DNA from: Hippasteria phrygiana
Lineage: Eukaryota; Echinodermata; Asteroidea; Valvatida; Goniasteridae
NCBI GenBank assembly: GCA_037893225.1
Contig: JAZGUH010000564.1
Coordinates: 1,860,001-1,924,000, forward strand
Direction: 5' to 3'
Length of the DNA stretch: 64,000 bases
A program made the position numbers and the translations under genes. The first letter of the stretch is position 1. Each line of letters starts with the position of its first letter. This document shows positions 1 to 64,000 of the stretch, piece after piece. The notes beneath the pieces are model-generated. The model was not told the origin of the DNA. It worked only from the letters and a program-made list of their open reading frames with translations, and searched no databases.

Positions 1-1647
1 ATTTCACGAAAAAGTGCGTAGCTTCCGCCAGTTTCAAAAGTGGCGTAAGGCTTACGCAACAAAAAAGTTGCGCAGCTGCGCCATTTCCTTACGGACCATT
101 TTCACGAAACTTGTCTTAGCTGCGCAATGTACCGATTTATTACAACAGTAAAAGAAAGTTTTGAACGAGTCTAACTTATGCATATTATTCTGTAATTATA
201 AGCGCAGCACAAAGGTCACACATGCGACATATTCGCCGTGCGTGTACATTGACAATGTGTATTGGCCTACGTACGGCGCGGTACAAGCAGACGATCAAGA
301 CAAATTTGGGCGGGGAAACATTTTATCCAAATGTTCGCTCTTTTTCTGCGGGACCCGGATGGATCGACAAATTATGTAAGTAACCTACATCATAGCGACA
401 ATGGCTAACGTTTCTAGAGAGCGACACGGTAGAAATGTTAATTGGTCGTTGGAGGAAGTTAAAATCCTCGCAGAGTTCGTCAAAGATTGTGGATCGAGAG
501 AGTTGTTTGGGAGTAGTGGCAAAGGAAAGAGAGCGCCCGCAAATATTAAAAAATAAAGCGGGCTCACTGGCAGCAGGTAACGCAGCTGGAAAACGGGGTC
601 CCGTGAGGGACTGGCAAAAGGTCCGAAAACATGGGGGGAACTTGCAAGTAAGGCCCGGAAATATCGGAGAGAGAGAAACGAAACGGGTAGGCCTAGTATT
701 ATTTTGGGTCAACTCGTACCAGAGTCAACTCGTACTCCCCTAATAAGTTTCCATAGGCCTACTGTCTTTTCTAAAATCTTTTTTTTCCCCACAAACTGGA
801 CGACTGGTTTCGATGACTGTGCGAACGTCTAAGTTTAAAACCCTCCTACTATTTAAAAGGTCAAAATCAGTCAAACTTTCCTTCCACCTCCCCTGCTATA
901 CTTTTACACAGACATGATCAGATTACATGTGGTTTTGTACTATGGCAGGAGGGTCAAAAACAATCACCCTGACTGATTTTGACCCATACAACAACATGGC
1001 TCAGAATGTATGTTTGCATAGGAGGGCTGGAGAATGTGGTGTTATTGAAATTTCTTTTTTTTCATTGGTTTGAATTTTTATCTCGGCTGTCTTTTTAATA
1101 TTCTGAATGACAGGCCTACTTTGTTTGCCCCTCCCTCTCATATTTTTAGATAATTGATAATGATTGACTGTGCGAACTGTTTTACCCTCGCCAAGAATAT
1201 TTAGGCAAGAAAGATTTGTAACGTTAGAAGTTGGTTTTCTTTGCATGTTTCATAATACTATACACTTCATATAATGCGTTTGAAACTTACTGGTTTTTAA
1301 TAATTTATTTGCATTGGCCATATATTTTAATGAATATACTGCAGTAACTTGCACACGACTGAATCTCTTTTGTAAATATGGGTTGGCTCTGAAAATAGCC
1401 GTTTGGTTTTGAATGGCGCACGTCTACAGCGCTGGCCCGGTGAGATGCTTACATTAAAAAAATCTCAAAACGCTTTACAAAAAATCGAAACTAGGCTACA
1501 TGTAGAACACATTAACAATAATTAACTGATTAAATACCGTTTAAAAAGAAATGTTTTAAGCTGGAAATTTAACATTTTGTTCCACAGATTAGGTGCATAA
1601 ATGGATCCCCGTATGCCTTATGTTTATAATTTATTCTCTGATTATAA

Positions 1648-1897
1648 TAGGGCTGTTCATTTTCGAATAATTTAGTATTTGAATATTCGAAACTTGATTA
1701 GACCGAATATTCGAATATTTGATACTGACTTAGTGACTGATCACATTTTTCACTGCATGCTGCGCTGGTAAAAAAAATTGCACGTAAAAGCACACCGTGT
1801 TTTATGTGTGGCGATCAATATTGTGGACCGTTCGATCGGCATTTTTTTTGCATTCCGCTGTTGTATCGAGGGTTTACAGACGGGAACAATAAATGTT
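1648..1897 (+). mobile_element. hAT-like MITE fragment
   Basis: It starts TAGGGCTG and is followed by AATATTCGAAT-type words. It matches the reverse complement of the complete element at 18215-18635 over about 250 bp, including the AAGCACACCG and GACGGGAACAA blocks. The match stops near 1897, so one end is missing. It lies in intron 1 of the Myb/SANT-like gene. Confidence 0.6.
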
Positions 1898-2484
1898 GAT
1901 TTTTCCTCATGTTTGACTGATGATATACAGGTGGTGGAGTAAAACCCCATGAGGACCCCTCCATGGAGTGGAACTTGGACACCCTTGCGCCCTCCTTTGT
2001 AGATGGAGTTGTGGACAAGGGGCAAGGGGAGTCCGTGCCGGACATAGGTGAAGTGCCAGGTAAGTACAGTTTTTTTTTGTCTTGTGCACGGGTGTGGTCA
2101 CAGGTTAAGGCTGTTTACAAAACATGTACATTACAAAGGATAATAGTAATTCTAACATCGGAAGGGCTAATAATAGAAAAAAGATGACAACAAATGCATT
2201 ATTAAATAAACAAAGTAAATAATATGTAGAATCTGGATGACATTGGGAAGTTGCAAAATGTGAACCCAAAATTCATTAGCTTACTGTCATCTACTGGAAT
2301 ATGAATCACCAAGGAAACACAAATTCTGGCAATTTATTTTTGCTGAACTGGCTGTAACATTGAGTTTTCTGTCCTGAATAACATTACACTTTTGCTAATG
2401 AATATGAAAACCATTAGCATAAAAAACAAAAAGGCAGCAAAATGCCCTTAAAAATGGAAAAATGAACATTGAAAATAAGGTTAA

Positions 2485-3702
2485 AGGGGCTGTATCATCG
2501 CGCCATCTCGCGTTAACGAATCAAATATTGGAGTGCGCCCCCTTGCGCTTCATTTCGGTTATGTGCTACTTTTAACTGTCATCGTTGTTATGGCTGTTCT
2601 GAGAATTGGCTTTTGGAAACTACACCCCCTGGAACACGCACGCATGTCTAGCGTCTGCGTACTGACATACACATACATGTATACATGCATACTTAAAAAC
2701 AAGTAGCACACATCGTGGCACTCAGTTCTCTAAGAGTAAGATTATTAGAAAAAACGTTCAAATTTCATCTGTTTATTTCATACAATTTCATTCACATGTA
2801 CACAAGTGCCATGGAATATTTGTCTGAAAGTTGCATGGAATTGGAGGTTGGCGATATAGAAGTAGAACCTTAGGCTGGAGAACCTATGACATGTAGGCCT
2901 ACATGCCGAAACTCTTGCCAGAGAGGACGACTCGGCACACGGGGTGCTTGTCCATGTAAATGTGCACAGCAAAACTGCAACGTGTCTTGTCGCTGTGGGA
3001 CAGTTTGCGCTAAATTTTGTACACAATCCCACAGGCGCGGAATCCGTTAAATGGTCTATGTATTATGTGTACATTCATTTGGATGTATCCTATTTGTATC
3101 TTGCTTGTAAACTTAGGTCGATAAAAAGCTTCAAGCTTAAAGCCCGGTTCATACTTCATGCGAATGCGAAGCGAATTCGTTATGGTAACAGAGAACGTCA
3201 CAATGAAACTTCAATTGTTGACGCCATGAAATTCGCTTCGCATTCGCATGAAGTATGAACCAGGCTTTATTTTGACCCATCACTTTAATAACAAAATTAT
3301 CATGCTACTAAAAGAGGTGTAGTGGCTGCAGACAGTTCTTTAGCAGCGAAACAAAATAATTTAAATCTAGAACTTAGAAGTACATTTTTTTTAAACAGTT
3401 GATAGATAGAGCTGAAACAACTTCACTTGGTCGCTATTCCACTGGCACTTGTCAACAACTCGCTGTGTGAAACAATATTTCCGCACATCAATTCTACATG
3501 TAATATATAGTCAACATGTACAGTACACATTACATGTACAGTAAATCCGATCCATGTACTCGGTATGTGAATTGTTCATGTCATAAAAAGTAATAAGCGA
3601 ATAATTCGTGCAAAACCGGTGAAAATTAGTGTTGTTTGAATATTTGTCAAGGTGTTTATTTCTTTGTTTCTTCGCTGCTATGATCGTGACGATACAGCCC
3701 CT
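2485..3702. mobile_element. TTAA-flanked non-autonomous DNA transposon
   Basis: The 1.2-kb segment begins AGGGGCTGTATC and ends GATACAGCCCCT, an exact 12-bp terminal inverted repeat. TTAA lies on both sides (2481-2484 and 3703-3706). TTAA duplication is the hallmark of piggyBac and Kolobok elements. No transposase-like frame is seen inside. It sits in intron 2 of the Myb/SANT-like gene and carries a nested palindromic MITE. Confidence 0.7.
3139..3268. mobile_element. Nested palindromic MITE
   Basis: About 40-bp arms form a near-perfect inverted repeat. The left arm starts AAAGCCCGGTTCATACTTC and the right arm ends GAAGTATGAACCAGGCTTT, with a short unique centre. It has no coding capacity and lies inside the 1.2-kb TTAA element, so it inserted later. 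Confidence 0.65.
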
Positions 3703-4169
3703 TTAAATGGGACACAAAGGTGCATTTTTAAGAACTGCATTAACAAAGTACATTGCATGGGCCCTTTAAAGTCTGAGGACAAACAGAATTTTAGTACAAT
3801 TGATATTTACATATAGTCCTTTTTTTCCTTTGCAGATGAGGATGAAGATGGAGATGGGGACGAGGAGGGAGATGGGGGGATGGTGAAGATGATGGAGACG
3901 GTGATGTGTTTGGTACTGGCAGGGAGGGTCCTGATTTAGAGGATAAAATGGGTGATATCCCTTCAAGTTCATCCGCCCTGCCAACAAGTTCAATGACAGC
4001 TCAAACATCAGGGACCAAGAGCCTGCCTGTTTGTACAACTGTCTTTGAAATTGAGAGGGAACGCCTGCAGTTTGAAAGGCAACAGCTGCAGGTTTCTGAA
4101 AATATCCAACGGAGTTTGGTTGATATTAATGCTACCATGCAACCAACATGGCATAACGGTCGTTGGTGA

Positions 4170-5297
4170 CACTGAGAGCACGTAAAGTTGACAGCCAGTA
4201 CCATTTTCATTTAGACATTAATGTCACTTGTATATTTTCTTGAACCCTCCTATGATTATAACTATCACAGCCTATCAAAAACTCTACCCACCAACTCTCA
4301 CAGCTTTTGTGTTTCAACCTATCACTTGATAGATTTTGATATACATATACTATATAGGGTAGCTGGCTCCATTTTAGCCTTGAGAACAGGAGGGTTGATT
4401 TGAAAAAAACATTGAAATTATTAAATTTGATAAACAAAATTGTACAGGCATGACAGTTTCCTTTCTGTACTTTAAAGTAGGGCACATTTTTCAAATTTTT
4501 TTTGTGGGTCAAATGCCAGGCATGATCGGAAAAATGGAAAGAAAAAAATCTCTTGCAATTGTGGGAGGGCGGATGAACTTGAAGATGGGTTTTCTATATT
4601 GTAGTTTTCCACAAACAGCCATCATAAATGCTGTTATTACCTCATCCAAGATGTTTAGATTGGATAACTGCCCAATGTTTTTAACATTCACAGATTTGGC
4701 CAATTGCAAACAAACTACAAATTAGAATGTATAGGAGTGGGTTCACAGAAATTTCAAAAAGGAAATCACTTGACACATCTTTGGAAATGACCTTCTTTGG
4801 TTGATTTTCATTCCAAAAGGACAGCATGCCAGAAGGAATAATTTCACAGGGAGTTTAAGTGCCATTACTATCTTTGAACCAAGTAAAATTTCACAATATG
4901 TTTGTAATTTGGTTACTTTTTTGATAGCTGCAAGTGGTCTACTCTATCTTTAAATCTGCTCTCCTATGCTATTATTTCCTTAGTAAACTTTGACTCTTGA
5001 GGCATACTTTTTGGCAGTATGAAGTGCACAAGTTGTAATTCTTTTACATACATTTTGAAAGGTATTTCATTATCGGAATTACAGATGAGCAAAATGCCGA
5101 TTAATGAGGTTAACTCTGAACAGATGGCCATCATGAAGGGGACCTGCATATGGGGGGACATCAACTGGCTCTTCATTAATTTCCTCCGGTATGTCTTGCT
5201 CATTCAAATCCTTAAGCCATGTTGTGTAGAACAGAGCAAGCCAGTACAATGGAGCTGGCTTTGACTGGGCTCACTCGTAGACCTGTTGCTAGACAAG
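4170..5297. other. No gene seen
   Basis: This is AT-rich sequence between the end of the Myb/SANT-like gene and the gypsy LTR. Open frames are short, overlap on both strands and match no family I recognise. It may hold the 3' UTR of the upstream gene. Confidence 0.5.
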
Positions 5298-6812
5298 TGT
5301 GACGAAAATGCCCCCGATACCCAGTTTAACGTTAGGTAACCCTCCTTAAATCTTACCTTTTCTTCTAGCACTCAGACATTTTCGTCTTGGAAATCCTAGT
5401 TCTCTTTTTTCCCACAAATTTGGCGTCTTTATTGAGCGATAAACACTGATAAATCCATTACTTGTTATTGTTCACGCACGTGTGTGTATTTCAGTGCTAA
5501 AAATAGACTTACTGGAAATCGCTGATGCTTTTATAGAAACTTGGGGAGCAAAGGAGGAGTTTATTGATTTGAATTAGGATTGGGGAGCTGTAGTATGAGT
5601 CCAATTGTAGCATATTTTGAGCTACTGGGGAGTTGAGTTTTGGAACTTGGGAGCACTTGAGAAGTTTGGGGAGCAGAGTTCTTGGAGTTGGGGAGCATTT
5701 GAACGCGGAGCTAGTTGGGGAGCATTTGAGGAGTTCGGGAAGCTTGCCATTCGAGGATACGGGGAGCTCGCATCTGAGGATACGGGGAGCACTCATGGAG
5801 TCGCTGTAAGTCACACCAGCTATTGCTTTAGATCATATTATTTATGGAGAGACTGACTGACTGACAGGAGGAGTCAGGAATTGTAGGATCTATTTCGGAG
5901 TCGGGCTGACGAGTCTGATTTTCCTTTGATGATTTAGAATAGGCCTGGGTGCCTGAAGTTGTTTTTGATAGGCCTGGGTGCCTGAAGTTTTATTGGATAG
6001 GCCTGGGTCATAAGTGTATTTTGTTGAGAAGACAAATTAAGTTAAACACGAGAAGTGTATTGTGTCGAGAAGATACTAAGCTAATTTTTAAGTGTAAAGG
6101 CCTGGGGCCTTGGTATATTTCCTAAGGATTAGAGAGGCTTAAACGATGCCTGGTCCTTGCTTTGTTTGACGAGTTTAAACGACACTCGTTTCAACTTTGG
6201 ACGGGTTTAAACGATACCCTGTTCCATTTCAATATTGTGTGTGTGACACCCCCCTTTACATCCCCTCCCCATTACTCACTCAGTGACAGTGTATTAAGGA
6301 TTGTACTTGTATTATAGAGCGTAGCTTTTACTCGAGTCATTGGATATTAGCAACCGACTAGATTATTGGAATAGACTGGATTGTAAATACAAACTTTGAG
6401 GATATACAGAGTGTAATATAAATTTGCTCTATTTATTGTTCTGAAATTGTTGGAGTTGCTGACCTGGATTAAATAATCCTTACGAGTTTTGTTCTGAATT
6501 CCTGGTTTACCGACATTATTTATTCAAGTCTCCTTTCCCTGTGAAGTGTTCTACTCTTGGTTAACTTCGTCATATATTTTGACCCGGATCCACGTCGGCT
6601 ATCGCGAATTGCTAAACCGGAGAGGCGGAAAACCGGAGAGGCGGAACTCCGGAGGTTTAGGCCTAAACTATTCCGCCTGGTGGCAGCGCTATCAAGTTTC
6701 CTCACAGGAGAATAACTGACTAAAGACTGAGACATATATCCGGTCACAATCTAAACCGATCCGCAATCCAGATCAGATATCATAAGTTTTCCCGTAAAAG
6801 ATTTTCGCCACA
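5298..6812 (+). repeat. 5' LTR
   Basis: It starts TGTGACGAAAA and ends TTTTCGCCACA, a one-mismatch terminal inverted repeat with TG...CA ends, one base before the primer-binding site. It matches the right LTR at both ends of the shared part. It lacks a ~600-bp block that the right LTR has after its first ~220 bp. Inside are degenerate GGGGAGC minisatellite units (about 5540-5790) and three copies of a TAGGCCTGGGTGCC motif (5940-6010). Confidence 0.85.
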
Positions 6813-6813
6813 C

Positions 6814-6831
6814 TGGTGGCAGCGGTGGGAT
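6814..6831 (+). promoter_or_regulatory. Primer-binding site, tRNA-Leu type
   Basis: TGGTGGCAGCGGTGGGAT is the exact complement of the 3' end of a metazoan tRNA-Leu (AAG type, ATCCCACCGCTGCCA plus CCA). It begins two bases after the LTR's terminal CA and so fixes the LTR end. A look-alike TGGTGGCAGCG lies earlier, near 6678, inside the LTR. Confidence 0.8.
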
Positions 6832-7311
6832 ACGTTGAAGTTGCTAAGGAGAGGAGAACATCACGACGAGATCTTAGATAAATTGAGGAACAAGGAAACT
6901 AGGAGACATTGGACTTGAAGTAAACTGCACAGATGATCGTGAAGGATCCAGAGTACGGGCAGAGAGTGCCTTGGAGATCAGCAGTACAATTGGAAGTAGT
7001 AGACCAACATCACCAAAAATTTCTTTTACTTTTCATTATGGAAAGTGAAGGAGGAGCAACGGGATGAATGTCGGTTGAAGATAAACAATATGACGAAAGA
7101 ATGCAACGAACAGCAGAACTTAATTTTGTTTATCCTGAAATAGGATTTCACCAAGTAAGGAACAGTATGGAGGAGGAACAATTGGGAATAAAACTTAACA
7201 GGAGGAAAACCGACACATCGTAAAGAAACAGAAAACGATGGACAAAATGGAACGACACTGATTCATAGGAGTGAGTGGCGTGTTAGCGGCAATGGTCCCG
7301 AACGTCACAAC
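6832..7311 (+). other. Retrotransposon leader
   Basis: This is purine-rich untranslated leader between the primer-binding site and the first gag-like frame. I see no long frame or clear secondary feature. Gag may begin here upstream of a frame break. Confidence 0.4.
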
Positions 7312-8208
7312 GTGAACTACGGAAACTCAAATGGAAGAGCAGATTGTGGGTATCCAATTTTAAGTCGAAAAGAAGTGATCCCAGAGAAATTTGATGGACG
7401 TTCTGGATGGAATGACTATCGTAAACATTTTGAAGCATGTAAGATGGTGAATAAATGGAATGATGAGGAAGCAGCATTTCATCTTGCAACTAGATTAACA
7501 TTGAAGGTATTTGGAAACATGCCAGAAGATAGGCGTATGTAGTATTGGGAGCTCACCAGTAAATAATCAGAGATTTGGACCGGGCAAACACCCGGAAAAT
7601 TACCTAATGGAACTGCGAATGAAGAGAAGGAGACAAAATGAAACTCTGCAAGAACTGGGACAAGAAATTCGAGATTTGACGGCGATGGCTTATCCCGAAT
7701 TGCCACGTGCAGTTACAGAACGACTGGCAAAAGGCCACTTTCTTGATGCCATGGACAACTCTGAAATAAGGGCAGGAATTTTTAGGGCAAGACCTGCAAC
7801 ATTAGATGAGGCCGTAAGATCCGCTGTAGAAAGAGGGGTTTTCTCCAAGCTGAAAACAGCAGGGATAAATTGAAATTCAATCGATATGCACGTAATGTCA
7901 CTGCAATGAATGGGACTGACTCTGAATGGACTAAACTCGCAAAAGGATTGGACGACATGCGAACATCGATAGCAGAATTAAAGAGAACAATGGAGAACAT
8001 GCAGAGAAATCAACCAGACAATAAAAGGATGAGACCACACGACAGTTTGACTTGCTACTCTTGCGGAGGAGTTGGACATTTTGCGAGAGACTGCAAAATG
8101 ATGGGACCAAAATGTGAAAGGAGACAGCCGTTAAACGCCCAATGGTCAACTCAGAGGGTCGAGAGGAGGCCAGGAAACAACTGGAAAGACCCGCCAAAAC
8201 AGAATTAG
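7312..8208 (+). pseudogene. gag: Gag polyprotein (broken)
   Basis: Three frames together read a gypsy-type Gag: 7312-7542, about 7540-7873 and 7870-8208. The first part has a PEKFDGRSGWNDYRKHFE start like retrotransposon gag N-termini. The second has the capsid pattern with RFGPGKHPENY, ELGQEIRDL and AYPELP. The third ends in one CCHC zinc knuckle, C-x2-C-x4-H-x4-C (CYSCGGVGHFARDC), that would bind genomic RNA. The two frame changes, near 7540 and 7870, make this a decayed copy or one with consensus errors. The final frame ends at TAG 8208 and overlaps protease in another frame, as in elements that use frameshifting between gag and pol. Confidence 0.8.
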
Positions 8209-8753
8209 AAATAATAGATGTGGACATTTATGATAAATTGGACAAAGATGTAAGAGATTCTATGCAAGAAGGGACAGTTTGTGGAAGCGATGTGAAATTT
8301 CTCGTAGATACAGGCTCAACAAATACAGTGCTGTCGAAAGAGACTTATCTGAAAATGAAGGATGAGAAAAGGCCAGAATTAACAAAAAGTGCTTCAGGAA
8401 TTAGACAAGCAGACGGCACACCAATTGAAGTCTTAGGCAACGGGATGGTGAAAGTAAAAGTTGGCCCAGCAGATATTTTACTGCAAATCATTGTAACAGA
8501 TATCTGCAACGAAGCAATTTTGGGCATAGACTTTTTGCTCAAAACAGGAGGGACACTGGATTTAAATAGGCTATGTTTGATAATCCGAGGAGAGCCGATT
8601 AAACTGAATGATACTCGTTATCAACAGAGAATAATTGCAGCAGAGACTTTAATGATTTCAGCAGGGACAGAGACAATAATAGCCGCCGAGTTGAAGAAGC
8701 CAAGTAGGTGCAAATGCAAGGAGTGTGGCATTAAAGGAAGGATTGCAGCATAG
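8142..8753 (+). pseudogene. pro: Retropepsin-like aspartic protease domain
   Basis: A 203-residue frame overlaps the end of gag. The active-site triplet is in FLVDTGSTNTVLS (residues about 53-65), and the second conserved strand is ILGIDFLL (about 126-133). This is the usual retropepsin order in Ty3/gypsy Pol, where it matures Gag-Pol by dimerising. The real domain starts after the first ~40 residues, which overlap gag. The frame stops at 8753 within a region that should run on into RT. RT is in the next frame, so one indel separates them. Confidence 0.8.
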
Positions 8754-10026
8754 TGTATCGGTGGATAAGGGAATTTTAGTGGCCCGAACTTTAGTGGATT
8801 CACAGGCATACAAAATACCAGTTCGTTTGATGAACGTTGGAGATTGTGCTGTGACAGTGCACCAGGGAACTGTGATCGGAGTATATTCCGCTATTGATGA
8901 AGAATTAGTGACATCACCATTTATAGAGAAAGTAGACATTGAAACTGTCCGAACATTGACAGACACTGGAGCAAAAATCCCAGACCACCTTCAAGATTTG
9001 TGGGAGGAAAGTACACAGAATTTAGGAGAATCTGACAGAGCTGCAGTGCGAGAACTACTCACAAATTATCAGGATGTATTCTCAACGGGAGACTACGATA
9101 TTGGCAGAACAACTCTGGTGAAACACCGCATTGATATGGGAGCAGCAGCACCAATAAAACAGCGACCGAGAAGAGCACCAGGAGTAAAAAGGGAGGAGAT
9201 CAACAAACAAGTCAAGGAATTATTAGATAAAGAATTGATCGAACCTCCATCCAGCCCCTGGGCGTCACCCGTAGTATTAGTGCCAAAGAAAGATGGTACA
9301 AGGAGATTCTGTATAGATTATAGGAAGCTAAATGATCTGACCAGGAAAGACTCTTATCCAGTACCGAACATAGAAGATTCACTGAATGCCTTAGCAGGTG
9401 CTAAATGGTTTTCAAGTTTAGATTTAGCGTCAGGTTACTGGCAGGTAGAATTAGATGATGAAGCCAAGGATAAGTCAACATTTGTAGTTCAAGGTGGACT
9501 CTACTCATGGAAAGTAATGCCATTCGGGTTATGCAATGCCCCAGCAACTTTCGAGAGATTGATGGAACGAGTTATGGCAGGACTTCAATGGGAAATACTG
9601 CTGTTGTATATTGACGATATATTATGCTACGGGAGGACAGTGGCAGAAGCACTGACACGTTTGGAAATCGTCTTTCAACGACTAAGAGAAGCAAACCTTA
9701 AGTTAAAGCCAAAGAAATGTCATCTGTTTAAGCAGAGTGTACAATACTTAGGACATGTTGTCTCAGCTGATGGGATAACTACTGATCCTGAGAAAATCAA
9801 AGCAGTGAAGGACTGGAAGAACCCCGAGACGGTAACTGAAGTCCGCAGTTTCTTGGGATTGGCGTCTTACTATCGCCGCTTCATTCAAGGATTCGCTTAC
9901 ATAGCGCGTCCACTACATCGACTGACTGAGAAAAACAGACCATTTCTGTGGACTGAAGAATGTGGAAAGGCCTTTGCTGAATTAAAGGAAAAGTTGAGCA
10001 CAGCTCCAATTCTGTTCTACCCATTA
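8725..10026 (+). pseudogene. pol: Ty3/gypsy reverse transcriptase, truncated RNase H
   Basis: The RT domain is well preserved: IEPPSSPWASPVVLVPKKDG (about residue 172), FCIDYRKLN, FSSLDLASGYWQ with the first catalytic Asp (about 233), MPFGLCNAPATFERLM, and YIDDIL with the catalytic Asp pair (295-298). YLGHVVSADGI and FLGLASYYRRFI follow, as in the gypsy thumb/connection. RNase H begins (FLWTEECGKAFAELK) but is cut after about 20 residues where the sequence runs into poly(C). The RNase H core and integrase HHCC and DDE parts are missing. The first ~90 residues are the protease-RT linker. Confidence 0.88.
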
Positions 10027-10061
10027 CCCCCCCCCCCCCCCCCCCCGTAGATCCACCACTG
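10027..10061. repeat. Poly(C) tract with transposon-end remnant at a pol deletion
   Basis: Twenty Cs (10027-10046) are followed by GTAGATCCACCACTG, the kind of end seen in the G/C-tract MITEs elsewhere in the window (CCCCTGGATCCGCC...). Pol sequence resumes directly after it at the integrase C-terminus. The tract therefore marks a deletion of about 1.5 kb of pol, probably through an inserted element that was itself mostly lost. Confidence 0.6.
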
Positions 10062-10465
10062 TGATGTTAGGACGAGATGTAGAATTACCAGTAGATGTAT
10101 TGGTACAAACACCTGAAGGGAAAATTTTCCCCGAGGGTAGTGATTATACTGAGGAATCGCGAGACCGCTTGTGCATAGCCCACGAGAGGGCAAGGACATG
10201 TTTCAGACAAGCTGCAGAGCACCAGAAGAGGACTAATAATAGAAAAACCCAGGATAGCAGGATTACTGTAGGAGCATATGTATGGCTACATAATCCATCG
10301 GGAAAGAAAGGAAAAAGTCCAAAACTTGTCTTACCTTGGGAGGGACTTTTCAAAGTGGTGGACCAGCTCACTGATGTTGTGTTTCGTATTCGAAAGGGCA
10401 GACACGGCAAGTTTGCTGTGGTCCATGCTGACAGGTTAGAACCGTACCAGGGGGCCACCTGTTAG
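10061..10465 (+). pseudogene. int: Integrase C-terminal domain fragment
   Basis: A 134-residue frame begins LGRDVELPVDVL, matching the region just after the integrase catalytic core in gypsy elements. It continues through VGAYVWLHNP, SPKLVLPWEGLFKVV (GPY/F-like module) and FAVVHADRLEPY, the usual end of gypsy integrase. The zinc-binding and DDE parts are absent, so it cannot integrate DNA. It ends at TAG 10465, about 150 bp before the extra ORF. Confidence 0.85.
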
Positions 10466-10614
10466 GGAAAACACTCAGAGAAACAAAAACAAATCAGTGG
10501 AGCCAAAAAGAAGAAACCCACAAAGGGAAAGAGAGGCTCCAACAAAATATGGAGAATTTAGTATTTGAAAAATATGTGTACTTAAAGCATTTAATGTTTT
10601 CTTTTTGACTTCAG

Positions 10615-11325
10615 ATGGATCTGGTGGACCTACAAGAAGTAATTCTGGATAGACGGATTTTCCATTGTGAGGAATGTGGGTTGAAATTCGGAAAAAGATA
10701 TAACTACGACAGACATATGTCGACACACCTGCGTTACAGGGAGTAGTTTCATTGCATATGGTGCACTCAGTGGTACTGGAGGAGGTACCATTATCTTCGA
10801 CGCCACTATGTCAAATTTCACCCTAGTGTTGTTGGAGAGGTCAAGAGAATTAACCCCATCATAGAAAAATGTAGGGAAAGATCGCCACAGCCAACCCCAG
10901 CAGCCAGCCCTTCAAGCTCACTCACAGCTGAAGTAGGTGACACCTTCCCTGTGTCACCAAGTCCCCATGAGGTGACAGAAGTAGAAGCAGCCGAGGCAGC
11001 ATTGTCCTTAACTGCATCAGATATTGAGGACACATTGATGAAGTTAGAGAATCCTTCCCCCACACCGATAAGGCCATCCCCCAAAGGCAAACCAAGGAAT
11101 CTGAAGCAGATGCTGGAAGAGAATGAGGAAATTGAAACGGTGGCAGAGAGCTCTGGGAAACGACGATGCCAATGGGAACCCATAGTCATTCAAGACCTGT
11201 TTCAAGGAATAGTCCGTGTGACGGAGGTCCATACTGTTTGGCACTATGACGAAAATGGAAGGGTACAGAAGAAAGAAGTAACAGAGAGGGTATACGATAG
11301 AGTAAAGGACAACCAGGAGGAGTGA
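10615..11325 (+). pseudogene. Retrotransposon 3' ORF with C2H2 zinc fingers
   Basis: One frame runs from ATG 10615 to TGA 11325, broken only by TAG at 10744-10746. Before the stop is a C2H2 finger (C-x2-C-x12-H-x3-H: HCEECGLKFGKRYNYDRHMS). Directly after it is a second finger-like block (C-x2-C-x13-H-x4-H: FHCIWC...RRHYVKFH). An acidic Ser/Pro-rich linker follows, then a C-terminal block with VRVTEVHTVWHYDENG and many charged residues. It lies in the env position between integrase and the 3' LTR but has no signal peptide or membrane segment, so it is not an envelope gene. I do not recognise the family. A nucleic-acid-binding accessory role is inference from the fingers. Confidence 0.6.
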
Positions 11326-11877
11326 TAAAGTAAATACAAGTTAATAAAGTGCAAGGTGTTTTGCTATAATGTAGAAACCATAGTTTATGTTAAGCATTAA
11401 TAAGATTAAGAAAAGAGTTGCGGATCTAGGCCTGAGCCTTCTTTAAAATGTAAAGTGAAGTTTTTCTGATTTTAACATGTTGAGGATGAATAAAGTTAAG
11501 AAAAGAGTTGCGGATTTGGACAAACTAAGAAATATATGTATTTATATAGACCTTGTTGGAGATGTTTGTAAAAATGTTACAATATTAACTTGTATAACTT
11601 TGTACAAAAAATGGTGAAACAATTGTAAACGTATTGCATGAATGGAAAACTGCACTTGTCTTCTGTTCGTCTCCCAACTTCACAAATTTAGTTCGAACTG
11701 AAATTATAAGGCACAAGGTTAACTTTATATAATCTATCTGCTATTTATACAAATGTATTGTACTGAATTTAAGTACAAGTCGGCAAGTCGTTTAACATGT
11801 ATGATGTGTGTACTTTCTTAACTTAGTCATGTGTTTTACGTATTTGCCGAGGACAGCAAACTCTTGGAGGAAGGCTG
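11326..11877 (+). other. Retrotransposon 3' UTR and polypurine tract
   Basis: This is AT-rich, non-coding sequence. A direct repeat containing TTAAGAAAAGAGTTGCGGAT occurs twice, near 11405 and 11495. The purine stretch GGAGGAAGG (11864-11872) just before the 3' LTR is the likely polypurine tract. Confidence 0.55.
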
Positions 11878-13648
11878 TGTGACGAAAATGCCCCCAAAAC
11901 CCAGTTTAATGTTAGGTAACCCTCCTTAAATCATACCTTTTCTTCTAGCACTCAGGCATTTTCGTCTTGGAAATCTTAGTTCTCTTTTATCCCACAAATT
12001 TGGCGTCTTTATTGAGCGATAAACACTGATAAATCCATTACTTGTTATTCTTCACGCACGTGTGTGTATTTCAGTGCTAAAAATAGACTTACTGGAAATC
12101 CAACATGGCGGCCATTCAAGTTTTGTTAGTACCTCAGCCATTGGCTGAAAGGTCTAAAATTATTTCTAGACGACTGAGACTTCTAAAAAGTGATTTAATA
12201 TATTAAAAATGTGTTGTGGATAATTATCTAGCTTCTTTAGATGTGAACTTGTTAACTTTGAAGAGATTTTGGAAGCTAGGAAAGTTTTAGTGACTTCTCT
12301 GTAAGCTTCGTCGGCTAAGTCAGTGACTGACTAATGAATATTCATATTTGTGACATCCTGCATTTTCTTCAATGAACTTAGGGTTTGTTTACGTTCATTC
12401 ATAGCTTGTAAACACATCGAAAAGTGACAATTTTGAGAGATTCTTTATATTTTATTCAGTTTTAGAGCAGTTTTATTACAGGGAATGTTTTGGAGGTTGA
12501 TTTAAGCCTTTTGGTGTGAAATTATTCTGTAGAATTTTGGAGTATTTAAGAGAATATCATCGCTATGTGAATTCACTATACTGTGACTTTTACAAAAGTG
12601 GGCGTGGCCAACCTAGCAGTGCGTATTTTTAGGCGCGCAGTTCAAAGACTATAAATAGGGCAGATTTTGGTGATTGAGTGTGCTTTTGGTTGATGTTGGT
12701 TCGAGACTTCACAATTGTATTGGAGGAGTTTATTGATTTGAATTAGGATTGGGGAGCTGTAGTATAAGTACAAATATTTGGAGCATATTTTGAGCTACTG
12801 GGGAGTTGAGTTTTGGAATTGGGGAGCAGAGTTCTTGGAGTTCGGGAGCATTTGAACGCGGAGCTAGTTTGGGAGCATTTGAGGAGTTCGGGGAGCTTGC
12901 CATTCGAGGATAAGGGGAGCTCGCATCTGAGGATACGGGGATCACTCATCGAGTCGCTGTAAGTCACACCAGCTATCGCTTTAGAGACTGACTGACTGAC
13001 AGGAGGAGTCAGGAATTGTAGGATGTATTTCGAGTCGGGCTGACGAGTCTGATTTTCCTTTGATGATTTAGAATAGGCCTGGGTGCCTGAAGTTTTATTG
13101 GATAGGCCTGGCGCCTAAGTGTATTTTGTCGAGAAGACAAATTAAGTTAAACACGAGAAGTGTATTGAATCGAGAAGATACTAAGCTGATTTTTAAGTGT
13201 AAAGGCCTGGGGCCTTGGTGTATTTACTAAGGATTAGAGAGGCTTAAACGATGCCTGGTCCTTGCTTTGTTGGACGAGTTTAAACGATACCCTGTTCCAT
13301 TTTAATATGTTGTGTGTGACACCCCCCTTTACATCTCCTCCCCCTTACTCACTCAGTGACAGTGTATTAAGGATTATACTTGTAGTATAGAGCGTAGCCT
13401 TTACCCGAGTTATTGGATATTAGCAACCGACTAGATTATTGGAATAGACTGGAATGTAAATACCAACTTTGAGGATATACAGAGTGTAATATAACTTTGC
13501 TTTATTTATTGTTCTGAAATTATTGGAGTTGCTGACCTGGATTAAATAATCCTTACGAGTTTTGTTCTGAATTCCTGGTTTCCCGACATTATTTATTCAA
13601 GTCCCCTTTCCCTGTGAAGTGTTCTACTCTTGGTTAACTTCGTCTTAT
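11878..13648 (+). repeat. 3' LTR, truncated
   Basis: It starts TGTGACGAAAA like the left LTR and matches it until about 13648. The left LTR has ~240 bp more before its CA end, which are missing here. It contains a ~600-bp block (about 12102-12720) that the left LTR lacks, including an AACATGGCGGCC stretch and a TATAAATAGGG near 12650 that may be the LTR promoter. Confidence 0.8.
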
Positions 13649-15976
13649 ACTCAAACTCCAAAAGGAAGCACCACAGACCAATATGTTTTTGTGTCTCTCG
13701 CCACAGCTTCAATTTTAATCAACGTTATTCAACCGGAATACCAAAAGTACGAACCGATAGTCCGAACATTAAACATAAGGCGGTACCAATGACCACCATC
13801 ACTCAAAAGTAGTTGTGATACCCATGATCACAACAATCAAGAAAAGGATTGTGATACCCAAGACCACAATTCAGATGTAGTGATACCCAATGAACACTAT
13901 CCAACAACGGCCGTTGTGTAAGCATATTTCAATCAAGCAATAAAACCGTAAACAACAAAGGTGCTCAATTTTAAGCACTTAATTCAAACGCCTGCCCCTT
14001 TGAGGGTTAATCATACAAAAATAAAATATCAAAAGGTAATGCACAGTCCCCACAGCTGGCACATGATGGGGGTATAGTTAACTCAATACAGTAAGCTCAA
14101 TGTAATGTGGGCACATAAACATGATATAATTGAAAACAAGATTAGAGATGGTAGCTGATTATTAAACCTAATCATGTAAATTACATCTTAACCATAAAAG
14201 TCCTCAATTCTCAGTAGATGATTTTTCACACACCCTAGGAGATTATTAGGGTAAAGGTTTGTATGCAATCTGTTTAGACTATAAGAAAATAAACTTTAAA
14301 AGAAAACAAAGCAGACTGTACATACCTACATGTTGATATTTAATGGTGGCCGCATTGAATAGTTTTATTCCACCATGATTGTGTGCAGGGGGGGGGGGGG
14401 GGGTCCTGTTATCAACTTGGATGAGAAATGTGCAGTATGGTGATGATGCTGTAACTTATAATACCACAGAGATTTTAAGACAAACAATTCTTTTAAATAT
14501 TATATTACTGAAAAGAGTAAATAAAATTAGAAATAGAATGAGGGCCAATAGTAGTCATGTTAGGTTAACCCTATTGTGGATTTTTATTGATTTAATTTTT
14601 TGGTAATTTTGGAGGACAATTTCAGCTAAAAGTTGTGACCATTATTGCTAAATTGCTAATTTTATAATTGAAAATTTGAGCCTAATTTATTTCTGATAAA
14701 TTTGTTATAAATATAAAAATAATGTTATGAGTCATTTAAAATAGTAACAATAAACAAACACCAATTATTATAGAAAATTAAATGATCAAAACTAAATAAA
14801 AACAAATTAAAGCCAGTCGCAGCACTGACAGAAAATTGGGCATTGCAAATAGCGTCGCCAATGCCGGTTCGCGTGAATCTCTCTACTAACGTGCTAGCTC
14901 CATGTGTCTGCTGCATGTGATTTAGCCATTTACTATCTTTCTTCTTTCTATCTTTTTTCTGTCTTCTTTGCTGATGGTAGCTGTTAGTGCCACAGCCATT
15001 ATGTACATCTTATAATATATCATCTTATCTTTTTGTTGTTATTAAAGTGGGTGGATCGGATGGCTGTAATGGGAGGAGGGCATTATTAATTAACACTTAT
15101 TTTCAAAAGCTAACAAATGGTTAGCCCCATCAGGGGTTCATCAGTACCGTAATACCAAACAAATTTTCTCTGTAAAATGATATTAAATGTCATGGAAATT
15201 TAGTCTTGGAAAGTCCTGGAAAGGTCATGGAATTTGGTTTTCAGATTTCTGTGGGAACCCTGACTTGACTTTCAATGATGGTCATCACATGTCACGTGAC
15301 GTCATCTTAAAGGGGCATTTTTCGAAGCCATATATATATATGGAAGTACAAGTCCGATTAAGTTAATACGTGGTATCTAGATAGGCCAGCATGTGTTACA
15401 GATGGAAATTGATGTGACGTCATGATTACGTCATCATACGATTTTATAGTATTTTTTTAGTTTTTGAACCTTTTAAAGTCATATCTCATCAATGGTACAT
15501 AGTACTAATTTCGAAACAAATTTTATTAGGTCCGTTAGGTCATAGATACTTACATATAAATGCGAAAAATGGGTGCTGTCATGATGACGTCATCAAAAAT
15601 GTGCTTTTTTTGAAGCACGTATAAGGGTAGGTTCGATCGTCATGAAAATTGGTGGGCCAGTTGATATTGTCATAGCATGTAAAATTCGAAGTGCCGTCAT
15701 GATCACGTCATTGGCTGATTTTTTGTGAATCTTTAAATGTTTCACATTTCATTGTAGGCCTACTCTCCAATTCTATATTGTCATTGATCAAATTGACTCC
15801 AATCTTGACACAGGCCAAGACCACGTTGCAAATTTGCTTTGAGAAGTGCTGGCGTTATAACGTCATCATGGATCACGCAGCATGAACTTAAAGGTCGAGT
15901 TTGAAGTTAGAAATTTGGGTCATGAAATAATCTCAGATCTTAGAAAACTCATCAAAGACAAGACCCTTAACAACTT
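13649..15976. other. Repeat-rich intergenic region
   Basis: No gene is recognised. It holds three loose copies of a GTGATACCCA motif (13814-13890), a 16-base poly(G) (14388-14403), and a ~600-bp stretch (15290-15870) in which GACGTCAT-type palindromic words recur five or more times. The missing C-terminal part of the P-type transposase would be expected here on the - strand, but I could not find it. Confidence 0.5.
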
Positions 15977-17634
15977 TTATGCTGAATAAAAATTTAAAAA
16001 ACGGAAAAGCCCTATGTTCTGTTCTTGTAACAGACATAGAAGTCTAGTTAGCTTCTTCTTTTCTTTAAAATATCTACAATTGAATGAATCAAACAACTGG
16101 TCAATTTTCTCTACAAATTCTGCTGTATGAACAGCTTCAGCAGGGAGTTTACCTAAAGATGAGTATGTGTATATTCCTGCTGCTACAGAATGGCTTAAAA
16201 CTTGTGCTGCTTTTCTAACCCTCATCTTGGTAAAACTGTTGAGTTCAAAATGCCCCTTTGTTAGTCTAGGGGCCATACGAATTGGTAGTTGGGAATCATT
16301 CTCATAAAATTGTTGAATATAAGACCACTTGGCATTCTTCATGCTACCATCAGTACCTTTGAACCTAAATAGATATTTGACCATGTTGGATCTGGTGTTT
16401 TTTAGAAGATGGGGAGGGTCATACATACAAAATACTTTATGGTCACCCAACATAAAATATGGTCTTTCTTCTGAAATGTTCAGACATTTAAAGGTTTTGA
16501 CATTGTTGGAGCCCTGGTCGCAAACAACTAATTTTGGATAAAGTCCAATGTCCTCCAATTTCTGTAGACATTCCTTTAGCAATTTGGATTGTGTTTCACC
16601 TGTTGCTGCATTATTAGAGAGAAAGTAGCCAACTGGCTGTTTCCAGTGAGACAGCATTCCTCTTACAATAAATACCAATGCGTGGTTAGCAATCTTACCT
16701 GTCCGACCAAGGCTCCCAAAATCTTCAAAACCCTCTACCTTGTCAGTCGAAATGTCATACCTTAGTCCAGCTCTTAAACTCATCTCATCAAAAGTGACTA
16801 CACAATATTTATCTCTCTCATTCATAGTGGAAACCTTCTGCTTCATTACATCTAGAGTTTGTTTTGAGAACCCAGGCTGGATTTCGACATTGTGTAGCCA
16901 CTTTCGAAGAACTGAAATGGATGGCAAAGTAAAAATTCTAGAACAGAATTGATAAGCTTTTGGACTTTGGTGGTAGAGTGATAGGCCAATAACCTTATCT
17001 GTGTATGACCATCTTCTTCCTCTCGGTTTGGTTCTCTTTGATGAGTTTCGAAGTTGTGAAGCAAAAAAGGACAAAGCGGGTTCCTCTAGATGTTCACTGA
17101 CGCTGTCAATGAGTTGTCTAATGGTTGGTGTGCCCCCTGATGTCATGCAGTTCATGGTTTTTCCTAATTTGCTGACTTTCTGTTTCAGTCTGCAAACTCG
17201 GACACGTTCTTTCCGAAGAACTTTGCTGTTTTTTGATTCAGCCCTTTTCTGGTGCTGGTCCGGATTCTGCTTGTCATCATTCCCAGCATATGTATGATCA
17301 TGTTCGACTCGACAAACTGCATCAATAAGGAAAGAAATATTAAAATGAGAATAAAATACACGTTTTTTGGTTTCGATTTCGGGAGACATTTTGGGACATT
17401 TCAGTAATGATCAAAATGCACCAATCCTCCTGTGAAATGCTGTAACCTTTGAGAAAATTATATTTGCAGACCAATAAGAATGCAAGAGAAAGGTCTTTTG
17501 CAATAATCAAAACCAAATGCAGTTGGAACCTACACAAAATAACCTGATGAAATGGAAACCAATGCATTGTTTTCTCAAAAACATGAACACCGAATTTAAT
17601 GAAATTTTCAGAGATTAGTTTTTGAACTGGATGT

Positions 17635-18145
17635 GGGTCATTCTGTGTCAAATCACCCCCCAAAATTAAAAAATTACACCCCACCCCCTTCAAATTAGTT
17701 TATATTTATTTTATAGGGTTATTTTGGGTGAAAAAGCAAAAATTTCAAGTTTTAGCAGCATCTGACCAGCCGTTTTCGTTCTATCCCAGAGTGGGCTCAA
17801 GGTCGTGTGATCCACAAGGTCAAATTCAAGGTCAAATTCAAGGTCTAAAGGTCATTGTAGGTCAAATTGCTCGGACATAAAAATTGCCAAAATTGGATTA
17901 TTTTTGATGTTACCTTTCCAAAGATATCAAAATCAGTAAATTTGGTCAACAGGTTAGGGAGGTATTGTCCTTTGAATATTGGCGGCCATGCCCATTTTGG
18001 CCAAAATGGCAAAAAAACGCTGGTCGGATGCTGCTGAAACTTGCAATTTTGGCATTTTCACCCAAAATAACCTTATAAAACAAAGATAAACTACTTTGAA
18101 AGGGGTGGGGTGTAACCCATTTGGTGATTTGACACGGAATGACCC
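17635..18145. mobile_element. Element with long terminal inverted repeats
   Basis: Arms of about 135 bp (17635-17785 and 18010-18145) are inverted copies with scattered mismatches. The ends read GGGTCATTCTGTGTCAAATC and GATTTGACACGGAATGACCC. The ~230-bp centre contains a short direct repeat of AAGGTCAAATTC. It has no coding capacity and lies in intron 2 of the THAP transposase gene. I could not define a target duplication. Confidence 0.65.
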
Positions 18146-18214
18146 ATGATTTAAATGATTGTTATCAATTATCACACATTGAAAACTAACAGCAATACAT
18201 ATATTTCCCAAAAG

Positions 18215-18635
18215 TAGGGCTGTCCTGAATATATCGAATATTCGATATTCGATCGTCAAGCGAATATTCGAATACCATTTTGCCAGTTTGAATATTCGAA
18301 CAAATATATACGCATGTACAGATACGAGAAACGTTACGGCATTCAGCCGTGTCAAATGCCCCATTTTTGTCAATTGTAACTTTTTGTGGATGGAGGTTTG
18401 TTGTTCCCGTCCATACAAACCCTTGATACAACGGGGGCATGCAAAAAATACTGTTGGAACGGTCCATAATATCAATCGCCATATGTAAGACATCGGTGTG
18501 CTTTTATGTGCTATTTTTTTTACTGGTGCGGCATGCACTGAAAAACTTGATCGGCGAGTATTGAATATTTGAATATTCGGTCAAAACCAGTTTCGAATAT
18601 TCGAATACTAAATTACTCGAAAATGATCAGCCCTA
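18215..18635. mobile_element. hAT-type MITE with 8-bp target duplication
   Basis: The 421-bp element starts TAGGGCTG and ends CAGCCCTA. CCCAAAAG is duplicated exactly on both sides (18207-18214 and 18636-18643). An 8-bp duplication with TAGGG-type ends is characteristic of hAT transposons. The sequence is rich in AATATTCGAAT words and carries no transposase. A truncated relative lies at 1648. Confidence 0.85.
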
Positions 18636-19663
18636 CCCAAAAGGTAAACAATGTTGTTAGTCTTCATTAGTTATTTTGCTATGGGCAGGGGTTTTTCTTT
18701 TTTTACAAACCTTTCACACGTTTACTAGTTGTGCCTGGTGGTGGAGCGTCGGTTCGTTTTCTTTTCAGTTGTCTCCTCGATGATTCCACAGGTTTGGGCG
18801 GATTTGGTACATCAAACACAGTCGGTATGGCATTCCATTTCAGCCGCTTCTTGTCCTTGTTGACAAACTGTCTACTTCGAAGTGGTTGGAGCATAGTCTA
18901 CAGTTGTTGTACAGGTACCATGGTGTCCTTCCGATCAAATCTTTCCTTCGGGTGTTTTGAACCCACTGTCTGCTTCTATTTATTACAGAAAAGAACAAAA
19001 AAATAACATCAGTTATAGTAAGGCCTGTGCCATACATGTATTAGGCCTACAGTAAGACACCAACATCCCTTAACTCCAAGTCCTGTAGCAATACAAGGGG
19101 TGGGTGTAAAAATGTGCACATATTTGGCAATTCAACATGCATGATAGCAGCAATGTGCCAGACTAGTGGCTCATGCAATTCCACAAAAAGCTAGGATTGA
19201 TCTTAAGATGTATATCAATCATAATTGCTAAGCAAAGTGTGATGTCACAATACAAATTACTGTGGTGATGCTGACAACTCATTTTATGATGAATCTTTGG
19301 GTTTAGTGAAATTGAGCCCGGCCGGACAAGGCACTAAAAAATAAATATAATTGTGATGTGATTTCATAGGCCATTGCAGGCCCCTATCATGCCAGTTACA
19401 TGTCATAGATTTAATGTTAGGTCCTATAGCCATAGTATTAGTAATTTAGGAGCCTACACAGCTTGCTAATGTTATGAAAACTAGTAAGAGGATTGATACA
19501 GGCCTGATACTTTACGCATAGAGGAAACTAGCCTTTAATGCATTTGATTGGGGTTGGTCATTACCTTGCCCATGGACATGGTGGCCTGGCCTTGTCCTTT
19601 GAAATTCTCCATTATAAATTTACATTTTCCTCATTAGATTTCAAAGGTGCTCTTTACAAACAA

Positions 19664-20001
19664 TAAGCACTTTCACGATAATATACACCATCTTGTTGAC
19701 GGGGCAGAAAGAACATGCCTTGCTAGATGCATGGAGGAATAAAACACACGCAAGCGCATTTTGGAATGATTGCATTAGCCTTTTAGAGGTATGGCGGACA
19801 CAATAGGAGGGCGCTATTTGATTAGGGTAAAAAAAAGGGTTTACCCAAATCAAATAGCGCCCTCCTGTTGTGTCTGCCATACCTCTAAAAGGCTAATGAT
19901 GACTTGGAAGCGCCAAAGTTTTCGATTGATGATGCGTACACAGCAACGTGTGCAAATTTGCCCGGTAAGGAAGATGGCGCATATTACTGTGAAAGTGCTT
20001 A
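19664..20001. mobile_element. Foldback-like palindromic element
   Basis: The core arms 19774-19831 and 19840-19897 (58 bp each, about three mismatches, 8-bp spacer) form a long hairpin. Weaker outer arms (TAAGCACTTTCAC... and ...GTGAAAGTGCTTA) extend the palindrome to about 338 bp. The MADT-beginning frames on opposite strands here are the same palindrome read twice. It lies in intron 1 of the THAP gene. Confidence 0.7.
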
Positions 20002-20628
20002 GGCCAATTGCCTGTCCAGGTTTTGTAAAAGAAAAATTTAAACAAAATCACTCATCAGGCCTGCCAACACAATATTCTTTCTGTAGGAGCCCTAAATCAT
20101 TAACATCACTGACAACGGCGGACCTACAGTGCAGTACAGTCAGTAGCCCGAGTTAACAGAAATTTACAATATTTGTTACCGAATGACCATTGCATTATTT
20201 AAAATGTAACGTTAAAATTGTTCACATTAAAGCTAACGTTAGTAGGAATTGTAGGGCCTAACAACAAAGAAAAAAGATCATTAATTGTGGAACTTATTTA
20301 TATGACTAAGGAAAACCTGCATTTAAGCTATTCGTAGCAACAACTACTTCATCAGATGCAATGAAAAAATGTATCATCAACTAAACAAGAATTAACTAAC
20401 GAAAATTAGGGCCTTGCGCAAACCGTAACGTTAAACATAGTCATTCAATACGATACGATGGATTTCGACCACCGAAATTTCTTATCTAACGTCGTTATAC
20501 TGTAGGTCCTAATATTAAATACGCTGACGCCTACCTTTCTGCATTCTTTGGAAACCTAAAGAAAGACAATTCCTGGCATTTTGTTTTGTCTTGCTATTTC
20601 TGCAACTGATTGCCGAGCAAAAAGACAT

Positions 20629-21617
20629 CTCGATCTAACGTTGTCTTACCTTGCATTTACTTTTCACGCGTCACGCGGTGCGAAAACTTGCAACCAATAA
20701 CATCACAGAATCAGCTTGCCGAAATGGCGGCCGAGTTGTATATCCTGGGTAATTTCAATAAATCGGTCGAGTTCCCCATCTTTCGCGCCTACGGCGCTCT
20801 ACTATCTTTGGTTACATGTACTGCTGCACGGTTACAAGCTACCGTAGGACTGTTGTACTATTTAACCAATCAGTGCTGTTGTATGAGAAACGCGTGCAGC
20901 GCTCATGCACCGCGCGAACATACTGCGCCTCCGCACTGTGTGTATAAATTCGACTGATTTTCCATTATTTGGGTTCTGTTCCGTTCCTGGAGTGGAACGC
21001 GCAAGATTTCAGGACCCCAAGACCATTCAAGATAGCCCAGCATTCGCTTGCTCAAGGCGGATGTGCACTGTTCTTGCGCTTAATTTGGGCTCAATAATAA
21101 CACGTAATTAGTTTGCGTGTATAAACCGGAGCCGTTTGACTAGACTAGTCCCTGGGCGGGACATGGTTATATAAAAGGCATTCTAACTGCTCGAATGTGT
21201 AGAGCCATCGAAAGTTACAGTATATGCGCTCAGAGCTACCATACGCTACCATTTTCTTCAGTCTCAACTCTCGTACGACAACAATCTTTTAAACACTGGA
21301 TTACCATTGTGAGAGGGACTGAAACCAGTCTAATGTACATGATCATGCAGAGGGCGCTGTTCAAGTTTATTCCAGATAATTATTGCTGAATAATAAATGT
21401 ACACAGACCGTGTTCTTTATTGGTTGAGAGTAACCCTTCTTCTCAAGACCCGATTATTTATTAGTCTCATGTTCTTGACACACATCCCCTTGAACACAAT
21501 CTCACTCGTTTTTAACATTATCAGTACAAAGCTTCCGGCACAATAACTGGGACCTAGCTGTATGACAAGGTGTAAGCCCATACTTGCACATTTCTAGCAA
21601 GCAGGCCGAAATCGTTA
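20629..21617. other. Likely 5' flank of the THAP gene; no gene seen
   Basis: This stretch is relatively CpG-rich, lies immediately upstream of the transposase start and contains CGAAATGGCGGCCG on the + strand. A TATAAATTC word sits near 20943. A 115-codon + frame (20610-20957) has no recognisable domain and probably does not code. Confidence 0.4.
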
Positions 21618-21844
21618 CAGTATGGCCTTTTTGGTTTGCGAGCGATTCAGAAAGATCTCCGCGCGGTGCCCCGAATCCTTCGCGTAGAAATTGCTGTACT
21701 GTACTACGGCTGGAGAGACGTTACCATCCAGCAGGGACCAGACTTGTTGTGTGCGCTATGACGTCGGGGTCAATCGCTTCATTCGGCGCATGTGTGCACA
21801 CGATTTATCAGGTGTTGTTTCCACCGATTGACGACTGTTTCATG
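21618..21844 (+). repeat. Left terminal inverted repeat of the two-gene element
   Basis: CAGTATGGCC...CTGTTTCATG matches the reverse complement of 34350-34572 with fewer than about ten differences by eye, and homology stops at both ends. A TA dinucleotide lies just outside both copies. Each copy lies upstream of an inward-pointing gene in the same relative orientation, so it may also carry the promoter. Confidence 0.65.
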
Positions 21845-22991
21845 TCGCAAAAGGTAGTGGCCGCTATTACAACTATTTTTGAGCTGAGTGGCCGGTAGTT
21901 GTCGACATTTACTCTGATTCAGGTCAGGTTTTGTTTACATTTTAATGAGCACTTCACATAATTAAGAATAATTGAAACAATCTGTATAGGTTAAATACAT
22001 TACTGTGGTTTGTTTAATTAGAGTTGTTTTAAATTGGACGTGTTGGAGAATTGTTTAAGATTATAAAGTTCTTAATTAGTGCAGCCTTTGTGGGACGTGG
22101 GACTTGGACCCTGTGAAAAATAAATCTGAAATTTTTCTTGAGGTTTTTCTATTTTTTTTTTTTATTTCTTTAACTTTACTCAATTTGTTTTGGTGGCATT
22201 GTGCATTTATTGAAAATCATCACTTTTATTGACTACTAACGTTAATAGGCCTACTAAAAAATAGAATAATAATTGAAAATCTTCCCTCATTTTGTGTATT
22301 GCATTAACATTTGTCAGACTTTTTTTTTGTGCTGTAAGATCGGCTGTATTGCGTCATCCGCCTCGATTCATTAAACTCATTTGTTGGTGTTAAATTATAA
22401 CATTGGCTATGTATTGTCTCATCTGATTAGAAATCCTCCAACTCCGTTTAGGGTTTATATTTTTTAGGATTTTTCTGGATTTCATGATTTGTTGTCGTGA
22501 TTTGTACTGATTTAAATTTTTATAAAAAAACTCTTTTTAAAGCTTGAATTCCTGATGTCATGGGGTGTTACCCTGAAGGTGCTTTTACCTTTCAAAGTGG
22601 ATATAGACCAATAAAAAGTGGTATTTTGATATCTGCTTTTAGGCAAATACAAACCACAGACACTTTGTTGCTCCATGGTCCTCGGCGACCCCCAAACACT
22701 TCATATTTTTTGTTGAATTTTCTGTTTCGGCCAATCTCACCCCTGTCCGTTGGTTTTGTGCTGTGAGATTCTTTACATTTGACAGCTGTCGCTCAGTTTC
22801 ATTTCATGATCTTATTGAAGTCATCAGAATTGCACTGGAGGTTTGTGGGGCAATTAATTAACATTAAATTGCCCGTTTTTTGTGCTATCATGATCCGATT
22901 GAAATTCATCAACGTTTTTGTTTTGGTGTAAGATTCTTGAAACAGTACATCCTCTCTGTCCTGTCAGTTGCGTATCCTTCATGTACTGACC
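21845..22991 (+). other. 5' flank of the DUF6589-like gene
   Basis: This is AT-rich sequence between the terminal repeat and the first coding ATG, with no domain-bearing frame. It could contain 5' UTR; GGTAGTGG at 21853 is a possible donor. Confidence 0.35.
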
Positions 22992-23794
22992 ATGGATTTC
23001 AATCACTGCCTGAAGTGTAAGTCTCCCTTTGAGAGACAAAAAACCAGAAAGGATGGAAAAGGATTAGTTAGTCTTCGGGCCCTTGGTGTCTCAATTAGTA
23101 TGTTTGGGGTACAGGATGGGTACATTTGTTAGACGTGCCGAAAGGATGTAGGCGGGCATGTAGTACCACAAACCACCCAAAGAACACCAACTGTACATTC
23201 AACTGTACACTCGAAGAAGAGAGTACTAAGTACCCCAAGGAGCATCCGAACACCAAAAACCCGGCGACTGAAGTCCCCAAAATCGTGTGGGTCACAAAAT
23301 AAAATCTCATTGAAAGAAAGGGCAAAGTCTGCTATCAATGAAAGCAAGTACGAAACAGTATTTAAGGTTCTGCTTGAAAGCAGCACTGCTCAAGAAGCAT
23401 TTCTGAGAGTTATCAAAAAGCAGGTACAGGCGGAAATCAAAAGGTATCCCAAAACAGGGCTTCTTTCTCAACCTGTCAGTGTAGATGCTCTTCAGACTTG
23501 GAATTGGCAGAAGGTTGTTAAGCAAGCTGCTTTGCAGATGCCAGTTCTTGTGCACGCACTACAAGGTAGTCTTCCAGACCCCGGGAAAAGTAGACCAGGA
23601 CAATTCTTTTTGGGAAAGAAAATAACATCAACTGAAGAAGCTCAACTCCTGTTTCACATGCGTGTTGGCCTTTTTCTGTCTGTCATGTTGTACTGATATA
23701 AGCTCAAGTGTTTCAAGTTCATGCAGAGTTGCCTTTCTGCGCAACTTTGGAAAAACGGTTGCAGTAAAAGACTCATAGAATGTCTACATGGTCT

Positions 23795-23885
23795 CACTAT
23801 GAACATCTAACAAAAGAAAACCCACGCAGTCCTTTGTTACAAACAAAGGACTGCGTGGGTTTTCTTTTGTTAGATGTTCATAGTG
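23795..23885. repeat. Perfect 44-bp-arm hairpin
   Basis: The arms 23795-23838 and 23842-23885 are exact inverted copies with a 3-base loop (ACA). It begins CACTATGAACATC and ends with the complement, and lies inside the DUF6589-like frame. It looks like an inverted duplication of local gene sequence, not a transposon with its own ends. Confidence 0.85.
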
Positions 23886-24169
23886 TCTTGGGGTCTGCCA
23901 AGGTATGACATCCACTCGAAAGACCATTTGATACGGTCTGTTTAGAGACTAAAAAGAAGATGAAACAGTGGCAGCTTGACATTCAAGACAACATCCTAAC
24001 TTCTAAAGGACAACCTGCAGGTGAACCAAAAAGGAGACTGTTTTCAGATGGAGAATGGAGTGATGGTTGGGCCAGTGACACAAGTAAAAGTACTGGTACA
24101 AGTTGTACGAATAGTAGCGCTGATGACAGTGTAAGTGGCATATTCCTACTTGGTGGTCCATCACATGAA

Positions 24170-24295
24170 GAAAGACAACAGAAAGAACAATGGGAGGCAC
24201 CACTAAATGAAGAAAGACAACAGAAAGAACAAGGGGAGGCACCAGTAAATGAAGAACTTGACAACAGAAAGAAGAAGGGGAGGCACCAGTAAATA
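24170..24295 (+). repeat. Coding minisatellite, three units
   Basis: Three units of 42, 42 and 44 bp start GAAGAA and contain GAC(A)ACAGAAAGAA and GGGAGGCACCA. They encode a Glu/Gln-rich repeat (NEERQQKEQ...EAP). The third unit's extra two bases shift the frame and lead to a stop. Confidence 0.7.
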
Positions 24296-26456
24296 AACAA
24301 GGTGATTCGTCACCAAACGAGGTACATGTACAACAGAGAAACCAAGGGGAAGTACCTGTTCAACCTAACTTGTCACAAAAAGACAAACCAGAGGGTAACC
24401 AAGGGGATGTACACATACACCGACAGGATGACAAGAAAGTACATGTACCTGGATACTGCATTACATGGGATAATGTACAGATACAAACAACAGGACGCCG
24501 AAAGTCACGTGGTCAAGGAAACAAATTCAGGATATGGGCCCAATACCTTCGCCACAAAGAACAGAATTCCTGTTGGTAATGGGTCAGATACTGATGTTGT
24601 CAGGGCAGACAGCATTCCGTTGAGCAAGTTTCTTCCCTCTCAGTGTGATTGGGACGATTTAAAAGCTCAAGTATGCGTTGTTGTGGAACACATACTGAAA
24701 ATGCACTTGAAATTTCTGGGGAACGTGAAGTGTTCCCCCTTTGCCAGACATAGGGGCCTATACACTGAAAAAATGGCATGCAAAAGTGAAATAGTCAACT
24801 TGGGTGTCATTGAAGAAAATCCTTCCAGCACACCATGAACTGTACGGATCATGGAATATCTCCATCAATATGTACCAACAAATGGTAAAGATATGTTCCC
24901 AGTTGTGTGCTTTGGCGATGGCCTGTCAGTTGAAAGGATGCTTGATTCACAAAAGGCAAGAGCTACGGGTGAGACGATGCGAGACAGACTTCAGGGATTG
25001 GTGCCGTGTCCACAGGAATTTCACAAACGGGGCATTCTACTGCAAGACACAATGAATACATTCTTTACAGGTGACAGTGCAACTCAAAGGGGTTGTCTTT
25101 ATCAACTAAAGCAAGATTTTAATCACAAATCAGTGAACAAAAATGTGATGGACAATTTCAATCACGTGACTGATTTGCTTCAGTTCACCACCCAGGCATA
25201 CTGCACAATGCTGGCTATGAAGCTCGGTCACCTTCAAACAACAGATGATACACCCTCCAGTTTTCCTCCTTGTAAGTATCCTACAAAGCAAAGTCAATGG
25301 TTGAGCAACTTGGCACGTGAGGTTGTAAATTTCATTTGGCCCCAACTCCCCACTGAGGAATTGAATATTGCCTGCTCGCAAAAGGGCATTCAGAATGATA
25401 CTGGACATGAAAATGAACATCTACTTGAGGGAATTGATGACACCATTGATGCTGAAGATGATGGGTGCAAATGTGGAGAGAGTACAGGTGAAAATACGGT
25501 GAGGTGTGCCAATTATGACTGCAGTTGGTTCCATTATACTTGTGTCCAGCTCCGAGAAGTACCTGAAGGTAATTGGTGGTGCTCTGCATAGTGTAGAGAG
25601 TCCAACTTGTACATTTATTGTCACTGTCAAAAGAAGACCGGTCAGGAGGATGAAATGATTCAATGTGAAATGCAAGATGGATGCACGCAACATGAGTGGT
25701 ACCACCCTGATTGTATTGATGGGGCTGCCGACTTGCCTGACAAGTGGTTTTGTTGCATTAAATGTGAGAAGAAAGGATCCGTAGGAATGGCAGATGGGGA
25801 TGGAAGATTAGAATACTCGAAGGCATTGTTGTATGAAGGTCTGCACCATCTTGCTTTACGACATTCCATACGTGCAGGTGATGGGCCTGCCCTGATGAGA
25901 CACTGGCGCCTCAACATGATTCAGTTTTGGAAAAACAACCACTACAAGTATTCTATTTTGGCTCATAATAATGCTAGCTGCAGTAAATGGCTTCTATCCA
26001 GCAAGAATTGCCAATGACATCATATGGAATAGGGTAGCCAATCTGACTGGCAGAGAACAGGGAAATCTTGGTTTAGATCTAGTCAATGAGTTTCTTAATT
26101 GTGATTACAAGGAAATGTTGAAACGGTCAAAGGGGGTGTACACAAAGGACCAAGTACACAGATGTAGTAACATGTCTGGAGCGTATGGTCGTCATCTTGA
26201 TGATATGTTTCTGTTATCTATGGTAGGGAGTGGTGGAAAATCAACACGTCACCGACATGCAAAGTATGCGAAAGATGTACAGCATTTTGTGAAGGAATAC
26301 AAGGATGACTGACTGTTTGATTTTGTCCCTGGCCGGTGCCACCATTCCTTTCCAAATTTCAAGCACTCTCTCATTGTTCAGCCACCAGAGAAAATGGGCC
26401 TGAAACTGGTTAGGCTAAGCAAATCAATGGACACATGGAGATCATTTATGCAGTAA

Positions 26457-28004
26457 CAATACAAGGTTCATTATTTCAAGTACTGACATTTGAGGCTGTC
26501 TTCATGTTTCCTTTGCCTTGAAACTGACATCACGATTGAATTTTGTTCCAACACTCCTGTTACATGCATTTAGCTGTTTCCCCACATGTACTTTACGTCT
26601 TAAAAGAGGCAATTAGGAGGGTATTTTGAAGGTGTTTCAAATCTTGGTGGTATGTGCTAGGGTGAGTTTCGTGATTTTTATTTCCTACTTAATTGAGCAC
26701 AACAAAGGTAGATCTGAAAAAATACATGTAGTGCCACTATTTTTGCCACTTACAAGCCTACATTTCAATTTTGATTATTTCAAGCCCCTGAGGTCCACTA
26801 ATTTTGTTTTCAATGAGTGTATCGGTATTTCAACCAAAGGAGCTGTCCATAGAGTTTTTTGGAAGGGGGTGTTGACCTTGTTTACACCGTGCATATACTT
26901 GGGGATGGGGTCCAAGCCAATGGGCACATACATATGTACACATACCAGTTGTCGAATTTCATGTAAAAATCTACTAGGCAGCTGGGCTAGTAGCACACAA
27001 AATTTACTAGACCGGAAGGTATTTCACAAGATCAATGGTAAAAAGAAGAACACACGTGTTTTGAAGGAGTGTGCCATTTCGATTTCTTTCACTTTGCTGA
27101 CCTTGTTGGGGGAGAGGTTAGAAATTTTGTGATTGAAACTCCCTGCCTCAAAAATACAAATGGCCATTCTAGAATTTATGGGGCTTTTTCAGTTGACCAG
27201 ATTTATAATTTGTTTTGTAGTGATAGCATTTCACGCAGTTTATGAAAAAAAATCACTAGACTACCGGACTAGTTTGGTCAAGAGTTCAATAGACCAACGC
27301 TCAAATCACTGGACTCGGTCCAGTGTTCCAGTGGATATTTCGATCCCTGCATACATGTAGTTATATTTTACTTGAAATACATTGTGATAAAATCCATGGA
27401 TAAAATAATGTACTAATCCAACCTTAATACCTAACAGGGCCAGCTTGCATGCATCAAAGGTTGTTACACTACTCAATAAATTGAAATTATGCACTACCGG
27501 CTTCAAGCTCAGATTGGCACATCAGTTTCCTGTATGTGTACACAAAGTACATGAATATGTATCCACCTTTATACTGGAAAATTGGTAAGTACACATGTAA
27601 TAAAATTAGTACATGCTCCCGTCATTGAGAAACTGCAAATGACAACACAGGGAGTTCATCATCCTTTTTCTTGGCAAAGGGTGCTCCTTTCATACTAGCT
27701 AATGCAAATGTAATTCATTATAATTTATCAAACAATCCACAAAGGAAACTGGCTAGTTAAATTTGAATACATTTTGAAAATGTATTCAAATTTACCTAAT
27801 CAGTTTCCTTTTTGGATTGTTTGACGAATTATAAGTTAAAAAGTCGTATCCTCATTGAGTGATCCCCACAATGTCGCTTCCCAGGTTGTATCGTAAAATT
27901 GGGTGTGATCCCTTGACATATACGGCATTCTGGGTTTATGACTTTTGACTAGCGCCCATGCACCCGAACAAAGATACAAACAATTTTGGAGACCGCCAAC
28001 ATAG
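26457..28004. other. Intergenic region between the convergent genes
   Basis: No recognisable gene. A 168-codon + frame (26626-27132) has no domain and ends in low-complexity sequence. A palindromic MITE occupies 27717-27835. Confidence 0.45.
27717..27835. mobile_element. Palindromic MITE/foldback element
   Basis: Arms 27717-27775 and 27777-27835 are inverted copies with about half a dozen mismatches and a single-base centre (ACATTTT g AAAATGT). It has no coding capacity. Confidence 0.65.
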
Positions 28005-28076
28005 GGCAAGATAGCTCAGTTGGTAGAGCGCCGGTACAGTAACCCGGAGGTCGCAGGTTCGAATCCCGCTCCTGCC
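28005..28076 (+). tRNA. tRNA-Thr-like sequence, probably a pseudogene or SINE head
   Basis: Seventy-two bases fold as a cloverleaf: acceptor GGCAAGA/TCCTGCC, D arm GCTC...GAGC, anticodon stem CCGGT/CCCGG, T arm GCAGG TTCGAAT CCCGC. Both internal promoter boxes are present (TAGCTCAGTTGG and GGTTCGAATCC). Counting the 7-base loop ACAGTAA puts AGT (Thr) at the anticodon. C replaces the universal T33, and single mismatches occur in the acceptor, anticodon and T stems, so a working tRNA is unlikely. Confidence 0.6.
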
Positions 28077-28547
28077 AGTTTCTTTGTTCATTTTGAAAAA
28101 AATCTGTATAATTTAACTAAAAAGTGATATTAAATGTAAAAAAGTGAAAGGCTCCTTCGGAGTTAAAGTCTCCCTTTGGGTTGTACCACAGATGCTGAAC
28201 ACAAAATATATCAGCATATTGTACTTTCTGTGTTTGGAGGCCCCAGAAAACCTTTACCTGTTTGTTTTTCTGATTTCTAACTGTTAAAAATCTGAACAAC
28301 ATGAAATAAAATGTATTTTGTCACCCAAAAACTGTTCAATTTCAAAGTTTTGGCTTGAGCTACTGATCAAAAATAAAGCAATAGAATTACATTGTCTGTA
28401 TTACTTTTAAGACTCCATTTAAAGAAATGGATTAAATGAACAATACAAAGTGCAGACCATGTACATGTAAAAATACAGACAAAATACTGAAATTAATTTC
28501 AAAACATTCAAAGGCAGTGCCTTCAGTTCGATCAGTTACATGTATGA
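28077..28547. other. Downstream flank of the helicase gene
   Basis: This is AT-rich sequence with no gene, probably containing the helicase 3' UTR on the - strand. Confidence 0.4.
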
Positions 28548-29965
28548 TCATTTTGACTTTTGACAGGGACATCGAGCTTGACAAAGAGAGCAACACATGC
28601 ACTTAGTGCGTTTGCACCCCTCATCAGTGCACATGTTTGTACAGCTGTCTTCAGCATGGACAGGCTGTGGTCCCATCTTATCGATCCACAAATGGGACAG
28701 AATCGCTCTTCCCATGCATGGCAGCTCACCACTCCCAAATTTGGCCATCATTTCCTTGAACTCTCTGTTTGTGGTCACATAACCACGGGTTGCTGTCTGA
28801 TACAAGATGGTTGTACCTGGCTCGCCATCTCGACTGCATCTGCCTACTTCTTGCCAGTAGTCCACAATGCTCTTTGACATCCCCCAGTGGAAGACGTACC
28901 TGACTTGATGGACCTCAATGCCCATCCCAAATGCAATTGTGTCAAGGACGCAACGGAGGACTCCATTTGCAGTGAATGAATTCACCACTCTCTCCTGGCT
29001 GGTGAGATCTAGTGAAGAGTGATACATATCAATGATCAGGTTTACTGGCACTTTTTCGTGGATGACCCATGCCAAGTCTCCTAGGGCTGCCATCATGTAT
29101 CCGAACAGTTTAGAAACTTTACCAGCATATCTGCAAAAAACACAAAAAATGGGGGGTTAAGGGAAAATAGGTGAATTGTTAGCCCTTTGATAGTTTTTTT
29201 TAAAGACTCGATTTTGATGTTTACCCAATGCACTGTGACCTATCCCTTACAAGTGCAGAAGAAGTTGTCATTGTGTTCGAGAAGACTAGAGGCCTTTTCA
29301 CACTAGAGCGCCGATCCCCGGGGCAAACTCACCCTGGTTAATGGTATTAATAAAGGGAAAGTATATATTTTGCAGCTATCAAAAAAGTCGCCAAGAAAAG
29401 TATTTTTCAAAAGATAAATTCATTGTAAGATATACATTTCTTTGAACTCCCTTTGAAATTATTCATTCTGACATGCCGTCATTTTGAAGAAAATTATGAT
29501 AAAAAATAATTTTAAAAAGTGCATCTGAGATACGCATTTTAAAAAATGTCCAGTCGTACATACATGTATAGTTGGTTTGTAATCTGCAAACGGTGCTTGT
29601 AAGGACTTGGAACGACAAGCACACGTGTGCGCGGGCATTATTATTGGTCAGTTTTGTGTGTGACAAGGGTGCTGATGCAATTTGCTGAATGAAAACGCGC
29701 CCCGAGTCATATCAATTAAAATTGTACCAGCACATTTTGAATTGAAATCAAAATCTGTTCATATTGTTTACCAAGAATATACATCATTGACAGAGAAAAA
29801 AAATGCATCAGGTTAATTGTCAAACACTTGTTTTCAAATTTTGATCACTTTGCTGCTTGATACAATAAAAATGAACAACTAATAAAATGGTAGGCTGTCC
29901 CTTTCAGGTCACACAAACTGTGACGATTGTGCCCAGATGATATCAGTCACTGTCATCTGCTTTGA

Positions 29966-30018
29966 GGGGGGGGGGGGGGGGGGGGGGGGGGGTGGTCACA
30001 CCTTACCCCCCCCCCCCA
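29966..30018. repeat. Poly(G)-poly(C) inverted tract at the array's left edge
   Basis: Twenty-seven Gs (29966-29992) and 13 Cs (30006-30018) are separated by 13 bases, so the two runs can pair as a hairpin. The C run is the shared left boundary of every array unit. It lies in the intron between helicase exons 5 and 6. Confidence 0.75.
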
Positions 30019-32961
30019 AAAAGGGGAATTTTTTTTTTCCAGTCACTAAAACAGTCAACCTATCAACCATTTGCTTATTGCAACCAACATTCAACAGAGA
30101 TAATTTAATACATTGTGTACCTGCAATATATTATTGCTTTCTTTGCCTGTACTCCTTTTGTTCGTAGCTCATCGATGTATTCCAGTAGCCATTGGGGTTG
30201 TTCAATGTCATCTTCGCCCACCACCCGGGAACAGTATTTGAGGAAAATGTTTGGCCTACAAATGAAATAGAAAAGGAATACAGTACTAGTGTGGGAAGTT
30301 ACTTTCATGTCAAATTTCAAAGTGTAGTTTCTGTAGTCATACATGCAATTTGAATGTAGCCGATATGTGTGACCTTGGTGACACAAAGTTATTTTGTGAT
30401 GTACATTGCTTGAACCAACATAATAGTATTTAAGTAGCTGTCTTTCTAACTAATTGAACTGTTTCACAGCTTGAAAATATGTATCACTTCGGAGAATGAT
30501 TTTGTGCTTAATTGAATTCTTATTTTAACACTTGAAACCAGTGTAAGTGAAAGGATCGGAGTATCTACATGGATATTTTCCTTGTATAAACCATAAGAGA
30601 AGGATGGCCTTGCCACAATCATTAAAATTCTGTGTCTTTTTCACTTTTGTGATAGACAGGAAAAAATACATTTTAAAATCTGTACATGTGTACGTAGGGT
30701 TTAGAAAAACAGGGAAATGAACAGTTTATATAAAACCAAAAATACATACAACATGTATTTATATAAAAAGTCATCCACTTCTTCTGTAATGTATGCATGG
30801 TTACTGTGTTAGGTTTAAATATTGTCTCCACAAGCAGGTACGAGACAGTAACATACATGTAGCCTAACCTATCTGGACTTTGGGCTACAATTTCCATCAT
30901 TGCTGGATCAAGGTGTAATGTTTGCAATACGTTTTGTCTCAGGGTCTTTGGCAAGGTAGCCGTCATAACAAGAGTAGGTACTTCACCAACCATACTGCGA
31001 ATTTGACCTACACGGCTGTAGGTTTCACGGAAATCATCACCCCTGGAAAAACAACAAACAAGTTTAGGTTCATTTTTTTAAATTTCTGTTGCCTTCTGTT
31101 TATTTCTGGATTTCTCTCCTTCCGAGGGGGTGGCTGTTTGCTGATTGTTGTATTACTTTAAGAGTACATCCTCCTGGACACATTAAAATGACTATCATGG
31201 CTGGAAGTGTTAAGACAGTATTGAAGTTTTAACTGTTTCTCTATATCATATATAGTTATATGTATTGCATGTATATTCATACGTTTATATTTATTTTCCC
31301 AATAAGAATGATAATCTCAAAGGAGAAATTCAAATGTCTGTGTAAATTTCTTTTTGACTGCTCTGTCACTTTATTTAAATTCAAATTTGCCTTCTGATTC
31401 TGGTCAGTGCAAAGTATAAACATATTGCAAATGAGCAGTGAGCACATATTTTAGCATCTGCATGAGACAACATTGTTGTAAAGTACTTCCATTTACCATT
31501 GAGCTATGCAGTGTGCCTCATCAAAAACAATAAGGCCAAGTGCTGCCTAAAATGGCCTTCACGCATCAGTTGCCTCCATGGCTGGTCTTCGGCCAGAATG
31601 GCTTCTGGTGAGTTGAATATTAAATTAACCCTGCCTTCCATGATAGCTGGAATGAGAATGTTCAGATTATTAGATCATTCATGGCAACCATTTCTTCGTC
31701 CTTAATAGATTCATATATAGGTAGTGTGGAAAATCATTTAGACATTTTCGGATTTGGGACTGTTAGGCTTAATATATGATGTGTATACAAACATCCAAAC
31801 ATGCCAAAGGGGTACATGTTGTAAGCTTTTGGTTCATTTTATTCAGATACAAACAGAAGCCATAACACTGCAGAGTTGTGTTTTATATTGAAGAGGATAT
31901 GAAACTTAATATCTACTACACTAACAGCAAAATGTGCAATACATAATCTGTAAACAGAAGTCAACCCTGTGCAACTGTGTACTACACAGATACTATCAAG
32001 TGAATAATTTTTGATAGGATAATTCAAAGTGTTTTAAACATTTGTTTAGGATGATAGGCAAGATGTTAAGGAACCTGCGTTGAATTTAGGAACCTTAAAA
32101 TTGAGGGGGCTCTCTTTAGAGGCTGAACAATGAATAAACTTCATTTACACCTTACCCTTCTTGTTCTCTACTTTCATCTCTGATGGTGGTAAGATGCAGC
32201 CTGATGTGATGATTCCACTGCTGTCCCACCTTTTGACTTGATCCATCATGAGCGCCCTTAGAGGGGACACTATTACGGCAATGTGAGGGCTGTCTTTGGG
32301 ATGCAGCTGCGTGTATGAACATTTTTATTTATACCTCGTGAATCTATCATTAATGTTAACAAAAACCAGAAAAACCACTGACAATAGGTGCATAATATTT
32401 ATCAAATTGTAATATTTTGTTATTTCAACTAAAAATGTTTTAGGCATTTATTCAGTTTCCATTTGTGGTTGATATAAACATTTGTAATAAATAGCCACAT
32501 TCTGTTGGTGATCATCGTTCCATATTTCCTAGCAGCAAAGTGTGAAACCATCAATTTACGAATTACACACTAATTTTGGGATGTTCATGTATGCAGGAGA
32601 GACAAGTTTGCTAGGCCAAATAAGAGAAATTAGTTTCTCCTTCTCATGTGCACCTTTTCTTGGCTTTTTGGGGAATTGTTTATAGTATTACAAACAGAAA
32701 TGCGAAAACATCAAAGTAATTTTTACACTTGCACTTTTCTCATGATTGCAATTTTTCTCTTCTGCATGAAGTCTATTATCATAAGACACGACACTTTATA
32801 ATTCTGCGATACAAATACGTCAGTCCCCCAAAAAAACTTAGTTGTTTTTATATAATGTCTTATCTTGTTGAAATTCCTAAACATGATGACACTCCAAATT
32901 AACCCTAACATTCCTGAATCCTCCAATTCTAGTATGACCTATGGAGTTAGGATGGGTGAAT

Positions 32962-33171
32962 CAAGGGCGGATCCAGAACACAATTTCTTTTTGGGGGGGG
33001 ACCAACATTATTTTTTGGGCAATTTCTTTTTGGGGGGGGCAAAACAAAATGTTGGCCGAGTTTTGTGGGTGGGTGTACGCAGTTGCTGCCTTTTTGCACC
33101 GTCAGTTTAAAAAAGAAAGATTTTTTGGGGTGGGCATGACCCCCCCCCCCCCCCCCCTGGATCCGCCCTTG
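32962..33171. mobile_element. hAT-like MITE in the helicase intron, repeated in every unit
   Basis: It starts CAAGGGCGGATCCAG and ends CTGGATCCGCCCTTG, a perfect 15-bp terminal inverted repeat. An exact 8-bp duplication, GGGTGAAT, lies at 32954-32961 and 33172-33179, as in hAT elements. The inside is rich in G and C runs. Other copies: 38611-38815, 44255-44461, 49889-50094, 55535-55745 and 61176-61391; they differ mainly in run length. Confidence 0.8.
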
Positions 33172-33337
33172 GGGTGAATGGAAAAATACCATATTCGTTT
33201 TTTTGTTTGTTTGTTTGTTGTTTTTTACTTGTAGGGCTACGCCTAAAGTTGCAAACCCTACAGGTCTTATTTTGCATATGGGTAAGAACAAAACAAAGAG
33301 GTTAAATGGCGCAACCAACGGTGAGAAAGTGTTAGCC

Positions 33338-33470
33338 CCCCCCCCCCCCCCCCCCCCCCAAGCACACCCAAGCCCAGCCCCCCCCCCCCTGCCCCCTTGT
33401 AATTTGTTGTTCTAGACAAATTTTTCGAACCCCCCCCCCCCCCTGCAAAAAATACTGGATCCGCCTTTGG
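33338..33470 (-). mobile_element. Related G/C-run MITE fragment
   Basis: Three poly(C) runs are followed by TACTGGATCCGCCTTTGG, which resembles the right end of the hAT-like MITE. No matching left end is clear, so it is a fragment or a nested insertion. It is repeated in every unit with changing run lengths. Confidence 0.5.
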
Positions 33471-34349
33471 GGTGGGGGAAAGAAATATGTAAGCATCTTT
33501 TGTAAAATAGGTTTTTTTGTTTTATTTTGGGTGTTTCTTTTTGGGGGGGGGGGGGGTGAGGGGTTGGGTAATTGTGGTGGGTAGTTTCAGACGGGATTCA
33601 GTGTGGCCTAATAATTAGCTCAGTAGTCTTTGTATCGGGATGAGATGCACTAACCTTATCATGTATATGGTATGGAGGCAAAAATTGTGCTTTTGTCAGA
33701 TCCTGTTGGGAGGATAGCTAGCACATTCTTGTCCATTAGAAAGCCGATGGCCTCTTTCTGCGGTGGCCTTAACTCATATCCCAGTTTTGAAACCAGGTCA
33801 GTAAGAATAGCTTCCATGCTTGGTTTATTTGTTGGATATAATGTGACAAATAGACTGTTGCAAGCAGAATGTGACTCAGGATGTCAAGTCTGATTTGTGA
33901 ACTTTAATATCAACAAAATGTTGATTGAAAATGGTAAAGGCAGTTATATATATACATTTTTTTAATAAGGTAAGATATTTGTTAAAGTCCAAATTACCCA
34001 AGCTTGCTGATTGAAATATTTGTGTACAAACAACAACCTGGTAAAAAAAAGTTTGGAGTACAAGGATGTTACATGTACATTATTTTGTGTATTCCATTGT
34101 CACTTGGCTTTTGCAGGTTCTGATCTGATTGGGTATTCCTTCAATGTTTTTTTTTTTTGCTCAGGAAAAACAGTTTTTAACATTCAGTTAATTTCAGTCT
34201 ACTACTAGTTAATCATAATGAACTTGACCATTTACAAAATCATTGTCCCATTTGAACGTTATTGCGCTGCGGCGCGGTGAGACAAGGTGACTGGAATCTA
34301 CTCTAAACTGAGCACACTCTAAACTTATTTGGATTTTAAGTACATGTAG

Positions 34350-34572
34350 CATGAAACAGTCGTCAATCGGTGGAAACAACGTCTGATGAATCGTGTGCAC
34401 ATGTGCCGAATGAAGCGATTGACCCCGACGTCATAGCGCGCAACAAGTCTGGTCCCTGCTGGATGGTAACGTCTCTCCAGCCGTAGTACAGTACAGCAAT
34501 TTCTACGCTAAGGATTCGGGGCACCGCGCGGAGATCTTTCTGAATCGCTCGCAAACCAAAAAGGCCATACAG
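34350..34572 (-). repeat. Right terminal inverted repeat of the two-gene element
   Basis: This is the inverted match of 21618-21844, ending GGCCATACAG followed by TA. It lies 530 bp upstream of the helicase start codon. Because it is inside the amplified unit it recurs at 39994-40216, 45628-45850, 51273-51495, 56914-57136 and 62562-62784. Confidence 0.65.
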
Positions 34573-34709
34573 TAGTATAGTAATCTCCGATCCCATGTCA
34601 TTTAAAAAACCTCCCCAATTTTGCTGTAGGTACATACACCAAATTTTTAGAAAAGTTGAAATTCCAAAATCGTCTAAAAATCGCCCAAAAATATATCTAA
34701 ATTTCTCTA

Positions 34710-34739
34710 AATTTTGCTGTATATCTATACAGCAAAATT
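34710..34739. repeat. 14-bp-arm perfect hairpin before the virus-like ORF
   Basis: AATTTTGCTGTATA and its complement are separated by TC. The half-word AATTTTGCTGTA also occurs near 34618. It is AT-rich and 140 bp upstream of the ORF start. It occurs in every unit. Confidence 0.7.
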
Positions 34740-34881
34740 AGTACAAAATCAACAAAATCAAAAACGAAAAAACACTTTTTTCGTTGTTCACGCAGATACT
34801 TTTCCCCCAAAATAACATAGCCTAAAAAAAAATTTAAAAAATTACTTTTTTTTTTTAAATATTATAGTTGTTACTATAAAG

Positions 34882-35643
34882 ATGGAAAACCAACCTTTGA
34901 TTCACGGATACAATAGATGGAACAAAATAGCATTAAAAAAATATATCGATAAGTATAACTTATCTTTAGGAACACCAACAGGGCGCCGTAATACGTATAT
35001 CAGACGAGATTATATTTACGCTATAAAGAAAGAGGAAAACAAATTGAAAAATTTGAGAGTTCAAACTAAAGAAAGTCTAGCGCGAATCATACGCGATAAA
35101 AATATTCCAGTCACTTCTACGGGCAGAAATGGTCAAGCGCTGAAAAAAGATTACATCGAGGCTATAAAAAGATTTAAATCTCCAAATATTTTTCGAGAAT
35201 CAGACTTTCGAGAGACGAGAAGATTTTCGAACAGTTATAGAAATTGGGAAATTGTACCGAATCTGTTTATCGACGATCCGGAACAATTTTACAACACCCA
35301 CGCGTCGATGATCAAAAGAAAAATAACCGCCGAATTAAGAGAAATAAAAGCGATGAAAGTTCAGATCGCTATGAAAATAAAATATAAGAAAAGTACATAG
35401 GATGGTGAGGCTGTAACATCGACTGCAACTCATTTTAGTCATCAAAATCGTGTTTTAAACGAGAGCGATATACAAACAACGCTCAGACGACAACATGAAA
35501 CGATATTATCTCAGATAGATAAATACACTAATAAAGGAAGCGGTTGGATCGTAGATAAGATAATTGCGTTTTACATCAACATAAACAGAGCTAACTCACT
35601 CGCGGGTGCTTCTTACGTAGAACTACCCGAATATATAACTTAC
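34882..35643 (+). pseudogene. Virus-like (Polinton/adintovirus-type) gene fragment, unit 1
   Basis: An AT-rich 172-codon frame ends at TAG 35398-35400, but the same frame stays open for 80 more codons until poly(C). Before the stop are two SAP/Rho-N-like helix-turn-helix repeats (about residues 14-50 and 60-95), followed by a basic helical part. After the stop is GSGWIVDKI...ASYVELPEYI, a motif I associate with N-terminal regions of proteins in Polinton/adintovirus-like elements, often near protein-primed DNA polymerases. Everything beyond is lost at the poly(C). It lies outside the right terminal repeat, so it is the insertion target of the two-gene element. Base composition is more AT-rich than its neighbours. 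The family call is from memory of motif patterns. Confidence 0.45.
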
Positions 35644-38600
35644 CCCCCCCCCCAAAAAAAGGGGAATTTTTTTTTTCCAGTCACTAAAACAGTCAACCTA
35701 TCAACCATTTGCTTATTGCAACCAACATTCAACAGAGATAATTTAATACATTGTGTACCTGCAATATATTATTGCTTTCTTTGCCTGTACTCCTTTTGTT
35801 CGTAGCTCATCGATGTATTCCAGTAGCCATTGGGGTTGTTCAATGTCATCTTCGCCCACCACCCGGGAACAGTATTTGAGGAAAATGTTTGGCCTACAAA
35901 TGAAATAGAAAAGGAATACAGTACTAGTGTGGGAAGTTACTTTCATGTCAAATTTCAGAGTGTAGTTTCTGTAGTCATACATGCAATTTGAATGTAGCCG
36001 ATATGTGTGACCTTGGTGACACAAAGTTATTTTGTGATGTACATTGCTTGAACCAACATAATAGTATTTAAGTAGCTGTCTTTCTAACGAATTGAACTGT
36101 TTCACAGCTTGAAAATATGTATCACTTCGGAGAATGATTTTGTGCTTAATTGAATTCTTATTTTAACACTTGAAACCAGTGTAAGTGAAAGGATCGGAGT
36201 ATCTACATGGATATTTTCCTTGTATAAACCATAAGAGAAGGATGGCCTTGCCACAATCATTAAAATTCTGTGTCTTTTTCACTTTTGTGATAGACAGGAA
36301 AAAATACATTTTAAAATCTGTACATGTGTACGTAGGGTTTAGAAAAACAGGGAAATGAACAGTTTATATAAAACCAAAAATACATACAACATGTATTTAT
36401 ATAAAAAGTCATCCACTTCTTCTGTAATGTATGCATGGTTACTGTGTTAGGTTTAAATATTGTCTCCACAAGCAGGTACGAGACAGTAACATACATGTAG
36501 CCTAACCTATCTGGACTTTGGGCTACAATTTCCATCATTGCTGGATCAAGGTGTAATGTTTGCAATACGTTTTGTCTCAGGGTCTTTGGCAAGGTAGCCG
36601 TCGTAACAAGAGTAGGTACTTCACCAACCATACTGCGAATTTGACCTACACGGCTGTAGGTTTCACGGAAATCATCACCCCTGGAAAAACAACAAACAAG
36701 TTTAGGTTCATTTTTTTTTATTTCTGTTGCCTTCTGTTTATTTCTGGATTTCTCTCCTTCCGAGGGGGTGGCTGTTTGCTGATTGTTGTATTACTTTAAG
36801 AGTACATCCTCCTGGACACATTAAAATGACTATCATGGCTGGAAGTGTTAAGACAGTATTGAAGTTTTAACTGTTTCTCTATATCATATATAGTTATATG
36901 TATTGCATGTATATTCATACGTTTATATTTATTTTCCCAATAAGAATGATAATCTCAAAGGAGAAATTCAAATGTCTGTGTAAATTTCTTTTTGACTGCT
37001 CTGTCACTTTATTTAAATTCAAATTTGCCTTCTGATTCTGGTCAGTGCAAAGTATAAACATATTGCAAATGAGCAGTGAGCACATATTTTAGCATCTGCA
37101 TGAGACAACATTGTTGTAAAGTACTTCCATTTACCATTGAGCTATGCAGTGTGCCTCATCAAAAACAATAAGGCCAAGTGCTGCCTAAAATGGCCTTCAC
37201 GCATCAGTTGCCTCCATGGCTGGTCTTCGGCCAGAATGGCTTCTGGTGAGTTGAATATTAAATTAACCCTGCCTTCCATGATAGCTGGAATGAGAATGTT
37301 CAGATTATTAGATCATTCATGGCAACCATTTCTTCGTCCTTAATAGATTCATATATAGGTAGTGTGGAAAATCATTTAGACATTTTCGGATTTGGGACTG
37401 TTAGGCTTAATATATGATGTGTATACAAACATCCAAACATGCCAAAGGGGTACATGTTGTAAGCTTTTGGTTCATTTTATTCAGATACAAACAGAAGCCA
37501 TAACACTGCAGAGTTGTGTTTTATATTGAAGAGGATATGAAACTTAATATCTACTACACTAAAAGCAAAATGTGCAATACATAATCTGTAAACAGAAGTC
37601 AACCCTGTGCAACTGTGTACTACACAGATACTATTTTAGTGTTATCAAGTGAATAATTTTTGATAGGATAATTCAAAGTGTTTTAAACATTTGTTTAGGA
37701 TGATAGGCAAGATGTTAAGGAACCTGCGTTGAATTTAGGAACCTTAAAATTGAGGGGGCTCTCTTTAGAGGCTGAACAATGAATAAACTTCATTTACACC
37801 TTACCCTTCTTGTTCTCTACTTTCATCTCTGATGGTGGTAAGATGCAGCCTGATGTGATGATTCCACTGCTGTCCCACCTTTTGACTTGATCCATCATGA
37901 GCGCCCTTAGAGGGGACACTATTACGGCAATGTGAGGGCTGTCTTTGGGATGCAGCTGCGTGTATGAACATTTTTATTTATACCTCGTGAATCTATCATT
38001 AATGTTAACAAAAACCAGAAAAACCACTGACAATAGGTGCATAATATTTATCAAATTGTAATATTTTGTTATTTCAACTAAAAATGTTTTAGGCATTTAT
38101 TCAGTTTCCATTTGTGGTTGATATAAACATTTGTAATAAATAGCCACATTCTGTTGGTGATCATCGTTCCATATTTCCAAGCAGCAAAGTGTGAAACCAT
38201 CAATTTACGAATTACACACTAATTTTGGGATGTTCATGTATGCAGGAGAGACAAGTTTGCTAGGCCAAATAAGAGAAATTAGTTTCTCCTTCTCATGTGC
38301 ACCTTTTCTTGGCTTTTTGGGGAATTGTTTATAGTATTACAAACAGAAATGCGAAAACATCAAAGTCATTTTTACACTTGCACTTTTCTCATGATTGCAA
38401 TTTTTCTCTTCTGCATGAAGTCTATTATCATAAGACACGACACTTTATAATTCTGCGATACAAATACGTCAGTCCCCCAAAAAAACTTAGTTGTTTTTAT
38501 ATAATGTCTTATCTTGTTGAAATTCCTAAACATGATGACACTCCAAATTAACCCTAACATTCCTGAATCCTCCAATTCTAGTATGACCTATGGAGTTAGG

Positions 38601-41282
38601 ATGGGTGAATCAAGGGCGGATCCAGAACACAATTTCTTTTTGGGGGGGGACCAACATTATTTTTTGGGCAATTTCTTTTTGGGGGGGGCAAAACAAAATG
38701 TTGGCCGAGTTTTGTGGGTGGGTGTACGCAGTTGCTGCCTTTTTGCACCGTCAGTTTAAAAAAGAAAGATTTTTTTGGGTGGGCATGACCCCCCCCCCCC
38801 CTGGATCCGCCCTTGGGGTGAATGGAAAAATACCATATTCGTTTTTTTGTTTGTTTGTTTGTTGTTTTTTACTTGTAGGGCTCTACGCCTAAAGTTGCAA
38901 ACCCTACAGGTCTTATTTTGCATATGGGTAAGAACAAAACAAAGAGGTTAAATGGCGCAACCAACGGTGAGAAAGTGTTAGCCCCCCCCCCCCCCCCCCC
39001 AAGCACACCCAAGCCCAGCCCCCCCCCCCCCTGCCCCCTTGTAATTTGTTGTTCTAGACAAATTTTTCGAACCCCCCCCCCCCCCCCCCCCCTGCAAAAA
39101 ATACTGGATCCGCCTTTGGGGTGGGGGAAAGAAATATGTAAGCATCTTTTGTAAAATAGGTTTTTTTGTTTTATTTTGGGTGTTTCTTTTGGGGGGGGGG
39201 GGGGGTGAGGGGTTGGGTAATTGTGGTGGGTAGTTTCAGACGGGATTCAGTGTGGCCTAATAATTAGCTCAGTAGTCTTTGTATCGGGATGAGATGCACT
39301 AACCTTATCATGTATATGGTATGGAGGCAAAAATTGTGCTTTTGTCAGATCCTGTTGGGAGGATAGCTAGCACATTCTTGTCCATTAGAAAGCCGATGGC
39401 CTCTTTCTGCGGTGGCCTTAACTCATATCCCAGTTTTGAAACCAGGTCAGTAAGAATAGCTTCCATGCTTGGTTTATTTGTTGGATATAATGTGACAAAT
39501 AGACTGTTGCAAGCAGAATGTGACTCAGGATGTCAAGTCTGATTTGTGAACTTTAATATCAACAAAATTTTGATTGAAAATGGTAAAGGCAGTTATATAT
39601 ATACATTTTTTTAATAAGGTAAGATATTTGTTAAAGTCCAAATTACCCAAGCTTGCTGATTGAAATATTTGTGTACAAACAACAACCTGGTAAAAAAAAG
39701 TTTGGAGTACAAGGATGTTACATGTACATTATTTTGTGTATTCCATTGTCACTTGGCTTTTGCAGGTTCTGATTGGGTATTCCTTCAATGTTTTTTTTTT
39801 TTGCTCAGGAAAAACAGTTTTTAACATTCAGTTAATTTCAGTCTACTACTAGTTAATCATAATGAACTTGACCATTTACAAAATCATTGTCCCATTTGAA
39901 CGTTATTGCGCTGCGGCGCGGTGAGACAAGGTGACTGGAATCTACTCTAAACTGAGCACACTCTAAACTTATTTGGATTTTAAGTACATGTAGCATGAAA
40001 CAGTCGTCAATCGGTGGAAACAACGTCTGATGAATCGTGTGCACATGTGCCGAATGAAGCGATTGACCCCGACGTCATAGCGCGCAACAAGTCTGGTCCC
40101 TGCTGGATGGTAACGTCTCTCCAGCCGTAGTACAGTACAGCAATTTCTACGCTAAGGATTCGGGGCACCGCGCGGAGATCTTTCTGAATCGCTCGCAAAC
40201 CAAAAAGGCCATACAGTAGTATAGTAATCTCCGATCCCATGTCATTTAAAAAACCTCCCCAATTTTGCTGTAGGTACATACACCAAATTTTTAGAAAAGT
40301 TGAAATTCCAAAATCGTCTAAAAATCGCCCAAAAATATATCTAAATTTCTCTAAATTTTGCTGTATATCTATACAGCAAAATTAGTACAAAATCAACAAA
40401 ATCAAAAACGAAAAAACACTTTTTTCGTTGTTCACGCAGATACTTTTCCCCCAAAATAACATAGCCTAAAAAAAATTTAAAAAAATTTAATTTTTTTTTT
40501 TAATATTATAGTTGTTACTATAAAGATGGAAAACCAACCTTTGATTCACGGATACAATAGATGGAACAAAATAGCATTAAAAAAATATATCGATAAGTAT
40601 AACTTATCTTTAGGAACACCAACAGGGCGCCGTAATACGTATATCAGACGAGATTATATTTACGCTATAAAGAAAGAGGAAAACAAATTGAAAAATTTGA
40701 GAGTTCAAACTAAAGAAAGTCTAGCGCGAATCATACGCGATAAAAATATTCCAGTCACTTCTACGGGCAGAAATGGTCAAGCGCTGAAAAAAGATTACAT
40801 CGAGGCTATAAAAAGATTTAAATCTCCAAATATTTTTCGAGAATCAGACTTTCGAGAGACGAGAAGATTTTCGAACAGTTATAGAAATTGGGAAATTGTA
40901 CCGAATCTGTTTATCGACGATCCGGAACAATTTTACAACACCCACGCGTCGATGATCAAAAGAAAAATAACCGCCGAATTAAGAGAAATAAAAGCGATGA
41001 AAGTTCAGATCGCTATGAAAATAAAATATAAGAAAAGTACATAGGATGGTGAGGCTGTAACATCGACTGCAACTCATTTTAGTCATCAAAATCGTGTTTT
41101 AAACGAGAGCGATATACAAACAACGCTCAGACGACAACATGAAACGATATTATCTCAGATAGATAAATACACTAATAAAGGAAGCGGTTGGATCGTAGAT
41201 AAGATAATTGCGTTTTACATCAACATAAACAGAGCTAACTCACTCGCGGGTGCTTCTTACGTAGAACTACCCGAATATATAA
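35639..41282. repeat. Array unit 2
   Basis: It has private variants in helicase exon 4 (one A-to-G change near 36603) and CCAAGCAGC near 38180. It shares a T-run variant near 36715 with unit 6. Confidence 0.9.
35759..39466 (-). pseudogene. Helicase exons 1-5, unit 2
   Basis: Same five exons and same lesions as unit 1 (GSDKS, frameshift before DEAH, stops at the end of E1). There is no exon 6 downstream: the next sequence is the virus-like fragment of unit 1. The Met before TAT in exon 4 reads TTATLPKTL here. Confidence 0.75.
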
Positions 41283-41287
41283 CTTAC
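40526..41287 (+). pseudogene. Virus-like gene fragment, unit 2
   Basis: The protein is identical to unit 1, with the same TAG (41042-41044) and the same open extension into poly(C). The upstream A/T run differs slightly from unit 1. Confidence 0.45.
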
Positions 41288-44200
41288 CCCCCCCCCAAAA
41301 AAAAGGGGAATTTTTTTTTTCCAGTCACTAAAACAGTCAACCTATCAACCATTTGCTTATTGCAACCAACATTCAACAGAGATAATTTAATACATTGTGT
41401 ACCTGCAATATATTATTGCTTTCTTTGCCTGTACTCCTTTTGTTCGTAGCTCATCGATGTATTCCAGTAGCCATTGGGGTTGTTCAATGTCATCTTCGCC
41501 CACCACCCGGGAACAGTATTTGAGGAAAATGTTTGGCCTACAAATGAAATAGAAAAGGAATACAGTACTAGTGTGGGAAGTTACTTTCATGTCAAATTTC
41601 ATAGTGTAGTTTCTGTAGTCATACATGCAATTTGAATGTAGCCGATATGTGTGACCTTGGTGACACAAAGTTATTTTGTGATGTACATTGCTTGAACCAA
41701 CATAATAGTATTTAAGTAGCTGTCTTTCTAACGAATTGAACTGTTTCACAGCTTGAAAATATGTATCACTTCGGAGAATGATTTTGTGCTTAATTGAATT
41801 CTTATTTTAACACTTGAAACCAGTGTAAGTGAAAGGATCGGAGTATCTACATGGATATTTTCCTTGTATAAACCATAAGAGAAGGATGGCCTTGCCACAA
41901 TCATTAAAATTCTGTGTCTTTTTCACTTTTGTGATAGACAGGAAAAAATACATTTTAAAATCTGTACATGTGTACGTATGGTTTAGAAAAACAGGGAAAT
42001 TAACAGTTTATATAAAACCAAAAATACATACAACATGTATTTATATAAAAAGTCATCCACTTCTTCTGTAATGTATGCATGGTTACTGTGTTAGGTTTAA
42101 ATATTGTCTCCACAAGCAGGTACGAGACAGTAACATACATGTAGCCTAACCTATCTGGACTTTGGGCTACAATTTCCATCATTGCTGGATCAAGGTGTAA
42201 TGTTTGCAATACGTTTTGTCTCAGGGTCTTTGGCAAGGTAGCCGTCATAACAAGAGTAGGTACTTCACCAACCATACTGCGAATTTGACCTACACGGCTG
42301 TAGGTTTCACGGAAATCATCACCCCTGGAAAAACAACAAACAAGTTTAGGTTCATTTTTTTAAATTTCTGTTGCCTTCTGTTTATTTCTGGATTTCTCTC
42401 CTTCCGAGGGGGTGGCTGTTTGCTGATTGTTGTATTACTTTAAGAGTACATCCTCCTGGACACATTAAAATGACTATCATGGCTGGAAGTGTTAAGACAG
42501 TATTGAAGTTTTAACTGTTTCTCTATATCATATATAGTTATATGTATTGCATGTATATTCATACGTTTATATTTATTTTCCCAATAAGAATGATAATCTC
42601 AAAGGAGAAATTCAAATGTCTGTGTAAATTTCTTTTTGACTGCTCTGTCACTTTATTTAAATTCAAATTTGCCTTCTGATTCTGGTCAGTGCAAAGTATA
42701 AACATATTGCAAATGAGCAGTGAGCACATATTTTAGCATCTGCATGAGACAACATTGTTGTAAAGTACTTCCATTTACCATTGAGCTATGCAGTGTGCCT
42801 CATCAAAAACAATAAGGCCAAGTGCTGCCTAAAATGGCCTTCACGCATCAGTTGCCTCCATGGCTGGTCTTCGGCCAGAATGGCTTCTGGTGAGTTGAAT
42901 ATTAAATTAACCCTGCCTTCCATGATAGCTGGAATGAGAATGTTCAGATTATTAGATCATTCATGGCAACCATTTCTTCGTCCTTAATAGATTCATATAT
43001 AGGTAGTGTGGAAAATCATTTAGACATTTTCGGATTTGGGACTGTTAGGCTTAATATATGATGTGTATACAAACATCCAAACATGCCAAAGGGGTACATG
43101 TTGTAAGCTTTTGGTTCATTTTATTCAGATACAAACAGAAGCCATAACACTGCAGAGTTGTGTTTTATATTGAAGAGGATATGAAACTTAATATCTACTA
43201 CACTAAAAGCAAAATGTGCAATACATAATCTGTAAACAGAAGTCAACCCTGTGCAACTGTGTACTACACAGATACTATTTTAGTGTTATCAAGTGAATAA
43301 TTTTTGATAGGATAATTCAAAGTGTTTTAAACATTTGTTTAGGATGATAGGCAAGATGTTAAGGAACCTGCGTTGAATTTAGGAACCTTAAAATTGAGGG
43401 GGCTCTCTTTAGAGGCTGAACAATGAATAAACTTCATTTACACCTTACCCTTCTTGTTCTCTACTTTCATCTCTGATGGTGGTAAGATGCAGCCTGATGT
43501 GATGATTCCACTGCTGTCCCACCTTTTGACTTGATCCATCATGAGCGCCCTTAGAGGGGACACTATTACGGCAATGTGAGGGCTGTCTTTGGGATGCAGC
43601 TGCGTGTATGAACATTTTTATTTATACCTCGTGAATCTATCATTAATGTTAACAAAAACCAGAAAAACCACTGACAATAGGTGCATAATATTTATCAAAT
43701 TGTAATATTTTGTTATTTCAACTAAAAATGTTTTAGGCATTTATTCAGTTTCCATTTGTGGTTGATATAAACATTTGTAATAAATAGCCACATTCTGTTG
43801 GTGATCATCGTTCCATATTTCCTAGCAGCAAAGTGTGAAACCATCAATTTACGAATTACACACTAATTTTGGGATGTTCATGTATGCAGGAGAGACAAGT
43901 TTGCTAGGCCAAATAAGAGAAATTAGTTTCTCCTTCTCATGTGCACCTTTTCTTGGCTTTTTGGGGAATTGTTTATAGTATTACAAACAGAAATGCGAAA
44001 ACATCAAAGTCATTTTTACACTTGCACTTTTCTCATGATTGCAATTTTTCTCTTCTGCATGAAGTCTATTATCATAAGACACGACACTTTATAATTCTGC
44101 GATACAAATACGTCAGTCCCCCAAAAAAACTTAGTTGTTTTTATATAATGTCTTATCTTGTTGAAATTCCTAAACATGATGACACTCCAAATTAACCCTA

Positions 44201-46916
44201 ACATTCCTGAATCCTCCAATTCTAGTATGACCTATGGAGTTAGGATGGGTGAATCAAGGGCGGATCCAGAACACAATTTCTTTTTGGGGGGGGACCAACA
44301 TTATTTTTTGGGCAATTTCTTTTTGGGGGGGGCAAAACAAAATGTTGGCCGAGTTTTGTGGGTGGGTGTACGCAGTTGCTGCCTTTTTGCACCGTCAGTT
44401 TAAAAAAGAAAGATTTTTTGGGGTGGGCATGACCCCCCCCCCCCCCCTGGATCCGCCCTTGGGGTGAATGGAAAAATACCATATTCGTTTTTTTGTTTGT
44501 TTGTTTGTTGTTTTTTACTTGTAGGGCTCTACGCCTAAAGTTGCAAACCCTACAGGTCTTATTTTGCATATGGGTAAGAACAAAACAAAGAGGTTAAATG
44601 GCGCAACCAACGGTGAGAAAGTGTTAGCCCCCCCCCCCCCCCCCCCCAAGCACACCCAAGCCCAGCCCCCCCCCCTGCCCCCTTGTAATTTGTTGTTCTA
44701 GACAAATTTTTCGAACCCCCCCCCCCCCTGCAAAAAATACTGGATCCGCCTTTGGGGTGGGGGAAAGAAATATGTAAGCATCTTTTGTAAAATAGGTTTT
44801 TTTGTTTTATTTTGGGTGTTTCTTTTTGGGGGGGGGGGGTGAGGGGTTGGGTAATTGTGGTGGGTAGTTTCAGACGGGATTCAGTGTGGCCTAATAATTA
44901 GCTCAGTAGTCTTTGTATCGGGATGAGATGCACTAACCTTATCATGTATATGGTATGGAGGCAAAAATTGTGCTTTTGTCAGATCCTGTTGGGAGGATAG
45001 CTAGCACATTCTTGTCCATTAGAAAGCCGATGGCCTCTTTCTGCGGTGGCCTTAACTCATATCCCAGTTTTGAAACCAGGTCAGTAAGAATAGCTTCCAT
45101 GCTTGGTTTATTTGTTGGATATAATGTGACAAATAGACTGTTGCAAGCAGAATGTGACTCAGGATGTCAAGTCTGATTTGTGAACTTTAATATCAACAAA
45201 ATTTTGATTGAAAATGGTAAAGGCAGTTATATATATACATTTTTTTAATAAGGTAAGATATTTGTTAAAGTCCAAATTACCCAAGCTTGCTGATTGAAAT
45301 ATTTGTGTACAAACAACAACCTGGTAAAAAAAAGTTTGGAGTACAAGGATGTTACATGTACATTATTTTGTGTATTCCATTGTCACTTGGCTTTTGCAGG
45401 TTCTGATTGGGTATTCCTTCAATGTTTTTTTTTTTTGCTCAGGAAAAACAGTTTTTAACATTCAGTTAATTTCAGTCTACTACTAGTTAATCATAATGAA
45501 CTTGACCATTTACAAAATCATTGTCCCATTTGAACGTTATTGCGCTGCGGCGCGGTGAGACAAGGTGACTGGAATCTACTCTAAACTGAGCACACTCTAA
45601 ACTTATTTGGATTTTAAGTACATGTAGCATGAAACAGTCGTCAATCGGTGGAAACAACGTCTGATGAATCGTGTGCACATGTGCCGAATGAAGCGATTGA
45701 CCCCGACGTCATAGCGCGCAACAAGTCTGGTCCCTGCTGGATGGTAACGTCTCTCCAGCCGTAGTACAGTACAGCAATTTCTACGCTAAGGATTCGGGGC
45801 ACCGCGCGGAGATCTTTCTGAATCGCTCGCAAACCAAAAAGGCCATACAGTAGTATAGTAATCTCCGATCCCATGTCATTTAAAAAACCTCCCCAATTTT
45901 GCTGTAGGTACATACACCAAATTTTTAGAAAAGTTGAAATTCCAAAATCGTCTAAAAATCGCCCAAAAATATATCTAAATTTCTCTAAATTTTGCTGTAT
46001 ATCTATACAGCAAAATTAGTACAAAATCAACAAAATCAAAAACGAAAAAACACTTTTTTCGTTGTTCACGCAGATACTTTTCCCCCAAAATAACATAGCC
46101 TAAAAAAAATTTAAAAAAATTTAATTTTTTTTTTTAATATTATAGTTGTTACTATAAAGATGGAAAACCAACCTTTGATTCACGGATACAATAGATGGAA
46201 CAAAATAGCATTAAAAAAATATATCGATAAGTATAACTTATCTTTAGGAACACCAACAGGGCGCCGTAATACGTATATCAGACGAGATTATATTTACGCT
46301 ATAAAGAAAGAGGAAAACAAATTGAAAAATTTGAGAGTTCAAACTAAAGAAAGTCTAGCGCGAATCATACGCGATAAAAATATTCCAGTCACTTCTACGG
46401 GCAGAAATGGTCAAGCGCTGAAAAAAGATTACATCGAGGCTATAAAAAGATTTAAATCTCCAAATATTTTTCGAGAATCAGACTTTCGAGAGACGAGAAG
46501 ATTTTCGAACAGTTATAGAAATTGGGAAATTGTACCGAATCTGTTTATCGACGATCCGGAACAATTTTACAACACCCACGCGTCGATGATCAAAAGAAAA
46601 ATAACCGCCGAATTAAGAGAAATAAAAGCGATGAAAGTTCAGATCGCTATGAAAATAAAATATAAGAAAAGTACATAGGATGGTGAGGCTGTAACATCGA
46701 CTGCAACTCATTTTAGTCATCAAAATCGTGTTTTAAACGAGAGCGATATACAAACAACGCTCAGACGACAACATGAAACGATATTATCTCAGATAGATAA
46801 ATACACTAATAAAGGAAGCGGTTGGATCGTAGATAAGATAATTGCGTTTTACATCAACATAAACAGAGCTAACTCACTCGCGGGTGCTTCTTACGTAGAA
46901 CTACCCGAATATATAA
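41283..46916. repeat. Array unit 3
   Basis: It shares AAATTAACAG (near 41998) with unit 4; units 1, 2, 5 and 6 have AAATGAACAG. Shortest full unit (5634 bp). Confidence 0.9.
41403..45100 (-). pseudogene. Helicase exons 1-5, unit 3
   Basis: Same exon set and lesions as the other units, with no exon 6. Coding differences from unit 1 are minimal. Confidence 0.75.
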
Positions 46917-46921
46917 CTTAC
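46160..46921 (+). pseudogene. Virus-like gene fragment, unit 3
   Basis: Identical frame and nonsense codon (46676-46678); it runs open into the poly(C) junction. Confidence 0.45.
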
Positions 46922-49900
46922 CCCCCCCCCAAAAAAAAGGGGAATTTTTTTTTTCCAGTCACTAAAACAGTCAACCTATCAACCATTTGCTTATTGCAAC
47001 CAACATTCAACAGAGATAATTTAATACATTGTGTACCTGCAATATATTATTGCTTTCTTTGCCTGTACTCCTTTTGTTCGTAGCTCATCGATGTATTCCA
47101 GTAGCCATTGGGGTTGTTCAATGTCATCTTCGCCCACCACCCGGGAACAGTATTTGAGGAAAATGTTTGGCCTACAAATGAAATAGAAAAGGAATACAGT
47201 ACTAGTGTGGGAAGTTACTTTCATGTCAAATTTCATAGTGTAGTTTCTGTAGTCATACATGCAATTTGAATGTAGCCGATATGTGTGACCTTGGTGACAC
47301 AAAGTTATTTTGTGATGTACATTGCTTGAACCAACATAATAGTATTTAAGTAGCTGTCTTTCTAACGAATTGAACTGTTTCACAGCTTGAAAATATGTAT
47401 CACTTCGGAGAATGATTTTGTGCTTAATTGAATTCTTATTTTAACACTTGAAACCAGTGTAAGTGAAAGGATCGGAGTATCTACATGGATATTTTCCTTG
47501 TATAAACCATAAGAGAAGGATGGCCTTGCCACAATCATTAAAATTCTGTGTCTTTTTCACTTTTGTGATAGACAGGGAAAAATACATTTTAAAATCTGTA
47601 CATGTGTACGTAGGGTTTAGAAAAACAGGGAAATTAACAGTTTATATAAAACCAAAAATACATACAACATGTATTTATATAAAAAGTCATCCACTTCTTC
47701 TGTAATGTATGCATGGTTACTGTGTTAGGTTTAAATATTGTCTCCACAAGCAGGTACGAGACAGTAACATACATGTAGCCTAACCTATCTGGACTTTGGG
47801 CTACAATTTCCATCATTGCTGGATCAAGGTGTAATGTTTGCAATACGTTTTGTCTCAGGGTCTTTGGCAAGGTAGCCGTCATAACAAGAGTAGGTACTTC
47901 ACCAACCATACTGCGAATTTGACCTACACGGCTGTAGGTTTCACGGAAATCATCACCCCTGGAAAAACAACAAACAAGTTTAGGTTCATTTTTTTAAATT
48001 TCTGTTGCCTTCTGTTTATTTCTGGATTTCTCTCCTTCCGAGGGGGTGGCTGTTTGCTGATTGTTGTATTACTTTAAGAGTACATCCTCCTGGACACATT
48101 AAAATGACTATCATGGCTGGAAGTGTTAAGACAGTATTGAAGTTTTAACTGTTTCTCTATATCATATATAGTTATATGTATTGCATGTATATTCATACGT
48201 TTATATTTATTTTCCCAATAAGAATGATAATCTCAAAGGAGAAATTCAAATGTCTGTGTAAATTTCTTTTTGACTGCTCTGTCACTTTATTTAAATTCAA
48301 ATTTGCCTTCTGATTCTGGTCAGTGCAAAGTATAAACATATTGCAAATGAGCAGTGAGCACATATTTTAGCATCTGCATGAGACAACATTGTTGTAAAGT
48401 ACTTCCATTTACCATTGAGCTATGCAGTGTGCCTCATCAAAAACAATAAGGCCAAGTGCTGCCTAAAATGGCCTTCACGCATCAGTTGCCTCCATGGCTG
48501 GTCTTCGGCCAGAATGGCTTCTGGTGAGTTGAATATTAAATTAACCCTGCCTTCCATGATAGCTGGAATGAGAATGTTCAGATTATTAGATCATTCATGG
48601 CAACCATTTCTTCGTCCTTAATAGATTCATATATAGGTAGTGTGGAAAATCATTTAGACATTTTCGGATTTGGGACTGTTAGGCTTAATATATGATGTGT
48701 ATACAAACATCCAAACATGCCAAAGGGGTACATGTTGTAAGCTTTTGGTTCATTTTATTCAGATACAAACAGAAGCCATAACACTGCAGAGTTGTGTTTT
48801 ATATTGAAGAGGATATGAAACTTAATATCTACTACACTAAAAGCAAAATGTGCAATACATAATCTGTAAACAGAAGTCAACCCTGTGCAACTGTGTACTA
48901 CACAGATACTATTTTAGTGTTATCAAGTGAATAATTTTTGATAGGATAATTCAAAGTGTTTTAAACATTTGTTTAGGATGATAGGCAAGATGTTAAGGAA
49001 CCTGCGTTGAATTTAGGAACCTTAAAATTGAGGGGGCTCTCTTTAGAGGCTGAACAATGAATAAACTTCATTTACACCTTACCCTTCTTGTTCTCTACTT
49101 TCATCTCTGATGGTGGTAAGATGCAGCCTGATGTGATGATTCCACTGCTGTCCCACCTTTTGACTTGATCCATCATGAGCGCCCTTAGAGGGGACACTAT
49201 TACGGCAATGTGAGGGCTGTCTTTGGGATGCAGCTGCGTGTATGAACATTTTTATTTATACCTCGTGAATCTATCATTAATGTTAACAAAAACCAGAAAA
49301 ACCACTGACAATAGGTGCATAATATTTATCAAATTGTAATATTTTGTTATTTCAACTAAAAATGTTTTAGGCATTTATTCAGTTTCCATTTGTGGTTGAT
49401 ATAAACATTTGTAATAAATAGCCACATTCTGTTGGTGATCATCGTTCCATATTTCCTAGCAGCAAAGTGTGAAACCATCAATTTACGAATTACACACTAA
49501 TTTTGGGATGTTCATGTATGCAGGAGAGACAAGTTTGCTAGGCCAAATAAGAGAAATTAGTTTCTCCTTCTCATGTGCACCTTTTCTTGGCTTTTTGGGG
49601 AATTGTTTATAGTATTACAAACAGAAATGCGAAAACATCAAAGTCATTTTTACACTTGCACTTTTCTCATGATTGCAATTTTTCTCTTCTGCATGAAGTC
49701 TATTATCATAAGACACGACACTTTATAATTCTGCGATACAAATACGTCAGTCCCCCAAAAAAACTTAGTTGTTTTTATATAATGTCTTATCTTGTTGAAA
49801 TTCCTAAACATGATGACACTCCAAATTAACCCTAACATTCCTGAATCCTCCAATTCTAGTATGACCTATGGAGTTAGGATGGGTGAATCAAGGGCGGATC

Positions 49901-52561
49901 CAGAACACAATTTCTTTTTGGGGGGGGGACCAACATTATTTTTTGGGCAATTTCTTTTTGGGGGGGGCAAAACAAAATGTTGGCCGAGTTTTGTGGGTGG
50001 GTGTACGCAGTTGCTGCCTTTTTGCACCGTCAGTTTAAAAAAGAAAGATTTTTTGGGGTGGGCATGACCCCCCCCCCCCCTGGATCCGCCCTTGGGGTGA
50101 ATGGAAAAATACCATATTCGTTTTTTTGTTTGTTTGTTTGTTGTTTTTTACTTGTAGGGCTCTACGCCTAAAGTTGCAAACCCTACAGGTCTTATTTTGC
50201 ATATGGGTAAGAACAAAACAAAGAGGTTAAATGGCGCAACCAACGGTGAGAAAGTGTTAGCCCCCCCCCCCCCCCCCAAGCACACCCAAGCCCAGCCCCC
50301 CCCCCCCCCCCCCCCCTGCCCCCTTGTAATTTGTTGTTCTAGACAAATTTTTCGAACCCCCCCCCCCCCCCTGCAAAAAATACTGGATCCGCCTTTGGGG
50401 TGGGGGAAAGAAATATGTAAGCATCTTTTGTAAAATAGGTTTTTTTGTTTTATTTTGGGTGTTTCTTTTGGGGGGGGGGGGGGGTGAGGGGTTGGGTAAT
50501 TGTGGTGGGTAGTTTCAGACGGGATTCAGTGTGGCCTAATAATTAGCTCAGTAGTCTTTGTATCGGGATGAGATGCACTAACCTTATCATGTATATGGTA
50601 TGGAGGCAAAAATTGTGCTTTTGTCAGATCCTGTTGGGAGGATAGCTAGCACATTCTTGTCCATTAGAAAGCCGATGGCCTCTTTCTGCGGTGGCCTTAA
50701 CTCATATCCCAGTTTTGAAACCAGGTCAGTAAGAATAGCTTCCATGCTTGGTTTATTTGTTGGATATAATGTGACAAATAGACTGTTGCAAGCAGAATGT
50801 GACTCAGGATGTCAAGTCTGATTTGTGAACTTTAATATCAACAAAATTTTGATTGAAAATGGTAAAGGCAGTTATATATATACATTTTTTTAATAAGGTA
50901 AGATATTTGTTAAAGTCCAAATTACCCAAGCTTGCTGATTGAAATATTTGTGTACAAACAACAACCTGGTAAAAAAAAGTTTGAAGTACAAGGATGTTAC
51001 ATGTACATTATTTTGTGTATTCCATTGTCACTTGGCTTTTGCAGGTTCTGATTGGGTATTCCTTCAATGTTTTTTTTTTTTGCTCAGGAAAAACAGTTTT
51101 TAACATTCAGTTAATTTCAGTCTACTACTAGTTAATCATAATGAACTTGACCATTTACAAAATCATTGTCCCATTTGAACGTTATTGCGCTGCGGCGCGG
51201 TGAGACAAGGTGACTGGAATCTACTCTAAACTGAGCACACTCTAAACTTATTTGGATTTTAAGTACATGTAGCATGAAACAGTCGTCAATCGGTGGAAAC
51301 AACGTCTGATGAATCGTGTGCACATGTGCCGAATGAAGCGATTGACCCCGACGTCATAGCGCGCAACAAGTCTGGTCCCTGCTGGATGGTAACGTCTCTC
51401 CAGCCGTAGTACAGTACAGCAATTTCTACGCTAAGGATTCGGGGCACCGCGCGGAGATCTTTCTGAATCGCTCGCAAACCAAAAAGGCCATACAGTAGTA
51501 TAGTAATCTCCGATCCCATGTCATTTAAAAAACCTCCCCAATTTTGCTGTAGGTACATACACCAAATTTTTTGAAAAGTTGAAATTCCAAAATCGTCTAA
51601 AAATCGCCCAAAAATATATCTAAATTTCTCTAAATTTTGCTGTATATCTATACAGCAAAATTAGTACAAAATCAACAAAATCAAAAACGAAAAAACACTT
51701 TTTTCGTTGTTCACGCAGATACTTTTCCCCCAAAATAACATAGCCTAAAAAAAATTTAAAAAAATTTAATTTTTTTTTTTAATATTATAGTTGTTACTAT
51801 AAAGATGGAAAACCAACCTTTGATTCACGGATACAATAGATGGAACAAAATAGCATTAAAAAAATATATCGATAAGTATAACTTATCTTTAGGAACACCA
51901 ACAGGGCGCCGTAATACGTATATCAGACGAGATTATATTTACGCTATAAAGAAAGAGGAAAACAAATTGAAAAATTTGAGAGTTCAAACTAAAGAAAGTC
52001 TAGCGCGAATCATACGCGATAAAAATATTCCAGTCACTTCTACGGGCAGAAATGGTCAAGCGCTGAAAAAAGATTACATCGAGGCTATAAAAAGATTTAA
52101 ATCTCCAAATATTTTTCGAGAATCAGACTTTCGAGAGACGAGAAGATTTTCGAACAGTTATAGAAATTGGGAAATTGTACCGAATCTGTTTATCGACGAT
52201 CCGGAACAATTTTACAACACCCACGCGTCGATGATCAAAAGAAAAATAACCGCCGAATTAAGAGAAATAAAAGCGATGAAAGTTCAGATCGCTATGAAAA
52301 TAAAATATAAGAAAAGTACATAGGATGGTGAGGCTGTAACATCGACTGCAACTCATTTTAGTCATCAAAATCGTGTTTTAAACGAGAGCGATATACAAAC
52401 AACGCTCAGACGACAACATGAAACGATATTATCTCAGATAGATAAATACACTAATAAAGGAAGCGGTTGGATCGTAGATAAGATAATTGCGTTTTACATC
52501 AACATAAACAGAGCTAACTCACTCGCGGGTGCTTCTTACGTAGAACTACCCGAATATATAA
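46917..52561. repeat. Array unit 4
   Basis: It shares the AAATTAACAG variant with unit 3 and has private changes near 50983 (TTTGAAGTAC) and 51570. Confidence 0.9.
47037..50745 (-). pseudogene. Helicase exons 1-5, unit 4
   Basis: Same exon set and lesions as unit 1, with no exon 6. Confidence 0.75.
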
Positions 52562-52566
52562 CTTAC
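51805..52566 (+). pseudogene. Virus-like gene fragment, unit 4
   Basis: Identical protein and nonsense codon (52321-52323), with the same extension into poly(C). Confidence 0.45.
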
Positions 52567-55500
52567 CCCCCCCCCCCCAAAAAAAGGGGAATTTTTTTTT
52601 TCCAGTCACTAAAACAGTCAACCTATCAACCATTTGCTTATTGCAACCAACATTCAACAGAGATAATTTAATACATTGTGTACCTGCAATATATTATTGC
52701 TTTCTTTGCCTGTACTCCTTTTGTTCGTAGCTCATCGATGTATTCCAGTAGCCATTGGGGTTGTTCAATGTCATCTTCGCCCACCACCCGGGAACAGTAT
52801 TTGAGGAAAATGTTTGGCCTACAAATGAAATAGAAAAGGAATACAGTACTAGTGTGGGAAGTTACTTTCATGTCAAATTTCATAGTGTAGTTTCTGTAGT
52901 CATACATGCAATTTGAATGTAGCCGATATGTGTGACCTTGGTGACACAAAGTTATTTTGTGATGTACATTGCTTGAACCAACATAATAGTATTTAAGTAG
53001 CTGTCTTTCTAACGAATTGAACTGTTTCACAGCTTGAAAATATGTATCACTTCGGAGAATGATTTTGTGCTTAATTGAATTCTTATTTTAACACTTGAAA
53101 CCAGTGTAAGTGAAAGGATCGGAGTATCTACATGGATATTTTCCTTGTATAAACCATAAGAGAAGGATGGCCTTGCCACAATCATTAAAATTCTGTGTCT
53201 TTTTCACTTTTGTGATAGACAGGAAAAAATACATTTTAAAATCTGTACATGTGTACGTAGGGTTTAGAAAAACAGGGAAATGAACAGTTTATATAAAACC
53301 AAAAATACATACAACATGTATTTATATAAAAAGTCATCCACTTCTTCTGTAATGTATGCATGGTTACTGTGTTAGGTTTAAATATTGTCTCCACAAGCAG
53401 GTACGAGACAGTAACATACATGTAGCCTAACCTATCTGGACTTTGGGCTACAATTTCCATCATTGCTGGATCAAGGTGTAATGTTTGCAATACGTTTTGT
53501 CTCAGGGTCTTTGGCAAGGTAGCCGTCATAACAAGAGTAGGTACTTCACCAACCATACTGCGAATTTGACCTACACGGCTGTAGGTTTCACGGAAATCAT
53601 CACCCCTGGAAAAACAACAAACAAGTTTAGGTTCATTTTTTTAAATTTCTGTTGCCTTCTGTTTATTTCTGGATTTCTCTCCTTCCGAGGGGGTGGCTGT
53701 TTGCTGATTGTTGTATTACTTTAAGAGTACATCCTCCTGGACACATTAAAATGACTATCATGGCTGGAAGTGTTAAGACAGTATTGAAGTTTTAACTGTT
53801 TCTCTATATCATATATAGTTATATGTATTGCATGTATATTCATACGTTTATATTTATTTTCCCAATAAGAATGATAATCTCAAAGGAGAAATTCAAATGT
53901 CTGTGTAAATTTCTTTTTGACTGCTCTGTCACTTTATTTAAATTCAAATTTGCCTTCTGATTCTGGTCAGTGCAAAGTATAAACATATTGCAAATGAGCA
54001 GTGAGCACATATTTTAGCATCTGCATGAGACAACATTGTTGTAAAGTACTTCCATTTACCATTGAGCTATGCAGTGTGCCTCATCAAAACAATAAGGCCA
54101 AGTGCTGCCTAAAATGGCCTTCACGCATCAGTTGCCTCCATGGCTGGTCTTCGGCCAGAATGGCTTCTGGTGAGTTGAATATTAAATTAACCCTGCCTTC
54201 CATGATAGCTGGAATGAGAATGTTCAGATTATTAGATCATTCATGGCAACCATTTCTTCGTCCTTAATAGATTCATATATAGGTAGTGTGGAAAATCATT
54301 TAGACATTTTCGGATTTGGGACTGTTAGGCTTAATATATGATGTGTATACAAACATCCAAACATGCCAAAGGGGTACATGTTGTAAGCTTTTGGTTAATT
54401 TTATTCAGATACAAACAGAAGCCATAACACTGCAGAGTTGTGTTTTATATTGAAGAGGATATGAAACTTAATATCTACTACACTAAAAGCAAAATGTGCA
54501 ATACATAATCTGTAAACAGAAGTCAACCCTGTGCAACTGTGTACTACACAGATACTATTTTAGTGTTATCAAGTGAATAATTTTTGATAGGATAATTCAA
54601 AGTGTTTTAAACATTTGTTTAGGATGATAGGCAAGATGTTAAGGAACCTGCGTTGAATTTAGGAACCTTAAAATTGAGGGGGCTCTCTTTAGAGGCTGAA
54701 CAATGAATAAACTTCATTTACACCTTACCCTTCTTGTTCTCTACTTTCATCTCTGATGGTGGTAAGATGCAGCCTGATGTGATGATTCCACTGCTGTCCC
54801 ACCTTTTGACTTGATCCATCATGAGCGCCCTTAGAGGGGACACTATTACGGCAATGTGAGGGCTGTCTTTGGGATGCAGCTGCGTGTATGAACATTTTTA
54901 TTTATACCTCGTGAATCTATCATTAATGTTAACAAAAACCAGAAAAACCACTGACAATAGGTGCATAATATTTATCAAATTGTAATATTTTGTTATTTCA
55001 ACTAAAAATGTTTTAGGCATTTATTCAGTTTCCATTTGTGGTTGATATAAACATTTGTAATAAATAGCCACATTCTGTTGGTGATCATCGTTCCATATTT
55101 CCTAGCAGCAAAGTGTGAAACCATCAATTTACGAATTACACACTAATTTTGGGATGTTCATGTATGCAGGAGAGACAAGTTTGCTAGGCCAAATAAGAGA
55201 AATTAGTTTCTCCTTCTCATGTGCACCTTTTCTTGGCTTTTTGGGGAATTGTTTATAGTATTACAAACAGAAATGCGAAAACATCAAAGTCATTTTTACA
55301 CTTGCACTTTTCTCATGATTGCAATTTTTCTCTTCTGCATGAAGTCTATTATCATAAGACACGACACTTTATAATTCTGCGATACAAATACGTCAGTCCC
55401 CCAAAAAAACTTAGTTGTTTTTATATAATGTCTTATCTTGTTGAAATTCCTAAACATGATGACACTCCAAATTAACCCTAACATTCCTGAATCCTCCAAT

Positions 55501-58202
55501 TCTAGTATGACCTATGGAGTTAGGATGGGTGAATCAAGGGCGGATCCAGAACACAATTTCTTTTTGGGGGGGGACCAACATTATTTTTTGGGCAATTTCT
55601 TTTTGGGGGGGGCAAAACAAAATGTTGGCCGAGTTTTGTGGGTGGGTGTACGCAGTTGCTGCCTTTTTGCACCGTCAGTTTAAAAAAGAAAGATTTTTTG
55701 GGGGGGGCATGACCCCCCCCCCCCCCCCCCCTGGATCCGCCCTTGGGGTGAATGGAAAAATACCATATTCGTTTTTTTGTTTGTTTGTTTGTTGTTTTTT
55801 ACTTGTAGGGCTCTACGTCTAAAGTTGCAAACCCTACAGGTCTTATTTTGCATATGGGTAAGAACAAAACAAAGAGGTTAAATGGCGCAACCAACGGTGA
55901 GAAAGTGTTAGCCCCCCCCCCCCCCCCCAAGCACACCCAAGCCCAGCCCCCCCCCCCTGCCCCCTTGTAATTTGTTGTTCTAGACAAATTTTTCGAACCC
56001 CCCCCCCCCTGCAAAAAATACTGGATCCGCCTTTGGGGTGGGGGAAAGAAATATGTAAGCATCTTTTGTAAAATAGGTTTTTTTGTTTTATTTTGGGTGT
56101 TTCTTTTTTGGGGGGGGGGGGGGGGTGAGGGGTTGGGTAATTGTGGTGGGTAGTTTCAGACGGGATTCAGTGTGGCCTAATAATTAGCTCAGTAGTCTTT
56201 GTATCGGGATGAGATGCACTAACCTTATCATGTATATGGTATGGAGGCAAAAATTGTGCTTTTGTCAGATCCTGTTGGGAGGATAGCTAGCACATTCTTG
56301 TCCATTAGAAAGCCGATGGCCTCTTTCTGCGGTGGCCTTAACTCATATCCCAGTTTTGAAACCAGGTCAGTAAGAATAGCTTCCATGCTTGGTTTATTTG
56401 TTGGATATAATGTGACAAATAGACTGTTGCAAGCAGAATGTGACTCAGGATGTCAAGTCTGATTTGTGAACTTTAATATCAACAAAATTTTGATTGAAAA
56501 TGGTAAAGGCAGTTATATATATACATTTTTTTAATAAGGTAAGATATTTGTTAAAGTCCAAATTACCCAAGCTTGCTGATTGAAATATTTGTGTACAAAC
56601 AACAACCTGGTAAAAAAAAGTTTGGAGTACAAGGATGTTACATGTACATTATTTTGTGTATTCCATTGTCACTTGGCTTTTGCAGGTTCTGATTGGGTAT
56701 TCCTTCAATGTTTTTTTTTTTTGCTCAGGAAAAACAGTTTTTAACATTCAGTTAATTTCAGTCTACTACTAGTTAATCATAATGAACTTGACCATTTACA
56801 AAATCATTGTCCCATTTGAACGTTATTGCGCTGCGGCGCGGTGAGACAAGGTGACTGGAATCTACTCTAAACTGAGCACACTCTAAACTTATTTGGATTT
56901 TAAGTACATGTAGCATGAAACAGTCGTCAATCGGTGGAAACAACGTCTGATGAATCGTGTGCACATGTGCCGAATGAAGCGATTGACCCCGACGTCATAG
57001 CGCGCAACAAGTCTGGTCCCTGCTGGATGGTAACGTCTCTCCAGCCGTAGTACAGTACAGCAATTTCTACGCTAAGGATTCGGGGCACCGCGCGGAGATC
57101 TTTCTGAATCGCTCGCAAACCAAAAAGGCCATACAGTAGTATAGTAATCTCCGATCCCATGTCATTTAAAAAACCTCCCCAATTTTGCTGTAGGTACATA
57201 CACCAAATTTTTAGAAAAGTTGAAATTCCAAAATCGTCTAAAAATCGCCCAAAAATATATCTAAATTTCTCTAAATTTTGCTGTATATCTATACAGCAAA
57301 ATTAGTACAAAATCAACAAAATCAAAAACGAAAAAACACTTTTTTCGTTGTTCACGCAGATACTTTTCCCCCAAAATAACATAGCCTAAAAAAAATTTAA
57401 AAAAATTTAATTTTTTTTTTTAATGTTATAGTTGTTACTATAAAGATGGAAAACCAACCTTTGATTCACGGATACAATAGATGGAACAAAATAGCATTAA
57501 AAAAATATATCGATAAGTATAACTTATCTTTAGGAACACCAACAGGGCGCCGTAATACGTATATCAGACGAGATTATATTTACGCTATAAAGAAAGAGGA
57601 AAACAAATTGAAAAATTTGAGAGTTCAAACTAAAGAAAGTCTAGCGCGAATCATACGCGATAAAAATATTCCAGTCACTTCTACGGGCAGAAATGGTCAA
57701 GCGCTGAAAAAAGATTACATCGAGGCTATAAAAAGATTTAAATCTCCAAATATTTTTCGAGAATCAGACTTTCGAGAGACGAGAAGATTTTCGAACAGTT
57801 ATAGAAATTGGGAAATTGTACCGAATCTGTTTATCGACGATCCGGAACAATTTTACAACACCCACGCGTCGATGATCAAAAGAAAAATAACCGCCGAATT
57901 AAGAGAAATAAAAGCGATGAAAGTTCAGATCGCTATGAAAATAAAATATAAGAAAAGTACATAGGATGGTGAGGCTGTAACATCGACTGCAACTCATTTT
58001 AGTCATCAAAATCGTGTTTTAAACGAGAGCGATATACAAACAACGCTCAGACGACAACATGAAACGATATTATCTCAGATAGATAAATACACTAATAAAG
58101 GAAGCGGTTGGATCGTAGATAAGATAATTGCGTTTTACATCAACATAAACAGAGCTAACTCACTCGCGGGTGCTTCTTACGTAGAACTACCCGAATATAT
58201 AA
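52562..58202. repeat. Array unit 5
   Basis: Private variants: one A fewer near 54088 (inside exon 3), TTGGTTAATTT near 54395 and TACGTCTAAAG near 55815. Confidence 0.9.
52684..56386 (-). pseudogene. Helicase exons 1-5, unit 5
   Basis: It has the common lesions plus one further base lost in the T-run of the DEAH exon (149 nt instead of 150), so that exon is shifted by a different amount. No exon 6. Confidence 0.75.
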
Positions 58203-58207
58203 CTTAC
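57446..58207 (+). pseudogene. Virus-like gene fragment, unit 5
   Basis: Identical protein and nonsense codon (57962-57964). Upstream it reads TAATGTTATAG where the others have TAATATTATAG. Confidence 0.45.
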
Positions 58208-61200
58208 CCCCCCCCCCCAAAAAAGGGGAATTTTTTTTTTCCAGTCACTAAAACAGTCAACCTATCAACCATTTGCTTATTGCAACCAACATTCAACAGA
58301 GATAATTTAATACATTGTGTACCTGCAATATATTATTGCTTTCTTTGCCTGTACTCCTTTTGTTCGTAGCTCATCGATGTATTCCAGTAGCCATTGGGGT
58401 TGTTCAATGTCATCTTCGCCCACCACCCGGGAACAGTATTTGAGGAAAATGTTTGGCCTACAAATGAAATAGAAAAGGAATACAGTACTAGTGTGGGAAG
58501 TTACTTTCATGTCAAATTTCATAGTGTAGTTTCTGTAGTCATACATGCAATTTGAATGTAGCCGATATGTGTGACCTTGGTGACACAAAGTTATTTTGTG
58601 ATGTACATTGCTTGAACCAACATAATAGTATTTAAGTAGCTGTCTTTCTAACGAATTGAACTGTTTCACAGCTTGAAAATATGTATCACTTCGGAGAATG
58701 ATTTTGTGCTTAATTTAATTCTTATTTTAACACTTGAAACCAGTGTAAGTGAAAGGATCGGAGTATCTACATGGATATTTTCCTTGTATAAACCATAAGA
58801 GAAGGATGGCCTTGCCACAATCATTAAAATTCTGTGTCTTTTTCACTTTTGTGATAGACAGGAAAAAATACATTTTAACATCTGTACATGTGTACGTAGG
58901 GTTTAGAAAAACAGGGAAATGAACAGTTTATATAAAACCAAAAATACATACAACATGTATTTATATAAAAAGTCATCCACTTCTTCTGTAATGTATGCAT
59001 GGTTACTGTGTTAGGTTTAAATATTGTCTCCACAAGCAGGTACGAGACAGTAACATACATGTAGCCTAACCTATCTGGACTTTGGGCTACAATTTCCATC
59101 ATTGCTGGATCAAGGTGTAATGTTTGCAATACGTTTTGTCTCAGGGTCTTTGGCAAGGTAGCCGTCATAACAAGAGTAGGTACTTCACCAACCATACTGC
59201 GAATTTGACCTACACGGCTGTAGGTTTCACGGAAATCATCACCCCTGGAAAAACAACAAACAAGTTTAGGTTCATTTTTTTTTATTTCTGTTGCCTTCTG
59301 TTTATTTCTGGATTTCTCTCCTTCCGAGGGGGTGGCTGTTTGCTGATTGTTGTATTACTTTAAGAGTACATCCTCCTGGACACATTAAAATGACTATCAT
59401 GGCTGGAAGTGTTAAGACAGTATTGAAGTTTTAACTGTTTCTCTATATCATATATAGTTATATGTATTGCATGTATATTCATACGTTTATATTTATTTTC
59501 CCAATAAGAATGATAATCTCAAAGGAGAAATTCAAATGTCTGTGTAAATTTCTTTTTGACTGCTCTGTCACTTTATTTAAATTCAAATTTGCCTTCTGAT
59601 TCTGGTCAGTGCAAAGTATAAACATATTGCAAATGAGCAGTGAGCACATATTTTAGCATCTGCATGAGACAACATTGTTGTAAAGTACTTCCATTTACCA
59701 TTGAGCTATGCAGTGTGCCTCATCAAAAACAATAAGGCCAAGTGCTGCCTAAAATGGCCTTCACGCATCAGTTGCCTCCATGGCTGGTCTTCGGCCAGAA
59801 TGGCTTCTGGTGAGTTGAATATTAAATTAACCCTGCCTTCCATGATAGCTGGAATGAGAATGTTCAGATTATTAGATCATTCATGGCAACCATTTCTTCG
59901 TCCTTAATAGATTCATATATAGGTAGTGTGGAAAATCATTTAGACATTTTCGGATTTGGGACTGTTAGGCTTAATATATGATGTGTATACAAACATCCAA
60001 ACATGCCAAAGGGGTACATGTTGTAAGCTTTTGGTTCATTTTATTCAGATACAAACAGAAGCCATAACACTGCAGAGTTGTGTTTTATATTGAAGAGGAT
60101 ATGAAACTTAATATCTACTACACTAAAAGCAAAATGTGCAATACATAATCTGTAAACAGAAGTCAACCCTGTGCAACTGTGTACTACACAGATACTATTT
60201 TAGTGTTATCAAGTGAATAATTTTTGATAGGATAATTCAAAGTGTTTTAAACATTTGTTTAGGATGATAGGCAAGATGTTAAGGAACCTGCGTTGAATTT
60301 AGGAACCTTAAAATTGAGGGGGCTCTCTTTAGAGGCTGAACAATGAATAAACTTCATTTACACCTTACCCTTCTTGTTCTCTACTTTCATCTCTGATGGT
60401 GGTAAGATGCAGCCTGATGTGATGATTCCACTGCTGTCCCACCTTTTGACTTGATCCATCATGAGCGCCCTTAGAGGGGACACTATTACGGCAATGTGAG
60501 GGCTGTCTTTGGGATGCAGCTGCGTGTATGAACATTTTTATTTATACCTCGTGAATCTATCATTAATGTTAACAAAAACCAGAAAAACCACTGACAATAG
60601 GTGCATAATATTTATCAAATTGTAATATTTTGTTATTTCAACTAAAAATGTTTTAGGCATTTATTCAGTTTCCATTTGTGGTTGATATAAACATTTGTAA
60701 TAAATAGCCACATTCTGTTGGTGATCATCGTTCCATATTTCCTAGCAGCAAAGTGTGAAACCATCAATTTACGAATTACACACTAATTTTGGGATGTTCA
60801 TGTATGCAGGAGAGACAAGTTTGCTAGGCCAAATAAGAGAAATTAGTTTCTCCTTCTCATGTGCACCTTTTCTTGGCTTTTTGGGGAATTGTTTATAGTA
60901 TTACAAACAGAAATGCGAAAACATCAAAGTCATTTTTACACTTGCACTTTTCTCATGATTGCAATTTTTCTCTTCTGCATGAAGTCTATTATCATAAGAC
61001 ACGACACTTTATAATTCTGCGATACAAATACGTCAGTCCCCCAAAAAAAACTTAGTTGTTTTTATATAATGTCTTATCTTGTTGAAATTCCTAAACATGA
61101 TGACACTCCAAATTAACCCTAACATTCCTGAATCCTCCAATTCTAGTATGACCTATGGAGTTAGGATGGGTGAATCAAGGGCGGATCCAGAACACAATTT

Positions 61201-63850
61201 CTTTTTGGGGGGGGACCAACATTATTTTTTGGGCAATTTCTTTTTGGGGGGGGCAAAACAAAATGTTGGCCGAGTTTTGTGGGTGGGTGTACGCAGTTGC
61301 TGCCTTTTTGCACCGTCAGTTTAAAAAAGAAAGATTTTTTGGGGGGGGCATGACCCCCCCCCCCCCCCCCCCCCCCCTGGATCCGCCCTTGGGGTGAATG
61401 GAAAAATACCATATTCGTTTTTTTGTTTGTTTGTTTGTTGTTTTTTACTTGTAGGGCTCTACGCCTAAAGTTGCAAACCCTACAGGTCTTATTTTGCATA
61501 TGGGTAAGAACAAAACAAAGAGGTTAAATGGCGCAACCAACGGTGAGAAAGTGTTAGCCCCCCCCCCCCCCCCCCAAGCACACCCAAGCCCAGCCCCCCC
61601 CCCCCTGCCCCCTTGTAATTTGTTGTTCTAGACAAATTTTTCGAACCCCCCCCCCCCCTGCAAAAAATACTGGATCCGCCTTTGGGGTGGGGGAAAGAAA
61701 TATGTAAGCATCTTTTGTAAAATAGGTTTTTTTGTTTTATTTTGGGTGTTTCTTTTTTTTTGGGGGGGGGGGGTGAGGGGTTGGGTAATTGTGGTGGGTA
61801 GTTTCAGACGGGATTCAGTGTGGCCTAATAATTAGCTCAGTAGTCTTTGTATCGGGATGAGATGCACTAACCTTATCATGTATATGGTATGGAGGCAAAA
61901 ATTGTGCTTTTGTCAGATCCTGTTGGGAGGATAGCTAGCACATTCTTGTCCATTAGAAAGCCGATGGCCTCTTTCTGCGGTGGCCTTAACTCATATCCCA
62001 GTTTTGAAACCAGGTCAGTAAGAATAGCTTCCATGCTTGGTTTATTTGTTGGATATAATGTGACAAATAGACTGTTGCAAGCAGAATGTGACTCAGGATG
62101 TCAAGTCTGATTTGTGAACTTTAATATCAACAAAATTTTGATTGAAAATGGTAAAGGCAGTTATATATATACATTTTTTTAATAAGGTAAGATATTTGTT
62201 AAAGTCCAAATTACCCAAGCTTGCTGATTGAAATATTTGTGTACAAACAACAACCTGGTAAAAAAAAGTTTGGAGTACAAGGATGTTACATGTACATTAT
62301 TTTGTGTATTCCATTGTCACTTGGCTTTTGCAGGTTCTGATTGGGTATTCCTTCAATGTTTTTTTTTTTTGCTCAGGAAAAACAGTTTTTAACATTCAGT
62401 TAATTTCAGTCTACTACTAGTTAATCATAATGAACTTGACCATTTACAAAATCATTGTCCCATTTGAACGTTATTGCGCTGCGGCGCGGTGAGACAAGGT
62501 GACTGGAATCTACTCTAAACTGAGCACACTCTAAACTTATTTGGATTTTAAGTACATGTAGCATGAAACAGTCGTCAATCGGTGGAAACAACGTCTGATG
62601 AATCGTGTGCACATGTGCCGAATGAAGCGATTGACCCCGACGTCATAGCGCGCAACAAGTCTGGTCCCTGCTGGATGGTAACGTCTCTCCAGCCGTAGTA
62701 CAGTACAGCAATTTCTACGCTAAGGATTCGGGGCACCGCGCGGAGATCTTTCTGAATCGCTCGCAAACCAAAAAGGCCATACAGTAGTATAGTAATCTCC
62801 GATCCCATGTCATTTAAAAAACCTCCCCAATTTTGCTGTAGGTACATACACCAAATTTTTAGAAAAGTTGAAATTCCAAAATCGTCTAAAAATCGCCCAA
62901 AAATATATCTAAATTTCTCTAAATTTTGCTGTATATCTATACAGCAAAATTAGTACAAAATCAACAAAATCAAAAACGAAAAAACACTTTTTTCGTTGTT
63001 CACGCAGATACTTTTCCCCCAAAATAACATAGCCTAAAAAAAATTTAAAAAAATTTAATTTTTTTTTTTAATATTATAGTTGTTACTATAAAGATGGAAA
63101 ACCAACCTTTGATTCACGGATACAATAGATGGAACAAAATAGCATTAAAAAAATATATCGATAAGTATAACTTATCTTTAGGAACACCAACAGGGCGCCG
63201 TAATACGTATATCAGACGAGATTATATTTACGCTATAAAGAAAGAGGAAAACAAATTGAAAAATTTGAGAGTTCAAACTAAAGAAAGTCTAGCGCGAATC
63301 ATACGCGATAAAAATATTCCAGTCACTTCTACGGGCAGAAATGGTCAAGCGCTGAAAAAAGATTACATCGAGGCTATAAAAAGATTTAAATCTCCAAATA
63401 TTTTTCGAGAATCAGACTTTCGAGAGACGAGAAGATTTTCGAACAGTTATAGAAATTGGGAAATTGTACCGAATCTGTTTATCGACGATCCGGAACAATT
63501 TTACAACACCCACGCGTCGATGATCAAAAGAAAAATAACCGCCGAATTAAGAGAAATAAAAGCGATGAAAGTTCAGATCGCTATGAAAATAAAATATAAG
63601 AAAAGTACATAGGATGGTGAGGCTGTAACATCGACTGCAACTCATTTTAGTCATCAAAATCGTGTTTTAAACGAGAGCGATATACAAACAACGCTCAGAC
63701 GACAACATGAAACGATATTATCTCAGATAGATAAATACACTAATAAAGGAAGCGGTTGGATCGTAGATAAGATAATTGCGTTTTACATCAACATAAACAG
63801 AGCTAACTCACTCGCGGGTGCTTCTTACGTAGAACTACCCGAATATATAA
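58203..63850. repeat. Array unit 6
   Basis: It shares the T-run variant near 59275 with unit 2. Private changes lie near 58715 and 58877, and an extra A near 61048. Longest full unit (5648 bp). Confidence 0.9.
58323..62034 (-). pseudogene. Helicase exons 1-5, unit 6
   Basis: Same exon set and lesions as the other units, with no exon 6. Confidence 0.75.
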
Positions 63851-63855
63851 CTTAC
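63094..63855 (+). pseudogene. Virus-like gene fragment, unit 6
   Basis: Identical protein and nonsense codon (63610-63612); it reaches the poly(C) at the start of unit 7. Confidence 0.45.
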
Positions 63856-64000
63856 CCCCCCCCCCCCCAAAAAAAGGGGAATTTTTTTTTTCCAGTCACT
63901 AAAACAGTCAACCTATCAACCATTTGCTTATTGCAACCAACATTCAACAGAGATAATTTAATACATTGTGTACCTGCAATATATTATTGCTTTCTTTGCC
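63851..64000. repeat. Array unit 7, cut by the window edge
   Basis: Starts with poly(C) as the others do. The first bases of helicase exon 5 (- strand) begin at 63974. The array therefore continues beyond the window. Confidence 0.9.

What the first reader, a model, noticed from the sequence alone, without database searches (positions are those of the whole stretch)
21618..34572. Candidate ~13-kb two-gene transposon: DUF6589-PHD protein and RecQ-like helicase between inverted repeats
Seen: a ~225-bp sequence at 21618-21844 recurs inverted at 34350-34572 and stops abruptly at both outer ends, with TA outside each. Between them lie exactly two multi-domain genes, convergent and each reading inward from its repeat. 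Known: the Academ superfamily, as I recall, has a branch carrying a superfamily 2 helicase, and DUF6589 proteins behave like mobile-element genes. Inference: one element with a chromatin-reading transposase candidate plus its own helicase. PHD fingers inside the DUF6589 region would be an unusual combination.
Basis: partly seen in the sequence, partly recalled or inferred. Interest (0 to 1): 0.85.

Follow-up and report, generated by a model that had tools for sequence, protein, structure and literature searches.

The report
Decayed transposon: PHD-bearing transposase plus helicase
A dead copy of a large animal jumping gene carries a probable DNA-cutting enzyme with built-in histone-reading fingers and a second enzyme that unwinds DNA, and its right end now stands in at least six tandem copies.

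Summary
The inverted repeat is real: 21616-21844 matches 34574-34350 at 95% over 229 bp. A perfect 7-bp direct repeat, TACAGTA, lies at both edges, a candidate target-site duplication. Inside are two convergent, broken genes: DUF6589, with five in-frame stops and frame changes, and a RecQ-type helicase with a frame change and altered Walker A.

Two models of DUF6589 relatives resemble RNase H-fold transposases, though Foldseek alone gave no significant match. Two ING-like PHD fingers lie between the second Asp and the Glu; most relatives share them. RecQ helicase in Academ is in print, so this works like AcademH. I do not file it there: AcademH's 9-10-bp duplications are absent here. Other genomic copies could not be sought.

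The parts
21616..21622 (+). TACAGTA, left copy of a perfect 7-bp direct repeat; candidate target-site duplication
   Evidence: a direct repeat of 7 or more at random boundary pairs with 8 shifts allowed: 0.19% of trials; weaker support in truth, because the 7-mer is nearly palindromic
21623..21844 (+). Left terminal inverted repeat, starting TGGCC (the inverted match itself runs 21616-21844)
   Evidence: 95% to the reverse complement of 34350-34574 over 229 bp
22992..26450 (+). Broken DUF6589 gene, probable DDE transposase: N-terminal Cys-rich stretch from 23007, D1 in WDN 24463-24480, D2 in GDG 24911-24928, His 25013-25030, two PHD fingers, Glu in NEF 26079-26096; stops at 23130, 23694, 24836, 25589, 26310
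   Evidence: fold of relatives
25457..25594 (+). PHD finger 1, ING-like, interrupted by the stop at 25589
   Evidence: Pfam NSD-type PHD below that family's cutoff; phmmer to YNG1 and ING chains, best E 4.9e-8
25607..25771 (+). PHD finger 2, keeping Tyr, Met and Trp at the positions of the ING H3K4me3 cage (cage positions recalled)
28551..33883 (-). Broken RecQ-type helicase gene in pieces: Walker A 33686-33712 (GSDKS), motif Ia 32247-32267, DEAH 31505-31522 after a frame change, TATLPKT 30943-30963, 30117-30257, C-terminal exon 28551-29141 with Cys-rich tail (motif names recalled)
34350..34567 (-). Right terminal inverted repeat (the inverted match runs to 34574); it recurs in the five following array units
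34568..34574 (+). TACAGTA, right copy of the 7-bp direct repeat
30002..35638 (+). First unit of the tandem array: helicase front half, right inverted repeat and 1,064 bp of outside flank
35639..64000 (+). Units 2 to 6 of the array and the start of the next, running off the window; all six units carry the Walker A, Ia and AIIYCR pieces, none carries motif VI

Best explanation
This is a decayed, once autonomous cut-and-paste DNA transposon of about 12.9 kb (21623-34567 between 7-bp TACAGTA repeats) in an animal genome. Its left gene encoded a DUF6589 protein, most likely an RNase H-fold DDE transposase with two ING-like PHD fingers in the insertion between the second Asp and the Glu. Its right gene encoded a RecQ-type helicase. 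Inferred working: the transposase binds the long inverted repeats, cuts the element out and joins it to a new site; the PHD fingers read histone H3 tails, probably H3K4me3, to choose targets or to switch the enzyme on; the helicase opens or clears the ends or helps repair. Shown: the repeats, gene order, broken frames, the conserved D, D, E columns in relatives, and the fold resemblance. Inferred: catalysis, histone binding, the helicase's role, that TACAGTA is the target-site duplication, and that the element was once autonomous. Later the right end plus 1.06 kb of flank was amplified to at least six tandem copies, so that each added unit has the helicase front half without its back half.
Confidence: 0.74

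Rival explanations
1. A plain member of the AcademH lineage of the Academ superfamily: DUF6589 is the Academ transposase and the helicase is the known accessory protein, so little but the name is new. (This rival changes the filing, not the mechanism above.)
For: RecQ helicase in Academ (passage of PMC3627910); AcademH in animals and fungi in a cited title; AcademH tied to DEAD and Helicase_C domains (PMC10799480 passages). Helicase_C is clear here; DEAD only weak in the window (E 0.0038, under its cutoff) and clear in the relative P0023.
Against: AcademH is said to make 9-10-bp duplications; here the best is 7 bp. Curated Academ of bivalves average 5,565 bp (passage), this is about 12.9 kb. 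No Academ transposase sequence was at hand, so homology was not tested.
Confidence: 0.5
2. The two genes belonged to different old elements brought together by chance; the inverted repeats bound a larger composite or a non-autonomous relative.
For: The window holds other mobile elements; linkage elsewhere was not tested.
Against: Both genes begin near a repeat, face each other and occupy most of the space, and the repeat edges carry a matching 7-mer.
Confidence: 0.12
3. The tandem array is an assembly artefact, so only the first unit exists.
For: Units are nearly identical and many differences are homopolymer lengths.
Against: Each unit has private substitutions outside homopolymers, and unit 1, at the edge, has the most (5).
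Confidence: 0.15
4. DUF6589 is a host gene family or a non-catalytic DNA-binding protein, and the element moved by another enzyme.
For: Foldseek had no confident catalytic-domain match.
Against: Conserved D, D, H, E columns and RNase H transposases at the head of both VIA lists.
Confidence: 0.1

Closest known systems
AcademH lineage of Academ DNA transposons (Kojima 2020; that paper is not held, known here from passages citing it)
   Same: A helicase-bearing DNA transposon of animals and fungi (cited title); RecQ helicase reported in Academ.
   Different: AcademH duplications are 9-10 bp, here 7 bp at best; bivalve Academ average 5,565 bp, here about 12.9 kb; transposase homology not tested.
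KolobokH and Kolobok-1_CCri
   Same: Transposase plus RecQ helicase, in Kolobok-1_CCri on the complementary strand as here (passage).
   Different: KolobokH is stated to be from fungi only; no TTAA duplication here (TTAA recalled as the Kolobok hallmark).
P element and hAT (Hermes) transposases, RAG1/Transib
   Same: Resemblance of the modelled core, with a large insertion before the Glu.
   Different: Sequence identity 7-14% in those alignments; the insertion here holds two PHD fingers.
Rehavkus (Mutator relatives)
   Same: [quoted passage not shown] inverted repeats of 26-400 bp, a range that includes this one (PMC6446971 passages).
   Different: 9-bp duplications; the word helicase does not occur in that paper; transposase homology not tested.
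TransibSU (RAG-like transposons, including the bat star Patiria)
   Same: A two-gene transposon of echinoderms (passages of PMC4411706); RAG2 carries a PHD finger that reads H3K4me3 (recalled).

Membership tests
AcademH | Encodes a superfamily 2 (RecQ-type) helicase | tested here: met
   Helicase_C; RecQ matches
AcademH | Target-site duplication of 9 or 10 bp | tested here: not met
   Best direct repeat beside the ends is 7 bp, TACAGTA; one decayed copy only
AcademH | Transposase homologous to other Academ transposases | not testable with these tools
   No Academ sequence at hand; PMC7165386 not held
AcademH | Terminal inverted repeats | tested here: met
   95% over 229 bp
AcademX | Duplication of 3 or 4 bp | tested here: inconclusive
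   CAG lies inside the 7-bp repeat, so a 3-bp duplication with longer repeat tips is not excluded
AcademX | XPG nuclease (recalled; the AcademX passage says only nuclease) | tested here: inconclusive
   None in Pfam scans of + 21618-29000 and - 26600-35700, all three frames each; - 21618-26600 and + 29000-34570 were not scanned
KolobokH | TTAA duplication (recalled) | tested here: not met
   Flanks read TTACAGTA and TACAGTAG
DDE RNase H-fold transposases | RNase H fold of the core | tested here: inconclusive
   [not shown]
DDE RNase H-fold transposases | Conserved D, D, E | tested here: met
   18 of 19, 19 of 19 and 16 of 17 rows with a letter; which columns are catalytic is inferred
H3K4me3-reading PHD fingers (ING type) | PHD fold and Tyr, Met, Trp cage (cage recalled) | tested here: inconclusive
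   Fold matches to ING and BPTF fingers; cage complete in PHD2 of the window, incomplete in PHD1; binding not testable
Rehavkus | 9-bp duplication | tested here: not met
   one decayed copy only

The most novel reading that the evidence does not exclude
A lineage of bilaterian transposons, outside Academ, whose DDE transposase reads H3K4me3 through PHD fingers built into its insertion domain and works with its own RecQ helicase: the single-protein counterpart of the RAG1 and RAG2 pair, with chromatin gating inside the cutting enzyme.
Probability: 0.2. Interest if true: 0.75.

Novelty: new variant of a known kind. Interest (0 to 1): 0.48.

Why it matters
DUF6589 is listed in Pfam as of unknown function, and a search of the open-licence paper library for 'DUF6589' found nothing. 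Placing it among RNase H-fold transposases would give a function to a family met here in echinoderms, lancelets, hemichordates, molluscs and an annelid. Histone-reading fingers inside the insertion make a clear test possible: whether a transposase of this kind needs H3K4me3, as the RAG recombinase is helped by it through RAG2 (recalled). The array shows a transposon end turned into a multi-kilobase tandem repeat.

Tried and rejected
Rejected: that the right repeat is single. Rejected: that PHD inside DUF6589 is peculiar to this locus. Rejected: that the array units are copies of the whole element; motif VI is absent in 6 of 6 units, and the left-end half is not in the unit. Rejected: array growth that begins exactly at the transposon tip, since the unit runs 1,064 bp past it. 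I noted early that no clean duplication existed; the fuller comparison changed that to a 7-bp candidate.

Led nowhere: the genome search on the window's own genome with the left repeat, never answered. Viral-contig scans with P0007, the ORF at 34882 and P0006, and a genome-contig scan with P0007, found no relative. Alignment A2 had no stretch conserved enough to scan with. The ORF at 34882-35397 has no protein relative at E 0.001 and no Pfam or PHROGs match at E 1; the next piece, 35401-35637, has only weak rows (best Pfam E 0.0036, below that family's cutoff). The AcademH paper is not held. Paper searches for Academ with XPG, and for Academ with PHD finger and transposase, found nothing. Foldseek gave no match of any kind at E 0.001 or below. 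Both lists of solved-structure matches are second looks at Foldseek candidates, so absences there mean nothing.

Full report
Observation. The inverted repeat is real: 21616-21844 pairs with 34574-34350 at 95% over 229 bp (E 5e-99; shorter gap-free pieces). The outer edges read TTACAGTA|TGGCC on the left and GGCCA|TACAGTAG on the right. TACAGTA is therefore a perfect direct repeat of 7 bp at the edges. Random boundary pairs in the first 29 kb of the window, with 8 shifts allowed, give 7 or more in 0.19% of 200,000 trials. That control does not allow for the 7-mer being nearly its own reverse complement; since six of its seven bases also fit an inverted repeat, the real support is weaker, about 1 in 64 by my own reckoning.

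From 30002 to 64000 the window is a head-to-tail array of a 5.64-kb unit, six units and the start of another. Each unit holds the front half of the helicase gene, the right inverted repeat and about 1,064 bp of outside flank. The helicase's last exon (28551-29141) lies outside the array, and no unit has motif VI (6 of 6). The six units show 30 substitution columns and many length differences, most at homopolymers. Outside homopolymers they differ by 4-9 substitutions in 5,242-5,256 compared positions, and each has private changes (5, 3, 1, 3, 2, 2), which speaks against one unit looped by the assembler. The unit starts at a C tract beside a run of 27 G. Because the array runs off the window, the original right breakpoint is not visible and no homology at it can be claimed.

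The left gene. tblastn with Patiria, Branchiostoma and Mercenaria proteins follows the gene from 23007 to 26441 in four stretches and three frames: 23007-23795 (to 23834 with P0001), about 24358-24564 (found with P0006 and P0012 only), 24542-25969 and 25971-26441. In-frame stops lie at 23130 (TAG), 23694 (TGA), 24836 (TGA), 25589 (TAG) and 26310 (TGA), and at 23808 (TAA) in the P0001 extension. A perfect 44-bp inverted repeat with a 3-bp gap (23795-23885) lies where the first stretch ends. A CxxC..CxxC pattern in the first 160 residues was found in 5 of 21 rows (several rows are truncated); the window has its counterpart at 23007, with a stop inside. DUF6589 scores E 6e-19 in one frame. The stitched protein found 21 relatives at E 0.001 or better among 2,440 candidates, in Patiria, Branchiostoma, Saccoglossus, Ptychodera, Mercenaria, Pinctada, Capitella and Magallana and from unnamed sources; the closest that covers the query is 47% identical (P0002), and a fragment (P0007) 57%.

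PHD fingers. Both fingers lie between the GDG and NEF motifs. PHD1 matches yeast YNG1 and ING fingers (best E 4.9e-8). In the alignment of 21 rows (the window plus 20 of the 21 relatives; P0003, an isoform, was left out) the PHD1 tryptophan column is filled in 20 rows (Trp 17, then Tyr, Phe, Val; the P0021 letter is a fragment end and no real finger), and PHD2 has Tyr in 15 of 18, Met in 14 of 17 and Trp in 15 of 17 rows with a letter. The column labelled PHD1 Met was set one residue too far right; by the alignment the window has Thr there. The cage residues are recalled from ING structures.

The right gene. Stitched pieces match a solved bacterial RecQ (1oyw, E 6.6e-37) and the human Q5, Bloom and Werner helicases (organisms recalled). 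Of 1,108 database hits the best 120 were listed; the first three are Patiria helicases: P0022 at 72% over 51% of the query, P0023 at 47% over 82% and P0024 at 45% over 79%. They share a Cys-rich tail. P0022 and the DUF6589 relative P0009 are both listed on a contig of 46,651,055 bases, so perhaps one Patiria chromosome; how near they lie is unknown. The window copy changes frame just before DEAH and its Walker A reads GSDKS in place of the usual Gly-Lys-Ser (usual form recalled, and GGGKS in 1oyw); the array units differ in length at the homopolymer there.

Literature, as seen. PMC3627910 (one passage) names RecQ helicase in Academ. PMC10045372 (passages) gives 9-10-bp duplications for AcademH and 3-4 for AcademX. 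PMC9587614 (passages) describes RecQ in KolobokH and, on the complementary strand, in Kolobok-1_CCri. PMC10799480 (passages) ties AcademH and KolobokH to DEAD and Helicase_C domains. PMC6446971 (passages) gives Rehavkus a PHD finger in its transposase. PMC4411706 (passages) describes two-gene RAG-like transposons in Patiria. PMC10294476 (passages) counts Academ among DDE/D superfamilies, common in bivalves, with a mean length of 5,565 bp. PMC4522978 (passages) concerns subtelomeric RecQ genes of a fungus and did not bear on this. The primary AcademH paper was not held. A search for 'DUF6589' listed no paper.

Verdict. The element reading is well supported; the gene pair works like the helicase-bearing transposons already in print. 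The copy is dead, and its right end was amplified after insertion, recently compared with the decay of its genes (inferred: 0.08-0.17% between units against five stops in the transposase gene). Membership in AcademH is not claimed. The host is unknown; the nearest named relatives of both genes are in a sea star, so an echinoderm or other deuterostome is my guess.

Noticed in passing
15980-17410 (-): Open reading frame of 477 codons matching the P-element-like transposase RNase H domain (PF21787, E 4e-43), with HTH and GTP-binding insertion domains.
   Followed up: partly
5297-13649: Retrotransposon with aspartic protease and reverse transcriptase; direct repeats 5297-5520/11877-12100 (96%) and 5553-6576/12722-13649 (86%) flank it, perhaps as long terminal repeats.
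   Followed up: partly
28005-28077 (+): tRNA-Thr(AGT)-like sequence, 55.7 bits, between the two transposon genes; its acceptor stem has a mismatch by eye, so perhaps a tRNA-derived SINE.
   Followed up: partly
34882-35638 (+): Frame outside the right repeat, open but for one TAG at 35398, cut by the array junction; no relative found.
   Followed up: partly
23795-23885: Perfect 44-bp inverted repeat with a 3-bp gap inside the DUF6589 gene.
   Followed up: no
27718-27834: 58-bp near-palindrome (90%) with a 1-bp gap between the two genes.
   Followed up: no
24165-24294: Three copies of a 42-bp repeat in the linker before the DUF6589 part.
   Followed up: no
33140-33556 and the same place in each unit: Runs of 12-24 C and of 14 G between helicase exons, varying in length between units.
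   Followed up: partly
17674-17776 / 18013-18115: 103-bp inverted repeat, 88%, near the P-element-like gene.
   Followed up: no
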